Source: Sphingomonas asaccharolytica NBRC 15499 (lineage in GTDB: Bacteria; Pseudomonadota; Alphaproteobacteria; Sphingomonadales; Sphingomonadaceae). From it: DNA of 64,000 nucleotides. How positions within the stretch are numbered: position 1 is the stretch's first letter; each line of letters starts with the position of its first letter. A program made the translations under genes and the position numbers. Below are positions 1 to 64,000 of the stretch, one piece after another. Under the pieces are notes generated by a model that worked only from the letters and a program-made list of their open reading frames with translations, had not been told where the DNA came from and did no database searches. Location: contig NZ_BCYU01000019.1 of assembly GCF_001598355.1 (NCBI RefSeq), forward strand, positions 1-64,000, given 5' to 3'.

Positions 1-30
1 AAGCGCCGGAAGGGTGAGGGTCTTTTGTTG

Positions 31-1314
31 CTAGCGCGAAACCCCGATATCCCCGCTCGACACGATATCGGCCTTGTAGTCGCCGTACTTGCCGAACTCG
101 TTGCGAGCGATCGCGCGGTTATGGACTTCGTCGGGACCGTCAGCGAAGCGCAACGTCCGCATCGCCGCCCATTGATGCGCCAGCGGGAAGTCGTCCGACA
201 CGCCGCCGCCGCCATGCGCCTGGATCGCATCGTCGAGGATCTGCAGCGCCATGTTGGGCGCCTGGACCTTGATCATCGCGATCTCGAGCTGCGCCGATTT
301 GTTGCCGGCCTTGTCCATCATGTCCGCGGCCTTGAGGCACAACAGCCGCGTCATCTCGATATCGATGCGGGCACGCGCGATGCGCTGTTCCCAGATCGAA
401 TGATCGGCGATGCGTTTGCCGAATGCGACGCGGCTGAGCAGGCGCTTCGCCATCGCCTCAATCCCCGTCTCGGCAACGCCGATCGTGCGCATGCAATGGT
501 GGATGCGGCCCGGCCCGAGCCGGCCTTGCGCGATCTCGAAACCACGCCCTTCGCCGAGCAGCAAATTGTCGACCGGCACGCGGACATTCTCGAGCAGCAC
601 CTGGCCGTGGCCGTGCGGCGCGTGATCATACCCGTAAACCGAAAGCATCCGCTCGATCTTGACGCCCGGCGCGTCGAGCGGAACCAGGATCTGGCTCTGC
701 TGGGCGTGGCGCTTGGCGTCCGGGTTGGTCTTGCCCATCACGATCGCGACGGCGCAGCGCGGATCGCCGACACCCGACGACCACCATTTGCGGCCGTTGA
801 TGACATAATGGTCGCCGTCGCGCACCATCGAGGTTTCGATATTGGTTGCGTCCGACGAGGCGACCGCCGGCTCGGTCATCAGGAAGGCGGAGCGAATCTT
901 GCCTTCCATCAACGGCCGCAACCACCGCTCTTTCTGCTCGAGCGTGCCGTAACGGTGAAAGACTTCCATGTTGCCCGTGTCGGGTGCCGAACAGTTAAAG
1001 CATTCCGAAGCCCAGCCGATCTTGCCCATTTCCTCGGCGCACAGAGCATATTCGAGATTGGAAAGCTGGGTTCCTTCGAACTCGAAACTGTCGTCGACAT
1101 GGGTCTGGCCCGAATGCGGCGGCATGAAGAAATTCCACAGGCCCTGCGCCTTGGCGACCTCCTTCACATCCTCGATTACCTGGATCACCTTCCAGCGCTC
1201 GCCCTCGTGCGACTGCTTGTGATACTCGGCGTTTCGGGGTGCGATCTCCTTCTCGATAAAGGCCCGCACACGGTCCCGGAAATAGGTTTCGCGATCGCTC
1301 AGCGTAAAGTCCAT
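31..1314 (-). CDS. Acyl-CoA dehydrogenase (ACAD10/11-like)
   Basis: This 427-residue protein has the full acyl-CoA dehydrogenase layout: an N-terminal helical domain (about 1-130), a central beta domain with the [13 protein letters not shown] flavin/substrate stretch, and a C-terminal four-helix domain. It would oxidise an acyl-CoA to the 2-enoyl-CoA using FAD and pass electrons to ETF. Near the C-terminus (about residue 396) it reads FADGPDEVH, so the usual YEGT glutamate is replaced by the DGPDE pattern seen in ACAD10/11-type enzymes. The ATG is preceded by AGGAGAG. It is divergent from a TetR-type regulator at 1476, which is its likely repressor. The substrate cannot be read from the sequence. 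Confidence 0.9.
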
Positions 1315-1355
1315 GATGCTTCTCTCCTATGGCTATCGCTATCTCGACTAAACCG

Positions 1356-1371
1356 TACCGAGTTTTCGGTA
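1356..1371. promoter_or_regulatory. Inverted repeat, candidate TetR operator
   Basis: Perfect 6-bp arms, TACCGA and TCGGTA, are separated by GTTT. The site lies in the 161-bp gap between the divergent acyl-CoA dehydrogenase and the double TetR regulator, where an autoregulatory operator is expected. The assignment rests on position and symmetry only. Confidence 0.45.
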
Positions 1372-1475
1372 AAGCCGTTGAATCCTCTTTTTCGGAGGGG
1401 TTCCGAACAACGAAAAAGCGAAATGGCGCTGCGGAATCCGCTGGCCCCGTGTGACGGAAATGTTAAGCTGGACGA

Positions 1476-2723
1476 ATGGGGCAAACCGACACTGCAGAAT
1501 TGGACGAGGTTACGGGAACGAAACGTTTCAAGGCGAAACGTAATGCGATCCTGGCCGCCGCTTCCGAAGCGATAAACGAACAAAGCGCGAAGGGCATGAC
1601 CTTCGCCGATGTTGCGCGGCGCGTGGGGCTCAACACGACCAGCGTGACCTATTATTTCAAGCGCAAGGAAGATCTCGCCCAGGCGTGTTTCGAACACACG
1701 CTCGAAACCTTGGGAGAGATGCTCGACATCGCCCAGATGGAGGCGACGCCGCAGGCGCGGGTCGCGCGCTATCTGTCGCTCAACATGGAGCGGTTCGCGC
1801 GTATCCGCGAGAATGAGGAGCGCGCGCTGGCGACGTTGAGCGACTTGCGCGCGATGGAGGATCCGATGCTCGGCCGGCTGATGGCGGCGTGGCGCGAGAT
1901 TTTCCGCAAAACGCGTGCTCTATGGGGTGAGGAACCGGAGAACCGCCGCCTCAAGGATTTGTTCGGCGCGCGCGCCCATGTGCTGCTCGAGAACACCTTC
2001 TGGATTCCGGCCTGGATCGCGCGTTACGACCTCGACCAGTTCGACCGTGTCGAGGCGCGCATGATGGACATGTTCCGTCACGGCATCGCGGTCCCGGGCG
2101 CCAAATGGGAGCCGGCGATCCTCGATATCGAGCATGAGGAAGCGGAACCTGGCCGTGAGGCGTTCCTGCGCGCGGCTACCCGGCTGATCAACGAGCTTGG
2201 CTATCGTGGAGCCTCGGTGCAACGCATCGCATCGGAGCTCAATGTCACCAAGGGCAGCTTCTACCACCATCTCGACGCCAAGGACGATCTGGTCATCGAA
2301 TGCTACAAGCGCAGCTTCGACACGATCACCGAGACCATCCAGGTCGGCGAGAACAGCAATGGCGATTGGTGGCACCGGTTGTCGAGCATCATCGCGACTT
2401 TGCTCGACGTGCAATTCTCCGAGCGCGGCCCGTTGCTACGCACGACCGCGCTGACCGGCCTGCCGCGCCATGTCCGCCAGGCGATGCTCGACCGCTCGAA
2501 TCGCATCGCGCGGCGCTATGCCGGCATGCTGTCCGACGGCGCGGCCGAAGGGTCGGTTCGCCCGGTCGACGCGCTGATCGTCAGCCAGTCGCTGATGGCG
2601 TTGCAGAACGCTGCGTTCGACATGCGCAAATGGGCATCGACCATGCCGCGCGACCGCGCGGTGGCGATGTACGCCTCCACCCTCGCCTTCGGCATGTTCG
2701 ACGACCGCGCAGCGGAGAGCTGA
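1476..2723 (+). CDS. Double-domain TetR family transcriptional regulator
   Basis: The 415-residue protein carries two complete TetR-type helix-turn-helix domains in one chain. The first spans about residues 20-67 (TFADVARRVGLNTTSVTYYF), and the second about 228-273 (ASVQRIASELNVTKGSFYHH). Each is followed by its own helical ligand/dimerisation region, so this is a head-to-tail fusion of two TetR units (usual length about 200). It is probably a repressor of the divergent acyl-CoA dehydrogenase and perhaps of the nearby transporter and TBDR. The ATG at 1476 keeps a short N-terminal tail before the first HTH. The ligand is unknown; an acyl-CoA or degradation intermediate is a guess from context. 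Confidence 0.88.
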   Translation: MGQTDTAELDEVTGTKRFKAKRNAILAAASEAINEQSAKGMTFADVARRVGLNTTSVTYYFKRKEDLAQACFEHTLETLGEMLDIAQMEATPQARVARYLSLNMERFARIRENEERALATLSDLRAMEDPMLGRLMAAWREIFRKTRALWGEEPENRRLKDLFGARAHVLLENTFWIPAWIARYDLDQFDRVEARMMDMFRHGIAVPGAKWEPAILDIEHEEAEPGREAFLRAATRLINELGYRGASVQRIASELNVTKGSFYHHLDAKDDLVIECYKRSFDTITETIQVGENSNGDWWHRLSSIIATLLDVQFSERGPLLRTTALTGLPRHVRQAMLDRSNRIARRYAGMLSDGAAEGSVRPVDALIVSQSLMALQNAAFDMRKWASTMPRDRAVAMYASTLAFGMFDDRAAES

Positions 2724-2734
2724 GCCGCCTGCCT

Positions 2735-4057
2735 TCAGGTGAATATCGCATTCTTGGCGGCGCGGCGCTCCTGCGCCTTGCGCTTGAGCAGCACGCCCGC
2801 GCGCCAATAATGGAAGATCGCCCAGGGGGTGATCGCGGTGAAGACGAACATCGAATAACGCAGCGATTCAGCGCCGTAACTCGGTTTCAGCGCGTCGCTG
2901 AGCATGCCGACCAGAAACGGCCCCAGCCCCAGCCCGATCATATTGTTGACCAGCAAGGTGATCGCCGCCCAGGTCGCGCGCAGCCGGACCGGCGCCTCGG
3001 ACTGGATCAGCGCGAAGGTCACGCCGAGATAGGCGGTCGAAAACAGAATCGACAGGAAATAGAATCCTATTCCGAACGTCGGGTTGGTCGCGGTATAGAC
3101 GCAAAAGGTCAGCGGCAGCCCGATCGTCTTGAAGATCGCCACCATGAATGACTGGCTATACGGCCCGTAGCGGCGCGTCAGCCGATCGGCGATCCGTCCA
3201 CTGGCGATCGCCGCGACGGCCACGATGACCGCGCCGGCGGGTGCCACCTTGAGCGCGATGTCGAGCTTCGTGAAGCCGAACGACCTCTGCATGAAGCTGG
3301 GCGCAAACGCGGTCAGGCCGTAACCGATCATCGAGGTCAGCGTGAAACCGGCGACAAGGTGGAGCGCGGCGCGGTTGGCGAACAAGGTGGTGAAGCCGTC
3401 GGCCAGCGACGGCCGGGCCGTATCCATGGCGATCTGCGCGTCGGACAGGCCTCGCTTGGGTTCGGGCACGACGGCCCAGATGACCCCCGCCAGCAACAAT
3501 CCGGGCAGGCCGATCACAAACATCGCGACGCGCCAGCCATAATAGGTCGCGACGACCCCGCCGATAATCGTGCCGAACGCCGCCCCCAGGCCGACGCCGA
3601 GCGAATAGATCGACATCGCCGATGCCCGTTTGTCCGGCGGATAGAGGTCGGCAATGATCGAATGGCTGGGAGGGCTCGACCCAGCCTCGCCGATTCCGAC
3701 CCCCACCCGCGCGCCGAGCAACTGCCAGAAATTGCCGGCGAGCCCGCCCAACGCGGTGAACGCGCTCCAGATCGCCAGCGCACCGGCGATGATTCGCACA
3801 CGATTGCTGCGGTCAGCGAGCCAGGCCACCGGGATCCCCAACCCGGCATAGAAGATCGCGAATGCCATCCCGCCGAGAATGCCCATCTGGGCGTCGGAAA
3901 GGTGCAGATCCTTGATGATGTCTTCCTGCAGGATCGCGAGGATCTGCCGGTCCATATAGCTAAAGAAATAGGCGAAGGTCAGCAGCAGCAAGGTCAGCGC
4001 GCGGCGTTTGGGCACGAACGTCGCCTCGACTTCGGGGAGATGCGTGGGGGAGGACAC
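2735..4057 (-). CDS. MFS transporter, spinster-like
   Basis: A 440-residue inner-membrane protein with about 12 hydrophobic segments and the early TM1 motif SYMDRQILAIL typical of spinster-like MFS carriers, which in proteobacteria often sit in aromatic, steroid or terpenoid catabolic clusters. The sequence between TM2 and TM3 (WLADRSNRVR) is the MFS motif A region. The start is GTG at 4057 with an AAAGG-like ribosome site upstream. It is downstream of and co-oriented with the TBDR ending at 4153, but a strong terminator lies between them. Likely role: carrying the substrate delivered by the TBDR, or effluxing a metabolite. The substrate is unknown. Confidence 0.85.
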   Translation of the reverse strand: MSSPTHLPEVEATFVPKRRALTLLLLTFAYFFSYMDRQILAILQEDIIKDLHLSDAQMGILGGMAFAIFYAGLGIPVAWLADRSNRVRIIAGALAIWSAFTALGGLAGNFWQLLGARVGVGIGEAGSSPPSHSIIADLYPPDKRASAMSIYSLGVGLGAAFGTIIGGVVATYYGWRVAMFVIGLPGLLLAGVIWAVVPEPKRGLSDAQIAMDTARPSLADGFTTLFANRAALHLVAGFTLTSMIGYGLTAFAPSFMQRSFGFTKLDIALKVAPAGAVIVAVAAIASGRIADRLTRRYGPYSQSFMVAIFKTIGLPLTFCVYTATNPTFGIGFYFLSILFSTAYLGVTFALIQSEAPVRLRATWAAITLLVNNMIGLGLGPFLVGMLSDALKPSYGAESLRYSMFVFTAITPWAIFHYWRAGVLLKRKAQERRAAKNAIFT

Positions 4058-4093
4058 GGGCGGAGCGACCTTTCTTTTCGTTGCAAAAACAAC

Positions 4094-4126
4094 GGCTCCG
4101 CCGCGCTGGTCTGGCGCGGCGGAGCC
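4094..4126 (-). terminator. Rho-independent terminator of the TBDR gene
   Basis: A perfect 13-bp stem (GGCTCCGCCGCGC and its complement) with a 7-nt loop. On the minus strand it is followed by GTTGTTTTTGC. It sits 27 bp past the TBDR stop and before the MFS start. Confidence 0.85.
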
Positions 4127-4152
4127 GGAGAGGGAGAGCTAGTCGGACAAGG

Positions 4153-7100
4153 TCAGAACTTGGTCGACAGGCCGAGCTTGAACATCCGGCCGTAGGGGTT
4201 CCCGACGAACGGCTCGTAATTGTAATCTTCCCGCGCGAACGGCGGCGCGGCGTCGAAGATGTTGAACACCGTGCCGGTCAGGACGATGTTCTTCCACGGC
4301 AATTTGACCTGAATGTTGAGGTCGGCCGAGATGAAGTCGTCGAGATCGGCTCCGGTCAGGATGCTCGCGGCGTTGGGCGTCAGCCCGGAGTCGACGCAGG
4401 CGCCGGTCGCTCCCTGTTTCAGGCCCAGCGCGCAGTTGGGCGCGAACGGTCCAGTCCTGGTATCGTAACGCTGGTCGTGCAGCCCATCGGTATAGTTGAC
4501 CGTCAACCGGGCATCGACCGGACCGGCGCCAAGGTCGAGATACGCCTGCCCCTTCCATTTCGGCACCGGATACAATGTCGATTGATAGTTGAGCAGACCG
4601 ACGCCGTCGAACGCGTCCTGAACCTTCGTTCCTGCCACGGTGATCGCACTGATCCGGTTGTGCAGCGTCCGCGTGGCGTCGGCGCCGACGCCGAAACGAA
4701 TGGCCGAACCAAGGAACTGATTCGACCGGTAGTTCACGGCGAAGTCGAGCCCGTCATTACGCTGGGTCGCGCCGTTCTGATACATCGTCTTGACGCGCGC
4801 GATGTTGGCGACCGTCGTCGTTGCCGGGTTGCAGACTCCGGTCGAGAAGGTGAACCGCGCGGCAAGGCCGGGATTGGTGGCACAAGTGTTGGGCAACCCG
4901 GTCGGAAACAGCGTCGCAACCATCGCGCTGAGCGGATCGCTGACGATCACGTCGCTCAGATTATAGCGGAAATAGTCGACACTGGCGTTGAATCCGCCGA
5001 ACTTTAACAGAATGCCGGCCGAGTAGTTTTCGGAGCTTTCCGGCTTGAGTGCCGGGTTGCCAAAAACGTCGACCGGTTTGAACGTCGTTCCGATCAGCTG
5101 GAGCGCGGTCACGAAATTGTTGGTGATGTTCGCCAGCGTCGGGCCGCGGAACGTCGTGCCGTATCCCCCGCGGATGGCAAGCCAGTCGGTGACCTGCCAC
5201 CGCGCGCGGACCTGGGGGTCGACGGTCGAGCCGACCGAACCGCCATAATCTTCATATCGTACGGCCGCCTGGATATTGAAGCTGTCGAACACCGGCAGCT
5301 GCAATTCGGTGAACACGGCCTTGACGCCGCCCTTCAGGAAACTGTCGCGGTTGGTGCCCAGGAACGCCAGCGCCCCCGTCGCGGGACTCGGCGTTACGCC
5401 CGACGTCGGAGCGCAGGCCGCCGGATTGGTGTTGCCGGTGATCGGCGTGTCGCGACAGGGATTGACCGCCAGGTTGTTGTTCGCGGCATATTTGGTGTCG
5501 AACCAGTTGTAGCGATATTGCGCGCCGACGCCGAACTGGATGTCGCCGCCCGGCAGTTTGATGCCGGTCGAGCCACTGATATTGCCGTCGAGTACGAACA
5601 ATTGCGAGTCGACTGCGGTCGACGACCGCACGAAGAACCAATCGGCTAGCGCCTTGCTATTGGCCAAAGCGGCATTGCCTTGCGGGTTGGTCGTACCGTT
5701 GATCGCGCCGGCGGTTACCGCGTTGCCGAACGGATTGAGCCACATGCAGCCGTTCGCGCCGGGTACATTGCCGGTGCAGTTCGGGCCGCCCAGTCCGCGC
5801 AACGCGAGCTGGATACGGTCACCGAACGAGTCGTAGCCGTCTATGTAACGATAATATTGGTGATAGGTCGCTGACAGGCTGTAATCGAGCTTCGGCGCGA
5901 GCTTGCCGCTGAATTCGGCGGTGAAGCGGATCGATTCCGACTTGCGCATGCCCCGGGCCGAACCGGTCTCACCCGAATCCCCCAGCGTAGAGGGATTGCC
6001 GCCGGCCATGAACGGTCGGAACAAGAGTAATGGGAAGACGGCTCCGCTCGCAGGCAATGGATTGCCCGTCACCGGGTTGATGAAAAGCGACGGGTTGGCA
6101 GCCTTGTAGGCGATGAACCCTGGATTGTTCGCCGGCACGTAGAAACCGAGCCCGAGACTACTGTTCGCTACCGAACCGCCCAGCGACACCGTCGAGGGTA
6201 ATTGCGTCAGCAGATAAGACGGCGAGGTCAGGTAATGCGGGACCGTGGTGCGTCCATACAGCGCGGTGACCTCGAATTTGTGGCTGCCGCCGAGATCGAT
6301 CGCGACATCGGTAAAGGCGGTAATACGCTTCTCGAGATCCACCAGGGTGTCGAACCCGGTATATTGTGTCGAGCAACGGCCGTTCGCTCCAAGATATCCG
6401 CCCAGGGGAACGCAGCTCGTATCGGCGACGACACCCGTATAGGGGGTCACGACGCCAGGGGTGGTCGGACTTGGGCCAACCAGCAGGAAGTTTGCAGGGT
6501 TACCGCCGCCGGTCCAGCCCCCCTGCGGATTGTTGAGGAAGGGTTGGACCGCGAATTCGCGGTCTCGCGCCAGCAATTGGCCACGCTTGTTGAAGCCGAC
6601 CGCGGCAAGCATCCGGAAACCGTTGCCGACATGGCCGTAGCTCAGCGACGCGTCGATATCACCGTCGGTATCCTTGACCCAACGATAGGCGGCCGAAGCG
6701 CGAAACCCTTCCTGGTCGGTACGCGTGATGAAATTGACCACGCCGGCGACCGCGTCCGATCCGTAGGTCGCCGCCGCGCCATCCTTCAGCACTTCTATGC
6801 GGCCGATCGCCGCGGCCGGAATTAGGTTGATATCGACCGCGGGGACACCATTGCCGGCAGTAACGAGACGGCGGCTGTTGAGCAGCACCAGTGTACGCTG
6901 CGGCGACAGACCGCGAAGGTTGGCGGTGGCGATGCCTTCCGCGCCCTGCGAGCGGCTGTCGAATTGGTTGGAGTCGCCAAGCACCGCGCTCGATGTCGGC
7001 AGCGCCTTGAGCAATTCGACCGCGGAAGGTGACCCCTGCTTCTGGAGTTCATCGGCGCCGATGACATTGACCGGCAGCGCGGCATCCTCCGGCGTACCCC

Positions 7101-7248
7101 TGATGATCGATCCGGTGACGATGATATCGGGCGTGCTGCTGGTGTCTTGCGGATCCGCGGCCGGCGCCGATTGGGCAGCCGCCGACGATGCCACACATAC
7201 CGCAACCACGGAAACCGCACAGGCGCAAAGCAACCTTGTCTTGGTCAT
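4153..7248 (-). CDS. TonB-dependent outer-membrane receptor
   Basis: A 1031-residue TBDR. The N-terminus is a signal peptide (MTKTRLLCACAVSVVAVCV..., cleavage after about residue 26). Next come a TonB-box-like DIIVTGS and a plug domain (about 45-165; motifs LNSRRLV and RIEVLKDGAAATYGSDAVAGVVNF cover its end). The rest is a 22-strand barrel ending in the aromatic terminus MFKLGLSTKF. I chose the ATG at 7248 because GGGGAGAGG lies just before it; a longer frame opens at 7278. It imports an unknown ligand with energy from TonB-ExbBD. Its neighbours (acyl-CoA dehydrogenases, MFS) hint at a lipid-like or terpenoid ligand, not a sugar. A terminator follows it. Confidence 0.92.
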   Translation of the reverse strand: MTKTRLLCACAVSVVAVCVASSAAAQSAPAADPQDTSSTPDIIVTGSIIRGTPEDAALPVNVIGADELQKQGSPSAVELLKALPTSSAVLGDSNQFDSRSQGAEGIATANLRGLSPQRTLVLLNSRRLVTAGNGVPAVDINLIPAAAIGRIEVLKDGAAATYGSDAVAGVVNFITRTDQEGFRASAAYRWVKDTDGDIDASLSYGHVGNGFRMLAAVGFNKRGQLLARDREFAVQPFLNNPQGGWTGGGNPANFLLVGPSPTTPGVVTPYTGVVADTSCVPLGGYLGANGRCSTQYTGFDTLVDLEKRITAFTDVAIDLGGSHKFEVTALYGRTTVPHYLTSPSYLLTQLPSTVSLGGSVANSSLGLGFYVPANNPGFIAYKAANPSLFINPVTGNPLPASGAVFPLLLFRPFMAGGNPSTLGDSGETGSARGMRKSESIRFTAEFSGKLAPKLDYSLSATYHQYYRYIDGYDSFGDRIQLALRGLGGPNCTGNVPGANGCMWLNPFGNAVTAGAINGTTNPQGNAALANSKALADWFFVRSSTAVDSQLFVLDGNISGSTGIKLPGGDIQFGVGAQYRYNWFDTKYAANNNLAVNPCRDTPITGNTNPAACAPTSGVTPSPATGALAFLGTNRDSFLKGGVKAVFTELQLPVFDSFNIQAAVRYEDYGGSVGSTVDPQVRARWQVTDWLAIRGGYGTTFRGPTLANITNNFVTALQLIGTTFKPVDVFGNPALKPESSENYSAGILLKFGGFNASVDYFRYNLSDVIVSDPLSAMVATLFPTGLPNTCATNPGLAARFTFSTGVCNPATTTVANIARVKTMYQNGATQRNDGLDFAVNYRSNQFLGSAIRFGVGADATRTLHNRISAITVAGTKVQDAFDGVGLLNYQSTLYPVPKWKGQAYLDLGAGPVDARLTVNYTDGLHDQRYDTRTGPFAPNCALGLKQGATGACVDSGLTPNAASILTGADLDDFISADLNIQVKLPWKNIVLTGTVFNIFDAAPPFAREDYNYEPFVGNPYGRMFKLGLSTKF

Positions 7249-7450
7249 ATGCCTCTCCCCAAATGAGCTGGAGCACATTGGCTGGCTCCATACCCATTAC
7301 TCGAATAGGCACTATGGGTGACGTAAGGTCAAGCGTTAGTCGCGTTGCAAATTGCTATGTATTCTCGGTTCGACGCGAAATCTGCACGCACTCATGGTCC
7401 CGGAACCGGACAAACCCGATCCCGGAAACATAAGCTGAAAGGCGCTGAAT

Positions 7451-8524
7451 TCAGTAGCCGCCGAGGCGTGCGAACCGATCGCGCAGATAAGCGGTATTTC
7501 CCCATACCGCTTCCAGTACGCGCATGCGCTTGAGGTAGAAGCCGGCGTCATATTCGTCGGTCATGCCGATGCCGCCATGCAGCTGGATCATCTCGCGGCT
7601 CATCGCGTGGCCGACCTCGTTGGCCTTGGTCTTAGCGAGCAAGGCAGCCTGACGTGTATCCCCGCCGGCATCGATCGCTGCAAGCCCCGCTTCGACCGCC
7701 GAGCGCATCAGCTCGATATCGCTGAACAGGCTGGCCATGCGGTGTTGCAGCGCCTGGAAAGTCGACAGGACCTGATCGAACTGACGGCGCTGCTTGAGAT
7801 AATCGAGCGTGGTCTCGAACGCCTGCTGCGCCATGCCAAGCATCTCGGCCGACGCGACCACGCGCGCCCGATCGAGCACCTGGTCGATCAATTTGTCGCC
7901 GCCGTTTGCCAATTTGTCGGCTTCAACAGCGTCGAACGTCACGTCGGCGTGACTGCGGAAATCGGTCAGGTGGCGGCGCGACCGTGATACGCCGGCCTGA
8001 TTGCCGTCGACCAGATAGAGGCCGTCCGCTGCCGCGACGACGAACAGGCCGGCGCTGTCGCCTTCCGCCACGAACGCCTTGGTCCCGCTGAGCTTGCCGC
8101 CGGAGACTTCGGTCTTGATATTCTCGGGGTCGTGACGCGGCCCTTCGTCGAGCGCGAAGGTCGCGACCAGTTCGCCGCTGGCGATCCTCGGCAGCCATGC
8201 GTCCTTCTGCGCGTCGCTGCCGCCGAGCACGATCGCCGCTGCCGCCACCGCGCTTGCCGATAGCGGGCTCGCGGTCAGCGTGCGACCGAGTTCCTCGATC
8301 ACCAGCCCCAGGCTGAGCCAGCCAAAATCGGAGCCTCCTTGGGCTTCGGGAATGACGATCCCCGCCCAGCCCATCTGCGCCATCTCATTATAGACATTGG
8401 GGTCGTAACCCGTCGCTGTGTCGGCATCGCGCACCTTGCGCCACGCGGTCACTGGGCTTTCGTTGCGAGTCCATTCGCGCGCCATGTCGCGCAGCATCGT
8501 CTGTTCTTCGTTGAGGACGGCCAT
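7451..8524 (-). CDS. Acyl-CoA dehydrogenase, probable non-catalytic partner subunit
   Basis: This 357-residue member of the acyl-CoA dehydrogenase family is shorter than usual and has a degenerate N-terminal half. The C-terminal helices keep RRQFDQVLSTFQALQHRMA and QLHGGIGMTDEYD, which contact FAD across the dimer interface. The position normally holding the catalytic glutamate (YEGT) reads VWGNT. It lies directly downstream of, and in the same orientation as, the 404-residue acyl-CoA dehydrogenase at 8694-9908. In heteromeric alpha2-beta2 acyl-CoA dehydrogenases, such as those of mycobacterial steroid side-chain degradation, paired long and short subunits look like this. The start is supported by GAAGGAG upstream. 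Confidence 0.85.
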   Translation of the reverse strand: MAVLNEEQTMLRDMAREWTRNESPVTAWRKVRDADTATGYDPNVYNEMAQMGWAGIVIPEAQGGSDFGWLSLGLVIEELGRTLTASPLSASAVAAAAIVLGGSDAQKDAWLPRIASGELVATFALDEGPRHDPENIKTEVSGGKLSGTKAFVAEGDSAGLFVVAAADGLYLVDGNQAGVSRSRRHLTDFRSHADVTFDAVEADKLANGGDKLIDQVLDRARVVASAEMLGMAQQAFETTLDYLKQRRQFDQVLSTFQALQHRMASLFSDIELMRSAVEAGLAAIDAGGDTRQAALLAKTKANEVGHAMSREMIQLHGGIGMTDEYDAGFYLKRMRVLEAVWGNTAYLRDRFARLGGY

Positions 8525-8546
8525 ATTCTAAACTCCTTCGCCATTC

Positions 8547-8686
8547 CCCTCGCCCGCTCGCGGGAGAGGGAGGGGCCCGCCGCCGAAGGCGGTGGGAAGG
8601 TGAGGGCCTTCTTTCTTCCAAGCGGAAGAGGCTGAAAAAGAAGAAAGAAGACCCTCACCCCACCCTCTCCCGCAAGCGGGAGAGGG
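8547..8686. repeat. Compound mirrored intergenic repeat
   Basis: Between the two acyl-CoA dehydrogenase genes lies a 140-bp element of nested inverted repeats. The outer hairpins are CCCTCGCCCGCTCGCGGGAG... (8547-8570) and CCCTCTCCCGCAAGCGGGAG... (8663-8686). Inner 20-nt arms at 8599-8618 and 8640-8659 are complementary with one mismatch. This matches the style of dispersed REP-like elements in sphingomonad intergenic DNA. The first 30 bases of the window (GAAGGGTGAGGGTCTT) look like the edge of another copy. In the transcript it would form a large hairpin within the operon. Confidence 0.75.
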
Positions 8687-8693
8687 CTAATGA

Positions 8694-9908
8694 TTATTGA
8701 TGATCCAGCATCCCCAGGATGCGTTTAGCGATCACGTTGTTCTGGATCTCGGTCGAGCCGCCATAGATCGTCGTCGCCTTGCCGAAGAGCCAGGCGCGAA
8801 CGCTGTGAATTTCGGCTTCACTGAAGCCCTCACCTTCCCAGCCCAGGCCCTGCAATCCCTGGATCTCGATCGTCAGTTCGGCGCGTTCCTGGCCTAGCTT
8901 GGTGCCGATCGTCTTGAGGATCGACGACACTTCGGACACGCCGCCCTTGGCCTTCGACTCGGCCTGGATGCGCATCGCAGTCAACAGGAAGGCGCGCCAG
9001 TCCATCTCGAACTTGGCGATCCGCGCGCGGAGATCCGCGTCGGCGATCCGGCCTTCGGCATCGGTGCCGACATATTTCTTGGCGACGTCTGGTAGGCCTG
9101 GGCCGCTCGGCATCAGCCGCGATCCGCCGCCCGACAAATTGGTGCGCTCATGCTGGAGCAGGCGTTTACCGATCGTCCAGCCCTGCCCTTCCTCGCCAAC
9201 CAGATTCTCCTTCGGCACTTTCACGTCGGTGAAGAAGGTTTCGCAGAACGGCGACATGCCGCTGATCATCTTGATCGGCTTCACCTCGACGCCCGGCGCG
9301 GTCATGTCGATCAGCAGAAAGCTGATCCCCTTGTGCTTTTCCGTTTTGTCGGTGCGGACGAGGCAGAAGCATTTGTCCGCCCATTGCCCGCCCGAGGTCC
9401 AGGTCTTCTGGCCATTGACGACATAATGGTCGCCCTTGTCCTCGGCAAAGGTCTGGAGGTTGGCGAGGTCCGAGCCGGCATTGGGTTCGGAATATCCCTG
9501 GCACCAGCGTATTTCGCCCTTGGCGATCGCCGGGATGTGCTCGCGCTTCTGCGCCTCATTGCCATATTCGAGCAGGGTCGGACCGAACATCATCACGCCC
9601 ATGCCGCCGATCGGGTTCCACGCATCGACGCGCGCCATCTCGTCCGCCAGCACTTTCGCCTCGGCACGGCTGAGGCCGCCGCCGCCATATTCCTTCGGCC
9701 AGGTCGGCACGCCCCAGCCCTTCTCGCCCATCGCCTTGCGCCAGGCGGTCATTTCGGGCGTTTCCTCGGTCGGCCCCTCGACGCTGGCCAGGGCATTACC
9801 CTTGCCCATGAGCGATGCCGGGAAATTGGCGGCGAGCCAGTCGCGCACTTCGGCACGGAAATTCTCGAGTGCGTCGGACGGACGATCGAGTTCGGCGGCG
9901 GATGCCAT
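8694..9908 (-). CDS. Acyl-CoA dehydrogenase, larger subunit
   Basis: A 404-residue acyl-CoA dehydrogenase with intact motifs: WCQGYSEPNAGSDLANLQT (beta-domain FAD/substrate loop), NGQKTWTSGGQWAD, and a C-terminal TTIYGGSTEIQNNVIAKRIL. The YEGT glutamate of short- and medium-chain enzymes is YGGS here, as in subfamilies that place the base on another helix. AAAGGAG precedes the ATG. It is the upstream gene of a pair with 7451-8524, separated by the 140-bp repeat. Together they may form a heterotetrameric dehydrogenase for a bulky acyl-CoA. The substrate is not deducible. It is divergent from the DNA repair gene at 9956, with only 47 bp between. Confidence 0.9.
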   Translation of the reverse strand: MASAAELDRPSDALENFRAEVRDWLAANFPASLMGKGNALASVEGPTEETPEMTAWRKAMGEKGWGVPTWPKEYGGGGLSRAEAKVLADEMARVDAWNPIGGMGVMMFGPTLLEYGNEAQKREHIPAIAKGEIRWCQGYSEPNAGSDLANLQTFAEDKGDHYVVNGQKTWTSGGQWADKCFCLVRTDKTEKHKGISFLLIDMTAPGVEVKPIKMISGMSPFCETFFTDVKVPKENLVGEEGQGWTIGKRLLQHERTNLSGGGSRLMPSGPGLPDVAKKYVGTDAEGRIADADLRARIAKFEMDWRAFLLTAMRIQAESKAKGGVSEVSSILKTIGTKLGQERAELTIEIQGLQGLGWEGEGFSEAEIHSVRAWLFGKATTIYGGSTEIQNNVIAKRILGMLDHQ

Positions 9909-9955
9909 GAAAACTCTCCTTTAAACCGAATCTGAATATCGGGTATGGTCCGGAG

Positions 9956-10675
9956 ATGACACATTCCAAGCCGGTGGGAAAGCCCCTGACAACGCGGGTC
10001 CGCGAAGCACTGGAGGCCGTAGCGGAACCGGCACGCGCGCCAGCGATGCAGGCGTACATGAAATCGGCGATGCCCTATCTCGGCCTCGCGAGCGTGCCGC
10101 GGCGCGCCGCGTTGAAGCCAGTGTTCGCCGGGCTCGATTGGCCCGACAGCGCTGGGTGGCGGGCGGATGTGTTCGCACTGTGGCGCGCCGCGACCCATCG
10201 CGAGGAACGGTATGCGGCGATCGATCTCACCGCGGTGAAGGCTGCGCGGGGATTTCAGCGGATCGACGCGCTGCCGATGTACGAGGAGATGATCGTCACC
10301 GGCGCATGGTGGGACTATGTCGATGAGATCGCCGGGCATCGGCTATGGACGTTGCTGCAGAACGACCGCGCCGCGATGCGCGACACGATGCTGGCCTGGG
10401 CGACCGACGCGGATATGTGGAAGCGGAGAAGCGCGATCCTCTGCCAATTGCCCGCCAAGCGCGAGACCGACCTCGATCTGCTCTACGCCTGTATCGAACC
10501 GTCGATCGGATCGAGCGAATTCTTCTTGCGCAAGGCGATCGGCTGGGCGCTGCGCCAATATGCCTGGACAGATCCGGACGAAGTTGCACGGTATGTCACT
10601 GCGAACGAAGATCGACTGAGCGGCCTGAGCAAACGCGAAGCGCTTAAGAATGATGGCAAGCGGAGAGGCGGATGA
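9956..10675 (+). CDS. DNA alkylation repair protein (AlkD-like)
   Basis: A 239-residue all-helical protein of the AlkD-type DNA glycosylase family built from HEAT-like repeats. The active-site stretch WWDYVDEIAGH (about residue 118) matches the conserved Trp/Asp motif that binds DNA carrying cationic N3- or N7-alkyl bases and promotes their release. It is a cytosolic repair enzyme unrelated to the catabolic neighbours. Its stop overlaps the start of the GFA gene (ATGA at 10672), so the two are translationally coupled. The spacing to GGAG upstream is short, so the exact start is less certain than the identity. Confidence 0.88.
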   Translation: MTHSKPVGKPLTTRVREALEAVAEPARAPAMQAYMKSAMPYLGLASVPRRAALKPVFAGLDWPDSAGWRADVFALWRAATHREERYAAIDLTAVKAARGFQRIDALPMYEEMIVTGAWWDYVDEIAGHRLWTLLQNDRAAMRDTMLAWATDADMWKRRSAILCQLPAKRETDLDLLYACIEPSIGSSEFFLRKAIGWALRQYAWTDPDEVARYVTANEDRLSGLSKREALKNDGKRRGG

Positions 10676-11076
10676 CGATTACCGGTGGATGTTTGTGCGG
10701 GCAATTGCGTTACGAAGCGCAAGGAAAGCCGGACGGCATGGGCTTCTGCTATTGCGCCGATTGCCGCAAGGCATCGGGGTCGGGTTTCATCCCGTTCATG
10801 GGCTTTGCCGCCAGCGCGCTGATAATCACCGGCCGCGCCCATCAATTCCATTCCCCGGCGATGCGCGGCGGCAGCGCCACGCGCAATTCCTGCCCCGAGT
10901 GCGGCGGGCTGGTGTTCGGCGGGATTCATGGCGTGCATGACAGCCATACCATCTATGCCGGTTCGCTCGACGACCCGGCGCACTTCAAGCCGACGCTTGC
11001 GATCTTCGTGCGGGATAGGCCCGCTTGGGTGGCGATGCCGGACGGTTTGACGGTGTTCGAGACGATGCCGGATTGA
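10672..11076 (+). CDS. GFA family zinc-binding protein
   Basis: A 134-residue protein of the glutathione-dependent formaldehyde-activating (GFA) fold. Zinc ligands are visible: GGCLCGQLRYEA at the start, CYCADCRKASGSG in the middle and CPECGG later, giving the CxC...CxxC...CxxC pattern. Members are small cytosolic zinc proteins, some acting on S-hydroxymethyl-glutathione or related adducts; most have no assigned reaction. The ATG overlaps the upstream alkylation-repair stop by 4 bp. Linkage to AlkD suggests co-expression in response to electrophile or alkylation stress, but that is inference. Confidence 0.88.
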   Translation: MTITGGCLCGQLRYEAQGKPDGMGFCYCADCRKASGSGFIPFMGFAASALIITGRAHQFHSPAMRGGSATRNSCPECGGLVFGGIHGVHDSHTIYAGSLDDPAHFKPTLAIFVRDRPAWVAMPDGLTVFETMPD

Positions 11077-11115
11077 ACGTAGACCTGCCGGCGGGAAGCG
11101 AATTGCCCTCCCGAT

Positions 11116-11154
11116 TTGACTCTTAAATAGCTATTTGGCTATATAGCCATATGG
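11116..11154 (+). promoter_or_regulatory. ArsR promoter with stacked palindromes (leaderless start)
   Basis: TTGACT (11116-11121) and TATATA (11140-11145) form a good -35/-10 pair with an 18-bp spacer. Predicted transcription would start at about 11151-11153, on the ATG itself. No Shine-Dalgarno is visible, which fits a leaderless mRNA. Three palindromes abut one another: AAATAGCTATTT (11125-11136), GGCTATATAGCC (11137-11148) and CCATATGG (11147-11154). The middle one covers the -10 box, as expected for ArsR autorepression. Confidence 0.65.
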
Positions 11155-11486
11155 CTATCGAATCACCTCATCTCGACGCGACCTTCGCTGCGCTCAGCGA
11201 CCCCACTCGCCGCGCGATCCTTGCCCGGCTGGCCCTGGGTGAGGCGACAGTATCCGAACTCGCGCAGCCCTTCGCCCTCAGCCAGCCGACCATCTCGAAA
11301 CATCTCAAGGTGCTCGAACATGCCGGCCTGATCGAGGGCGGGCGCGATGCGCAACGCCGGCCGCGGCGGTTGCGCGCCGAGGCGATGAAGGACGCCGCCG
11401 ACTGGATCGAGCGGTTCCGCGACCAATGGGACCGCCGCTTCGACAATCTCGACCGCCACCTCGCCACCACCAAGAAGGAGAGTTGA
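11151..11486 (+). CDS. ArsR/SmtB family transcriptional regulator
   Basis: A 111-residue winged-helix repressor: LSDPTRRAILARLALGEATVSELAQPFALSQPTISKHLKVLEHAGLIEGGRDAQRR is the classic ArsR helix-turn-helix plus wing. There is no CxC metal-binding motif on the recognition helix, so it belongs to the metal-independent group that is typically paired with an SRPBCC (AHSA1-like) gene. That partner starts directly at 11487 with no gap after the stop. The promoter has stacked palindromes over the -10 and appears to give a leaderless mRNA. Likely role: local repressor of itself, the SRPBCC gene and perhaps the MFS gene at 12096. Confidence 0.9.
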   Translation: MAIESPHLDATFAALSDPTRRAILARLALGEATVSELAQPFALSQPTISKHLKVLEHAGLIEGGRDAQRRPRRLRAEAMKDAADWIERFRDQWDRRFDNLDRHLATTKKES

Positions 11487-11945
11487 ATGCCTGCCCCCGC
11501 TATCGCCACCGACGCCCCAGGTTTCACGATCGACCGCGCCGCTCACGCCATCCGCTTCATCCGCGATTTCGCCGCTTCGCCTGACGCGGTTTTCACCGCC
11601 TGGACCACACCCGAGAGCATGCGTCTCTGGTGGGACGCTGGCGGCGAGCCGCTGTCGCGCTGCGACATCGATCTGCGCATCGGCGGTGAGTTCGTCTTCG
11701 TCTCGCCCAGCCATGCGCATATGCCGTTCACCGGGACCTATAAGCGGATCGAACCGCCGCATTTGCTCGAGTTCGACGCGATGGACGCGATCGGCCGCGT
11801 GATGCTCGCCGATCATGACGGCGGTACCCGCATGACAGTCGAGATCGTCTGCCGATCGGACGAGCATCTCGACGAATATATCAGGCTAGGCGTCGCCAAT
11901 GGTACGAGCCAGACCCTCGACAATCTCGTCGCCCATCTCAGCTGA
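11487..11945 (+). CDS. SRPBCC (AHSA1-like) domain protein
   Basis: A 152-residue START/Bet v 1-like protein. The family signature is visible as FAASPDAVFTAWTTPESMRLWW near the N-terminus, GGEFVF in the middle and a C-terminal helix after GTSQTLDNLVAHL. These proteins have a hydrophobic cavity and often accompany ArsR repressors, but their biochemical role is mostly unknown. The start codon directly follows the ArsR stop, so the two are co-translated. A strong terminator follows (11955-11982), which separates it from the MFS gene. Confidence 0.85.
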   Translation: MPAPAIATDAPGFTIDRAAHAIRFIRDFAASPDAVFTAWTTPESMRLWWDAGGEPLSRCDIDLRIGGEFVFVSPSHAHMPFTGTYKRIEPPHLLEFDAMDAIGRVMLADHDGGTRMTVEIVCRSDEHLDEYIRLGVANGTSQTLDNLVAHLS

Positions 11946-11954
11946 GCCCCGGCC

Positions 11955-11982
11955 GCGCCGCCCCTTACCCCGGGGGCGGCGC
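11955..11982 (+). terminator. Rho-independent terminator after ArsR-SRPBCC
   Basis: A 10-bp stem, GCGCCGCCCC with GGGGCGGCGC, around an 8-nt loop and followed by CTTGTTTT. It lies 10 bp after the SRPBCC stop. Confidence 0.75.
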
Positions 11983-12095
11983 CTTGTTTTGCGATGTTGG
12001 AACAAGTCGGGCAGAACGCGGCGAACAAGCAGCTGAATTGCCGGGTCCGCATGGTTCGGGCATTGCGGCTCGATAATATCGCCGGGGAGAAATTG

Positions 12096-13322
12096 ATGCG
12101 CTTCGACAATCGCGCCGTGCCGATCGCGCTCACTGCAGTGCTGATCGATACGATCGGCTTCGGGATCGTCATGCCGGTCTTCCCGAAGCTGATCACGCAA
12201 CTCGGCCATATCGACCTGGAGCAGGCCACGCGCGTCGCGGGCTATATGCTGGTCGTCTTCTCGGTGATGCAGTTCTTCGCCGGTCCGGTGCTCGGCAACC
12301 TCTCCGACCGGTTCGGGCGGCGGCCGATCTTGCTGACCTCGATGCTGTGTTTCGGGATGGATTATGCCTTGATGGCCTGGGCGCCGACGCTTGGGTGGCT
12401 GTTCCTCGGCCGCGCGATCGCTGGTGCGGCGGGTGCGGTCTATGGTCCGGCCGGATCGGTCATTGCCGACGTAACTCCGCCCGAAAAGCGTAGCGCGACC
12501 TTCGGACTAATCGGTGCCGCATTCGGTATCGGTTTCATCCTCGGCCCGGCGCTCGGCGGCCTGCTCTCGAGCTTCGGACCGCGCGCACCGTTCATCGCCG
12601 CCGCCGCGCTGGCGTTGCTCAATGCGGCGACGATGTTCCTGTTCATGCCGGAAACGCTGAAGCCCGTGAATCGCCGGCCGTTCCGCCTGCGCGATGCGCA
12701 TATAGTCGGCGCTTTCCGTCCTCTGTTCCACGCCGGCAATGCCGCGCCGTTGCTGCTCGCCTGGTTCATCTGGCAGCTCGCGCACATGGTCTACCCAGCG
12801 ACATGGTCGTTCTGGGCGACGATGCGGTTCGGCTGGGATGGGCGCGCGATCGGCTGGAGCCTGGCGTTCGTCGGTTTCATCATGGCGTGCGTGCAGGCGG
12901 GTCTGACCGGCCCGGTGATCAAGCGCATCGGCGAGCGCAAGGCGATGGTGGTAGGCATGTGCTCCGCCGGTACCGCTTTTTACCTGTTCGCCTTCGCCAC
13001 CGCCGGCTGGCAGGCTTATGTCCTGATGACGATCAGCGCGTTCCAGGGCTTCGTCTTCCCCGCCTTCAACGGTCTGTTATCCCGCATGGTCGATGCGACG
13101 CGTCAGGGGCAATTGCAGGGCGGGATCGGCAGTATGGGCAGCGTGTCGTCGATCCTGGGACCGCTTGTCCTGACCCAGGCCTTGGCTACGGGCGATCATC
13201 ACGGATTCACCGGCGCGAATTTCCTGGTCGCGGCCGTGCTGGTGACGATCGCGCTCGGCATCATTGTGTGGAAAGTGCTCGATCGCGTGCCGCCGCCATC
13301 CGTTGCGGTGGCCGAAGGCTGA
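12096..13322 (+). CDS. TetA-like MFS transporter (TCR/Tet family)
   Basis: A 408-residue, 12-TM inner-membrane protein. TM1 (ALTAVLIDTIGFGIVMPVFP) and motif A (GNLSDRFGRRP) are those of TetA-type drug:H+ antiporters, followed by AIAGAAGAVYGPAGSVIADV, the antiporter-type motif region. I chose ATG 12096 because GGGGAGA precedes it and the hydrophobic TM1 begins soon after; an open frame extends back to 11994. The substrate cannot be inferred, and most sphingomonad members are not tetracycline pumps. A terminator separates it from the upstream ArsR-SRPBCC pair, so it probably has its own promoter. Confidence 0.85.
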   Translation: MRFDNRAVPIALTAVLIDTIGFGIVMPVFPKLITQLGHIDLEQATRVAGYMLVVFSVMQFFAGPVLGNLSDRFGRRPILLTSMLCFGMDYALMAWAPTLGWLFLGRAIAGAAGAVYGPAGSVIADVTPPEKRSATFGLIGAAFGIGFILGPALGGLLSSFGPRAPFIAAAALALLNAATMFLFMPETLKPVNRRPFRLRDAHIVGAFRPLFHAGNAAPLLLAWFIWQLAHMVYPATWSFWATMRFGWDGRAIGWSLAFVGFIMACVQAGLTGPVIKRIGERKAMVVGMCSAGTAFYLFAFATAGWQAYVLMTISAFQGFVFPAFNGLLSRMVDATRQGQLQGGIGSMGSVSSILGPLVLTQALATGDHHGFTGANFLVAAVLVTIALGIIVWKVLDRVPPPSVAVAEG

Positions 13323-13330
13323 CGCCATTC

Positions 13331-13403
13331 GTCACCCCAGCGACAGCTGGGGTCTCAAGCCGTCGCGCACGTCGCCTGAGATCCCGGCTCTCGCTGGGAT
13401 GAC
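13331..13403. repeat. REP-like inverted intergenic repeat
   Basis: The 73-bp element begins GTCACCCCAGCGACAGCTGG and ends with its approximate reverse complement (...CTCTCGCTGGGATGAC). Each arm is itself a hairpin (CCCCAGC...GCTGGGG). It lies between the convergent MFS and SDR genes, a common place for dispersed palindromic elements in sphingomonads and relatives. Confidence 0.75.
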
Positions 13404-13414
13404 GGAAAGGCTGC

Positions 13415-14212
13415 TTATTGTTCCTTCCCGGGCCGCCGCGTCAGCGCGAGGTCGAGATGGCCGCCGGCATCGAGCAAGGTCACCTCGCCGGTGATCGCCC
13501 GGGCGATCGGATCGAGCAATTGCACGATTGGTCCGGCGATATCGTCAGGTCCCGCAGCAAATCCCATCGGGAGCCGGCTGGCGATATTCTGGTTGAGCCG
13601 CTCGAATCCTTCCGCGCCAAGCCTCTTCTCGAACCAGCCTGTACCGACATAGCCGGGTGCGACGGCATTGACCCGAATCCGCGGCGCCAGCACGCGCGCC
13701 AGGCTCTTGGTCATGGTGATCAGCGCGCCCTTTGATGCGGCATAGGCGACCGATGATCCCATGCCGAAGACGCCCGCGACGCTGGCGACGTTGACCACCG
13801 CCGATGCGTCCTGCTCGCGCATCGCCGGGGCGCAGGCGCGGACCATCTGGAACGCGGCGACGGTGTTGAGCCGATAGATGTCGACGAAGTCCTTGGCATC
13901 GAGCGCGTCGAGATCCTCGTGATTGGCGAATTTGGTGCGCCCGGCATTGTTGACCAAGAAATCGATCCGCCCGAACGCATCGAGTGCCGCCTGGGCCAGC
14001 GCGCGGCACGCGGCATCCTCGACGATATCGGCCTGCACCGCGATCGCCCCATTGCCGGCCTCGGCCGCCACCGCTTCGGCATCTTCCCGGCTCGACGCGT
14101 AATTGACCACGCAGCGCACGCCTCGCGCCGCCAGCATCCTGACGGTCGACGCGCCGATCCCCGTCCCGCCGCCGGTGACGATCGCGACCCGCCCATTCAT
14201 TCCTGCGCTCAT
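13415..14212 (-). CDS. SDR family NAD(P)-dependent oxidoreductase
   Basis: A 265-residue classical short-chain dehydrogenase. The cofactor motif TGGGTGIG is at residues 13-20, NNAG follows at about 90, the catalytic Ser precedes YAASK (Tyr/Lys pair), and PGYVGTGW follows. It would interconvert an alcohol and a ketone, for example a 3-hydroxyacyl or cyclic alcohol intermediate. The ATG at 14212 overlaps the GST stop (ATGA), which decides this start over the longer frame at 14251. Co-expressed with the GST and divergent from the acyl-CoA ligase; the specific substrate is unknown. Confidence 0.88.
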   Translation of the reverse strand: MSAGMNGRVAIVTGGGTGIGASTVRMLAARGVRCVVNYASSREDAEAVAAEAGNGAIAVQADIVEDAACRALAQAALDAFGRIDFLVNNAGRTKFANHEDLDALDAKDFVDIYRLNTVAAFQMVRACAPAMREQDASAVVNVASVAGVFGMGSSVAYAASKGALITMTKSLARVLAPRIRVNAVAPGYVGTGWFEKRLGAEGFERLNQNIASRLPMGFAAGPDDIAGPIVQLLDPIARAITGEVTLLDAGGHLDLALTRRPGKEQ

Positions 14213-14823
14213 GCCGCCGCACTCGGACGCGCGGCGACACGGTCGTACCAAGTTCTCAGCGCCATTGCGTCCGCGGGCATCTCGACGCCGATGAACTTGC
14301 CGAAATCGATCGTCGTCTGCAGCACGATATCGGCCATAGAATAGCCTCTTCCATCGAGAAATTGACGCTCGCTCAGCACGGTGTCGAACTCACGCATCAC
14401 CGTGTTGATCCGCGGCCGGTTGCTTTCACCGAACTCGGTATATTGCTTGGGAACGACCCGCGCGGTGTAAGGGTGCGTGTGCACCCACACCATCGCGATC
14501 GGGGTCATTAGGCGGAGCTCAACGCGACGGGTGAACATATCGACTTCCGCCTGGCCCTGCGCACCAAAGCCGAACAAGGGCGGCTCGGGATTGAGCGCCT
14601 CGAAATAGCGGCAGATCGACACGCTCTCGGTGATGACAGTACCGTCATCCAGTTTCAGGCACGGCACTTGGCCGAGCGGATTGACCGCGCGATACGCTTC
14701 TCCCTTATGCTCGCCGCGCGGGATCGAGACCTGTTCGCTGGCGACGGTCAGCCCTTTTTCGGCAAGATATATCCGCACGCGTCGCGGATTGGGCGCGGGA
14801 CTGACCGCATCGTAGAACAGCAT
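14209..14823 (-). CDS. Glutathione S-transferase family protein
   Basis: A 204-residue protein with the thioredoxin-like N-terminal GST domain (SPAPNPRRVRIYLAEKG, then NPLGQVPCLKLDDGTVITESVSICRYFE, containing the cis-Pro and the ES glutathione-gamma-glutamyl contact) and an all-helical C-terminal domain. The start MLFYDAVSP at 14823 begins at the first beta strand; the open frame upstream to 15024 is extra. Ser in SPAPN is the probable thiol-activating residue. Coupled by a 4-bp overlap to the SDR, it may act as an isomerase, conjugating or detoxifying enzyme in the same pathway. Confidence 0.88.
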   Translation of the reverse strand: MLFYDAVSPAPNPRRVRIYLAEKGLTVASEQVSIPRGEHKGEAYRAVNPLGQVPCLKLDDGTVITESVSICRYFEALNPEPPLFGFGAQGQAEVDMFTRRVELRLMTPIAMVWVHTHPYTARVVPKQYTEFGESNRPRINTVMREFDTVLSERQFLDGRGYSMADIVLQTTIDFGKFIGVEMPADAMALRTWYDRVAARPSAAA

Positions 14824-14914
14824 CGACTCCCCTTTGATTCTAGTTTTCGAATATCGCGTATGGCATTTCACGACGGCTTCGCCTAGCGATTCGTGGCAAG
14901 TTTGAGGAGAGATC

Positions 14915-16447
14915 ATGAGCGCCGAAGCCTTGCTCACGAGTGACTTCGCTACCCTGCCCGACATCATCCGCGAACATGCCAAGGAACGTGGCGGCAAGAC
15001 CGCTGTGGCGGACGCCGACGGCAACTATACGTACGCAGAGCTCGACGCGATGATGGACCGCATCGCTGCGGCGCTGCGGCGCGATGGCGTCGAGCAGGGC
15101 CAATCGGTGGCGATCATCTCCGCTTCCTCGATCGCCTATGCGGCTGTGTTCCTAGGGACGTTACGGGCAGGATGCGTTGCGGCGCCACTCGCGCCGTCGT
15201 CGACGCCGGAGGCGCTTGCCGCGATGATCGCCGATTGCGGTGCGCCGATCGTCTTCCTCGATGGCGACAATCAGACTGCCATCGCGGAACAGCGCGTTGC
15301 GGCAAAGCAGATCCGCCTGGACACTGCCGAGTTCGCGGAATGGTTGGCGCCACCGGGCAGCAAGCCCCGTCCGGTCACGATTGACCCGGCCGATGGCTTC
15401 AACATCATTTATTCCTCGGGAACGACGGGCACGCCCAAGGGCATCGTCCAGTCACACGATATGCGCTGGTCGCATATCGGTCGCAATTCGGCGAGCGGCT
15501 ATGGCGACGCCGTGACGATGAACTCGACGCCGCTTTATTCGAACACGACGTTGGTCAGTTTCCTGCCGACCCTCGGCTGGGGCGGTACCGTCTTTCTGAT
15601 GAAGAAGTTCGACGCTCGCGCTTTCCTCGAGCTTGCGGAGAAACACCGGGTGACACACGCGATGCTGGTTCCGGTCCAATATCAGCGGATCATGGCGGTG
15701 CCCGATTTCGACCGGTTCGATTTGTCGGCGTTCAGGTTCAAGACCTCGACCAGCGCGCCTTTCTCGCCTGCGCTCAAGGCCGACATATTGGCGCGCTGGC
15801 CGGGCCGGTTGGTCGAATTCTACGGCATGACCGAAGGTGGCGCCTCGACCGGGCTCGACTGCACCGCCTTTCCGGACAAGCTTCACACGGTGGGACAACC
15901 GTTGCCCGGTCACGACATGCGGCTGATCGACGATGACGGCAACGAAGTCGCGCAAGGCGAGACGGGCGAGGTCGTCGGCCGGTCGCCGGCGATGATGACC
16001 GGCTATCACGGCCGCAAGCAGGCGACCGCCGATGCCGAATGGTACGACAAGTATGGCAACCGCTTCATCCGGCATGGCGATATCGGCCGGTTCGACGAAG
16101 ACGGGTTCCTGATCCTGATGGACCGCAAGAAGGACCTGATCATCTCGGGCGGCTTCAATATCTACCCGGTCGATATCGAGGCTGTGCTCAAACAGCATCC
16201 GGCAGTGCAGGAATGCACCGTGATCGGCGTGCCGTCAGAGCAATGGGGAGAGACGCCGGTCGGCTTTTACGTTCCCAACAGCGGCATCGATGCCTCGGCC
16301 GACGAGATCATGGCATGGACCAACAACCAGCTCGGCAAGACGCAGCGCCTGTCGGCGCTCCATCCGATCGACGAATTGCCACGCAGCGCGATCGGCAAAG
16401 TGCTCAAGCGCGAATTGCGCGATCGCCTGGCCGTGCAGCCGGCATAA
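14915..16447 (+). CDS. AMP-dependent acyl-CoA synthetase/ligase
   Basis: A 510-residue ANL-superfamily ligase. The P-loop IIYSSGTTGTPKG lies at about 164-176, YGMTEGG (A5) follows at about 306, the hinge region contains DRKKDLIISGGFNIYPVDIE, and the C-terminal catalytic lysine is in RSAIGKVLKREL. It activates a carboxylic acid to acyl-AMP and then acyl-CoA, which could feed the acyl-CoA dehydrogenases in this region. GAGGAGAG is placed ideally before the ATG. It is divergent from the GST-SDR pair and followed after 21 bp by a thioesterase, so probably one transcription unit. The acid specificity (fatty, aromatic or terpenoid) is not resolvable. Confidence 0.9.
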   Translation: MSAEALLTSDFATLPDIIREHAKERGGKTAVADADGNYTYAELDAMMDRIAAALRRDGVEQGQSVAIISASSIAYAAVFLGTLRAGCVAAPLAPSSTPEALAAMIADCGAPIVFLDGDNQTAIAEQRVAAKQIRLDTAEFAEWLAPPGSKPRPVTIDPADGFNIIYSSGTTGTPKGIVQSHDMRWSHIGRNSASGYGDAVTMNSTPLYSNTTLVSFLPTLGWGGTVFLMKKFDARAFLELAEKHRVTHAMLVPVQYQRIMAVPDFDRFDLSAFRFKTSTSAPFSPALKADILARWPGRLVEFYGMTEGGASTGLDCTAFPDKLHTVGQPLPGHDMRLIDDDGNEVAQGETGEVVGRSPAMMTGYHGRKQATADAEWYDKYGNRFIRHGDIGRFDEDGFLILMDRKKDLIISGGFNIYPVDIEAVLKQHPAVQECTVIGVPSEQWGETPVGFYVPNSGIDASADEIMAWTNNQLGKTQRLSALHPIDELPRSAIGKVLKRELRDRLAVQPA

Positions 16448-16468
16448 TCGCAAGAACAAGGGAGATTC

Positions 16469-17245
16469 ATGCCGGGCTTGAAGCAGATCATCGACGCGCT
16501 CGAACCGATCGAGGGCGGCTGGCGGGGCAGCATCCCCGATAGCTGGCTGCAGGGGCGCACCAGCTATGGCGGCTTGTCGGCGGCGCTCGCGCTCCATGCG
16601 GCGCAACAGTCGGACACTGACCTGCCGCCACTGCGATCCGCGCTGGTCGCATTCATCGGCCCCTTGTCCGGTGACGTGGTGATCCGCGCGAGCCGGCTGC
16701 GTCGTGGTCGCAACGCCGCCTTCATTCAGGCCGATGTCGAGAGCGAAGCCGGGCTCGGACTGCGCGCGACCTTCGTGTTCATGAGCGCGGTCGACTCCAA
16801 GCTCGATCATCAGGTCGGCTGCGCCCCCGACTTTCCTCGCCCGCAAGCCAGCGACACGACCTTCAAGGGCAATTCAGCCGTCTCCTTCGCGCAGAATTTC
16901 GAGCTGCTCGATCGACGCGACGCGACGGTCGGGCCGGCCGAGTGGCTGCGCTGGGTACGGTTGAACGAGCGCGACGGACTCGATCCGATGGTCGAGCTGA
17001 TTGCGGTCGCCGATTGCCTGCCGCCCGCCGCGCTCAAGCTGATCGGCGGACCGGCGCCGTGCAGCTCGATGACCTGGCAGCTCAACCTGCTCGGCGCGCA
17101 GCCGCGAACCGAAGATGGATGGTGGCTGCTCAGAACCAATGCCGATTACGCCAAGGCAGGCAGTTCGAGCCAGGAAATGATGATCTGGAATGCCGATGGC
17201 GAGCCCGTCGCCGAGCAGATGCAAAGCGTCGCCATCTTCGCCTGA
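16469..17245 (+). CDS. TesB-like acyl-CoA thioesterase
   Basis: A 258-residue double-hotdog protein: the first hotdog contains LQGRTSYGGLSAALALHAA and the second ends with QMQSVAIFA. This layout is that of acyl-CoA thioesterases of the TesB/HotDog family, which hydrolyse acyl-CoA to the acid and CoA. It follows the acyl-CoA ligase by 21 bp with AAGGGAG before its ATG, so the pair likely balances acyl-CoA levels in the same pathway. No obvious terminator follows; the next gene encodes an unrelated EF-hand protein. Confidence 0.82.
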   Translation: MPGLKQIIDALEPIEGGWRGSIPDSWLQGRTSYGGLSAALALHAAQQSDTDLPPLRSALVAFIGPLSGDVVIRASRLRRGRNAAFIQADVESEAGLGLRATFVFMSAVDSKLDHQVGCAPDFPRPQASDTTFKGNSAVSFAQNFELLDRRDATVGPAEWLRWVRLNERDGLDPMVELIAVADCLPPAALKLIGGPAPCSSMTWQLNLLGAQPRTEDGWWLLRTNADYAKAGSSSQEMMIWNADGEPVAEQMQSVAIFA

Positions 17246-17377
17246 GCCAGGGATTTCCCCTTATATCGCGACAATTTGCGACAATTTCGCCGTGGACTGA
17301 CATGTCCGGGCGACACAGAGGACCCACAAGTCCCCAGGCGGCAGGGAATGACCCTTCGCCCGATCGAGGACAACGGG

Positions 17378-17926
17378 ATGAATCGAGTGTTTCTTGCCGC
17401 GGCGCTCGCGAGCGCAAGCTTTATGGCGGTAGCGCTGATCGGGCCGACCGCGGCGCAGACCGCCCCGGCTGCCAGAGGCGATGCCAATGGCGACGGCGTG
17501 CTCTCGCGCGACGAAGCAATGGCGCAGGCCGATGCGCGGTTCGACCGCCTGGACGCGAACAAGGACGGCAAGCTGACGCCCGACGAGATGCAGCCGCGCC
17601 GGCCGATGGGCGGAGCCGAGGCGGCGGCGCCTCCTCCGCCGCCGGCTGAAGGCGCGTCTCCTCCGGCCGGCCCCGGCGGCCACGGCTTCGGTGGGCGGAT
17701 GTTCGCCCGGCTGGATACCAACGGCGACGGCGTAGTCGACCGCGGGGAATTTCGCGCACAGGCCGCGCAACGCTTCGACCGCATGGATACCAACAAGGAC
17801 GGCAAGATCGATGCGGCGGAGCGCCAGGCGGCGCGTGACGCAATGGAACAGATGCGCGGTAGGCGCGGCAACCGCGGAGACGCCCCGCCACCGCCACCCG
17901 CATCGACGGACAAGCCCGGGCAGTAA
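17378..17926 (+). CDS. Secreted EF-hand calcium-binding protein
   Basis: A 182-residue exported protein with a signal peptide (MNRVFLAAALASASFMAVAL..., cleavage near AAQT). Four EF-hand loops are readable: DANGDGVLSRDE, DANKDGKLTPDE, DTNGDGVVDRGE and DTNKDGKIDAAE. A Pro/Ala-rich linker (AAAPPPPPAEGASPPAGPG) separates the two pairs. It is likely a periplasmic calcium binder or sensor. A longer frame opens at 17276, but the signal peptide sets the start at 17378. It sits immediately upstream of a two-component system, a common arrangement, though a hairpin (17945-17976) lies between them. Confidence 0.85.
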   Translation: MNRVFLAAALASASFMAVALIGPTAAQTAPAARGDANGDGVLSRDEAMAQADARFDRLDANKDGKLTPDEMQPRRPMGGAEAAAPPPPPAEGASPPAGPGGHGFGGRMFARLDTNGDGVVDRGEFRAQAAQRFDRMDTNKDGKIDAAERQAARDAMEQMRGRRGNRGDAPPPPPASTDKPGQ

Positions 17927-17944
17927 TCCCCATATGCCCAGGCT

Positions 17945-17976
17945 GCCGGGCGGGTGCCCCTCCTCACCCGCCCGGC
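17945..17976. terminator. Strong hairpin, possible terminator
   Basis: A 12-bp perfect stem GCCGGGCGGGTG / CACCCGCCCGGC with an 8-nt loop, 18 bp after the EF-hand stop. There is no T tract, so it may be an mRNA-stabilising or attenuating hairpin and not a classical terminator. Confidence 0.5.
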
Positions 17977-18034
17977 CCTCCACCCCTTCCTCATTGGGCC
18001 TTTTCGCCGTCAGGGCTTTTCAGGGGGACGATTG

Positions 18035-18772
18035 ATGCTTAGCGAAGTGCCGATGGGCGGCATTCCCCACATTCTCCTGGTCGATGACGAGCGCTCGATC
18101 CGCGAGCCGCTCGCCCAATACCTGAACAAGCAGGGGTTTCGCGTCACCCAGGCGGGCGATGCCGAAAGCGCGCGCACGCGGATGGCGGCGTATGCCATCG
18201 ACCTGATCATCCTCGACATCATGATGCCGGGCGAGGACGGGTTGAGCCTGTGCCGCCATATCCGTGCGACCGGCGACATTCCCGTCATCCTGTTGACCGC
18301 CAAGAGCGAGGAGACCGACCGCATCGTCGGGCTCGAAATGGGTGCCGACGATTATGTCGTCAAACCCTTCTCGCCGCGCGAACTGGCAACCCGCGCCCGC
18401 GTCATCCTGCGCCGCGCCGCCGGCAGCGGTACGCGCCAGCACGCGCCCGAAAGCGGGTCCTACGCCTTTGCCGGCTGGGTGTTGAAGTCCGGCGAGCGCG
18501 CGCTGGTCGACCGTGAAGGCGTGTCGGTGCCGTTGTCGACCGGTGAATATAATCTGCTTCTGGCCCTGGTGCTGCGCCCGCGCCAGGTGCTCACTCGCGA
18601 CCAGTTGCTTGATCTGACCCAGGGCCGCGAGGCGATGGCGTTCGATCGCGCGATCGACAACCAAGTCAGCCGGTTGCGGCGCAAGATCGAGCCCGATCCG
18701 AAAAACCCTGCCGTCATTAAGACGGTGTGGGGCGGTGGTTACACGCTCGCCGCGGAAGTCACGCGATTATGA
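18035..18772 (+). CDS. OmpR/PhoB-type response regulator
   Basis: A 245-residue two-domain regulator. The receiver domain has DDE near the N-terminus, the phospho-acceptor Asp61 in LIILDIMMPGEDG, Thr in LLTAKSEE and Lys in DDYVVKPFSPRE. A C-terminal winged helix follows (LSTGEYNLLLALVLRPRQVLTRDQLLDLTQG...). I chose ATG 18035 after CAGGGGGAC; a longer frame begins at 17954. It shares a 4-bp ATGA overlap with the sensor kinase, its cognate partner. The regulated genes are unknown; the EF-hand gene next door is a candidate. Confidence 0.92.
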   Translation: MLSEVPMGGIPHILLVDDERSIREPLAQYLNKQGFRVTQAGDAESARTRMAAYAIDLIILDIMMPGEDGLSLCRHIRATGDIPVILLTAKSEETDRIVGLEMGADDYVVKPFSPRELATRARVILRRAAGSGTRQHAPESGSYAFAGWVLKSGERALVDREGVSVPLSTGEYNLLLALVLRPRQVLTRDQLLDLTQGREAMAFDRAIDNQVSRLRRKIEPDPKNPAVIKTVWGGGYTLAAEVTRL

Positions 18773-20151
18773 GATTGTGGCCGCGGAACCTGCCTGGCCA
18801 GATGGCCGTGCTCGTCGCGGTCGCGCTGTTCGTCGCGCAGGCGATCAATTTCGGGTTGAGCCTGCGCGATCGCCAGACGTTCCGGCTGGAGCAGACCGTT
18901 GGGCCAGTCGTCGCACGCATCATCGACGCCTCGCAAGGACCGCGCGGCAGGCGCGACGAGCGGCAGCCGGATATAACGGCCGCACCGGCGTCAGCTGATG
19001 AGACTCCCTGGGACCGTTTCCGCTCGCACCCCTGGCCCTCCAATCCGATGCCGGCGGGCCTCGTGCGACAACCGGCGATCGAAGAGGCATTGCGCGCGCG
19101 ACTGGTCGAAGCGGGAATCCCGGTCGAGCAAGTCATCACCGGCGTCCGTCCGCTGCTGTCCAACGACCCGCGCTTCGCTAAGATGTCGCGCGTCCGTGCC
19201 CAGCGCTATCGCTTTGCCAAGAGCGAATTGCTGATCGCCGTCGAGCAGCCCAAGGTCGGCTGGTGGGCGGCAGCCAATCCGTGGCAGGATTCGGAATGGC
19301 CGTTCCTCTCGCGGCTGATCGGCCAGACGCTGGTGCTCTATGCAATCGTGCTGCTACCCGTGCTGCTGGCGACGCGGCGTATCGCGCAGCCGCTACGCTC
19401 GCTAGCGCGCGCCGCGCAACGCTATCATCCCGGCGAATCCGATGCCGCGATCCCGGAAAGCGGGCCGCACGATGTGCGTACGCTGATCGTCGCGTTCAAC
19501 GACTTGCGCACGCGCGTCAGCGCGATGTTGGAGGAAAAGGACCGCATGCTGGGCGCGATCGGGCACGATCTGCGCACGCCGCTGGCCGCTCTTCGCGTCC
19601 GCATCGAATCGGTTGAGGATGACGACGACCGCGCGCGCATGGCGGACACCATCGACGAGATGAACCGCACGCTCGACGACATATTGTCGCTGGCGCGGCT
19701 GGGGCGGCCGAGCGAGCAGGCGACCGAAGTCGACCTCGCCGCTTTGGTCGATGCGGTGGTCGAGGATTTCCGCGACCTCGGCATGCCGGTCGAGTTCACC
19801 GAGGTCGAACGGCTGACGATGCATTTGCGGCCGTCGCTGATGCGCCGAGCGATCCGCAATCTGATCGAAAATGCGGTCAAATATGGCGGCGGCGCGGACG
19901 TGTTCCTGAGGTCCGATGCCAAGACAGTCGAGATCGCGGTGTGCGACAACGGGCCTGGCGTCCCACCCGACCGCATCCCAGAGGTGTTCGAGGCATTCAC
20001 GCGGATCGAGGGATCGCGCAATAAGGAAACCGGCGGCATCGGCCTTGGCCTGGCGCTGGCGCGCGCTATCGTGCGCGAGGCGCGGGGCGATATCCGGCTG
20101 GAAAACCGTCCGGAAGGCGGCCTTGCCGCGACGATTACGCTGCCGCGTTAG
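18769..20151 (+). CDS. Sensor histidine kinase (EnvZ-like)
   Basis: A 460-residue membrane kinase. It has TM1 at about 10-30, a periplasmic loop of about 150 residues and TM2 at about 185-205 (LVLYAIVLLPVLLATRR). HAMP-like helices follow, then the HisKA motif GAIGHDLRTPLAALR with His266, and a HATPase domain with NLIENAVKYGG, DNGPGVP and GGIGLGLALARAI. It phosphorylates the regulator encoded just upstream, overlapping by 4 bp. At the other end it overlaps the converging sugar MFS gene tail to tail by 17 bp (20135-20151). The sensed signal is not apparent. Confidence 0.92.
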   Translation: MRLWPRNLPGQMAVLVAVALFVAQAINFGLSLRDRQTFRLEQTVGPVVARIIDASQGPRGRRDERQPDITAAPASADETPWDRFRSHPWPSNPMPAGLVRQPAIEEALRARLVEAGIPVEQVITGVRPLLSNDPRFAKMSRVRAQRYRFAKSELLIAVEQPKVGWWAAANPWQDSEWPFLSRLIGQTLVLYAIVLLPVLLATRRIAQPLRSLARAAQRYHPGESDAAIPESGPHDVRTLIVAFNDLRTRVSAMLEEKDRMLGAIGHDLRTPLAALRVRIESVEDDDDRARMADTIDEMNRTLDDILSLARLGRPSEQATEVDLAALVDAVVEDFRDLGMPVEFTEVERLTMHLRPSLMRRAIRNLIENAVKYGGGADVFLRSDAKTVEIAVCDNGPGVPPDRIPEVFEAFTRIEGSRNKETGGIGLGLALARAIVREARGDIRLENRPEGGLAATITLPR

Positions 20152-21634
20152 GCGCCACAGTAGGATCCTTCACCCGCAGCATTGCCAATGCAGCAAGCAC
20201 CAAAACGACCGCGCCGCACGCCATCGTCCAGACGGGTTCCCCCGGGAAGAACGTGCGAATGATCGCGCCCATCACCGTCGCGACCAGCAGTTGCGGCACC
20301 ACGATGAAGAAGTTGAAGATCCCCATATAGATGCCGAGCTTATGTTGCGGCAGCACGCCGGCCAGGATGACATAGGGCATGGTCAGAATCGAGGCCCAAG
20401 TGAAGCCGACCCCGATCATCGGCAGCAGCAACAATTGCTGATCGCGGATGACCAGCAGCGAGGCGAAGCTGACGGCGCCGATCACCAGGCACAGCATGTG
20501 AGTCTTCTGCGCGCCGATCCGTCTCGCAAGCACCGGCAGCACGAACGCGGCAAGCGCCGCGACGCCGTTATAGACCGAGAACAATACCCCGACCCAGTCG
20601 GCGCCATCATTGTACGCCTTGGCCGCGGTGTCAGTCGAATGGAACACGTATTGCGCCACCACTGGGGTGGTGTAGATCCACATGACGAACAGCGCGAGCC
20701 AGGAGAAGAACTGGACCAGCGCCAGCCGCTTCATCTGGTCGGGCATGCGCGATAGGTCGCTCATGATCTGGACGAGCGCGTTATCGCCGCCACCCCGCAC
20801 CATCGCGGCGGCGATCAAGCCGAGGACACCGAAAGCCGCGAGCGCGCCGCCCAGCACGTAGAGATCGCGTTCGAACGTGAACCACCAGACGCATGCGACA
20901 ACTGCCGAGCCTGCCAGCAACCACCACCAGCCACCGCGCGGCGCGATCGGCGTTTCATGCTCTCGCCCCGCATCGGCGTCGTCGAACGAGCGCATTTGCT
21001 CGGGCGAATATTCCCGCGTCGTCAGCACCGTCCACAGTACCGCCGCGAAAATCAATGCCGCACCGAGATAAAAGGCATAACGGACCGATTGCGGAATCTC
21101 GCCCGCGGGCGCGACGTTGCTGATCCCCAGCCTGGCCATGGCGAACGGCGCGAGGCTGCCGATCACCGCGCCGGCGCCGATGAATCCGGTCTGGAACGCA
21201 TAGCCCGCGGTACGCTGCGAAGGCGCGACCATGTCGCCGACGAACGCGCGAAACGGCTCCATCGATACGTTGATCGACGCGTCGAGCATCCACAGCAACA
21301 ACGCCGCCGCGAGCAACGTGGTCGCGTTAGGCATGCCGAGCAGCGCAAGCGCCGCGAGCAACGCTCCCGCCAGGAAATATGGCCGCCGCCGCCCGAACCG
21401 TCCCCAGGTGCGGTCGCTGAAATGGCCGATCAGCGGCTGCACGACGAGGCCGGTAACCGGCGCCGCGATGGCCAGCAACGCGAGGCTACCGACATCGCTT
21501 CCCAGTGTCTGAAAGATACGGCTGAGGTTGGCATTCTGCAGCCCGAACGCGATCTGGATGCCGAAGAAACCGAACGAAATGTTCCACAGCCCGCGCCAGG
21601 TCTGGCGCGGTTTCTCCACCGGAAGTCCGCTCAT
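20135..21634 (-). CDS. Sugar MFS transporter (SLC45/GPH-like), probable maltose/maltodextrin importer
   Basis: A 499-residue, 12-TM transporter of the sucrose/maltose-type MFS group. TM1 reads [25 protein letters not shown] and the TM2-3 loop [17 protein letters not shown], both typical of SLC45-like proton:disaccharide symporters. It begins with a 4-bp overlap (ATGA) at the end of the LacI gene, which fixes the start at 21634. Paired with a LacI regulator, TBDR, amylase and glucosidase, its likely job is inner-membrane uptake of maltose or short maltodextrins released in the periplasm. A similar MFS-LacI-TBDR layout is known from the Caulobacter maltose locus. Confidence 0.88.
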
Positions 21635-22662
21635 GCCCGGGGCGCCGTCGAGCGGCGAACGACTAAGCGTGGGGGCAGCATCGCCGCTTCGACCGATTGC
21701 GCGCGGATCTGGCGCAACAGCGTGTCGACCAAGGCCGCCCCGGCCTTGGCATAATCCTGGGCGATCGTGGTCAGCGGCGGGTGCGACAGGCTCGCCGCCG
21801 GGATATCGTCGAAGCCGACGATCGACACATCGCTCGGCACGTCGAGCCCTGCTTCCTCGAACGCTCGCATCGCGCCGATCGCGATCAAATCGCTGCCGGC
21901 GAAGACTGCGTCGAATGCCACGCCGCGCCGCAACAACTCGATCGCCGCTTCGTATCCCGACGCCTCGGTAGTGATGGCGTCGGCCTGCAATGCCGGATCG
22001 GGGTCGATGCCCGCCTCCAGCATCGCCGAACACGCGCCACGATAGCGGTCGGCGAGTTCAGGTGAGTGGCTGGACACTTGCCCCAGGAACGCGATCCGGC
22101 GGCATCCCAGCCCGATCAAATGCGCACTGGCGTCGCGCCCGCCGCGCACATTGTCGCAGCCGATCGTCGTGCCGGGCTGCCCGGTCTGGACCGAACCCCA
22201 GCGCACGAAGTGCGTCCCTTGCGCCTCGAGCTGTTCGAGCCGCGCCCGATAGGTCTCATAATCGCCATAGCCGAGCAGGATGATGCCGTCGGCCTTGTGG
22301 CTATCCTCATAATCGACGTGCCAGTTCGACGAGAGCTGCTGGAACGAGGTGAGCAGGTCATAGCCGCGCAGCGCGCAGGTCCGTGCGATCGACCCCAGCA
22401 TGGAGAGAAAGAACGGGTTGATCAGCGAATCGTCGGGGGTCGGATCCTCGAAGAACAGCAGCGCCAGCGTGTTGGTGTGTCGGCTGCGCAGCGAGGAGGC
22501 GTTCTTGTCGACCTTGTAGTTGAGTTGCGCGGCGATCGCTTCGATCCGTTTGCGCGTCGCTTCGCTGACGGTCGGGTCACCACGCAGCGCGCGCGACACG
22601 GTCGGTTGAGATACGCCCGCGCGTTGCGCGATATCGAAGGACGTCGGTTTGTCGGTTAGCAT
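21631..22662 (-). CDS. LacI family regulator, probable maltodextrin repressor
   Basis: A 343-residue LacI/GalR protein. The N-terminal HTH and hinge are SFDIAQRAGVSQPTVSRALRGD through NYKVDKNASSLRSRH, and the periplasmic-binding-like sugar domain contains VPSDVSIVGFDDIPAASLSHPPLTTIAQD. It would bind the 15-bp palindromic repeats found between it and the divergent TBDR (22852-22866 and 22952-22966) and release them on binding an inducer, most likely a malto-oligosaccharide. It is coupled to the MFS by a 4-bp overlap. I start it at 22662, where the HTH domain begins; the open frame runs much further upstream. Confidence 0.9.
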   Translation of the reverse strand: MLTDKPTSFDIAQRAGVSQPTVSRALRGDPTVSEATRKRIEAIAAQLNYKVDKNASSLRSRHTNTLALLFFEDPTPDDSLINPFFLSMLGSIARTCALRGYDLLTSFQQLSSNWHVDYEDSHKADGIILLGYGDYETYRARLEQLEAQGTHFVRWGSVQTGQPGTTIGCDNVRGGRDASAHLIGLGCRRIAFLGQVSSHSPELADRYRGACSAMLEAGIDPDPALQADAITTEASGYEAAIELLRRGVAFDAVFAGSDLIAIGAMRAFEEAGLDVPSDVSIVGFDDIPAASLSHPPLTTIAQDYAKAGAALVDTLLRQIRAQSVEAAMLPPRLVVRRSTAPRA

Positions 22663-22851
22663 CGCCCGACGGCTTCTCCCGCTGCCGGCCATCGCCTGCG
22701 GCCGGTTGGGCGCGAGTGTAGCGGGCAGCGCGGCGCCGCGATAGGGCCCGCGCGCATAACGAGTGTCCGGCAAATCGTGCCTCCCCAGCCGCCCTCTGTC
22801 ACGGGGCAATCCTTGGAGCCTAGGCGAGCGGCTCGAGGGTCGGAACGCCAT

Positions 22852-22866
22852 CACATACGTATTCAG
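22852..22866. promoter_or_regulatory. LacI operator candidate 1
   Basis: CACATACGTATTCAG, containing the perfect 8-bp palindrome ATACGTAT. It is the exact reverse complement of the site at 22952. The centres of the two sites are 101 bp apart, close to an integral number of helical turns, which would allow repressor-mediated looping. Confidence 0.7.
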
Positions 22867-22951
22867 CGAACACCGTTCGGTGCGCTTGGGATCGCGCGGA
22901 GAAACGTCGGTCGTGGCGATGCAACCGGGCAACACCCGCTTATGCATAATC

Positions 22952-22966
22952 CTGAATACGTATGTG
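22952..22966. promoter_or_regulatory. LacI operator candidate 2
   Basis: CTGAATACGTATGTG, the inverted exact copy of the site at 22852. It lies 113 bp upstream of the TBDR start, a plausible promoter-proximal position. Confidence 0.7.
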
Positions 22967-23078
22967 GCCAACTTGGCCCCATCCCCGCTGCAACATAAGC
23001 GCAGCATATCTGCACGCGCCATGTGGGCCGCGTCGATGCCGCCAGCCAAACATGGTGCGGCCGCAAGGGGAGGAATTG

Positions 23079-25775
23079 ATGACTGCTTTCCGTTCGAACC
23101 GTCGTACCCAGCTTGCGCTTCGCGCAAGCGGCATCGCGCTTGCCGGCGCGCTGACGGTGATCGCGTCGCCAGCGCTCGCGCAGACGGCGCCGACTGCCGC
23201 GGCGCCGCAGGCCGACGATCAGGCAAACGCCGATACCGCTCAGGACATCGTCGTCAGCGGCTTCAGGGCCGCGCTGGCCAGCGCGACCGCGAAGAAGAAG
23301 TCTTCCGAACAGATCCTCGAATCGGTGTCGTCGGAAGATATCGGCAAGCTGCCCGATAACGGCATCGGCGAATCGATAGCGCGCTTACCCGGCGTTTCGG
23401 CTCAGCGCAGCGCCGGCCGAGCCAACGTCATCTCGATTCGCGGTTTCGGCCCCGACTTTTCCTCCACCACGCTGAACGGCCGTCAGCAGACGACGACCAA
23501 CGACAGCCGCGAGGTAGAGTTCGACCAATATCCGTCGGAAATTCTAGCCGGCGTCGACGTCTACAAGACTGCGGAAGCCGACAAGACCGCCGGCGGCCTG
23601 GTCGGCAGCATCGACCTGCGTACGGTCCGCCCGCTTGATTACGGCAAGCGCGTCATCGCGATCGGCGGGCGCGGCACCTATGTCGACCAGAAGCTGCAGC
23701 CCAGCTCGACCGACAAGGGCTTCCGCGCCTATGGCACGTTTATCGACACGTTTGCCGACGGCAAGGCCGGCATCGCACTGTCGGCCGCCTATACGGACGA
23801 GCCGTATCAAACCAAGGATTTCAACGCCTGGGGCTATGGCGGCTATCCAGGCGGCGCGTCGGGCATGAACGGTATCAAGTCCTGGTTCGAGTCGGATCGC
23901 CTCAAGCGCTTTGGGGCGAACGGCACATTTCAGGTCCGCCCCGACGACCATCTCACGATTACGATCGACGCTTTTTATTCGCGCTTTATCGACCGTATCG
24001 ACCAGCGTGGTTTCGAGATGCCGTTCAGCTGCGGCGGCGGCTGCGGCCATGATTCGATCTCGAACGTCACCGCGACCAATGGCCTGGTCACCGCCGCTAC
24101 GATCGCCGGCACGCCGCTGATCGAGAATTATGCCAACGACCGCGTCGCCAACCAATATTCGGTGGGTTGGAATGGCACCTGGAAGAACGACGCCGGCTGG
24201 CGCGTAATGGGCGACTTCAGTTGGTCCCGCACCGATCGCACCGATACTTCGCTGCAGACCACCGCCGGCCTCGGTCGCGCCCTGCCGAACCCGACCGCGA
24301 TCGTGTCTTACACGACCACGCCGACCGGTCCGCAATTCACGAGCAACTATAACGGCACCAGCTCGGCACTCGTGTTGACCGACGTCGAAGGCTGGAGCGG
24401 ATCGCCCGTCCAGGCCGGCTACAGCAATATCCGGGACACTAAGGACGATCTGATCGAGGCCAAAGCGGAGATCGAGAAGGAGATTGGCGGTTTCCTGAAA
24501 TCGGTGAAGCTGGGCGTCGACTATACGGGTCGCACCAAGACGCTGAGCGCGAACGAAGGCTATCTCAGCCCGCCCAACGGTGCCCTCACCGCGGCGATCC
24601 CGAGCAACCTGCTGCTCAAGCCGATCACGCTTGACCGCGGCCTCGGCAAGGTCATCGCCTATGATCCCCGCACCTTGGTGTCGAACGGCGTGCTCGTCTT
24701 CGTTCCGAACACTTTCGGCAGCACCAAGGGCTATAACATCGAGGAAGATGTCTGGACTCCCTATGCGATGGCCTCGCTCAATGGCGATCTCGGCGGCGCC
24801 AAGCTGACGGGCAATATCGGCGTTCAGGCGGTTCGCACCGACGTGGCGTCAGGCGGCCAGGCCTTTCCAACGATCAGGGACGGCTACTGGATGGTTCTGC
24901 CCAGCATGAACCTCAACCTTCGGACCGACAGCGACTTCGTCGTTCGTTTCGCCGTGTCGAAGGAAATGATGCGCGCGCGCATTCCCGACCTCAACAACGT
25001 GTTCTCGGTTGGCATCGATCGCGCCACGTTGGGAACGCCTTTCTACAACGGCAGCGGCGGCAATCCGCGTCTGCGCCCATACCAGGCATGGGCGTTCGAC
25101 CTGAACTTCGAAAAGTATTTTGGCGGCAAGGGCTACGTCGCTCTGCAGACCTTCTACAAGGATATTACCACCTACGTCGCCAGCGGCGTCATCCAGGGGT
25201 ATGACTATGCGGGCGTTCCGGGACTGCCGACGACTCCTCCGATTCCGACGACCACCGTGGGCTGGCTTTCCACCAGCGTGAACACGAAGGGCGGCTATAT
25301 GTACGGCGCGGAAGTCGCGGCGACCTTACCGTTCGAGGTGTTCTCGAGGGGGCTGACCGGGTTCGGCATTACCGCCGGCGGTGGCTATACCAAGACCAAG
25401 ATCGCCGATTTCTATGGCAAGCTGAGCGTGATCCCCGGCTATTCGAAGTGGGTGGGAGGCGTTACCGCTTTCTATGAACGCTACGGTTTCAACATTCGCG
25501 GCAGCATGCGCTACCGTTCGACCTATCTCGGCGACTTCACCCTCTATAGCGGCGGGCTCGATCGTCAGACGGTCCTCGGTGAGACGATCTACGATGCACA
25601 GGTCGGCTACGACTTCTCGTCGGGCGCGCTCAAAGGACTGTCGATCTATGTTCAGGGCCAGAACCTGACCGATACGCGATCGGCGACCTTGGGTATCGTC
25701 ACCCAGCCGCTCTCCTATCTGAAATATCAGTCTTATGGACGCCGGTTCGTTGCCGGGGCCACCTTCAAGTTCTGA
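23079..25775 (+). CDS. TonB-dependent receptor, probable maltodextrin receptor
   Basis: An 898-residue outer-membrane receptor. It has a signal peptide (MTAFRSNRRTQLALRASGIA..., cleavage after ALAQ), a TonB-box-like DIVVSGF, a plug with KLPDNGIGESIARLPGVSAQR and ISIRGFGPDFSSTTLNGRQ, and a barrel ending YGRRFVAGATFKF. The plug motif is that of the large alphaproteobacterial TBDR family that includes the maltodextrin receptor MalA of Caulobacter. The start at 23079 is supported by AAGGGGAGG. Two LacI-type operators precede it. A hairpin terminator follows within 11 bp, so the downstream halogenase-amylase-glucosidase genes probably depend on read-through or their own promoter. Confidence 0.93.
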   Translation: MTAFRSNRRTQLALRASGIALAGALTVIASPALAQTAPTAAAPQADDQANADTAQDIVVSGFRAALASATAKKKSSEQILESVSSEDIGKLPDNGIGESIARLPGVSAQRSAGRANVISIRGFGPDFSSTTLNGRQQTTTNDSREVEFDQYPSEILAGVDVYKTAEADKTAGGLVGSIDLRTVRPLDYGKRVIAIGGRGTYVDQKLQPSSTDKGFRAYGTFIDTFADGKAGIALSAAYTDEPYQTKDFNAWGYGGYPGGASGMNGIKSWFESDRLKRFGANGTFQVRPDDHLTITIDAFYSRFIDRIDQRGFEMPFSCGGGCGHDSISNVTATNGLVTAATIAGTPLIENYANDRVANQYSVGWNGTWKNDAGWRVMGDFSWSRTDRTDTSLQTTAGLGRALPNPTAIVSYTTTPTGPQFTSNYNGTSSALVLTDVEGWSGSPVQAGYSNIRDTKDDLIEAKAEIEKEIGGFLKSVKLGVDYTGRTKTLSANEGYLSPPNGALTAAIPSNLLLKPITLDRGLGKVIAYDPRTLVSNGVLVFVPNTFGSTKGYNIEEDVWTPYAMASLNGDLGGAKLTGNIGVQAVRTDVASGGQAFPTIRDGYWMVLPSMNLNLRTDSDFVVRFAVSKEMMRARIPDLNNVFSVGIDRATLGTPFYNGSGGNPRLRPYQAWAFDLNFEKYFGGKGYVALQTFYKDITTYVASGVIQGYDYAGVPGLPTTPPIPTTTVGWLSTSVNTKGGYMYGAEVAATLPFEVFSRGLTGFGITAGGGYTKTKIADFYGKLSVIPGYSKWVGGVTAFYERYGFNIRGSMRYRSTYLGDFTLYSGGLDRQTVLGETIYDAQVGYDFSSGALKGLSIYVQGQNLTDTRSATLGIVTQPLSYLKYQSYGRRFVAGATFKF

Positions 25776-25785
25776 TGACGCGATC

Positions 25786-25812
25786 CGCCTCGCCGGTTAG
25801 TCCGGCGAGGCG
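25786..25812 (+). terminator. Intercistronic terminator between TBDR and halogenase
   Basis: An 11-bp perfect stem CGCCTCGCCGG / CCGGCGAGGCG with loop TTAGT, followed by CTTTCG. It may limit read-through so that the receptor is made in excess of the downstream enzymes. Confidence 0.75.
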
Positions 25813-25834
25813 CTTTCGCTGATTAAGGCTGCAC

Positions 25835-27352
25835 ATGACTGATCCTACGCCCCTCGACATCGTCATCGCCGGCGGCGGGACAGCAGGATGGACGGCTGCC
25901 GCCATCCTCGCCCGCTTCCTTGGGAACCGTGCGACGATCACCCTGGTCGAATCCGATGCGATCGGCACAGTTGGTGTTGGCGAGGCGACGATCCCGCAGA
26001 TCCACAATCTGATCATCGGTCTCGGTTTGGACCAGGCCGATTTCCTGCGGCGGACCAATGCCACCTTCAAGCTGGGGATCGAGTTCAGCGACTGGCTGCG
26101 TCCCGGCCATCGTTACATCCACAGCTTCGGCCAGGTCGGGCGGGGCGTCGGCCTGATCCCGTTCCGCCAGCTCTGGCTGCGCGGCCGGCATCTCGGCGTC
26201 GCGGGCGATTATGGCGATTACAGCTATAATGTCGCCGCCACGCGCCTCGGACGGTTCGCGACGACTGACGGGCGCGACGGCAAGCCGACTGACCTCGCCT
26301 ACGCATATCATTTCGACGCCGCGCTGTTCGCGCAGATGCTACGCGATTACGCCGAAGAACGCGGCGTGCGGCGGGTTGAGGGGCTGATCGAACGGATCGA
26401 GCGCAACGGCGAAACGGGCGATATCCGCGCGCTCCGGCTCGACCGCGACCGCGAAATTGCCGGCTCGTTCTTCATCGACTGCACCGGCTTTCGCAGCCTG
26501 TTGCTCGGCGATGCGCTGGGCGTGCCATTCGTCGATTGGCGCCGTTTCCTCCCCTGCGACACCGCACTGGCGGTGCCGAGTGAAATGCGCGCCGAGCTGC
26601 GTCCCTACACCCAGTCGATGGCTCGCCCCGCCGGCTGGCAATGGCGCATCCCGCTGCAGCATCGCACCGGCAACGGCCATGTCTTCTGCTCGGCCTTCAT
26701 GTCGGTCGATGAGGCGAGCGAGTTGCTGCTCGCCAATGTCGAGGGCAAGCCGCTCGCCGATCCGCGCCCGATCCGATTCACCAGCGGACGCAGGCAGGAG
26801 TTCTGGTCGCATAATTGCGTCGCTTTGGGCCTCGCCGCGGGGTTCATGGAACCGCTCGAATCGACCAGTATCCACCTCGTCCAGTCGGGTCTCGGGCGCC
26901 TGCTCACCTTGCTGTCGGGCGACTTGTCGAACGTCGGCACGGCGCGCGACACGTTCAACCGCCTGTCGGTGATCGAGTGGCAGCGCATCCGCGACTTCAT
27001 CGTCCTGCATTATGTCGCCAATGACCGCACCGGCGAGCCGTTCTGGGACCATTGCCGCTCGATCGAGCTGCCCGCGACGCTAGCGGAAAAGATCGCCTTG
27101 TTCCGCGAAGCCGGCGCGTTCGTCCGCGAAGAGGAAGAGCTCTTCCTCGACGATAGCTGGGGCCAGGTAATGATCGGCCAGGGCATCATGCCGCAAAGCT
27201 GGTCGCCGCTCGCCGACAATGTTCCCGGGCAGGATGTCGGCCCCTTCCTCGATACGCTCGCCAAATCCTATCGCGTCAAGGCGGAGACGCTGCCCAGCCA
27301 TCGCGACTTCGTCACGTCGTTGACGGGCGACGCTCTGGAGAAACACGCATGA
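25835..27352 (+). CDS. Flavin-dependent tryptophan halogenase-like protein
   Basis: A 505-residue member of the flavin-dependent halogenase family. The FAD motif GGGTAGW is at 13-19, Lys79 sits in TFKLGIEF at the position of the catalytic lysine of PrnA, WQWRIPL matches the WxWxIP signature that excludes monooxygenase chemistry, and EPLESTS contains the Glu/Ser pair (PrnA E346/S347). All key residues are therefore present. It has no signal peptide. TBDR-linked halogenases of this type exist in Xanthomonas, Caulobacter and Brevundimonas; a few brominate indoles in vitro, but their natural substrate is unknown. Its stop overlaps the amylase start by 4 bp. Confidence 0.9.
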   Translation: MTDPTPLDIVIAGGGTAGWTAAAILARFLGNRATITLVESDAIGTVGVGEATIPQIHNLIIGLGLDQADFLRRTNATFKLGIEFSDWLRPGHRYIHSFGQVGRGVGLIPFRQLWLRGRHLGVAGDYGDYSYNVAATRLGRFATTDGRDGKPTDLAYAYHFDAALFAQMLRDYAEERGVRRVEGLIERIERNGETGDIRALRLDRDREIAGSFFIDCTGFRSLLLGDALGVPFVDWRRFLPCDTALAVPSEMRAELRPYTQSMARPAGWQWRIPLQHRTGNGHVFCSAFMSVDEASELLLANVEGKPLADPRPIRFTSGRRQEFWSHNCVALGLAAGFMEPLESTSIHLVQSGLGRLLTLLSGDLSNVGTARDTFNRLSVIEWQRIRDFIVLHYVANDRTGEPFWDHCRSIELPATLAEKIALFREAGAFVREEEELFLDDSWGQVMIGQGIMPQSWSPLADNVPGQDVGPFLDTLAKSYRVKAETLPSHRDFVTSLTGDALEKHA

Positions 27353-29184
27353 TCCGCCGCTCGCTGCTCACCGCCTTGCTCGCCGCCGCGTTGGTGCAGC
27401 CCGCCCTGGCGTCGCCGGAGACCGCCCCGACAACGGCGCCGGTCACCGACTATCGCGATCGCCTGCCCGAGGACGAAGTGATCTATTTCGTGCTTCCCGA
27501 CCGGTTCGAGAATGGCGATTCAAAGAACGACACGGGCGGCCTCAAAGGCGACCGGCTCGTCACCGGCTTCGACCCGACCGCCAAGGGTTTCTATCACGGC
27601 GGCGACCTCAGGGGGTTGCTCAAGCGGATCGACTATATCCAGGCGCTAGGCGCGACCGCGATCTGGGTCGGGCCGATCTTCAAGAACAAGCCCGTCCAGG
27701 GACCCAAGGGCAACGAAACCGCCGGTTATCACGGCTATTGGATCACCGACTTCACCCGGGTCGATCCGCATTTTGGCACCAATGCCGACTTCAAGGCCCT
27801 GGTCGACGCAGCGCATGCGCGTGGGATGAAAGTCTATATGGACATCATCGCCAACCACACCGCGGACGTGATCAAATATCGCGAATGCGAGGCGGACAAG
27901 CCCTGCGCGTACCGCAGCCGCGCCGACTATCCGTACACCCGCAAGGGCGGCCTCAGCGGTCCGGCGATCAACCCTGGTTTCCTCGGGGATAGCGTCGCCA
28001 CATCGAAGAATTTCGCCAAGCTGGCCGATCCGAACTGGGCCTACACCCCTTATCTCCCCAAGGGTGAGGAGAAGGCAAAGGTGCCCGCCTGGCTCAACGA
28101 CCCGATCTATTACCACAATCGCGGCGATTCGACCTTCTCGACCGAGGATTCGCAGCTCGGCGACTTCTCCGGCCTCGACGATCTGATGACCGAGAATCCG
28201 CGCGTGATTGCGGGGATGATCGACATTTTCGGCAAGTGGATCGACGATTTCGGAATCGACGGATATCGCATCGACACCGCGCAGCATGTCGACCCCGCCT
28301 TCTGGCAGGCGTTCGTCCCTGCGATGCTCGCCCGCGCCAAGGCCAAGGACATTCCCAACTTCCATATCTTCGGGGAGGTCTTCACCGGCGACCTCGACGT
28401 CGCCCGGCTCGCGGCGCACACCAGGGTCGACAAGCTCCCCGCCGTGCTCGACTTTGCGTTCGAGCGCGCGGTGGCCGACACCGTCGCGCGCGGCGCCCCG
28501 ACGGGCGAATTGTTCCACTTGTTCTTCGGCGACCCCGCTTATGCGAATGGCGAGGCGACCGCGCGGACATTGCCGACCTTCCTCGGCAATCACGACATGG
28601 GTCGCTTCTCGATGTTCGTGAAAGCGGGCATGCCGCAGGCGAGCGACGACGAGGTCCTCAAGCGCGTCATCCTCGGCCATGCCATGCTGCTGACGCTGCG
28701 CGGCGTGCCGACGATCTATTATGGCGATGAACAAGGCTTCGTCAGCAAGGGCAACGACCAGCTGGCACGCGAGGACATGTTCGGCAGCAAGGTCGCGGTG
28801 TATAACGACACCAAGTTGCTCGGCACGACCAAGACGACCGCGACGCCGAGTTTCGGTACCGATAACCCGATCTTCAAGACGATCGCCGAGCTCGCCCGCA
28901 TCCGTACTAGCCACCATGCGCTGACCCGGGGGCGCCAGGTGCCGCGCGCTTGGGGCGACAGACCGGGCCTGTTCGCCGTGTCGCGGTTCGATCCCGATAC
29001 CGGCAAGGAAGTGCTGATCGCGTTCAACACCTCGACCGTGCCGCTGACCGCCAACGTGCTGGTCGACGACACATCCGCCGCTTTCACCGCGCTCCGTGGC
29101 GCGTGCGAAGCCAAAGCCACCGCGCCGGGTAGCCTCAAGGTCAGCCTCGCCCCTCTCGACTTCATCATTTGCGAGGCCCAGTGA
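27349..29184 (+). CDS. Secreted alpha-amylase family protein (GH13)
   Basis: A 611-residue GH13 hydrolase with a signal peptide (MIRRSLLTALLAAALVQPALA). The four conserved regions are present: DIIANH (region I), GYRIDTAQH with nucleophile Asp309, FGEV with acid/base Glu343 and FLGNHD with Asp416. The N-terminal EVIYFVLPDRFENGD is typical of bacterial periplasmic alpha-amylases. It would cut alpha-1,4-glucan or maltodextrin in the periplasm after TBDR uptake. ATGA overlap with the halogenase upstream and GTGA overlap with the glucosidase downstream show tight translational coupling of all three. Confidence 0.93.
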   Translation: MIRRSLLTALLAAALVQPALASPETAPTTAPVTDYRDRLPEDEVIYFVLPDRFENGDSKNDTGGLKGDRLVTGFDPTAKGFYHGGDLRGLLKRIDYIQALGATAIWVGPIFKNKPVQGPKGNETAGYHGYWITDFTRVDPHFGTNADFKALVDAAHARGMKVYMDIIANHTADVIKYRECEADKPCAYRSRADYPYTRKGGLSGPAINPGFLGDSVATSKNFAKLADPNWAYTPYLPKGEEKAKVPAWLNDPIYYHNRGDSTFSTEDSQLGDFSGLDDLMTENPRVIAGMIDIFGKWIDDFGIDGYRIDTAQHVDPAFWQAFVPAMLARAKAKDIPNFHIFGEVFTGDLDVARLAAHTRVDKLPAVLDFAFERAVADTVARGAPTGELFHLFFGDPAYANGEATARTLPTFLGNHDMGRFSMFVKAGMPQASDDEVLKRVILGHAMLLTLRGVPTIYYGDEQGFVSKGNDQLAREDMFGSKVAVYNDTKLLGTTKTTATPSFGTDNPIFKTIAELARIRTSHHALTRGRQVPRAWGDRPGLFAVSRFDPDTGKEVLIAFNTSTVPLTANVLVDDTSAAFTALRGACEAKATAPGSLKVSLAPLDFIICEAQ

Positions 29185-30800
29185 ACGACGCCGCCCGCCT
29201 GCCCTCCGTCCAGACCACGCGCGAATGGTGGCGCGGGGCGGCGATCTATCAAATCTATCCGCGCAGCTTCGCCGACACCAATGGCGACGGTATCGGCGAC
29301 TTGCCGGGCATCACCGCGCATCTCGACCATGTCGCCAGCCTGGGCGTCGACGCGATCTGGCTGTCGCCCTTCTTCACCTCGCCGATGCTCGATTTCGGTT
29401 ACGACGTAGCAGATTATTGCGATGTCGATCCGATCTTCGGCACCCTCGCCGATTTCGACGCCTTGGTCGCCCGCGCGCACGCGCTCGGGCTCAAGGTACT
29501 GATCGATCAGGTCTATTCGCACAGCAGCGATCGCCACCCCTGGTTCCTCGAGAGCCGCACCGACCGCACCAACCCGAAAGCAGATTGGTATGTCTGGGCC
29601 GATGCCCGTCCCGACGGCACGCCGCCCAACAATTGGCAGTCGGTGTTCGGCGGCCCCGCCTGGACGTGGAGCGCGCCGCGGCGGCAATATTACATGCACA
29701 ATTTCCTGCCCGAACAACCTCAGCTGCATATGCATCTGCCGGCGGTTCAGGACGCGATGCTCGACGTCGCGAAATTCTGGCTCGATCGCGGGGTCGATGG
29801 CTTCCGCATCGACGCGATCAACTTTTCGATGCACGATCCCGCTTTGACCGACAACCCGTCAGCCCCGCCGGGTCCGCGCACGCGGTCGTTCGATTTCCAG
29901 CTGCATGTCCACAACCAGAGCCAGCCGGAAATCCCGGCGTTCCTCGAGCGGCTCCGCGCCCTGCTCGACCGCTACGGCGCGACCTTCACGGTGGCGGAGG
30001 TCGGCGGCCCCAGCCCCGAGGCCGAGATGCACGCCTTCACCCAGGGCGATCGCCGGCTCAATTCGGCCTATGGCTTCAATTTCCTCTATGCCGACAAGCT
30101 GACGCCGGCATTGGTCCGCGACGCGCTCGCGCAATGGCCCGATACGCCCGGCACCGGCTGGCCGAGTTGGGCATTCGAGAATCACGATGCGCCGCGCGCG
30201 ATCTCGCGCTGGGCCGCGCCCCAGCATCGCGACGCCTTTGCGCGGATGAAGCTGATGCTGCTCGTCTCGCTGCGCGGCAATATTTTCCTCTATAATGGCG
30301 AAGAGCTGGGCCTCACTCAGGTCGATATCCCGTTCGAAGCGCTGCGCGATCCCGAGGCGATCGCCAACTGGCCGCTGACGCTGTCGCGCGACGGCGCGCG
30401 GACGCCGATGCCTTGGCGCGGAGACGCCAACGACCATGCCGGGTTCAGCTCCGGCGCGCCCTGGTTGCCGATCGGTGCCGACCACCTTGCGCTGGCGGTC
30501 GACCGCCAGAATCAGGACCCGCAATCGTTGCTCAACCTGACCCGACATTTTCTCGCATTCCGCCACGCGAGCGATGCGCTGATGCGGGGCGACGCCCACG
30601 TGATCGAAGCGAGTGAGACGGTCCTGGCGATCGAACGGTCGGCGGCCGACGAGACCATGCTGTGCGTGTTCAACATGTCGCCCGAACCGGTCGACTGGCG
30701 CCCTGCCCAACCCGATCGCTGGCGCGTGGAGGACACCGTCGGCGAAGTGATCGACTGGCGATTCGGTGGCTATGCGGCGACGATCGCCCGCCGGATATAG
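29181..30800 (+). CDS. Alpha-glucosidase (GH13, oligo-1,6-/maltase type)
   Basis: A 539-residue GH13 enzyme opening with WWRGAAIYQIYPRSFADTNGDGIGD, a hallmark of the oligo-1,6-glucosidase/alpha-glucosidase subfamilies. Region II is DGFRIDAIN (nucleophile Asp211), region III AEVGG (Glu273) and region IV FENHDAPRA (Asp336). There is no signal peptide, so it acts in the cytosol on maltose or maltodextrins brought in by the MFS. The start is GTG at 29181, overlapping the amylase stop (GTGA) with GAGG upstream; a TTG at 29169 is less likely. It ends the maltodextrin operon. Confidence 0.92.
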   Translation: MNDAARLPSVQTTREWWRGAAIYQIYPRSFADTNGDGIGDLPGITAHLDHVASLGVDAIWLSPFFTSPMLDFGYDVADYCDVDPIFGTLADFDALVARAHALGLKVLIDQVYSHSSDRHPWFLESRTDRTNPKADWYVWADARPDGTPPNNWQSVFGGPAWTWSAPRRQYYMHNFLPEQPQLHMHLPAVQDAMLDVAKFWLDRGVDGFRIDAINFSMHDPALTDNPSAPPGPRTRSFDFQLHVHNQSQPEIPAFLERLRALLDRYGATFTVAEVGGPSPEAEMHAFTQGDRRLNSAYGFNFLYADKLTPALVRDALAQWPDTPGTGWPSWAFENHDAPRAISRWAAPQHRDAFARMKLMLLVSLRGNIFLYNGEELGLTQVDIPFEALRDPEAIANWPLTLSRDGARTPMPWRGDANDHAGFSSGAPWLPIGADHLALAVDRQNQDPQSLLNLTRHFLAFRHASDALMRGDAHVIEASETVLAIERSAADETMLCVFNMSPEPVDWRPAQPDRWRVEDTVGEVIDWRFGGYAATIARRI

Positions 30801-30979
30801 GCGAGCCCCCGCTCCCGACCTGATGCCGGGAGGCTGGTGTATCGGGGCCGCCGAGGGCCGCTACCGTCGACCGCTATCGCCAAGTCCAGCGTGAAAACCG
30901 CCAATCTACAAGCGCCCCGATAGCCACCGACACAGCTGGGAGTCCGTCGGCTGAATGTAAATCTGCGACAATTATCAGA

Positions 30980-31064
30980 TGGTGCGGGCGGTGGGAATCG
31001 AACCCACACTCCTCTCGGAACCGGATTTTGAGTCCGGCGCGTCTACCAGTTCCACCACGCCCGC
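30980..31064 (-). tRNA. tRNA-Leu (CAA)
   Basis: The minus strand folds as a tRNA. The acceptor stem GCGGGCG pairs with CGCCCGC, the anticodon loop is CTCAAAA (anticodon CAA, decoding UUG), there is a long variable arm typical of tRNA-Leu, the T-arm is GTGGGTTCGATTCCCAC, and the 3' CCA is encoded. Total length is 85 nt. Confidence 0.95.
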
Positions 31065-31271
31065 ATGTCGATTTGGGCACCTCGCGGGGGCCGCTGACCG
31101 ACGGTCGGGCCGTCTATAGGGGCGCTTTCCAAGGAATTCCATACCGTAGTTCAGGAGTTTCTCGGCGGCGATTTTCCAGCCCGGGTCGGCGGTAGAAGCG
31201 CATTCCATAGAGCGACATAACACGGCGGCGTTCAGCGGCCAGTGAGCCTGGTTGCGCAAGCGCATGCCTAA

Positions 31272-31285
31272 TGGTAGCGCTAGCA
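31272..31285. promoter_or_regulatory. Xyl-box-like LacI operator upstream of GH31
   Basis: TGGTAGCGCTAGCA, an almost perfect palindrome around TAGCGCTA, 80 bp before the GH31 start. It closely resembles the xyl-box class (TGGTAGCGCTAACA) bound by XylR-type LacI regulators in Xanthomonas. Confidence 0.65.
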
Positions 31286-31364
31286 AAAATAGAGACCGCC
31301 GTTCGTTGAGGCAAACAAGGTGGCGATCGCCGCCGTTCTCAAGGCGACCTGGGAGAGGCATGGA

Positions 31365-33719
31365 ATGGCAAGATCAAGCGCAAGAACGACATCGACAGGT
31401 CCGCTCGCCGTTGCTCTTCTCGCTTTAGCGTTCCTAGCCAACGCGCCGGCTGCTGCTCAGACGCCTGCCCAGATCGATCGGAATGGCAGCATCGTTGCAG
31501 TCGAGGGGTACGGGCCGAATATCGTCCGGATCACGATCGCCACCGATCCGGTACTCGCCGCTGCGGCGCCCGGGCCCGGCGTCACTGGCCAGGCGGATCA
31601 GTCGGGCTGGACGCACGTCCTGGACTCAGGCGGCGACGTGTTCCGTTCGGCCGCACTCACCGTCGCGGTCGCCGCGCAGCCATGGCCCAAGGCACCGACC
31701 CAGATGGAGCGGTATTTCGCGCCGTCGCTGCCGCCCGTATCCATCACCATTGCCGGTGCCGATGGCCGCCCGATTACGGGTATGACCGGTTGGGAAATGG
31801 CGCCGCAAACTGTCAACGGCGAGAAGACCTTCCGCGTCGGCGCGAGCTTTTCCGATACCGCCGACACGCATTATTTCGGACTTGGCCAAAATCAGGAAGG
31901 CGTGCTCGATCTGCGCGGGCGGACGATCGACTGCCGCCATTATTACGACGCGCCCGCGGGCGAGCAGGTGTGCGTGCCGTTCCTCGTCACGAACAAGGGC
32001 TATGCGATCCTGTGGGACAATCCGGCCGCGACCACCGTGTCCGCCGGACTGCATAATGCCACCCGATTCCAGAGCCAGGTCGGCGAGCGTGTTTCGTTCT
32101 TCATCATCACCGGCGCGACCACCGACGACCTCTATGCCGGCTATCGTCGCCTGACCGGCACAACCCCGTTGCCGCCCAAGGCCGCCTTTGGGCTCATCCA
32201 GTCCAAAGCCCGCTACGAGACCCAGGCCGAACTGCTTGGGATCGCGCGCGAATATCGGCGGCGCGGCTACCCGCTCGACGCCATGGTGCTCGACTGGTTC
32301 TACTGGACGCGGATGGGCCAGCTCGACATCGACCGGACCTATTTTCCCGATCCCAAGGGCATGAACGACGAACTTCACGCCATGGGGATGCATTCGATCA
32401 TCAGCGTCTGGCCACGGTTCGAACGCGAATCGCGCTATTTCGACATGCTCGCTGCCAAGGGCTGGCTGCTTCATGACAAGGACGGAAAGGTTGTCGACGG
32501 ATTGGCCGTCCGTTCCGACCGCGCCGGCGCCTTGCTGGATTCGACCAATCCCGATGCCCGCGCCTGGTTCTGGCAACGCATCCGCGACAACATCCTGAGC
32601 CAGGGGTTCGACTATACCTGGCTCGACGAGACCGAGCCTGATCTTGTCCCCGACGGCTCCTTCTATTCGATCGGGTCGGGCGACCGGTATCACAACCTAT
32701 TTCCGTTGCTGCATACGTCGGCCGTGGCCAAAGGGTCAGCCGCGGATCGCCCCAACTTCCGCAATATGATCCTGTGCCGTGCAGCCTATCTGGGCACCCA
32801 GGCGAACGGCTGCCTGTTCTGGTCTTCCGACGTGCAGTCGACCTGGGAGGCCCTTCGGCGGCAGGTGCCGACAGGGCTCGGTTTCACGGCCTCAGGCCTG
32901 GCATATTGGGGATCGGACACGGGCGGCTGGCAATGGCCGAGCGGTCCGCCGGCGCCGCGCCCCGTTCTGGTCGACCCGGCCGGCGCGAAGGCGATGGCGC
33001 CGGATTATCGCGACTATCCCGAGCTGTTCGTGCGCTGGTTCGAATATAACGCACTTACGCCGACCTTGCGCATTCACGGCCAACGGCCGGCGACCGCCAT
33101 CTGGGACTATGGCGCGGCGGCAGAGCCGATCCTCGCGCAATGGCTGCGCCTGCGCTATTCGCTCATCCCCTATCTCTACCCGCTGGGCCGCGAGACCTAT
33201 GACACCGGCGCACCCTTTATGCGCGCGCTGTTCATGGACTTTCCCGCCGACGTCCGGGCGACAACCATTGGCGACGAATATATGCTCGGGCCGGCCTTGC
33301 TCGTCGCGCCAGTGACCGAGCAAGGAGCGACCAGCCGCAAGGTCTATCTGCCCGCCGGCACCGACTGGTACGACTGGTGGACCAACGCGAAAGTGGCCGG
33401 GGGCGAGTGGATCGACGCGCCCGCGCCGATCGATCGCATTCCGGTGTTCGTCCGCGCGGGCTCGATCGTGCCGATCGGCGTGCAGGTGCCGAGCACCGCG
33501 ACGCGTCAGGCGCTGGAGAAAATCCGGGTCTATCCGGGCCGCGACGCTCGCTTCGCGCTTTATGACGACGACGGGACCACCAACGACTATCGGGCGCGCG
33601 GCGGCAAGAGCGCCGAGCTGCGCTGGGACGAGGCCAGCCATAGGCTGACCGCATCCGGCGCCCTTCCGCCCGGGCAGGCGCTCGCCCCCCTGGTGGAGGT
33701 TGTCGGCGCAAGCAAATAG
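31365..33719 (+). CDS. GH31 family glycosidase, probable alpha-xylosidase
   Basis: A 784-residue secreted GH31 enzyme. It has a signal peptide (about 1-30, ...ANAPAAAQ), an N-terminal beta-sandwich and a TIM barrel beginning with AAFGLIQSKARYETQAELLGI. The nucleophile is Asp421 in WLDETEP, GLAYWGSDTGGW contains the acid/base Asp, and distal beta domains follow. GH31 includes alpha-glucosidases and alpha-xylosidases; the surrounding fucosidase, galactosidase and xylosidase genes and the xyl-box-like operator favour alpha-xylosidase acting on xyloglucan oligosaccharides. The start at 31365 is set by GGGAGAGG and the signal peptide. Confidence 0.9.
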   Translation: MARSSARTTSTGPLAVALLALAFLANAPAAAQTPAQIDRNGSIVAVEGYGPNIVRITIATDPVLAAAAPGPGVTGQADQSGWTHVLDSGGDVFRSAALTVAVAAQPWPKAPTQMERYFAPSLPPVSITIAGADGRPITGMTGWEMAPQTVNGEKTFRVGASFSDTADTHYFGLGQNQEGVLDLRGRTIDCRHYYDAPAGEQVCVPFLVTNKGYAILWDNPAATTVSAGLHNATRFQSQVGERVSFFIITGATTDDLYAGYRRLTGTTPLPPKAAFGLIQSKARYETQAELLGIAREYRRRGYPLDAMVLDWFYWTRMGQLDIDRTYFPDPKGMNDELHAMGMHSIISVWPRFERESRYFDMLAAKGWLLHDKDGKVVDGLAVRSDRAGALLDSTNPDARAWFWQRIRDNILSQGFDYTWLDETEPDLVPDGSFYSIGSGDRYHNLFPLLHTSAVAKGSAADRPNFRNMILCRAAYLGTQANGCLFWSSDVQSTWEALRRQVPTGLGFTASGLAYWGSDTGGWQWPSGPPAPRPVLVDPAGAKAMAPDYRDYPELFVRWFEYNALTPTLRIHGQRPATAIWDYGAAAEPILAQWLRLRYSLIPYLYPLGRETYDTGAPFMRALFMDFPADVRATTIGDEYMLGPALLVAPVTEQGATSRKVYLPAGTDWYDWWTNAKVAGGEWIDAPAPIDRIPVFVRAGSIVPIGVQVPSTATRQALEKIRVYPGRDARFALYDDDGTTNDYRARGGKSAELRWDEASHRLTASGALPPGQALAPLVEVVGASK

Positions 33720-33858
33720 GAATCCGGACCATTTCTTGTCGCGGACATGCCATCATCACCATGCCGACCTCGTCGCGGAAGACGTGACGTCGTCATGACT
33801 GATCGCTAGACTCGGCCCGCCCTGGCGTGGACAAGGGACGAAGAGCTTTTGTTGCCGA

Positions 33859-35508
33859 TCAAACCACGCCTTCGCCGGTGATCTTCAGCACGGGGGTGAA
33901 AGCCGGCTTTGCATCCGGAAGTTTGACCGTCAGGCCATCCATGCCCAGCTCAAACGGCATCGGTCCATAGCCCAGAAGCTCGACCTTTTCGATCCTGCCC
34001 TTGCGCTGCGGCGAGCCCGCAGCCATCGAATAGACCGTCAGATATGGCGCGTTCGGCCATTCCGCCGCCAAGGCGTAAAGCACGCCCGCCTTTGTGGTGA
34101 AGCGGATATCCTCGTGCGACAGCCCTTGCGCCACATCTTCACTTTGGAAACCTTCGGCAAAACGGGTTGGGCCTTCGCCATAGATGTCCCAGGGACGGGT
34201 GTCGAAGATCGCCTCGGCATTGATCTCCATCCAGCCGGCCAGATCGGTCAGGATCTTTTCTTCCTTGTCGTCGATCTCGCCATTGCCGCGCAGCGGAATG
34301 CTGAGCAACAATGCGCCGTTCTTCGACACCGTGTCGATCAGACGCTGGATCACCTGCTTGGCGGTCTTGTAGCCATCATTGTCATAGAGGCGGCGGTCAT
34401 AATGCCACTGGCCGATGCACGTGCAGGTCTGCCAGGGCTTGTCGCGCAAGTGGTTCGAGAAGCCACGTTCGACATTCTTGACCAGGGCCCTCGACTGGTC
34501 CTCATCCAGACCATTGCTCGTAACCACGGCCTGCAAACCGTTATTCCATTTGATGTTCTGATTATAGAAATGGGCTACGGCTTCCAGTCCCGTCTGGCCC
34601 AGCGGCATGACGTTACAGTCGAAAAACACGAAGTCGGGACGGTATTGCTCGACGAGATTCATTTGTCGCGTCAGCCAATGCTTCGCGTACCACGGATTAT
34701 TTGGCGGCGGCATTTCCAGCCACTGCTCGGTGACCTGGTTGAACGCGTCCATCTGCTTGATCGTCTTGATGCCGTCGGGCGGCGTGAAACCTGCCGCCGG
34801 GCCGGTATATAGCGCCTGTGGATCGAGGCCGTCCCACCACTTACCCTTGCCGTCGTCCTTTCGGCGCGTAGCGGCGTCATACCGCACCCCATGCATGATG
34901 CCTTCGGCGTCGTAGCTATAGGCCGTCTGCCACCAGAGCCAGGCGTGGCCGGAGTGGTTCGAGACGCCAAAACGCAATCCGTGATCGCGTGTCACCTTGG
35001 CCCACTCGCCGACGATATCGCGTTTCGGGCCGACCTTCGTCGAGTTCCAGGCATGATATTTCGAGTTGAAGTTGTCGAAATTGTCGTGATGACTCGCCAT
35101 CGAGACGAAATACTTCGCCCCCGCTTTCTTATAGAGCCCCATCAGGCGCTCCGGATCCCACTTGTCCACCTTCCAGGTGTTGATGATGTCCATGAAACCA
35201 TAGACGCTGGGGTGACCATAAGTGGCGACGTGATGGTTATAATAGTCGCTGCCCTGGATATACATCCGGCGGCCATACCAGTCGCCGAATTCCGGCACGC
35301 ATTGCGGTCCCCAGTGCGCCCAGATGCCGAACTTCGCGTCGCGGAACCAATCCGGCGTCTGGTAGCCGGCTTCCAGCGACTCCCAACTGCCCTCGAAAAC
35401 GGGCTTTGCGGCCTTTGTTTCGGATTTGGCCAGAGCAAGTGCGGCGACCGCATTCGTGGCGACCAGGCTGGACGCCCCAGTCAGAAGGTTGCGACGCGAA
35501 AGTTTCAT
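33859..35508 (-). CDS. Alpha-L-fucosidase (GH29), copy 1
   Basis: A 549-residue GH29 fucosidase. The N-terminus MKLSRRNLLTGASSLVATNA is a Tat-type signal. The barrel starts TPDWFRDAKFGIWAHWGP, has SMASHHDNFDNFNSKYHAWN (fucose-binding His pair) and the probable nucleophile Asp297 in PDFVFFDCNV. GH29 enzymes are retaining and release terminal alpha-L-fucose, for example from xyloglucan side chains or glycans. It lies downstream of the alcohol dehydrogenase on the same strand (208-bp gap) and converges with GH31. It is related to the second GH29 copy at 37983, but the sequences differ widely, suggesting different linkage specificity. Confidence 0.9.
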   Translation of the reverse strand: MKLSRRNLLTGASSLVATNAVAALALAKSETKAAKPVFEGSWESLEAGYQTPDWFRDAKFGIWAHWGPQCVPEFGDWYGRRMYIQGSDYYNHHVATYGHPSVYGFMDIINTWKVDKWDPERLMGLYKKAGAKYFVSMASHHDNFDNFNSKYHAWNSTKVGPKRDIVGEWAKVTRDHGLRFGVSNHSGHAWLWWQTAYSYDAEGIMHGVRYDAATRRKDDGKGKWWDGLDPQALYTGPAAGFTPPDGIKTIKQMDAFNQVTEQWLEMPPPNNPWYAKHWLTRQMNLVEQYRPDFVFFDCNVMPLGQTGLEAVAHFYNQNIKWNNGLQAVVTSNGLDEDQSRALVKNVERGFSNHLRDKPWQTCTCIGQWHYDRRLYDNDGYKTAKQVIQRLIDTVSKNGALLLSIPLRGNGEIDDKEEKILTDLAGWMEINAEAIFDTRPWDIYGEGPTRFAEGFQSEDVAQGLSHEDIRFTTKAGVLYALAAEWPNAPYLTVYSMAAGSPQRKGRIEKVELLGYGPMPFELGMDGLTVKLPDAKPAFTPVLKITGEGVV

Positions 35509-35716
35509 TCGATGACTTTCCCAAAAAAGGGGGACGCAAGTTGCAAGCGTCCGACGCTGTTCAGCAACAGCGGACAGGGTTGATCAATTGCATTGACGCG
35601 TCGACGAAACTGACACCCGATGGGATGCCCCGCGTTCCAACCGCGCAAATCGAAACGCCCAGCCTGTCGATACAGGAGAACCGTCGGGACCGACCGGCGA
35701 CAAATCACGGCGGCGA

Positions 35717-36721
35717 TCAGAAAGACGCGACGACCTTGAGAATGCTGTCGGCATTGCGGATCAATTCCGGCAGCCGCTGCGGCAATTCGTCCGCCGCGAT
35801 GCTGTGGGTATGCAGGATATCGGTCGGGATCGCGCCGGACTTGATCGCTTCGATCACTCGCGAGAAATCCTCGGCCAGCGCATTTCGGCTCGCGATCAGC
35901 GTCGCCTCACGCTTGTGGAACTCCGGGTCTTCGAAGCTGAGCTCGCCCTGCGCGACACCGACCAGCACTAGAGCACCGCCATGCGCGACGAACGACAAGC
36001 TGCGACGCATCGCCGCCAGCGATCCGGTGGCGTCGACCACGACGTCGAACATGTCGCCGTTGGTCCAGTCGGCAAGCGTCCGATCAAGCTCGTCATCCGC
36101 GACGGCCCCGTCTAACCCGAGGCGGTCGCGAACGAAGGTGACCCGAGCAGGCAGCCGATCGACGACTAGCGGCTTTCTTCCATCCAGCTTCGCGAAGAGC
36201 GCGGTCGCCACACCGATCGGCCCGGCGCCCACGACGAGCAGATGGTCGCCGCCTTTCGGCGCGCGAGCGGCCGCATGCGCTCCCACCGCCAGGAACTCGA
36301 CCATCGCCGCCTGTACTGGCGAGAGGGCCTCCGCATCGATCACCGCCGTTTGCGGCACGGCCAGGAATTCGCACATGCCGCCATCGACATGGACGCCGAG
36401 CACGCGAATGTTGACGCAAGCGTTGGGCTTGCCGCGCCGGCACGCCACACAATGGCCGCACGCGAGATAGGGATTGATCGCTACCTGTTGTCCGATCCGC
36501 AGAGAGGTCCCCTCGCCCAGAGCGACGATCTCCCCGCCCAGTTCGTGACCGATCACTCGCGGGTAATCCAGAAAGGGATGTTTCCCGGCGAAGATATGGA
36601 AGTCGGTGCCGCACAAGCCGACATTCCGAACATGGATCAGCGCCTCGCCGGGTCCCGGCTGCGGTTTATCGCGCGCGATTACATCGAGGTGAAATGGCTC
36701 ACGGCAAACAATGGCGCGCAT
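35717..36721 (-). CDS. Zinc-dependent alcohol dehydrogenase (sugar/sugar-acid type)
   Basis: A 334-residue medium-chain dehydrogenase: catalytic zinc site GLCGTDFHIF with Cys, then GHELGGE; structural zinc cysteines in CGHCVACRRGKPNAC; Rossmann motif VVGAGPIGVATALFA. It resembles L-galactonate/L-sorbose/threonine-type dehydrogenases. With two fucosidases around it, oxidation of a released sugar or sugar acid such as L-fuconate or L-galactonate is plausible but not shown. AGGAGG lies before the ATG. A TAGCGCTA palindrome (36788-36795) sits 67 bp upstream. It may form a unit with GH29 copy 1 downstream. Confidence 0.85.
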   Translation of the reverse strand: MRAIVCREPFHLDVIARDKPQPGPGEALIHVRNVGLCGTDFHIFAGKHPFLDYPRVIGHELGGEIVALGEGTSLRIGQQVAINPYLACGHCVACRRGKPNACVNIRVLGVHVDGGMCEFLAVPQTAVIDAEALSPVQAAMVEFLAVGAHAAARAPKGGDHLLVVGAGPIGVATALFAKLDGRKPLVVDRLPARVTFVRDRLGLDGAVADDELDRTLADWTNGDMFDVVVDATGSLAAMRRSLSFVAHGGALVLVGVAQGELSFEDPEFHKREATLIASRNALAEDFSRVIEAIKSGAIPTDILHTHSIAADELPQRLPELIRNADSILKVVASF

Positions 36722-36784
36722 AACGGTCGGCCCCTCCTGAGCAGCGCCATCGCACGGTTATTTCCGTATGTGCAAGTATGTTCT

Positions 36785-36798
36785 CGCTAGCGCTAAGA
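36785..36798. promoter_or_regulatory. LacI-like operator upstream of the alcohol dehydrogenase
   Basis: CGCTAGCGCTAAGA shares the perfect 8-bp core TAGCGCTA with the site before GH31; the flanks match less well. It is preceded by two GTATGT repeats 10 bp apart (36766-36771 and 36776-36781). Confidence 0.5.
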
Positions 36799-36911
36799 GT
36801 TTTGGCTGCAACGGCGCGCGAAGTTCCCAAGGCAGAGCCTCGTATTTCTGAGCCCCAGCGTCTCGGACCGGATCCGCCGATTCCGCAATGTCGTCGGAGG
36901 TTGTCGAGAGG

Positions 36912-37694
36912 TCAGCCCGGTTGATAGCCTAGCCGATCCGACACTCGCATCGTGGCCGAGCGGAGGAGGTCACACGCCGCCTCGATATGCACTTTCTGCG
37001 AACCGTCGATCAGTTCGAGGAACGGAATCGTCAACGCCGCAATGATCTCGCGATCAAAGCCGAAAACCGGAAAGCTGATGTCGGTCACGCCATAGGTGAT
37101 CGGACTCTTGCGCAGATCGAAGCCCGCAGCACGGATCGCTTCCTTACGCTCCGCCAGCCAGGCGCGGTCCACCTCGATGCCTCGCTCGCTCTCCGCCGCA
37201 CGAACAATCTGTTCACGGCGCTGATCGTTTGAGAATGCCAGGATGACCTGGCCGGAGCAGCTTGCGACGATATCGATATGAGCGCCGACCTTGAGCGCGA
37301 AGCCGCGCGTACCGGGCTGTTCCTCGCGCGCTATCACGATGCCGCGACCGCCATTCGGCACGACCAGATGGCACGACTGGCCGGCCTCCATTGCCAGTAC
37401 CTGCATCTCCGGCAGTGCCGCCCGGACGAGATCCTGCGACGGTGTGGCGCGGTAGGCGAGATCGAGGAGCTTGTAGGTGACGGTGTAGCGGTCGGTCGTC
37501 TGCGATTTCTGAAGATATCCCAGCTGCTCCATCACGACCACGATGCGAAACAGCTCTCCGACGGTCCTCCCCAGATCAGCTGCCATCTCACTGACCAGGG
37601 CACCCTGCGGCCATTGCACGAGCAGTTCGATCACCTCGAAGGCTTTTTGGATCGCCGGCGCGGCGTAAGTCCCTTTCACCCCTGATCGTCCCAT
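36912..37694 (-). CDS. IclR family transcriptional regulator
   Basis: A 260-residue IclR protein. The N-terminal winged helix (AIQKAFEVIELLVQWPQGALVSEMAADLGRTVGELFRIVVVMEQLGYL) is followed by an effector domain with GQSCHLVV, SCSGQVILAF and GVTDISFPVFGFDREIIAALTIPF. These regulators bind small acids or sugar-acid metabolites. The ATG at 37694 is chosen because GGAGGG lies upstream; the frame extends to 37760. It is divergent from the GH29-GH42 unit, with a 20-bp-period direct repeat between them that is its most likely target. Possible inducers are fuconate- or galactonate-type metabolites. Confidence 0.88.
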   Translation of the reverse strand: MGRSGVKGTYAAPAIQKAFEVIELLVQWPQGALVSEMAADLGRTVGELFRIVVVMEQLGYLQKSQTTDRYTVTYKLLDLAYRATPSQDLVRAALPEMQVLAMEAGQSCHLVVPNGGRGIVIAREEQPGTRGFALKVGAHIDIVASCSGQVILAFSNDQRREQIVRAAESERGIEVDRAWLAERKEAIRAAGFDLRKSPITYGVTDISFPVFGFDREIIAALTIPFLELIDGSQKVHIEAACDLLRSATMRVSDRLGYQPG

Positions 37695-37884
37695 CGCGGC
37701 TTTAGTCCCTCCATGATCTTTATGGGGCCGCGTGATCGCCCGGCGTGCGTCGCAGCGCAAGTCGGAAGGCCGACATTGCCCATCGCGCGCGAGTAGGTCG
37801 TCTTCCGCATCCTCTCGTCACCCGCCTACGGCCCCGGGTAGATTCACCGTCGATCGCCGGCTGTCCACAGTCCCACTATCTAAC

Positions 37885-37922
37885 TTGCATCAAAGAGAAT
37901 AATATTGCACCAATGAAAATAA
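37885..37922 (+). promoter_or_regulatory. Tandem 18-bp direct repeat, candidate IclR site
   Basis: TTGCATCAAAGAGAATAA (37885-37902) and TTGCACCAATGAAAATAA (37905-37922) match at 15 of 18 positions and repeat with a 20-bp period, i.e. on the same helix face. The site is AT-rich against its surroundings and lies 61 bp before the GH29 copy 2 start. Confidence 0.6.
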
Positions 37923-37982
37923 CCGATGAGCCGCCTGTGACGGTTGGACGGATTTGCGCACAACTACCGGCGGGAGGGAGAG

Positions 37983-39530
37983 ATGACGAAGTTCAGCAAA
38001 CGCGAGATTTTGGGCGGCCCGCTTCTTGCCCTCGGCGCGGGCGCGCTGGGCCGGATCCCGCCTGCGGCGGCGTCCCTCTCAGCCGCCGAACGCGACATCG
38101 CACGCGGTCCGTTCAGCGCGACGCCGGAATCGCTCAAGACCTACCGGACGCCGGATTGGTTCAGGAATGCGAAGTTCGGCATCTGGGCGCATTGGGGGCC
38201 GCAAGCAGTGCCGCGTCAAGGGGATTGGTACGCCCGCTTTATGTATGTGCCAGGCCATCCGCACTACGATCACCATCTCAAGACCTACGGACATCCGTCG
38301 GAAAAGGGTTACAAGGACCTCATTCCGCTCTGGAAGGCCGAGCGCTGGAATCCGGACGCGCTGATGGCCCGCTATGCCGCCGCCGGCGCCAAATATTTCG
38401 TGTCCATGGGCGTCCACCACGACAATTTCGACCTGTGGAACTCGAAACATCACCGGTGGAATGCCGCTGTCATGGGTCCGAAGCGCGACGTCGTCGGCGC
38501 CTGGCAAACGGCGGCGAAGCGGCAAGGACTCCGCTTCGGCGTTTCCGAGCATCTCGGTGCCAGCTATTGCTGGTCGTATCCGAACCATCTCTACGATCAG
38601 TTCTGGCCCAAGCTTGGCGTCCCCTATGACGGTGCCGATCCGGCCTATGCCGACCTCTATCACGACAATCGCGACGAACCGTTCCGCAACACCAGGGAGA
38701 GTTGGTACACGACCAACCCGGCTTACCATCAGCGCTGGCTGAAACGAATCCGCGATCTCGTCGACAGTTACCAACCGGACCTTCTCTATTCGGATGGCGG
38801 CCTGCCGTTCGGCGAAGTCGGCCGTACGCTGGTCGCCCACCTCTACAACAGCAGCGTCGCGCGCACCGGGCACCTTGAGGCAGTCTATAATTGCAAAGAT
38901 TCAGGGACGGGCGAGTTCTACAAGGAAGGAATGGTGCAGGACGTCGAGCGCGGGGTGCTCAACGGCATCAATCCCCTACCCTGGCAAACCGACACCTCCA
39001 ACGGCGACTGGTTCTACAGCGACAATTACAAATACAAGACGCCCGGTGAAATCCTGACCATGCTTGCCGACATCGTCAGCAAGAACGGCAACATGCTGTT
39101 GAACGTGGTCCTCTATGCGGACGGGTCGCTGCCGCCGGAATCGGACGAGCTCCTGACCGAACTCTCGGCATGGATGGCGGTCAACGCCGAGGCGATCCAC
39201 GGCACCCGTCCGTGGGCTGTTTATGGCGAGGGGCCAACCGAGGCCGAAGCGGGCATGTTCAAGGAGCAGGTCGCCTTTACCGCCCGCGACATCCGCTTCA
39301 CGGTCAAGGGCAAGGCGCTTTACGCGATTACGCTTGGCGAACCATCGACCCTGACCGAGATCGTTTCGTTGCGGACGGACGCGCCTCATCTCCAGGGCCG
39401 GGTCGTTGGTGTCGAACTGCTCGGTGGCGGCCCGGTTCGGTTTCGCCGGACCCAGAAAGCCCTCTCGATCGACGTCCCCGGCCGCCTGCCGACCCGCCAC
39501 GCCAGCGTTTTCAAGATACATTTGGCCTGA
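37983..39530 (+). CDS. Alpha-L-fucosidase (GH29), copy 2
   Basis: A 515-residue GH29 enzyme with a Tat-like N-terminus in which the RR pair is KR (MTKFSKREILGGPLLALGAG). The catalytic barrel opens TPDWFRNAKFGIWAHWGPQ, carries SMGVHHDNFDLWNSKHHRWN, and has its nucleophile Asp271 in PDLLYSDGGLPF, a more canonical context than in copy 1. It releases alpha-L-fucose. GGGAGGGAGAG precedes ATG 37983. It is the first gene of a unit with the GH42 beta-galactosidase (76-bp gap), matching sequential removal of Fuc then Gal from a Fuc-Gal side chain. It is divergent from the IclR regulator. Confidence 0.92.
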   Translation: MTKFSKREILGGPLLALGAGALGRIPPAAASLSAAERDIARGPFSATPESLKTYRTPDWFRNAKFGIWAHWGPQAVPRQGDWYARFMYVPGHPHYDHHLKTYGHPSEKGYKDLIPLWKAERWNPDALMARYAAAGAKYFVSMGVHHDNFDLWNSKHHRWNAAVMGPKRDVVGAWQTAAKRQGLRFGVSEHLGASYCWSYPNHLYDQFWPKLGVPYDGADPAYADLYHDNRDEPFRNTRESWYTTNPAYHQRWLKRIRDLVDSYQPDLLYSDGGLPFGEVGRTLVAHLYNSSVARTGHLEAVYNCKDSGTGEFYKEGMVQDVERGVLNGINPLPWQTDTSNGDWFYSDNYKYKTPGEILTMLADIVSKNGNMLLNVVLYADGSLPPESDELLTELSAWMAVNAEAIHGTRPWAVYGEGPTEAEAGMFKEQVAFTARDIRFTVKGKALYAITLGEPSTLTEIVSLRTDAPHLQGRVVGVELLGGGPVRFRRTQKALSIDVPGRLPTRHASVFKIHLA

Positions 39531-39606
39531 CACCCAGGGACGCCGGGCCGGCGCGACCGATCGCCCGGGCCCTTTCGACCATTGATCCATCGAAGAAGGA
39601 CCTACC

Positions 39607-41685
39607 ATGCATCGCCGCTCGGCTAGCCTCGCCGCCATTGCCCTCGCGTTCGTTGTTTCCAGCGGCCTTGCGCCGGCCGGTCTTACCGCGCCGGCGCGTG
39701 CGCAGAGCGCGGTCGGGCACCCCGAATGGCCTGGCAAGGGCCAGCTGTTCGTCGGCACCTGCTATCAGCCGGTCGATCGCAGCCCGGACCAGATTCGGCA
39801 GGATATCGCGATCATGAAGGCCGCGGGCTTCAATCTGGTGCGGATGGGCGATCTGTCCTGGGACTCGTTCGAGCCGGACGAAGGCCGTTTCACCTTCGAC
39901 TGGTTCGACAAGGTGATCGATCAGATGCACCAGGCCGGCATCCGCGTCATCGTCGATATCCCGGGCGAACCGGCGCCGATCTGGATGCACAAACACTATC
40001 CTGGCGTGGATATCATCAACCAGGATGGTGTCAGGATCAACGCGGCGAGCCGCTATTGGGATAATATCAGCGATCCCGACTATCGCCGGCTGGCCAGGCG
40101 CCTCGCGCAGAAGATGATGGAGCGATACGCCCAAAATCCTGCAGTGATCGCGGTGGGTTACGACAACGAGATCGGAAACGGGCACATGTCATATTCCGCC
40201 GCCGATCGAGATCGTTTCGTGGTTTGGCTCAAGCGTCGCTACGGCTCCATCGAGGCGCTCAACAAAGCCTGGGCGACCCAGCGCTGGTCGCGCCGCATCA
40301 ACAACTGGGATCAGGTGGATCTGCCCTATGAGCGCGGTCCCGGCCCGAACGAGCGCTATCTCGACCTGCGCCGTTACTGGTCCGACGACACGATCGGCGC
40401 GCTTGAAGATCTGGAAGCGGTGCGCAAGCAATATGCGCCCAACCTTCCCGTCGCTTCTAACTTCTGGTCGACGGCAGGGACCAAGGGCTTCGACTATTTG
40501 CGGTCGTGGGAAAAGATCTCGACCTATGGCGCGCAAGGCTTTTATCCCGGCGATCCGGGCGGCGCCGCGTTCGAGGCGATGTCAAACCGGGCGGGGCACG
40601 ACACGCCGCTTTGGTTCAACGAATTCACTGCCGGGGGCGGCGGTTATTATGGCACGCCCAGCCGCTCGAGAATGTGGGCCTATTTCGGTCTGATCTATTA
40701 CACGCAGACCTTCCTCGCCTGGACGTTCAATTCGCATATCGGCGGCGAGGAGCAGGCATTATTCGGCTTGGTCGACCATGATGGCCGCCCATCGTGGAAG
40801 GTCGACGAGTTCGCCCAGATCGCGCGCGAGTTCCAGACCATGAAGACGCTCGGGTTTCCGCGCTACCGCCAGCCCGAAGTCGCGGTGAACTTCTCGTTCC
40901 AAAACCTCTGGCTGACCAGCCCGCCCCCCGGGCCGAACACGATGCAGGAATATTTCAAGGGCAATTACACCGGCCAGACCCAGACGGCTTTCCGTCCCTT
41001 CTTCGAGGACAATATCGACGCTGCGGTCATCGACTTCGGGCACGACGCACTCGATCGCTACAAGCTAGCGGTCCTCCCCAGCACTTATGTGATGGACGAG
41101 CCGACCGCGGCGGCCGTGCGACAGTACGTCGCCAATGGCGGCACGGTGATCATGACCGGCTATTCGGCGAAGGTGGATGAAACGGGCAAATGGTTCGAAA
41201 CGTCCCTGCCCGGCCGGTTGAGCGACGTTTTCGGCCTGCGGACCAACGCGTTCTATCGCGCTGATCAGCCCCTGAAGGTCACCTTCAAGGGTCAAACGCT
41301 GACCGGCGGCGACCCTTATTATGAAGTGCTCGAACTCGGCACCGCCAAGCCGCTGGCGACATTCGAGAACACACCGCAAAAGAGCGCCGCGATCACCGTC
41401 AATCATTTCGGCAAGGGCCAGGCGATCTATGTCGCCACCGCGCCGCAAGCCGAATTACTCGGACCGCTGGTGCGCTCGCTCTATCCCACCCTTGGCATAA
41501 AACGTGGCCCTTCGACGCCGCCCGGCGTGATCGCACGCGAGGTCGATGGGCGTACGCTTTACGTCAACACGACCCAGGACCCGGTCACCGTGTCGTTCGA
41601 TGGCGTAAAGACCGGCGTGCTATCGCACACGCGCTATGCCGGCACGATTGCCTTGCCATCCTATGGTGTAGAACTGGTCAAATAG
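39607..41685 (+). CDS. Beta-galactosidase (GH42)
   Basis: A 692-residue secreted GH42 enzyme. The signal peptide ends near APARAQ. The barrel has FNLVRMGDLSWDSFEPDEGRF, acid/base Glu188 in GYDNEIG and nucleophile Glu339 in WFNEFTAG. A trimerisation-like domain follows (YKLAVLPSTYVMDEPTAAAV). It would hydrolyse terminal beta-galactosyl residues of side-chain oligosaccharides. GAAGGA precedes the ATG. It lies directly downstream of GH29 copy 2 and converges with GH43. Unlike many cytosolic GH42 enzymes, this one is exported. Confidence 0.9.
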   Translation: MHRRSASLAAIALAFVVSSGLAPAGLTAPARAQSAVGHPEWPGKGQLFVGTCYQPVDRSPDQIRQDIAIMKAAGFNLVRMGDLSWDSFEPDEGRFTFDWFDKVIDQMHQAGIRVIVDIPGEPAPIWMHKHYPGVDIINQDGVRINAASRYWDNISDPDYRRLARRLAQKMMERYAQNPAVIAVGYDNEIGNGHMSYSAADRDRFVVWLKRRYGSIEALNKAWATQRWSRRINNWDQVDLPYERGPGPNERYLDLRRYWSDDTIGALEDLEAVRKQYAPNLPVASNFWSTAGTKGFDYLRSWEKISTYGAQGFYPGDPGGAAFEAMSNRAGHDTPLWFNEFTAGGGGYYGTPSRSRMWAYFGLIYYTQTFLAWTFNSHIGGEEQALFGLVDHDGRPSWKVDEFAQIAREFQTMKTLGFPRYRQPEVAVNFSFQNLWLTSPPPGPNTMQEYFKGNYTGQTQTAFRPFFEDNIDAAVIDFGHDALDRYKLAVLPSTYVMDEPTAAAVRQYVANGGTVIMTGYSAKVDETGKWFETSLPGRLSDVFGLRTNAFYRADQPLKVTFKGQTLTGGDPYYEVLELGTAKPLATFENTPQKSAAITVNHFGKGQAIYVATAPQAELLGPLVRSLYPTLGIKRGPSTPPGVIAREVDGRTLYVNTTQDPVTVSFDGVKTGVLSHTRYAGTIALPSYGVELVK

Positions 41686-41785
41686 AAGGCTTACGCGCAA
41701 GGAATTCCGTCGCGCCTTGTCGCTCTCGGCGGACAGGGGGCCGGTGCGGCTGATCCCATATTACCGTAAGTTCGGATAGGCCATA

Positions 41786-42898
41786 TTACTTGGGCGTCAC
41801 GAACGGATCGATGGTCCGGATCGTCCCGTCGGCATTGTAGGTCAGCTCGGTCACCTTCACGTTGCGCAGCCAGGTCTTGTCCGAGATCTGGGTGTCCGCA
41901 TAAAACAGCCACCAGCGACCCTTATACTGAACGATGGAATGGTGCGTGGTCCAGCCCTGCACGGGCAGCAGGACGTTGCCCTTGTAGGTGAAGGGTCCGT
42001 AAGGCGACGTCCCCACCGCATAGGCGATGAGATGCGTGCCTCCGGTGGAATAGCTGAGATAATATTTCCCGCGATACTTGTGCATCCATGAGGCTTCGAA
42101 GAAGCGCCGAGTCCCGTCGCCGCTGGTGAGCGGTTTGCCGTGTTCGTCGACGATCAGCGCCTCGCGCGGTTTTTCCCCGAATTCGAGCATGTCCCCGCGC
42201 AACTTCGCCACCTGCGGCATGAAGGCCTGCTCGTTCTGGCCCCGCGGATCGCCGGCGGGGCCGTTCGGGTCATAGACGCCGCCGACATTTTTCTGAAGCT
42301 GCCCGCCCGACAGCCCGCCGAAATACATATAGCTGCTGCCGTCATCATCGACGAACACCGCGGGATCGATCGAGAAGCTGCCCTTGATCGGCTGCGGCCG
42401 GGCCTTGAACGGTCCGGCCGGCTGCTTCGACGTGGCGACGCCGATACGAAAGGCGCCAGCGCGGTCCTTGGCCGGGAAATAAAGATAATAGGTCCCGTTG
42501 CGATAGGCAGCGTCGGGCGTCCACATCTGCCGCGCCGCCCAGGGTACGTTGGCAATGTCGAGCACAGTGCGATGCACCTGAACCGGTCCGTTGGGACGCG
42601 CCATGCTCAGCACGACATAGTCGCGCATCTTGAACGCCCCGCCCTCACTGTTCTTGAAGGGCTCGACGTCGGGGAGCGGCGGCCCCTCATCGGTGTCGTG
42701 GCTGGCATAAACATAGAGTTTGCCGTCGAACACGTGAGCCGCGGGATCCGCGGTATAGGGCGAGTTGACGAGCGGCTGGGACAGATATTGCCGCGCGGGC
42801 GCTTGCGCCTCATCGTTCGCGGGCGCTTGCGCCGCGCCGAGTGCTGCCATGCCGGGGATCGCAAGCAGGACAAGAAGTCGATGGGCGTTGCGTATCAT
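41786..42898 (-). CDS. GH43 family glycosidase (xylosidase/arabinofuranosidase type)
   Basis: A 370-residue exported five-bladed beta-propeller. The catalytic base is Asp51 in TADPAAHVF, the pKa-modulating Asp lies in SIDPAVFVDDDG, and the acid Glu in RFFEASWMHK. GH43 enzymes invert and act on beta-xylosides or alpha-L-arabinofuranosides; the exact activity cannot be read off. The signal peptide ends near AALGAAQA. GGAGAAAG precedes its ATG. It is downstream of GH39 on the same strand with a 154-bp gap, so probably one unit. It would trim arabinose or xylose decorations. Confidence 0.88.
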   Translation of the reverse strand: MIRNAHRLLVLLAIPGMAALGAAQAPANDEAQAPARQYLSQPLVNSPYTADPAAHVFDGKLYVYASHDTDEGPPLPDVEPFKNSEGGAFKMRDYVVLSMARPNGPVQVHRTVLDIANVPWAARQMWTPDAAYRNGTYYLYFPAKDRAGAFRIGVATSKQPAGPFKARPQPIKGSFSIDPAVFVDDDGSSYMYFGGLSGGQLQKNVGGVYDPNGPAGDPRGQNEQAFMPQVAKLRGDMLEFGEKPREALIVDEHGKPLTSGDGTRRFFEASWMHKYRGKYYLSYSTGGTHLIAYAVGTSPYGPFTYKGNVLLPVQGWTTHHSIVQYKGRWWLFYADTQISDKTWLRNVKVTELTYNADGTIRTIDPFVTPK

Positions 42899-43052
42899 TC
42901 TTTCTCCACCTCGCCGTCAGCCATTTCGGTCGTCGCCGGGCGACGATTACGGCATGCGTTAAATACAGGCCAAGCACAGTGATTTACGGGGCAACTGGCG
43001 TCTCACGCCGCCGACATCCCCCTGCCGTCGCCCAAGATTCTATTGGGCTTGC

Positions 43053-44636
43053 TTAGCGCCGGAGGCGCTCAAGCCGCATGAGCAGGATATCGTTGGTCCG
43101 CATGGGCGCCTCGATATTCAGCGATCCGCTTTTCGGGACGGTGACGATGACGTCGCGTTCGGCCACGTCCCGGGTCAGCCCTTGCAATTGCGCCAGCTGG
43201 GCCGCCGAAAGCTTCTGGGGCATCTTCATATCGATATAGGCCGAATAGGCGTCGTTATGGCGGTAGCCGGTCCGGTAGGTACGCAGACGATACCGTCCGG
43301 GCTGGACATGCACGAAACGCGCACTGACCGGCGCGGCGGGCAATGCCTCCACCAATCGGCTGTAGAATGGGCGGTTGCTGAGCTTCTGGTCGGGTTGATG
43401 CCAATCCCACACCAGCAAGGTCAGTCCGGATCCATCGACCGCGGCCATGCTGTAGGGATCTTTCACGGATATCTCCTGGCCGCGGAGCGCGTTGAGATAT
43501 TTGTAGGCGAACCAGGCGGGCTTGCGGACCCCCTCGGGGTTCATCAGCCCGAAGCCTCCCTGGAACGGCGCCGTCGGCGGACCGGGCTCTTCGAACAGGT
43601 CGCTATAGGTCCAGTAGCTCATGCCCTGGACCGAACCTTCGACCCCCTTGAGCTTGGTGAGGATATAGGGTGCGCTCACATAGCTGTCGTGCACGGCGTC
43701 CCGCGGCGTGTAGCTGGTGCTCCACTCGGTGAAATAGAGCGGCAGATTGGGAAAGCGCGACGCCTGGATTTGCGCGCGCACCCTGCGAACGTCGCCGATG
43801 ATCGCGTCGGGCGAAGACGAAAGCTTGGTGTCGCCCTTCCCTTCTTCGTCGAGAAAGCCGCCATCGACCCCATAAGTGTGCGTGGTGACGAAATCGACCG
43901 GCACCCGGTTCGCGGCGACATGATCGAGGAATTCGGGCACCCACGCAGCGCCGGCGGTCGACGGTCCACCTACGCGGAGCGCGGGGTCCACCGCCTTCAG
44001 CGTACGGGCCGTCACGTCATAAAGCGCGAAATACGCCTCGCGATCCGCCTTTTCCCAGAAACCATCGAGATTGGGCTCGTTCCAGACTTCAAAATACCAG
44101 CTCCGCACCTCGGCGACGCCATAACGCTGTCGAATATGCCGAGCGAACGCGTCGATCAGGTGCGCCCACGCATCGAGCTTTGGATGGGACGTATTGCCCT
44201 TCCAATAGAAGATCGAATTGTCCGAGGTCTTGAGCGCATCCGGGGTGAAGCCGAGTTCGACAAAGGGCTTGATGTTGCGGGCGAGCAACTTGTCGTAAAG
44301 TTCGTCGATACGCGTCCAGTCGTAGACGACTTGCCCGTTTTTCACCTGCACCGTCTTGAGCACGTCATGGAAGATCGCGTGGAAGCGGATGTAGCGGAAT
44401 CCCAATTCGCCCGTCGCCGTCTTGAGCTGGGCCATGCTGTCGTCGCGGATCAGCGTTCCTGGATAATCGGATCCCACGGAAAGATCGAAAAAGCGATCGA
44501 CCGGAGCGTCTGCCGTCGCCCGATCCACTTGCAGCACGCGCGGTGCAGGCGCCGCGGACTGCGCGAACGCCGAAGATGCGAGGCTCGCAAGCGCCAGACC
44601 TCCACAGGAAAGGACGGCGTACCGGCATCTCTTCAC
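43053..44636 (-). CDS. GH39 family beta-xylosidase-like enzyme
   Basis: A 527-residue secreted GH39 enzyme beginning at GTG 44636, with GGGAGAG in good position and a signal peptide (KRCRYAVLSCGGLALASLAS...FAQ). The acid/base is Glu187 in YFEVWNEPN and the nucleophile Glu304 in LYFTEWSTSYT, both standard for the family. GH39 includes beta-xylosidases and alpha-iduronidase-like members; here beta-xylosidase fits best. The upstream open frame to 44723 is not needed. A 24-bp terminator-like hairpin (44779-44802) on the same strand sits 143 bp upstream of its start, hinting at attenuation. Confidence 0.9.
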   Translation of the reverse strand: MKRCRYAVLSCGGLALASLASSAFAQSAAPAPRVLQVDRATADAPVDRFFDLSVGSDYPGTLIRDDSMAQLKTATGELGFRYIRFHAIFHDVLKTVQVKNGQVVYDWTRIDELYDKLLARNIKPFVELGFTPDALKTSDNSIFYWKGNTSHPKLDAWAHLIDAFARHIRQRYGVAEVRSWYFEVWNEPNLDGFWEKADREAYFALYDVTARTLKAVDPALRVGGPSTAGAAWVPEFLDHVAANRVPVDFVTTHTYGVDGGFLDEEGKGDTKLSSSPDAIIGDVRRVRAQIQASRFPNLPLYFTEWSTSYTPRDAVHDSYVSAPYILTKLKGVEGSVQGMSYWTYSDLFEEPGPPTAPFQGGFGLMNPEGVRKPAWFAYKYLNALRGQEISVKDPYSMAAVDGSGLTLLVWDWHQPDQKLSNRPFYSRLVEALPAAPVSARFVHVQPGRYRLRTYRTGYRHNDAYSAYIDMKMPQKLSAAQLAQLQGLTRDVAERDVIVTVPKSGSLNIEAPMRTNDILLMRLERLRR

Positions 44637-45287
44637 CAAATTCTCTCCCAGAATTGTTTTGTCCTCTTCGGCGGATTCTGCCGATCCTGCGCTCGGTCTC
44701 TTACAGATCGATGTAGCGGACATGTCTCAACGGGCGCCACCACTTCCCACCATATCTGAACCCTATAGACAAAAAGCTGGGCCGGAATGTTATTTCCGGC
44801 CCAAGAGGAAGGCTCGTCCAAACTCATGTAATTGTGCGCGCCAGCTCGATCGATCAGATCAACTTTCGGCACCTACCAGATTTTACAAAGACAGTTCTCA
44901 TAGCATGCAAGTTTTCATCTGAGACACTTCGATGAATAAATTCGTATCTAAATATCTTGCCCGGATATTTATATCCATTCTATCTGAGACGATTTGCCGC
45001 AGCGCACTCCCGGAGGACTATAGCGAAACGAAGGGGGTTTCGCAGAGATTGTTCCCGACCGGCAAATTGGTCCGGTAAAACGGCTCGAGCGATGGCAAGC
45101 CGGTAAGAATAGTCGCGGGCAAAGTGCGAATCGGAGCCCGATCGCGCTGCTATTCGATGGGGACTTGGCCTATTCCGGATTCTCAGCGGCCGCGTGCTGA
45201 TTGTGAACAACCGAATTCGGCCTATTCGCAGCACGCCGGCGTCGTCCCCGGCGGACATTCATCCCGCACATCGGAAAATTCGCTAGT
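44637..45287. other. 651-bp intergenic region upstream of GH39
   Basis: No credible protein gene. It contains a minus-strand terminator hairpin (44779-44802), an AT-rich stretch (about 44880-44990) with the palindrome GGATATTTATATCC (44962-44975), and a 9-bp direct repeat ATCTGAGAC at 44917-44925 and 44982-44990. It must carry the GH39 promoter and may encode a small RNA. Confidence 0.6.
44779..44802 (-). terminator. Terminator-like hairpin upstream of GH39
   Basis: A perfect 9-bp stem GGGCCGGAA / TTCCGGCCC with a 6-nt loop. On the minus strand it is followed by AGCTTTTTGTC. It is almost 500 bp beyond the LytTR gene stop, so it may end a small transcript or act as an attenuator for GH39. Confidence 0.75.
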
Positions 45288-46088
45288 TCAGAGCGATTGT
45301 CCCAACATAGCTTCGACTTCGTCGCGGTAGCTCCGGCTGAGCATCAGGCGCGTACCATCCTTCAGCACCACCTCGAACTCGCCATGAGAACGGCGTTCGA
45401 GAAAAGCTATCGACCTTAAATTCACGACGCTGGATCGATGGATACGGATGAACCGAAAGGGGTCGAGCCGGTTAACGACCGTGGTCAGCCCGGCCCGGTA
45501 TAGGAATTCCTCTGCTCCTACGTGCAGCGCCACATACACGCCGGCCGCTTCGATCCAGTCGATATCCTGCGTCATCACGAACTGGGTCGCATCCCGCTTC
45601 TTGACGACCATCCATTCCCAAATCTCGCCCGGCTTCGCACGCTTCGCAGCCAGCTTGAGGAGTTCCGGACCAAAGGAATTTGCGTCGTTCGCATTTTCCG
45701 AACGCAATTCGCCCAACCGCTTTTTGACGCGCTCCATCATCTTCTCGTACCGAGAGTCGCTGAACGGCTTGAGCAGATAATCGACAGCCTCCGCATCGAA
45801 CGCCTGAAGCGCGAACTGGTCATAGGCCGTGACGAACACCGTTAGCGGCATGTTTTCGGCGCCCAGGGCATCGATCACGCCAAAGCCATCCACACCGGGC
45901 ATCTGGACGTCGAGGAACACGATGTCCGGATGCATGTCTTGGATCAGCGCAACCGCATCGACGCCGTTCTTTGCTTCCAGAACCTTGCCGACGCCGCGAT
46001 CCTTGGCCAGCAGATCCGTCAGGCGCTTGCGCGCGGGAGCCTCGTCATCGACCACGAGCACTCGGATCGGTTCGCGCGAGGCCGTCAT
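45288..46088 (-). CDS. LytTR-type response regulator
   Basis: A 266-residue regulator. The receiver domain has DDE at 14-16, phospho-acceptor Asp60 in IVFLDVQMPGVDG and Lys in VDYLLKPFSDSRYE. A C-terminal LytTR DNA-binding domain follows (about 150-260, IDWIEAAGVYVALHVGAEEFLYR...FIRIHRSSVVNLRSI...LMLSRSYRDEV). It is coupled to the LytS-like kinase by a 4-bp overlap. It is co-localised with the hemicellulose genes and adjacent to the TBDR, so it may control them, an unusual choice of regulator for a glycan locus in this group. Confidence 0.92.
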   Translation of the reverse strand: MTASREPIRVLVVDDEAPARKRLTDLLAKDRGVGKVLEAKNGVDAVALIQDMHPDIVFLDVQMPGVDGFGVIDALGAENMPLTVFVTAYDQFALQAFDAEAVDYLLKPFSDSRYEKMMERVKKRLGELRSENANDANSFGPELLKLAAKRAKPGEIWEWMVVKKRDATQFVMTQDIDWIEAAGVYVALHVGAEEFLYRAGLTTVVNRLDPFRFIRIHRSSVVNLRSIAFLERRSHGEFEVVLKDGTRLMLSRSYRDEVEAMLGQSL

Positions 46089-47245
46089 GCCGCTTCAATT
46101 CTGGTTCGGGATAAGGGCATGCATATTTCCACCTCGGTGCCGCTGCCTTCGCGGCGATGGATTGCGAAACGATGCTCTCCGGGACCGGGATAAAGCCCCG
46201 CTAGGCGTTCGCAGACCGAGCGTACTCCCAATCCGGTGGAGTCTTCCATCCGCCAGTCCGGCGGCAGGCCGATACCGTTATCGCACACTCGAATTTCCAA
46301 GTGGTTCGCCGCCTGCCAGGCGGAAATCGTGACCTTGCCACCGGAAACCCGGCCTTCGATCCCATGACGAATTGCATTTTCGACCAAAGGCTGAAGCAAC
46401 ATGGAAGGTACCATGACCGATAGCACTTCCGGATCGACGTCGACCCCGATTTCCATTCTATCGCCGAAACGAACGCGCTGAATGGAGAGATAATGGTCGA
46501 GAAGCGACAATTCCTGAGCGAGCGTTATCTCGGTCCTGTCCTTGCAATCCAGCGACTGCCGGAGCAACGCACCCAAGTCTCCGATCATGTCCCGGGCTAA
46601 ATTGGGATCGTTCGTAACTTCGGAGGAAATCGTGTTCAGCGCGTTGAATAGAAAATGCGGCTCAAGCTGCAGTCGCAACGCGTTAAGTCGCGACTCGAGC
46701 AGCCCTTTTCTCACGCGCTCTAGTTGAAGCTGGCTGGTCAGGAATCGGTTATAATATTTGAATGCGTACACAACCCCGACCAGGGCGGAATATACCTGAA
46801 AACTCCCGATGAAATAATAAACAAAAAAATCGTGGCGGCGCAGCGGATTCCACCAGACTGCGGGAATAGGATAAAGAAGGATGCCCGTAAGGTACGTGTG
46901 AACGATACTGAACGGGACGCTTAGCAGGACGAATAGCAGCGTCAGGCGGACAACATGCCGCTCGATCGACGCGAGCTTCCGGTCGATCATAAAAAATGCC
47001 GGGGTCATCAACGCCCACGCCCAGGCATCGATCACTCGCCCGGCGACAATGTGCCATTGAAAACCGTTGAAGACGTCTGGCGCTACCGTAAAGACGCCGA
47101 TCGCCGTCCAGATTAGGAAGATGAGGATCGCCGGACGAACCCACGCACGCCAAATGCGGTGCCAGCCACCGTCCGTCCTCACAGACTGGATGCGCTCTCG
47201 CACGTCGTTCGCCAAGAACAGGGAGTCGGGCTGCACGTAAGTCAT
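46085..47245 (-). CDS. LytS/YehU-like sensor histidine kinase
   Basis: A 386-residue membrane kinase. Four or so TM helices lie between residues 35 and 165 (AILIFLIWTAIGVF, ALMTPAFFMI, LTLLFVLLSVPFSIV, VYSALVGVVYAF). A coiled linker leads to the His_kinase motif LRLQLEPHFLFNALNTISSEV (His197), then HATPase motifs LLQPLVENAIRHGIEG and DNGIGLPP. The start is uncertain: ATG 47245, ATG 47269 and GTG 47284 are in frame and none has a clear ribosome site. It is the partner of the LytTR regulator. It lacks an extracytoplasmic sensor domain, so sensing may occur in the membrane. Confidence 0.88.
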   Translation of the reverse strand: MTYVQPDSLFLANDVRERIQSVRTDGGWHRIWRAWVRPAILIFLIWTAIGVFTVAPDVFNGFQWHIVAGRVIDAWAWALMTPAFFMIDRKLASIERHVVRLTLLFVLLSVPFSIVHTYLTGILLYPIPAVWWNPLRRHDFFVYYFIGSFQVYSALVGVVYAFKYYNRFLTSQLQLERVRKGLLESRLNALRLQLEPHFLFNALNTISSEVTNDPNLARDMIGDLGALLRQSLDCKDRTEITLAQELSLLDHYLSIQRVRFGDRMEIGVDVDPEVLSVMVPSMLLQPLVENAIRHGIEGRVSGGKVTISAWQAANHLEIRVCDNGIGLPPDWRMEDSTGLGVRSVCERLAGLYPGPGEHRFAIHRREGSGTEVEICMPLSRTRIEAA

Positions 47246-48257
47246 AGCTGGGTACCGGCTATACCGCATTCGAGGCGAGAACACCCATTCGCATCACATC
47301 TGCCGTCGAATGACGCCCGGGAAGCTTGACGATCTCCGACCGGGCGTGGCGGCCAACCTTGCCGGTCGAAACCGCTGCGCCCCTTCTCTCCCCAACGCCC
47401 AGCATCTCTAGTCAACATACTGTCACGCTAAACATGTTCGCGCTGTTGGAATGATGGCATGCCTTCTCCTGCAATCCGCGCCGCGACACTATAGTATCGA
47501 CCAGCCATCGCGAGCGGCCGCCTCAGTGATTCGGCAATGCGCCACGTCGCAGGTCGCTTTCAAACTGCTTATGGTCGTAAAGCGCCCAACCAATGCTGGT
47601 CGATCAGCATTTGTGGAAAATGTTGCGAAACGGACTCCGCATTCGCAAGGCGGCTTACAGGTTAATAGAGCGGACCAAGCGCTCGGCTATGTGGCAATTT
47701 TTCGCCAAATTTCGTGGATTCCGCCAAGGCAATACATGGACGGCGCGGCAAAATTGTGTCGTTTTATAAGTAGTGGTGAAGTCACACCGTCCTTTGCAGG
47801 CCGGAAGGATGACGAACCATATTTGGGAGAGATGATGCCGATCAGAGCAACGCCTCCCCTTTGCCATTTGAAATGGAGGGTCGAGGAATGACTATTGACC
47901 ATGAGATGACCGGCACATGCGCTCCAGCGCTGGTGCGCGACTTTCTCTGCTCCGCCCAAATCAAATTCGACCCGCAAGGGCTAGTTTCAAAACAGGCGGC
48001 GTCAATTTTCATACCTAAAATTGGTAGCGGTACCAACAACAAATATTGCGGCCGCAGGCAGTCGAAACGCCGGCTGCGATCGAGCCCGGCCAGCTCCAGG
48101 CTCGCTGCCCGCAGCGGGTGAAGGATCCTCGCAGCAAGCATCGCCTGATCGCTGCGGACGCGAACGGGGTGCCAGCGAAATCTGGGCGGTTCGCGCCCGC
48201 GCCAACGACGTCCGCGAAGATAAGACGTCCTATGAAAAACATGAACGGGAGGGGCAG
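47246..48257. promoter_or_regulatory. 1-kb regulatory gap between LytS and the TBDR
   Basis: No convincing gene; a 146-codon open frame at 47451-47891 lacks a coding look and a ribosome site. Signals seen are a 13-bp palindrome CCATTTGAAATGG (47864-47876) and the LacI-like operator at 48022-48035. The stretch is less GC-rich than the window average. It should hold promoters for the kinase (leftward) and TBDR (rightward). Confidence 0.6.
48022..48035. promoter_or_regulatory. Xyl-box-like operator upstream of the TBDR
   Basis: TGGTAGCGGTACCA, within the 16-bp inverted repeat TTGGTAGCGGTACCAA (48021-48036). It matches the palindromic xyl-box form TGGTAGCGCTACCA except at one central base. It lies 222 bp before the TBDR start. 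Confidence 0.6.
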
Positions 48258-51200
48258 ATGAAAACACGTAACCTGATGATCGAAGCCAGTATTTCGGCGC
48301 TGATCCTTGCAAGCTTTAGCGTGGTGGCAACGCCGGCATGGGCACAGGATGCGGGAGCAAAGAGCTCCGACGATGCCCCAGCGGCCAAGCCCGCTAAGGC
48401 GAAAGATCAGGGCGACGACGTCGCGACCGACATTATCATCACCGCGCGCCGCAAGGCGCTGGCGGATGCGATCTCCATCAAGAAGAACTCAGACACTATC
48501 GTCGACTCGGTGACCGCGGACGAAGCGGGCAAGCTTCCGGACAATTCGATCACCGAAGTCCTTCAGCGCGTGCCCGGCGTGTCGATCTCGCGCTTCACCG
48601 GCGTCAATGGCGGCAACACCGCATTCCAGATCGAAGGTTCGGGTATCACCGTGCGCGGTCTGCCCTTCAATTCGAGCATGCTTAACGGCCAGCAATTGTT
48701 CAGCGCCAACGGCGCGAGCGCCATCAGCTGGAACGAAGTCACGCCCGAATTGATGGCGGGGGTTGATGTCTACAAAGCGACGCGCGCCGACATCATTGAA
48801 GGGGGCGCGTCCGCGATCGATCTTCGCACGCATGTGCCGTTCGATTTCAAGGATACGCAGTTCAACATCACCGCGGGCGGCAGCTACGGCACCCAGGTGA
48901 AAAAGGGTTCGCCCCGCATTTCCGCGATGTTCTCCAAGCGTTTCGATACCGGTATCGGGGAAATTGGCGTGTTGTGGGATTTCGCCTTCAGCCGCCTCTA
49001 TCAGCAGAGCAGCGACTTGGCGGTTGGCGCGATGTTCGCCCAATATACTCCGACCGCCACGCGCAGCGATGGCCTCGCCTTTGTTCCTAGCTCATTCAAC
49101 TGGAGCACCACCGAGAACAAGCGAGACCGGTACGGCGCCTATCAGGCCATTCAGTGGAAGCCGGCCTCGAACCTCACGCTGACCAACACCGTGTTCTTCT
49201 CGCAATATATCGAACATAGCCAGGGAAACGGTGGCTCCGTGGGAGCGAACCCATCCGCAGCAGCTGTGCTCATGCCGATGGTTGGCAGTCCGGTTCAATA
49301 TGATGCCAACGGCGCCTTCAACAAGGGAATCCTCACGGTTGGGTCCACTGGCAATTCGGTGGAGTTCACAAACACAACCACCCACACTAGTTGGCTGGAC
49401 CCCAAGTACCAGATCGACTGCGGTTCCACCTATGGCGCGCCCGCATCATCGATTCAGTGGGATTGGTCGCCGAATCCTCCAATTCTGGCGCAATGCGGCC
49501 CCTACGCCACGTTGAATCCCAGCGGTTCGGCGAACGCCTCGCACACCAAGAATTCCACGCTGGATATTTCGCAGAGCTTCGTCTGGACTCCTGGGGACAG
49601 GGTGGCCGTACGAGGCGGCGTGCAATATGTCAGTTCGCGCTCGGCCGGGCAGCAAATATATATCGGTCTCAATCAGAGCAGCCCGCTGGTCAAATCGGTC
49701 AACGTCGACCTTACCGGTTCCCTGCCGAACTTGTCCGGCCTGTCCACTACCCGCATTCTTGATCCGAACACAGCGTACTTGGCGCAGTTCGGCTATCACG
49801 AGCCCAAGAATAAGGGGACGATGCTTGCCGGCCATCTCGACCTTGAATATCGGGTCAGTGACAACGGGTTCCTGCGCAGCATCACTGTTGGCGCTCGTGC
49901 CGCCAGGCGCACCGAAAAAGACAATTTCGTGGGGACCTATTATGCGCCGCTGGGTCAGTCCTGGCTATCGAATCCGTGGGGTCCACATGTAGGCAATCCG
50001 ACATTTGGCCCGGGAAATATTCAATATCTCAATAATCCTAATGTTCCCAAGTCCGATTATCAAGTTGCCACCTTCAGGAATTTCTTCGGTGGTCAAGTGT
50101 CGGTTCCATCGAATCTCTTAGTCGCCAGCAATTCTCTCCTGCAGAGCTATGACTGGTACCATTTGCTCACGACCTATAACAATCAAATTCCTAACGGTAC
50201 TCGGGATCAGTATTGGACAGCTGATATAGATCAAGGTCTTAACAAGACCGATAGCCGCATAATGAATATGGCCGTCTATGTAGAGGCCAGGTTCGCGCAT
50301 GATCGTATCGGTTTCATTCCGGCCTTTTCGGGTAATATCGGTGTGCGCGTATTCCACGATTCGCTGCGGGCAAACGCCCTACTGGGAACGCCGAACGCTT
50401 CAAACCTTGCTCTGACCGAGGCGGACAGCACTGCATATTTCAACGCGGGCCGACCGGGTGCCACGACACCATATCCGACGCTCTATGGTTTTACACTAGC
50501 TTACTTCCCGCAGACCCGAGATTATAGTTACACGCGCGCTCTGCCTTCGTTCAACATTAAGTTCGATGCATCCGACAAGTTCAAGATTCGTGGTGCGGCA
50601 TCGATCTCATCTTCGCCGCCCAACCTCAACGACATTCGCCCCGGTGGATCGATCAGTGCCAGGACGCTCCCTAACCCCACCAATTCGTCGGCACCTTCAA
50701 TTCTCACGGGCGTTGTCGTCAATGGCGGCGGCACGAACCTCAAGCCGACGATGATCAAGAGCGAAGATCTGACGTTTGAATACTATCCATCGTCTTCCAG
50801 CTTCTTCTACATTGATTTCTTCGCCAAGCAGATCAAGGACGAACCGATATTTTATTCGTTCGTCATCAACCCTCTTCCTACGCCGTTGAAAGCATATGCC
50901 AATGGCGCGACGCCGCCCGCTGCGGGGCAACCTCCAAGCCCGAACATCACGGATACGAGCCTGAATCTTCCGTGGGTCTTTCTGCAGAACAAGTCGTCGA
51001 CGCAAACCGCTTACATCAAGGGCGTCGAGATTGGCGGCCGCAAGTTCTTCGATAAACTGCCGGGCGTGCTTCGCGGGCTGGGCATCGACGCCAACCTGAC
51101 CTTCATCGATAGCAGCAACCCTGCCCAGCAGGCTAACAATGTATTGACTACGCCGCCGGCCGGCGGCCTCCTTCCAGGCCTCAATCCGGACGGCTCAGTG

Positions 51201-51644
51201 CCGCAGACTTATCCCAACCTTCCTTATGCCGGATTGTCGAAATGGGCCTACAACATCCAGCTGCTGTACAGCCGCGGCAAGGTCAATTTCCGTCTGGCAT
51301 ACAATTGGCGCGACAAGGCGTTGCTGTCGACCAACGTCAATCCGCTGTCTTATGCGACCAGCGGCGGCAACCCTTACACGCTCAATACCAGCCCGACCAA
51401 CTTCGACGCGACCCATTCCTATCCCGTGTACAACATGGTTCCGGCCTACATGGCAGCCGCAGGCTACCTGGACATGGGTTTCGACTTCGCGGTGAATAAG
51501 AATGTGTCCGTTTCATTCAATGCGAACAACCTTCTCAACACGGTTTCGCGAACCCTTCAGGAGCCTGTGCCTGGCGTGTTCCAGCCGTACGACTATAACG
51601 TCAGCGACCGGCGCTTCGACCTCACCGTTCGGGTGCGCTTGTGA
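48258..51644 (+). CDS. TonB-dependent receptor, hemicellulose-oligosaccharide type
   Basis: A 1128-residue receptor, larger than usual. It has a signal peptide (MKTRNLMIEASISALILASF..., cleavage after AWAQ), a TonB-box-like DIIITARRK, and a plug with SVTADEAGKLPDNSITEVLQ and the VPGVSISRF motif. The long barrel ends RRFDLTVRVRL. The plug motif groups it with the maltodextrin-type receptor at 23079. The start at 48258 follows GGGAGGGG. It probably imports oligosaccharides released from the polysaccharide treated by the neighbouring glycosidases. The middle part (about 50.0-50.9 kb) is clearly less GC-rich than the flanking genes. A strong terminator follows before the halogenase gene. Confidence 0.93.
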   Translation: MKTRNLMIEASISALILASFSVVATPAWAQDAGAKSSDDAPAAKPAKAKDQGDDVATDIIITARRKALADAISIKKNSDTIVDSVTADEAGKLPDNSITEVLQRVPGVSISRFTGVNGGNTAFQIEGSGITVRGLPFNSSMLNGQQLFSANGASAISWNEVTPELMAGVDVYKATRADIIEGGASAIDLRTHVPFDFKDTQFNITAGGSYGTQVKKGSPRISAMFSKRFDTGIGEIGVLWDFAFSRLYQQSSDLAVGAMFAQYTPTATRSDGLAFVPSSFNWSTTENKRDRYGAYQAIQWKPASNLTLTNTVFFSQYIEHSQGNGGSVGANPSAAAVLMPMVGSPVQYDANGAFNKGILTVGSTGNSVEFTNTTTHTSWLDPKYQIDCGSTYGAPASSIQWDWSPNPPILAQCGPYATLNPSGSANASHTKNSTLDISQSFVWTPGDRVAVRGGVQYVSSRSAGQQIYIGLNQSSPLVKSVNVDLTGSLPNLSGLSTTRILDPNTAYLAQFGYHEPKNKGTMLAGHLDLEYRVSDNGFLRSITVGARAARRTEKDNFVGTYYAPLGQSWLSNPWGPHVGNPTFGPGNIQYLNNPNVPKSDYQVATFRNFFGGQVSVPSNLLVASNSLLQSYDWYHLLTTYNNQIPNGTRDQYWTADIDQGLNKTDSRIMNMAVYVEARFAHDRIGFIPAFSGNIGVRVFHDSLRANALLGTPNASNLALTEADSTAYFNAGRPGATTPYPTLYGFTLAYFPQTRDYSYTRALPSFNIKFDASDKFKIRGAASISSSPPNLNDIRPGGSISARTLPNPTNSSAPSILTGVVVNGGGTNLKPTMIKSEDLTFEYYPSSSSFFYIDFFAKQIKDEPIFYSFVINPLPTPLKAYANGATPPAAGQPPSPNITDTSLNLPWVFLQNKSSTQTAYIKGVEIGGRKFFDKLPGVLRGLGIDANLTFIDSSNPAQQANNVLTTPPAGGLLPGLNPDGSVPQTYPNLPYAGLSKWAYNIQLLYSRGKVNFRLAYNWRDKALLSTNVNPLSYATSGGNPYTLNTSPTNFDATHSYPVYNMVPAYMAAAGYLDMGFDFAVNKNVSVSFNANNLLNTVSRTLQEPVPGVFQPYDYNVSDRRFDLTVRVRL

Positions 51645-51658
51645 CGGTCTGAACGGGG

Positions 51659-51685
51659 ACGGGCGCTTCCTCGGGAAGCGCCCGT
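51659..51685 (+). terminator. Intercistronic terminator between TBDR and halogenase 2
   Basis: A 12-bp perfect stem ACGGGCGCTTCC / GGAAGCGCCCGT with a TCG loop, followed by TCTCTTTCG. It is in the same position relative to the TBDR/halogenase pair as the hairpin at 25786-25812. Confidence 0.85.
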
Positions 51686-51835
51686 TCTCTTTCGAACACA
51701 GTGCTGCGGCCGATTCATGCCCGGTCGTTTGTCACAGACACAGCCGGTTGGCACGCGCCTTGACCGACATATAACCACCGTACGCCTGAAGCCCCATTCG
51801 GCAGGCACCGGGTACGTTCATGGCGAGACATGTTT

Positions 51836-53353
51836 ATGAACAGCGGCGATCAACAAGATATCGTCATTCTGGGCGGCGGCGCGGCGGGGTGGATAGCGGC
51901 CGCGCTGCTGGCCAAGAAGACGAACCCCCGTCAAACGCGCATCACCCTGGTCGAATCCGAGGAAATCGGCATCATCGGCGTCGGGGAAGCGACGGTCCCG
52001 ATACTGACGCAATTGAACACATTACTCGGCATCGATGAATTCGACTTCATTCGCCGCACCCAGGGCACGTTCAAGCTGGGCATCGAGTTCTGCGACTGGG
52101 GAGTTGCCGGAAACCGGCATTTCCATGCGTTCAGCGACTATGGGCATCCGGTCGAAGGAGTGCAGACCCAGCATTATTGGCTGAGAATGCGCCAATCGGG
52201 CGACGACCGTCCGATCGATGACTATTCGTTTGCCTACGCCGTCGCGAAAAACAACAATTTCACCCCGAGCGACCCGCAGAAATCGCGCTATCACCACGCC
52301 TATCATTTCGATGCGGCGTTGTACGCCCGGTATCTGCGGGACGTGGCGACCGAGCTGGGCGTGGAGCGCATCGAAGGCAAGATGACGCACGTCGACCTGG
52401 ATGGCGAGACCGGCAATATTGCCGCCATCCACCTCGCCAACGGCGTCAGGGTTCCCGGGGACCTCTTCCTGGATTGCACCGGTTTCGCGTCTGCGTTGCT
52501 GGGCAAGGCGCTGGATACGCCGTTTGTCGACTGGTCGCGTTGGTTGCTTTGCAACAGCGCCATGGCGGTGCCATCAAAACGCACCGGCGAGCCAACGCCG
52601 TTTACCCGGTCTGCCGCGCACGCCGGGGGCTGGCGCTGGACCATCCCGCTGCAACATCGCAGCGGGAATGGCATGGTCTATAGCTCGGATTTCTGGAGCG
52701 ACGACGCTGCGCGCGACGCCTTGCTGGGCAGTCTCGACGGCGAAGCGCTCGCCGAGCCGCGGCTGTTCCGTTTTACCTCTGGCCACCGCGAGCAGTTCTG
52801 GAATCGGAATTGCGTGGGCATCGGTTTCGCCTCCAACTTTCTCGAACCTCTGGAATCAACCGGACTACAGTTGATCGTCATGGGAGTCTTGAAACTGCTT
52901 CGATTCTTCCCGCAGCGGACTATCGACCCCGTTCTGCGCGACGAATATAACCGGATCTCGACGAGCGAAATCGAGCGCATCCGCGACTTCATCATCGCGC
53001 ATTACTATCTCTCGCGCCGTCCCGAGCCATTGTGGGCGGCGTGCCGCGAGATCGAAATCCCCGACAGCCTTCGGCACAAACTCGATGTCTGGACCGCCAG
53101 CGGACAAATCGCGCTGGGCGAAGCCGAATCCTATATGGAGCCGAGCTGGCTCGCCATCCTGCTCGGCAACTGCGTTATTCCAGCTCGTTACGACGTCTCG
53201 GCCGATCGCTATCCGCTGGAGCAAATCCGTACGGGTATGGAATTGCGCCGCGAAGAGATCATGCGTTCGGCGCAGGAGGTCACTTCGCATCAGGATTTCA
53301 TCGATCGTCACTGTAAAGCGCCCCAAACGGCACCGGCCGACCGAGTAGCCTGA
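51836..53353 (+). CDS. Flavin-dependent tryptophan halogenase-like protein, copy 2
   Basis: A 505-residue halogenase-family protein similar to the one at 25835. It has FAD motif GGGAAGW, GVGEATVP, the catalytic-type Lys80 in TFKLGIEF, WRWTIPL (WxWxIP) and EPLESTGL with the Glu/Ser pair. The active site therefore looks intact. No signal peptide. I prefer ATG 51836 with GGCGAG 8 nt upstream; ATG 51830 is in frame. It follows the TBDR after a terminator and precedes a small exported protein gene by 19 bp. The substrate is unknown; a flavin reductase partner is not encoded nearby. Confidence 0.9.
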   Translation: MNSGDQQDIVILGGGAAGWIAAALLAKKTNPRQTRITLVESEEIGIIGVGEATVPILTQLNTLLGIDEFDFIRRTQGTFKLGIEFCDWGVAGNRHFHAFSDYGHPVEGVQTQHYWLRMRQSGDDRPIDDYSFAYAVAKNNNFTPSDPQKSRYHHAYHFDAALYARYLRDVATELGVERIEGKMTHVDLDGETGNIAAIHLANGVRVPGDLFLDCTGFASALLGKALDTPFVDWSRWLLCNSAMAVPSKRTGEPTPFTRSAAHAGGWRWTIPLQHRSGNGMVYSSDFWSDDAARDALLGSLDGEALAEPRLFRFTSGHREQFWNRNCVGIGFASNFLEPLESTGLQLIVMGVLKLLRFFPQRTIDPVLRDEYNRISTSEIERIRDFIIAHYYLSRRPEPLWAACREIEIPDSLRHKLDVWTASGQIALGEAESYMEPSWLAILLGNCVIPARYDVSADRYPLEQIRTGMELRREEIMRSAQEVTSHQDFIDRHCKAPQTAPADRVA

Positions 53354-53372
53354 CCAAGTGAGGCTTGCGCTG

Positions 53373-53981
53373 ATGAAATTGCAGAACAAGTTTATGAGGA
53401 TCGTCGTGAACATTGATGGAAAGATCCAGTTCGTGGCGCTGGGATGCGCCGCCCTTCTGAGCCTGCAAGCGGGTAGCGCCAACGCGAAGGACGCGGCGCC
53501 GCGCGTCGTATGGGGCAAGGCCGGCGTCAGCTCCGAGCTATATCATGACGATGCTTTGGCCTGCGGGATGAATGGCCTGGCCAGCAACATCGACAATACA
53601 AAGGAAGTGAAGACGTTGGCGCGCGCGTCGCAGCAGTTGGAAGGTATCGACGCCAGCGCTCAGGCCTCTATCGGCACGGCGATCGGTCCGACGGGGCAGC
53701 CCGACCCGGTATCGGGCGCCGAGAATAGAGCCATTCAGGAACAGGGGATCATCGCCGCCGCCAGACCCGACAAGCAATATGCAGGTATCAAGGAAACGAT
53801 GTTCCAAGTCGTGCGTCGCTGCATGATCGACCGCGGCTATGCCAAGATCGTTCTGACCGAAAATCAGCGCAAGCACTATGACGGGCTCAAGGGCGGAGCC
53901 AATGCGCGGCGCGCCTATATCCACGAACTGGCCAGCGATCCGCACGTGCTGGCAACGCAGCGCGAGGCGGCTGCACAGTAG
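53373..53981 (+). CDS. Small exported protein of unknown function
   Basis: I do not recognise a family. The 202-residue product has an N-terminal hydrophobic export signal (FVALGCAALLSLQAGSANA) and a soluble mature part with two cysteines, one in LACGMNG and one in RRCMIDRGYAKI. A Cys...CMxxRGY arrangement is common in small periplasmic proteins of alphaproteobacteria and could form a disulphide. It follows the halogenase gene by 19 bp and precedes the GH2 gene by 54 bp, so it is probably co-transcribed with both. The start is uncertain (53358, 53373 or 53394); GTGAGG supports 53373. Confidence 0.7.
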   Translation: MKLQNKFMRIVVNIDGKIQFVALGCAALLSLQAGSANAKDAAPRVVWGKAGVSSELYHDDALACGMNGLASNIDNTKEVKTLARASQQLEGIDASAQASIGTAIGPTGQPDPVSGAENRAIQEQGIIAAARPDKQYAGIKETMFQVVRRCMIDRGYAKIVLTENQRKHYDGLKGGANARRAYIHELASDPHVLATQREAAAQ

Positions 53982-54035
53982 ATCGTCGACGCAACGTTAG
54001 GCCGCAGCGCTGATCAGCATGCCTGGAGGAAACAA

Positions 54036-56471
54036 ATGTCGCGACCGCTGAGGGCAGTCTGGGGACTTGCCGCCGCATGGCTCATCTGGGCTTTGGCAAC
54101 TCCGGCGTTCGCGGAGACGCGCAGCCTCTCCCAGAACTGGCTGTTTGCGCGGGGCGAGGTGCAAGGTGCCGAAGCCCCTGCGTTCGATGATCGCGGCTGG
54201 AAGCCGGTCGTGGTGCCGCATGACTGGTCGATCATGGACGGGCCGGACGGTGCCGGACCGTTCGACCGCCGCGCCACCTCCGGCCAGGATTCGGGCTATC
54301 TGTCGGGCGGCGTCGGCTGGTATCGGCGCCACCTGAAGCTCGATGCATCCGCGATGCGCAAGATCGTTCGGCTCAACTTCGAAGCAGTCTATATGGACGC
54401 CACGATCTGGGTGAACGGCCGCCGGATTGCCGAACACCATTATGGCTACACCGCCTTCACGGTCGATCTTACCGGCAAGCTGCGGGCCGGCGACAATGTC
54501 ATCGCTCTGCGCGTCAATCACGCCGATCCATCGTCGCGTTGGTATGCGGGATCGGGCATCATCCGGCCGGTCACGCTCCAGATCCTCGATTGCGTTCATA
54601 TCGACCCGGACTCGGTCTTCGTGACCACGCCCAAAGCGACGCGGGACATGGGCATGGTCGCGATCCGGGCATCCGCGAGCAATTGCACGGTCCGGGCGCA
54701 ATCGGTCGAACTCGTGTCCAAGATAGTCGCGGCGAATGGCCGAGTGGTGGCGCAGACCAGTCGGCGCCAAGATCTAGGAGCAGGGGCGCGCGGCGAATGG
54801 GACCAATCGCTCGCGATCCCGCGCCCGGCCTTGTGGTCGCCCGCCTCTCCCCAACTCTACACGCTGGTGCAGGAAACGCGGATTGGCGGCGTCGTCACCG
54901 ACAGCCGCCGAACCCGCTTCGGCATCCGCACGATCACCGCCGATGCGACGAACGGTCTTCGGATCAACGGCAAGCGTGTGGTCCTGCGCGGCGGGAATAT
55001 TCACCACGACAATTATATGCTCGGCGCCGCGGGGTATCCCGATGCCGACCGGCGCAAAGTCGCGCTGATGAAGGCGGCCGGCTACAATGCCATCCGAAGC
55101 GCACACAATCCGGCGAGCCAGGCAACGCTTGAAGCCGCCGACGAACTCGGCATGCTGGTGATCGACGAGGCCTTCGACGCTTGGAACAAGGACAAGCGCT
55201 CTCAGGATTATTCCCGTTTCTTCGCCACGGATTGGCCGCAGGATATCGCCAGCATGGTGGTCAGCGGCCGCAATCACCCGAGCGTGATCTTCTGGAGCAT
55301 CGGCAACGAAATCCCGGAACAGGGATCGCCGCTGGGCGTCGAGACGGCAGAAAAGCTGGCCGCACGCGTACGCGCCCTTGATCCGACCCGGCCAGTGACC
55401 CAAGCGGTGAGCATCGATCCGCCCGAGAGCGACAAGCAGTTCGCGACGCTCGACGTGGCCGGATACAATTATCGAGCGCATTTGTTCGCGGGCGATCACG
55501 TGAAATTCCCGCAGCGCGTCATGTACACCTCTGAATCGACCTCGCGGGATGCCTTTGACTATTGGCGACCGGTCGAAACCAAGCCCTGGGTAATCGGTGA
55601 TTTCGTCTGGACCGCCGTCGATTATCTGGGCGAATCCGGCATCGGCTGGATGGGCTATAGCCAGGACTGGCAGAAGCTCGGCCCCTACCCTTGGCATCTC
55701 GGTTATAGCGGTGAAATCGACGCGACGGGGCGCAGGAGACCCGCCGCTTATTACCGCGAAGTGCTGTGGAAGACGGGGATTGATCCGATCGCGGCGTTCG
55801 TTCGCCAGCCCGAAGGAACCCAGGACCTCCCCGATCGGCATTTCTATCCGATTACGCCGCCTCATCTCGATTGGTCGCTCGACGACGTTCACCCCAGTTG
55901 GACGTGGCCGGGACAGGAAGGCAAGCCGCTCGAGGTCGTGGTCTATTCCGAACTTCCGGAAGTGGAGTTGCTGCTCAACGGAGTCAGCCTCGGGCGCAGG
56001 CAGGTGGGCGTCGAGAGCGAATTCAAGACCGTGTTCAAGACGCCCTATGCGCCTGGCAGGCTGACTGCCGTCGGTTATGACCACGGACGTGAGATGGCAC
56101 GCTGGGAATTGCGCACCGCAGGCCCGCCGACCAAGGCCCGCGTGACCGTCGATCACCGCCGCCTCGCCGCCAATGGCGAAAATCTCGCTTATCTGACGGT
56201 GGAACTCGTCGATGCCGCCGGAACACCGGTCTACGACCAGCACGCCGACCGTGTCGTGACGGTGCGGGCCCTTGGCGCAGCGACGTTGGCGGGTATCGGC
56301 AATGGCAACCCGCAAGACGCATCGAGCTTCCAGTCGGGCGCGCGCAAGAGTTTTCACGGACGCGTCGTTGCGGCATTGCGCGCGGGCACCAGAGCCGGGC
56401 CCGTCATGGTCGACGTCGACATCGAGGGGTTGCCGACGCAGCGCCTTCAACTCGAAACCATAGCGAAATAG
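54036..56471 (+). CDS. Beta-galactosidase (GH2)
   Basis: An 811-residue secreted GH2 enzyme. A signal peptide (...LIWALATPAFAE) is followed by a sugar-binding jelly-roll (about 30-180, with VPHDWSIMDGP and GVGWYRRHLKL), an Ig-like domain and a TIM barrel. The acid/base is Glu425 in WSIGNEIPEQG and the nucleophile Glu500 in YTSESTSRDAF. C-terminal DUF4982-like and Ig-like domains follow. It removes beta-galactosyl (or related) residues. TGGAGGAAA precedes the ATG. It follows the TBDR-halogenase-small protein genes, so it likely belongs to the same unit, giving a third beta-galactosidase family in this locus. Confidence 0.92.
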   Translation: MSRPLRAVWGLAAAWLIWALATPAFAETRSLSQNWLFARGEVQGAEAPAFDDRGWKPVVVPHDWSIMDGPDGAGPFDRRATSGQDSGYLSGGVGWYRRHLKLDASAMRKIVRLNFEAVYMDATIWVNGRRIAEHHYGYTAFTVDLTGKLRAGDNVIALRVNHADPSSRWYAGSGIIRPVTLQILDCVHIDPDSVFVTTPKATRDMGMVAIRASASNCTVRAQSVELVSKIVAANGRVVAQTSRRQDLGAGARGEWDQSLAIPRPALWSPASPQLYTLVQETRIGGVVTDSRRTRFGIRTITADATNGLRINGKRVVLRGGNIHHDNYMLGAAGYPDADRRKVALMKAAGYNAIRSAHNPASQATLEAADELGMLVIDEAFDAWNKDKRSQDYSRFFATDWPQDIASMVVSGRNHPSVIFWSIGNEIPEQGSPLGVETAEKLAARVRALDPTRPVTQAVSIDPPESDKQFATLDVAGYNYRAHLFAGDHVKFPQRVMYTSESTSRDAFDYWRPVETKPWVIGDFVWTAVDYLGESGIGWMGYSQDWQKLGPYPWHLGYSGEIDATGRRRPAAYYREVLWKTGIDPIAAFVRQPEGTQDLPDRHFYPITPPHLDWSLDDVHPSWTWPGQEGKPLEVVVYSELPEVELLLNGVSLGRRQVGVESEFKTVFKTPYAPGRLTAVGYDHGREMARWELRTAGPPTKARVTVDHRRLAANGENLAYLTVELVDAAGTPVYDQHADRVVTVRALGAATLAGIGNGNPQDASSFQSGARKSFHGRVVAALRAGTRAGPVMVDVDIEGLPTQRLQLETIAK

Positions 56472-56818
56472 TGCCCAGCCCGTCGCGGTTTCGAGCAACA
56501 CACCGGGCAATTAGCCTGTCTTGAAAGCGGAAAAGTTACGAGGCGGACTGACATTATTTAGGACAGTCCAGCAACTCGATAAACGGGAATAGGCAAGTAA
56601 TTTTTCGTATATTTACAATGCCTTCTACTATGAATTTAATGGACCAACCGTTGGACTTCGGCGGGTGATTACGTCTACCAGCCGAACCGGAGTCAGCCCG
56701 TTTTGCCAGAATGCAGCCGGACCGGGTCATGGGGGAGGAGTTGCGGGTGATCGCACATGCAATGCTGCCGGGCGCAGCCTCGCCTCGGCCGAGTTATCGA
56801 CCGCTCAAGGGAGAGAGA
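56472..56818. promoter_or_regulatory. Regulatory gap upstream of GH35
   Basis: 347 bp without a gene. It contains an inverted repeat with arms GGACTG (56545-56550) and CAGTCC (56564-56569), an AT-rich stretch around 56597-56640, and an 11-bp palindrome CCAACCGTTGG (56644-56654). No clear terminator for GH2 is visible. It ends with AGGGAGAGA before the GH35 ATG. Confidence 0.55.
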
Positions 56819-58402
56819 ATGAACCTGTTTCGTAGCCTCTGCGGCATGCTCCTCACACTGTGTCTTGCCCTACCCGCCTCTGCCGGCGAACTGCCGCGGA
56901 TCGTCTCCAAGAACGGCCGGCACGCTTTGTACGTCGATGGCGCACCGTTCCTGGTTCTCGGCGGGCAGGCACACAATTCGAGTAATTATCCGGCCATGTT
57001 GCCCGAGGTCTGGCCGACGATTCGCGCCATTCACGCCAATACGCTCGAGATTCCGGTAGCCTGGGAGCAGATTGAGCCGGTTGAGGGCAAGTTCGATTTT
57101 TCATGGGTCGACGCGTTGATTCCGCAGGCCCGCGAGAACCACGTACGTCTCGTCCTGCTGTGGTTCGGGACCTGGAAGAACACCGGGCCGGCCTATGCGC
57201 CGGAATGGGTGAAGGCGGATTCGAAGCGGTTTCCGCACATGATGACCGAGGATGGCAAGCCGCACTATCTTCATACGCCGCTCGGCCGAAATACGCTCGA
57301 AGCCGACAAGCGCGCGTTTGTCGCGCTGATGCGCCACCTCCGCGAGATCGACCCGGATCACACCGTCATCATGGTGCAGCCGGAGAATGAAGTCGGGAGC
57401 TATGGCCTCGATCGCGACTATTCACCCGAAGCGAACCGGCTGTTCGCGGCGCCCATCCCGGCAGAACTAGCGCGGCGGACCGGGAAAAGCGGCACCTGGA
57501 CGGAGGCCTTCGGCAAGACCGCTGCGCGAAACTTCACCGCCTGGTACCTCGCACGATATATCGACGAGGTCGCCGCGGCCGGCCAAGCCGAACTCAACCT
57601 GCCGATGTACGTCAATGCCGCGCTCAGCGACGCCTTTAACGACGCCGGAGGCAATAGCGGGCCCGACTGGGCGGTGATCGACATCTGGAAGGCGGCGGCT
57701 CCGCACATCGCGATCGAAGCGCCCGACATCTACGAGCGCAATTCGACGGCCGTTGCGGCCTATATGGATCACTATGCCCGGCCGGATAATCCGCTGTTCA
57801 TTCCCGAGACTGGCAACGACCTGGGATTCGCGCGGTTCTTCTGGCTGGCGCTCGGCAAGGGGGCGATCGGCTGGTCTCCGTTCGGGATGGATCCGACCTA
57901 TTCCAATTTCCCGCTCGGCGGTCTGAACACGCCCGAGAATCTCGAAGCCGTCTCGTCCAAATTCGCGCTGATGGCGCCGATCGCACGGGACTGGGCTCGG
58001 CTCGCGTCCGAGCATCCCACGGTCGGGTTCGCAAAAGGCGAGGACGTGTCGGATCAATCCGCGATGCTCGGCCGCTGGAAAATCACTGCGCAATACGGGC
58101 TGTGGGAGTTCGGGGGCCGCGATGCCCCGCCAAATCCCAACAAGGACCGCCCCGTCGGCGGCGCGGCCGTCATGGAGTTGGGGCCGGACGAGTTCTTGCT
58201 TGCCGGGTCCGACGTGCGCATCGCCTTCAGCCAAGCCGCCCCGGCACCCGATGGAGGTGGACGTTTCATGATGGTCGAGGAAGGCACGTTCCAGAATGGC
58301 CGCTGGCTCATGAAGCGCCGTTGGAACGGTGACGAGGTAGATCACGGCCTCAACCTGACGAAGCCGACGCTGCTCAAAATACGGTTCGGCATCTCTCGCT
58401 GA
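56819..58402 (+). CDS. Beta-galactosidase-like GH35 enzyme (DUF5597 type)
   Basis: A 527-residue exported GH35-type hydrolase, shorter than classic GH35 enzymes. A signal peptide (MNLFRSLCGMLLTLCLALPASAGE) is followed by VSKNGRHALYVDGAPFLVLGGQAHNSS and a TIM barrel with acid/base Glu191 in QPENEVGSYG and nucleophile Glu330 in FIPETGND. A C-terminal beta domain replaces the larger C-terminal modules. These proteins are assigned to GH35 with a DUF5597 domain. AGGGAGAGA fixes the start at 56819. It would act on beta-galactosides of the same substrate. It is the last glycosidase of the locus. Confidence 0.88.
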   Translation: MNLFRSLCGMLLTLCLALPASAGELPRIVSKNGRHALYVDGAPFLVLGGQAHNSSNYPAMLPEVWPTIRAIHANTLEIPVAWEQIEPVEGKFDFSWVDALIPQARENHVRLVLLWFGTWKNTGPAYAPEWVKADSKRFPHMMTEDGKPHYLHTPLGRNTLEADKRAFVALMRHLREIDPDHTVIMVQPENEVGSYGLDRDYSPEANRLFAAPIPAELARRTGKSGTWTEAFGKTAARNFTAWYLARYIDEVAAAGQAELNLPMYVNAALSDAFNDAGGNSGPDWAVIDIWKAAAPHIAIEAPDIYERNSTAVAAYMDHYARPDNPLFIPETGNDLGFARFFWLALGKGAIGWSPFGMDPTYSNFPLGGLNTPENLEAVSSKFALMAPIARDWARLASEHPTVGFAKGEDVSDQSAMLGRWKITAQYGLWEFGGRDAPPNPNKDRPVGGAAVMELGPDEFLLAGSDVRIAFSQAAPAPDGGGRFMMVEEGTFQNGRWLMKRRWNGDEVDHGLNLTKPTLLKIRFGISR

Positions 58403-58482
58403 CAGCCGTCCATCCCTCGTGCGCGTGGCGCGTAAGGCGTAGCAAGTGAGGAAGACGCCCGTCGGGCGCCCTCCTCAAGAGA

Positions 58483-59553
58483 TCACCGGCGGTGCCGGAC
58501 CTGCGTCTCTCCGAAAATAACCTGCTGGACCATCGGCAGGCGCATCATCACGTGCGGAAAGCCGGGATCGATCGCGCTCACGGCGTCGAGCCGTGCCCGC
58601 TGTTCATCGCTGAACTCGACGTCGAGTGCACCGAGATTTTCCTCCAGCTGCTGGAGCGTACGAGCGCCGATGATCGGCGACGTGACCGCAGGATTGAGCA
58701 GGGTCCAGGCGAGGGCTACCTGCGCGCGCGACTTGCCCAGCCCTTCGGCGACCTTTCCGACCTCGTCCGCGATGGTGAGGTTGCGCTCGGTAAGCATGTT
58801 ATGCGCGAGCACCACGTTGTGACGGGTGCCCGTCGGGTTCGCCGACGCCTCGACGTCGAGGTCCGAACGCTTGTACTTGCCGGTCAGCACCCCGCCGGCG
58901 AGCGGCGACCACGGGATGACCCCCAGCCCCATTTCCTCGGCCATCGGTGCGAGATCGCGCTCGACGGTGCGTTCGGCGAGACTGTATTCGACCTGCAACG
59001 CAACCAGAGGCGACCAGCCGCGAAGATCGGCAATCGCTTGCATCCGCGAAACCTGCCAGGCGGGCGTGTCGGAGATCCCGAGATAAAGAACCTTGCCTTG
59101 ACGCACGAGGTCGTCGAGTCCGCGCAGGACTTCCTCGACCGGCGTCGTGAAATCCCAGACGTGCAGGTACAGCAAGTCGATATGGTCGGTGCCGAGCTTC
59201 TTGAGGCTCTCCTCGACCGAGCGGACCATCGACTTACGGTGATTGCCCCCGGCATTGGGGTCGTCAGGTCGGCGGCTCATCGTATATTTGGTGGCGATGA
59301 CGAGTTGCTCGCGCTTATCGGCCATGAACGTGCCGAGCAGGCGCTCGGATGACCCGCCTGTGTACATGCTCGCGGTATCGATGAAATTGCCACCGCGATC
59401 GACATAGGTATCGAACAAGCGGCGTGCCTCGTCCTCGTCGGCGCCCCAGCCCCAGTCGGATCCGAACGTCATCGTGCCCAGCGAGAGCGGCGAAACGCGC
59501 AAGCCCGAGCGGCCGAGCAAGCGATAGGATTGAAGGGTCGAACTATTGGTCAT
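58483..59553 (-). CDS. Aldo/keto reductase
   Basis: A 356-residue NADPH-dependent (alpha/beta)8 barrel. The catalytic tetrad is visible: Asp and Tyr in NFIDTASMYTGGSSERLLG, Lys in LVIATKYT and His in LLYLHVWD. The C-terminal NADPH site is SPIIGARTLQQLEEN. It reduces aldehydes or ketones; sequence does not fix the substrate. GGGAGA precedes ATG 59553. It is divergent from a LysR regulator with 117 bp between, the usual arrangement of regulator and target. It may be unrelated to the glycan locus. Confidence 0.9.
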   Translation of the reverse strand: MTNSSTLQSYRLLGRSGLRVSPLSLGTMTFGSDWGWGADEDEARRLFDTYVDRGGNFIDTASMYTGGSSERLLGTFMADKREQLVIATKYTMSRRPDDPNAGGNHRKSMVRSVEESLKKLGTDHIDLLYLHVWDFTTPVEEVLRGLDDLVRQGKVLYLGISDTPAWQVSRMQAIADLRGWSPLVALQVEYSLAERTVERDLAPMAEEMGLGVIPWSPLAGGVLTGKYKRSDLDVEASANPTGTRHNVVLAHNMLTERNLTIADEVGKVAEGLGKSRAQVALAWTLLNPAVTSPIIGARTLQQLEENLGALDVEFSDEQRARLDAVSAIDPGFPHVMMRLPMVQQVIFGETQVRHRR

Positions 59554-59670
59554 TGTCCATTCTCCCACGAACGCGCCGATGCGTCCTTCGTGCGAGGGGC
59601 GATATGGCTCGTGATCTACGGTAAGATTATCTGCTAGAATTCACCTTATCTATGAAGCTGGACATGGATA

Positions 59671-60567
59671 ATGCGCGGCACGGATTTTGCGAACCTCAAC
59701 GCTTTCGCCGCCGTCGTGGAGCATCGCAGTTTCGCTCGCGCAGCAGCGCATCTGGGCGTCACGCCCTCGGCGCTCAGCCAGACGATCCGCCAGCTCGAGG
59801 AGCGGCTCGGCGTGCGCCTGCTCAATCGGACGACGCGAAGCGTGGCTCCGACGACGGCCGGCGAACGCCTCTATCAAAGGCTTCGTCCCGCCGTGGACGA
59901 ACTCGACGCGGCCGTCACAGAGGCGACTTCGACGCGCGAACGTCCGGCGGGCGTGCTGCGTATCAACGCGCCGCGAACCGCTGCGCTTAGGCTGATCGCG
60001 CCGCGCCTGGGCCGCTTCCATCGCGACAATCCCGGCGTGATACTCGACGTCACGGTGGACGATGCGCTGACGGATATCGTCGCAGGCCGTTTCGACGCCG
60101 GGATCCGACTTGGCGAACTGCTCGAAAAGGACATGATCGCGGTGCGCCTGACCGGCGAAATGGAGATGATCGCGGTCGCTTCGCCGGATTATCTTGCACG
60201 CCATGGCACGCCTGAAACCCCGGATGAGCTCCATAACCATGCCTGCCTCAACTGGCGCTGGCCGACCGACGGCAGCCTTTATCGCTGGGAATTCGAAGAA
60301 AACGGCAGGGAATTCGAGATTGCGGTGAACGGGCCGATCATTGCCAACGATATCGAAGTGGTTTTGCAGGCCGCGCTCCAGGGCCTAGGGATCGCCTATG
60401 CGTCCCACGAATGGATCGAAGGGTGGCTGAAAGAAGGCAAGCTGGTCCGCGTGCTTGAGCGTTATTCACCTAAATTTCCCGGCGTGTATCTATACCATCC
60501 CAGTCGGCGGCAGCAGCCGCCAGCGCTGCGCGCGTTCATCGATTGCCTGTTGGATCGGCAAGCCTGA
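59671..60567 (+). CDS. LysR family transcriptional regulator
   Basis: A 298-residue LTTR. The HTH domain is NLNAFAAVVEHRSFARAAAHLGVTPSALSQTIRQLEERLGVRLLNRTTRSV (residues 9-60), and the effector-binding domain starts after VLRINAPRTAALRLIAPRL. It belongs to the group commonly found divergent from aldo/keto reductases and other oxidoreductases and probably controls the divergent gene at 58483-59553. The inducer is unknown. Confidence 0.9.
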   Translation: MRGTDFANLNAFAAVVEHRSFARAAAHLGVTPSALSQTIRQLEERLGVRLLNRTTRSVAPTTAGERLYQRLRPAVDELDAAVTEATSTRERPAGVLRINAPRTAALRLIAPRLGRFHRDNPGVILDVTVDDALTDIVAGRFDAGIRLGELLEKDMIAVRLTGEMEMIAVASPDYLARHGTPETPDELHNHACLNWRWPTDGSLYRWEFEENGREFEIAVNGPIIANDIEVVLQAALQGLGIAYASHEWIEGWLKEGKLVRVLERYSPKFPGVYLYHPSRRQQPPALRAFIDCLLDRQA

Positions 60568-60770
60568 AGCGGACCGGTCCGACCCGGCAAACAACGGCCA
60601 GTCGCAGCGCACGGCAATGCGCGGAACGGCACTTCAGGCAACCGCTAAGCGGCGGTGCGCCGTGAAGACATCAGCAAAAGTGCCAAGGGTATTTGGGTCG
60701 GGATGGTCGCTAAAGGCAGGCGCGGCGGCAAAAGTCATATTAACGGCGGCGTCAACCGCGTACGACACGC
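60568..60770. other. Convergent gap between LysR and the ABC exporter
   Basis: 203 bp. On the minus strand a 34-codon frame (60634-60738, MTFAAAPAFSDHPDPNTLGT...) follows the exporter gene, but it has no ribosome site and no double-glycine motif. I see no terminator or repeat here. Confidence 0.4.
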
Positions 60771-62906
60771 TTAACCATTGGCCGCGACCGGACCGAGCGT
60801 GGGCGCGGCAAAGCGCCGGGTTACCGCGCCATTATTGACCTCGATCACGACGTCCGCGCGTTCGATCAGGGCTGGGCGATGAGCGATCGCAATCCGCGTA
60901 ATCGGCATTCGCGCCACTGTATCGGCGATCGCTTCCTCGAGCGCGGCATCAAGATTGGCCGTGCCCTCATCGAGCAGCAGCATGTCGGGCTCGCGGTAGA
61001 TCGCGCGGGCGAGCAGCATGCGCTGGCGCTGTCCGCCCGACAGGGCCGCGCCCATGTCGCTCACCAGGCTCTGGTAACCCATCGGCATTGCCAGGATATC
61101 GTCGTGAATGTGCGCCAGCCGCGCCGCCGCTTCGACCGCGGCCGGATTCGCGCCGGTGTCGAACGAGGCGATATTATCGGCAAAGGTGCCGGCGAACAGC
61201 AAATCGTCCTGGAGCACCGCGCCGACCCTGCTGCGCCATTGCGCGAGGTTGCCGGGGCCGAGCGGCACGCCGTCGATCAGAATGCGCCCGCTGGTCGGCG
61301 TCAACAGGCCGAGCAACAGCTTGGCGAGAGTCGTCTTGCCGGCGCCCGACGGTCCGGCGATCGCGATGAAGCTTCCCGCAGGTATCGTGAAGGAGATGTC
61401 GTGGAACAGCTCGGCTTCGGTCGCGCTGTAGGTGAAACCGAGATTCTCGACGCGGATTTCCGCCGGTTTCAACCGGCCATGATCGCGCGGCACCACGATC
61501 CCGGTCTGCTCGCGTTGCTCACTGGTGATATCGGCCAGTCGGTCGAGGTGCAGGCTGACCACCCGCCATTGCCGGAATTGCGCGACCAGCTGGATCGCGC
61601 TGGTATGAAAGCTATTGCGATAGGCGACCAACGCCATCAGCTGGCCGATCGTGAAATCATTGGCGACCACTGCCTGCGCGCCGAGATAGACGATCATGAT
61701 CAACTGGACGCTGAAGATGAGATGTTCGGCGAAGACGATGCGGATCGCCGCCATTTCCGCGTGATAACCCGCGGAGATGACGTCGGCCAGGCGCCCGCGC
61801 CAGCTGGCTTCGCGTAGGGCCTCGCTGACCCCGAGCTTGATCGTGCGGATGCCGCGGATGCTCTCGAGCAGATAGGTCTCCTCGCTCGCGCGCGCCGCGA
61901 TCGCTTCCTCGGAGCGGCGGCGCCATTCGGGGATCATCAGCACGACCACGCCGACATAGAGCAAAGTCGCGCCCAGCACGACCGACGCGAGCAGCGGCGA
62001 CAGTAACAGCATCGCGATCAGCAGCGTGACCGCCAGGACGCCATCGACGAGAACGTTGACCAGGCCTTGGGTCAGCAGATCCTCGATCGGGCGGATCGAG
62101 CCCATCCGTGCCTGGATATCGCCGATATGTCGCCGCTCGAAATAGGCGGCGGGCAGCCGGATCAGATGGCGCATGACATTGCCCGCGAGCTGATAGGCGA
62201 TCGATTCGCCCAGGGTCAGCACGACCCAACTCCGTAGCGCCTGCAGGATCGCGTTGATGATATAGAGCGCGCCGAAGCCGAGCGCGAGCAATCCCAGCAG
62301 CGAAACGTTCCCCTGGCCGATGCCCTCGTCGATCGTCAGCTGCATGAAGAAAGGCAGCGCGAGGTTGGTGAGTTGCAGGATGATCGACAGGCCGATGACG
62401 TGCGCCAGGGCGCCGCGCAGTCCCTTCATGCGGCTCCATAGCCGCCAGATATGTGGCCGGTTGACCGCCTTGATCGGGCAGAAATCGACTTCGGGTTCGA
62501 GCTCGAGCGCAACCCCGGTGAACGCCTTGGAGAACTTCGACAGCGGCAAGGTACGCCGGCCTAGCGCCGGATCGAGGATCGTCACGCCCCCCTGAGCGAC
62601 ACGTTCGAGCACGACGAAGTGATTGAGCTTCCAATGCAGGATCGCGGGGAGGCGCAACTCGCACAACTCTTCGAGTTCGAGGCGGAGGGGGCGTGCCGAC
62701 AATTTGATGTCGGCGGCGACCCGCATCAGGTCGGCCAACGTCGATCCCTTGATCGACAACCCCGCCCGCCGGCGCAACGTCGGCAGATCGAGATGATGAC
62801 CATGATGGTTGGCGATCATCACCAGACAAGCGATGCCGCACTCGGCCGCCTCGGCCTGATGGACCGGACGCAGTCGGGTGCTCCACGGCCATTCGAGCAT
62901 GCTCAT
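60771..62906 (-). CDS. Peptidase-domain (C39) ABC transporter
   Basis: A 711-residue bacteriocin-type exporter in three parts. The N-terminal C39 peptidase has Cys23 in AAECGIACLVM, His96 in NHFVVLERV and Asp112 in LDPALG, a complete catalytic triad. Next are six TM helices (about 160-440), then the nucleotide-binding domain with Walker A GPSGAGKTT, signature LSGGQRQRM and Walker B LLLDEGTANLD. Such proteins cut double-glycine leaders from small peptides and export the core across the inner membrane. Its ATG overlaps the HlyD adaptor stop by 4 bp. The cargo peptide is not seen in the window; an outer-membrane channel would also be required. Confidence 0.93.
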   Translation of the reverse strand: MSMLEWPWSTRLRPVHQAEAAECGIACLVMIANHHGHHLDLPTLRRRAGLSIKGSTLADLMRVAADIKLSARPLRLELEELCELRLPAILHWKLNHFVVLERVAQGGVTILDPALGRRTLPLSKFSKAFTGVALELEPEVDFCPIKAVNRPHIWRLWSRMKGLRGALAHVIGLSIILQLTNLALPFFMQLTIDEGIGQGNVSLLGLLALGFGALYIINAILQALRSWVVLTLGESIAYQLAGNVMRHLIRLPAAYFERRHIGDIQARMGSIRPIEDLLTQGLVNVLVDGVLAVTLLIAMLLLSPLLASVVLGATLLYVGVVVLMIPEWRRRSEEAIAARASEETYLLESIRGIRTIKLGVSEALREASWRGRLADVISAGYHAEMAAIRIVFAEHLIFSVQLIMIVYLGAQAVVANDFTIGQLMALVAYRNSFHTSAIQLVAQFRQWRVVSLHLDRLADITSEQREQTGIVVPRDHGRLKPAEIRVENLGFTYSATEAELFHDISFTIPAGSFIAIAGPSGAGKTTLAKLLLGLLTPTSGRILIDGVPLGPGNLAQWRSRVGAVLQDDLLFAGTFADNIASFDTGANPAAVEAAARLAHIHDDILAMPMGYQSLVSDMGAALSGGQRQRMLLARAIYREPDMLLLDEGTANLDAALEEAIADTVARMPITRIAIAHRPALIERADVVIEVNNGAVTRRFAAPTLGPVAANG

Positions 62907-64000
62907 TGGCGCCAGCTCCGCAGGATCGGGTCGAGGAACACTTCCCACAGCTGCCGCCGCTCGGTGATCAGGTTCGCCGACAAGGTCATGCCGGCCTTGA
63001 GCGGCCGGCCGTTCGCGCCATTGCCGCCGGTCCGATCGATCCGCACGCGCAGGCGATAAACCGGCTCCTGAATGCTCATCCCGGTGGCAGTGATCGCCCC
63101 AGGGTCGGTCGGGACCGAGGAGAGCGCGGTCACCGTGCCCGCCCCGGCGCCATATTTCTGAAACGGAAAGGCGTCGAACATCAACCTGACCTGATCGCCC
63201 GGCCGTACGAAACCGATCGCCCGCGACGGGGCATAGAGCCAGACTTCGAGCGTGCTGCCGCTCGGGACGACGGTCAGCAGCGACGTCTCGGGGCGCGCAC
63301 GTTGTCCGATCGCGGCGACCAGATCGCTGACGCGGCCAGCGATCGGGGCGGTCAGCACCAGGCGGTCGAGCCGCAGCAGCGCCGCACGCTGCTCGGCCAG
63401 CGCGGCGCGTTGCGCATTGATCTCGGAAATTCGCTGTTCGGACGCCAGGCGGCGCTGCGCCAACTGGCTATCGATCTGGCGTAGCGCCTCACGCTGGCCG
63501 ATCGCGCGTTCCTTCAACGCCTCGACATCGAGCTCGCGCTGAAGCGCCGCGGCCTTCGCCTGCTCGACCTGACGGCTCGACCCCGCACCGGCGTTCGCCA
63601 ACCGGGCGGCACGACCTGCTTCGGTCCGGCTGAGCGCGGCTTGTGCCGTGCCGAGCTTCTGCTGGCGGTCCAGCGACCCGATCGAGCCGGCCAGTCCGAC
63701 GCGCTGTTGCTCCAGCGAGCCGGTGTCGATCACCATCGAGGATCGCGCGAGTTCGAGCTGGCGTGCGAGTTCGGCGTCCTGGCGGCCCAATTCAGCCAGC
63801 TGACCACCCATGCCTTCGCCGCCGCGATCGCGACCCTGGGTCACCGCCACCGTCGCGAGCGGCGCGCCGGCAGCGACGAACTCGCCTTCGCGCACGTCGA
63901 GCGCGCGTATCTCGACCGAGGAAGGGGGATAAACTCGCGCGACGCCGCCGCTATAGGCGACCACGCCGGTCACGCGCACCCTGGTGGCGAAATTGCCGAA
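62903..64000 (-). CDS. HlyD family periplasmic adaptor (5'-truncated by the window edge)
   Basis: The visible 365 residues form a membrane-fusion protein. A lipoyl-like half (SSVEIRALDVREGEFVAAGAPLATVAV) is followed by a long coiled-coil of heptads (about 60-200), the second lipoyl half LTAPIAGRVSDLVAAIGQ and a beta-barrel domain (APSRAIGFVRPGDQVRLMFDAF). The frame is open to the window end, so the true start, cytosolic tail and membrane helix lie outside. It pairs with the C39 ABC exporter (4-bp overlap), bridging it to a TolC-like channel in a type I secretion system. Confidence 0.9.
   Translation of the reverse strand, partial: FGNFATRVRVTGVVAYSGGVARVYPPSSVEIRALDVREGEFVAAGAPLATVAVTQGRDRGGEGMGGQLAELGRQDAELARQLELARSSMVIDTGSLEQQRVGLAGSIGSLDRQQKLGTAQAALSRTEAGRAARLANAGAGSSRQVEQAKAAALQRELDVEALKERAIGQREALRQIDSQLAQRRLASEQRISEINAQRAALAEQRAALLRLDRLVLTAPIAGRVSDLVAAIGQRARPETSLLTVVPSGSTLEVWLYAPSRAIGFVRPGDQVRLMFDAFPFQKYGAGAGTVTALSSVPTDPGAITATGMSIQEPVYRLRVRIDRTGGNGANGRPLKAGMTLSANLITERRQLWEVFLDPILRSWRQ

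Follow-up and report, generated by a model that had tools for sequence, protein, structure and literature searches.

A halogenase gene in a predicted MalA-type maltodextrin locus of Sphingomonas asaccharolytica: common, optional and apparently closest to the outer-membrane receptor

What does a halogenase do in an operon of starch-degrading enzymes, and to which of its neighbours does it belong? The question is raised by a 64,000-nucleotide stretch of S. asaccharolytica NBRC 15499 (NZ_BCYU01000019.1, positions 1 to 64,000; our contig C19 of a 4.6 Mb genome), referred to here as the window. An initial annotation, made from the letters of the window, had held that the halogenase must be made with the starch-degrading enzymes, and that its substrate may be a molecule linked to glycan uptake and not free tryptophan.

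The locus and its halogenase gene

Six genes make up the locus: an MFS transporter and a LacI-family regulator on the minus strand, followed by a TonB-dependent receptor, the halogenase (HAL) and two GH13 enzymes (GH13A and GH13B) on the plus strand. The sugar transporter gene (20135..21640, start approximate) matches PF07690 at 1.7e-26 and the sucrose/proton symporter model TIGR01301 at 1e-24, which is below the cut-off of that model; the regulator gene (21631..22650) carries PF00356 and PF13377 and matches several LacI-family NCBIfam models, all under cut-off. The receptor gene (23079..25775) scores 480 bits with TIGR01782, the cut-off being 310, and has a PF07715 plug. Its start was placed at the ATG at 23079 for the purine-rich stretch ahead; a longer open reading frame begins at 22962. 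The AlphaFold model of the receptor (pLDDT 80) has TonB-dependent transporters as its best Foldseek matches, which confirms the fold only. Further downstream lie the amylase GH13A (27349..29184; PF00128, 1e-62), whose N-terminus resembles a signal peptide as judged by eye, and the glucosidase-like enzyme GH13B (29181..30800; PF00128, 2e-113). With a TIGR01782 receptor, a LacI regulator, an MFS transporter and GH13 enzymes side by side, this is a predicted MalA-type maltodextrin locus.

The HAL gene (25835..27352, plus strand) is an open frame of 505 amino acids and a full-length match to Pfam PF04820, with positions 1-457 of 458 of the profile covered (1.9e-173). All the catalytic-type residues listed in the initial annotation are intact, namely GGGTAGW at 13-19, K79, GWQWRIP at 267-273 (WxWxIP at 268-273), and EPLESTS at 339-345 with E342/S343. 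K79, E342, S343 and GWQWRIP are identical in 89/89 HALs labelled mal, and 17 of the 20 motif positions counted are invariant in the same 89, the exceptions being T16, A17 and S345. The closest solved chains are 9luq, 6y1w (Xcc4156) and 6frl (BrvH). Judged from its sequence, HAL belongs to the indole-type (Xcc4156/BrvH) group of flavin-dependent halogenases.

Both overlaps described at the outset are present: the HAL stop and the GH13A start share ATGA at 27349-27352, and the GH13A stop and the GH13B start share GTGA at 29181-29184. The first junction measures −4 in 53/66 loci and −1 in 7/66, where the in-frame ATG closest to the end of HAL was taken as the start, a choice that favours short distances; the second measures −4 in 57/81 loci and −1 in 10/81. 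For comparison, the stop of the other halogenases of these loci reads ATGA in 22/70. In the six pairs computed, dN/dS was 0.07-0.17 for HAL, in the same range as that of the GH13 genes (0.07-0.22).

Distribution of HAL among loci with the GH13 genes

A halogenase scan returned at least 576 relatives, of which the best 80 were kept; the HAL of S. pruni NBRC 15498 shows 94% identity. Most of them lie in loci of the same make-up, and the 80 loci lean to the mal group because the best 80 of at least 576 were taken. As this first locus set was picked by halogenase similarity, the survey was repeated from the amylase side on 59 genomes of the family, one per genus. The amylase was present in 25 of the 59; in 17 of these, among them the genome of the window, HAL lay directly upstream of it. 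Three more (G053, G010 and G033) have a rearranged locus with a halogenase next to the receptor; G038 has a halogenase about 3 kb from GH13B, with no receptor, and the best HAL match of that genome is some 27 kb off; in G025 the stretch is cut by a contig end; and in G001, G043 and G046 no halogenase was found in the amylase stretch. HAL matches at E < 1e-160 occurred in 18/25 genomes with the amylase and in 0/34 without it, which rules out a random pairing of the two.

The amylase was also found in 11/60 genomes of another family in this class. Five of the loci (L190, L191, L192, L193 and L196) have HAL adjoining the receptor, and in L200 it lies about 2 kb from the receptor on the opposite strand; HAL was not found in four receptor-bearing loci (L194, L195, L198 and L199), and the stretch of L197 begins at a contig edge. 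Over the phylum, the amylase was detected at E < 1e-120 in only 5 of 200 sampled genomes.

Some genomes with no HAL in the locus carry PF04820 genes elsewhere: seven in G043, nine in G300 (L194) and three in G290 (L195), the last lying 15-20 kb from the locus on the same contig. Help in trans is therefore possible there. In G001, G289 (L198), G314 (L199) and G046 no PF04820 match was seen at E up to 1e-30. No receptor was seen in the amylase stretch of G046; G001, G289 and G314 have the receptor, GH13A and GH13B. Since genomes with receptor and GH13 genes exist in which the locus holds no HAL, HAL is common but optional. The tie to the amylase operon proposed initially is thus borne out as regards the conserved pairing and overlap, but not as an obligatory link. 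By comparison among genomes, HAL is taken to be a long-standing but optional member of the predicted locus.

The receptor as the partner of HAL

HAL is found above the score limit in 96 of 101 loci; L031, where it is cut by a contig end, is among the rest. Within 400 bp of HAL the receptor is present in 87/96 loci and GH13A in 72/96. The receptor adjoins HAL and GH13A does not in 18 loci: ten have GH13A elsewhere in the stretch, and in eight it was undetected, GH13B following HAL directly in four of these. It should be noted that for five of these 18 loci the count refers to a second halogenase, which is convergent with the receptor. The reverse situation, with GH13A but not the receptor adjoining HAL, was met in three loci: two have split receptor frames, and the third is at a contig edge.

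Other PF04820 genes point in the same direction. The genome of the window has nine of them in seven receptor neighbourhoods, all within 8 kb (the farthest at about 7.4 kb), in the company of GH13, GH2, GH97 with Cupin_8, SapC with Cupin_8, aldose epimerase and other genes. Only one of the nine lies beside this GH13 pair; a GH13B-like gene (46%) also occurs about 4 kb from the GH97 and Cupin_8 cluster. As the other PF04820 genes stand in receptor neighbourhoods without this GH13 pair, their common partner is the receptor. Of 15 genomes in the order, eight have TIGR01782 receptors (E to 1e-90) and five have PF04820 matches (E to 1e-30), the five all belonging to those eight; outside the genome of the window, 16/16 PF04820 matches, in four genomes, lay within 7 kb of a TIGR01782 receptor.

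Several further features of this genome may be recorded here. A second receptor-halogenase-GH2 cluster occupies 48021-56471 of the window, all on the plus strand: a TonB-dependent receptor (48021..51644; PF07715, PF00593; TIGR01782 422 bits), an adjoining PF04820 halogenase (51830..53353; 546 bits, 44% identical to HAL) and a GH2 enzyme (54036..56471; PF02836, PF18565, PF02837). The small open reading frame between the last two (53358-53981) has no Pfam match at 1e-5 and may be spurious. The window is rich in sugar enzymes, with two alpha-L-fucosidase-family genes and one GH42-family gene at 33859-35508 and 37944-41685. On contigs C6 and C29 (L090, L091 and L144), 3/3 Cupin_8 genes are near receptor genes, two of the three immediately adjoining PF04820 genes. 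Of the two SapC genes, one is likewise near receptor and PF04820 genes, and the other is on contig C48.

A FastTree tree of 132 halogenases, with several long branches, was used to place the HAL proteins. A group of 59 rows (support 80) unites 57 of the 63 rows labelled mal with L062 and L138, which come from mal loci, and contains no solved protein. It sits in a fork of 68 rows (support 99), together with a set of four rows (Xcc4156, 9luq and two halogenases of SapC/Cupin_8 loci) and five Maricaulis and Erythrobacter-type rows, of which two bear the mal label. That leaves four mal-labelled rows (L037, L088, L124 and L125), which are placed elsewhere. The mal label requires 7 changes on the tree; with shuffled labels the average is 44. 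The main HAL was chosen automatically by score, and in L037, L058, L076, L088, L125 and L138 a second, more distant halogenase was taken; of these six loci only L125 belongs to the set of 68 loci analysed below. The sole halogenase in the L124 stretch is placed outside the mal group. A second, distant halogenase lies downstream of GH13B in many mal loci (a clade of 32 rows), preceded by a GH97 gene in both cases examined (L014:14980-18565 and L023:14771-18480). Of the 68 extra halogenases with a residue at the position of S343, 46 have A.

Protein distances were then compared between genes (mirror-tree) in the 68 of 101 loci that have all six genes, the others being left out. The partial correlation of HAL was 0.48 with the receptor, 0.25 with GH13B, 0.13 with GH13A, 0.06 with MFS and 0.04 with LacI; in the 55 non-redundant loci the values were 0.46, 0.17, 0.13, 0.04 and 0.08, respectively. 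The receptor has no partner besides HAL above 0.12. In the permutation test, p was 0.001 for HAL-receptor, 0.002 for HAL-GH13A and 0.001 for HAL-GH13B with 68 loci, and 0.001, 0.015 and 0.009 with the non-redundant loci; HAL-LacI and HAL-MFS failed the test. As HAL-GH13A and HAL-GH13B both pass, the tie of HAL to the GH13 enzymes is weaker, not absent. Other adjacent pairs co-vary too (LacI-MFS 0.55, GH13A-GH13B 0.39), so that linkage may explain part of the HAL-receptor signal. HAL touches both the receptor and GH13A, however, and the contrast of 0.48 with 0.13 is therefore informative. In an exploratory region-wise analysis along the receptor, the correlation was 0.30-0.58 throughout, with no single hot spot.

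Individual locus pairs illustrate this tie. Between the Qipengyuania loci L023 and L050, HAL is 54% and the receptor 46% identical, the values for GH13A, GH13B, LacI and MFS being 80, 77, 75 and 70%. Between the Tsuneonella loci L024 and L072, the figures are 55% for HAL and 49% for the receptor, against 73-79% for the other four genes. In both pairs the identity climbs again once roughly 60 aligned residues of GH13A have been passed. HAL and receptor were thus exchanged together inside otherwise conserved loci. Two comparisons speak against strict pairing: the receptors of L050 and L085 are 41% identical and their HALs 75%, and the receptor of the window is 70% identical to that of L009, the five other genes reaching 92-98%. 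The window receptor has a dS of about 1.0 with L009 and L010, the HAL, GH13A and GH13B genes 0.41-0.57; it looks as if this receptor had been replaced alone or were under separate pressure.

Taken together, these comparisons indicate that the closest partner of HAL, in evolution and in synteny, is the outer-membrane receptor rather than the overlapping GH13 enzymes, although the overlap with GH13A in 53/66 loci also speaks for a tie to the amylase. The assertion that HAL must be made with the starch-degrading enzymes cannot be upheld in that form: HAL tracks the receptor more than the amylase, and is missing from several mal loci.

Expression, function and known systems

The region ahead of the receptor and the gap behind it bear on expression. 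Only two exact copies of ATACGTAT exist in the window (22855..22862 and 22956..22963), both between LacI and receptor. At least one copy is present in 50/59 divergent LacI-receptor regions, at a density of 1.56 per kb inside these regions versus 0.014 per kb outside, about 110-fold lower. ATACGTAT is thus a likely candidate for the LacI operator of the locus. Between the receptor stop and the HAL start lies a GC-rich hairpin with an 11-bp stem (25786..25812, plus strand; z = −3.2). This gap (25776-25834 in the window) folds at less than −10 kcal/mol in 82/83 loci, a figure to be read in the light of the easy folding of GC-rich DNA; relative to dinucleotide-shuffled sequences, 63/84 loci have a z below −2. 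Among relatives the structure is kept and the sequence differs, and some of the hairpins resemble terminators with a T run. The hairpin is likely a partial terminator or a protector of the mRNA 3' end. Transcription of the operon may start at the receptor promoter, controlled by the adjacent LacI protein, and only part of the transcripts may pass the hairpin into HAL; HAL and the GH13 enzymes would then arise from read-through, at a lower level and in small amounts.

With modest confidence, we favour the reading that HAL is an optional accessory halogenase of the receptor module, acting on an aromatic group and thereby tuning uptake. Most probably it would halogenate (or oxidise) an aromatic group on something of that module, which may be the receptor chain itself, a peptide-like ligand or a receptor-bound ligand, and the effect would be to tune uptake, not to break down sugar.

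In a possible but unlikely alternative, the target of HAL is a small molecule connected with glycan uptake, such as a surface, siderophore-like or phenolic compound, as first suggested. The conserved overlap with GH13A (−4 in 53/66 loci) and the existence of a mal group in the halogenase tree would agree with this, and import or sensing of such a molecule by the receptor is conceivable; the relatives of HAL in receptor loci with other enzyme contents argue against it.

The receptor chain as target would fit the co-evolution of HAL and receptor, and a footprint of the modified site was sought. No aromatic residue separates the 96 HAL-linked receptors from the eight MalA-type receptors without adjacent HAL, and six of the eight retain both conserved Trp positions. 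W478 of the receptor is invariant in the 96 HAL-linked mal receptors, yet is W in 6/8 without adjacent HAL as well; it was rejected as a footprint and is likely a sugar contact. Y201 (937-aa numbering) was also rejected: in a wider set it is Y in 10/14 HAL-linked receptors (3 F, 1 N) and in 5/29 others, although the genome of the window has Y in all four of its HAL-linked receptors besides that of the mal locus. Given the lack of a footprint and the genomes without PF04820, a receptor modification, if it exists, is non-essential to the locus and leaves no detectable trace. We therefore regard as unlikely the stronger proposal that the receptor itself is the HAL substrate, modified before export, and that HAL, with the Cupin_8 and SapC proteins of the sister loci, belongs to a receptor-tailoring family in Sphingomonadales and relatives.

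It is less probable still that HAL is no halogenase in the cell and uses the same pocket as a flavin monooxygenase or oxidase on a receptor-linked substrate. HAL has weak similarity, far below the cut-offs, to the NCBIfam models of QhpG, which acts on a protein, and of LodB, whose model name carries the label maturase. The native substrates of the relatives of HAL are given as unknown in the available text of PMC7336383 and PMC5945002. Set against this are the invariant Lys, Glu/Ser and WxWxIP, and the halogenation of indole or its derivatives reported there for BrvH and the Xanthomonas enzymes. That HAL is a passenger hitchhiking in the operon, with no role in uptake, is very improbable: it is dispensable in three genomes with the receptor and the GH13 pair, but its dN/dS (0.07-0.17), its grouping in the tree, the conservation of its catalytic residues and its retention beside the receptor tell against this. 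A free-tryptophan halogenase of a secondary-metabolite pathway, suggested by the PF04820 family name, is hardly credible, as the relatives BrvH and Xcc4156 are reported inactive on free tryptophan (PMC8269204 and PMC7336383, parts available) and the HAL-BrvH alignment, on which this point rests, is gap-free where RebH has the tryptophan-covering loop.

The halogenase group and the mal locus are each already known. A search of open-licence literature by title and start of abstract, in which subscription journals are mostly missing, returned no paper on halogenases in receptor-linked sugar loci. A Xanthomonas N-acetylglucosamine locus and regulon databases reportedly list such halogenase genes, which the literature search did not confirm. 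Halogenase and receptor transcripts are both noted in PMC11337851, unlinked in the text seen. The native substrate of indole-type bacterial halogenases is treated as an open question in the literature (PMC5945002 and PMC7336383, in part), and the evolutionary tie of HAL to the receptor points to where a natural substrate could be sought. This question can be put to the test in a conserved locus that probably serves transport, has a probable regulator and has natural relatives that lack HAL. We know of no precedent for the halogenation of a nutrient receptor; if the receptor were the target, this would be a new kind of envelope modification.

Among known systems, the Xanthomonas MalA maltodextrin (CUT) locus resembles that of the window in its receptor, regulator, sugar transporter and alpha-glucosidases, and its make-up is partly conserved in the Caulobacter mal locus (PMC1790865, main text). 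In contrast to the window, no word beginning with 'halogen' occurs in that main text. BrvH has the same catalytic residues as HAL and brominates indole; its loop is short, and by alignment to BrvH the long tryptophan-covering loop is absent from HAL as well. In the accessible part of the same report (PMC5945002), the authors liken its open substrate site to that of the peptide-acting MibH and doubt indole as its natural substrate, the native one being unknown. MibH is a peptide tryptophan halogenase whose substrate is a lanthipeptide (PMC8269204, in part), and is likened to HAL here by description only. In the available portions of these sources, BrvH and the Xanthomonas enzymes are set apart from the tryptophan halogenases (PMC8269204), and no native substrate is known for BrvH or for three Xanthomonas enzymes (PMC7336383). 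BrvH is farther from HAL in the tree than 9luq and Xcc4156, which belong to the same flavin-dependent halogenase group (495.8 and 453.8 bits to HAL) and share the 68-row fork, although they stand outside the 59-row mal group. It is their branch that holds the two halogenases found beside SapC and Cupin_8 genes in this genome and in G063.
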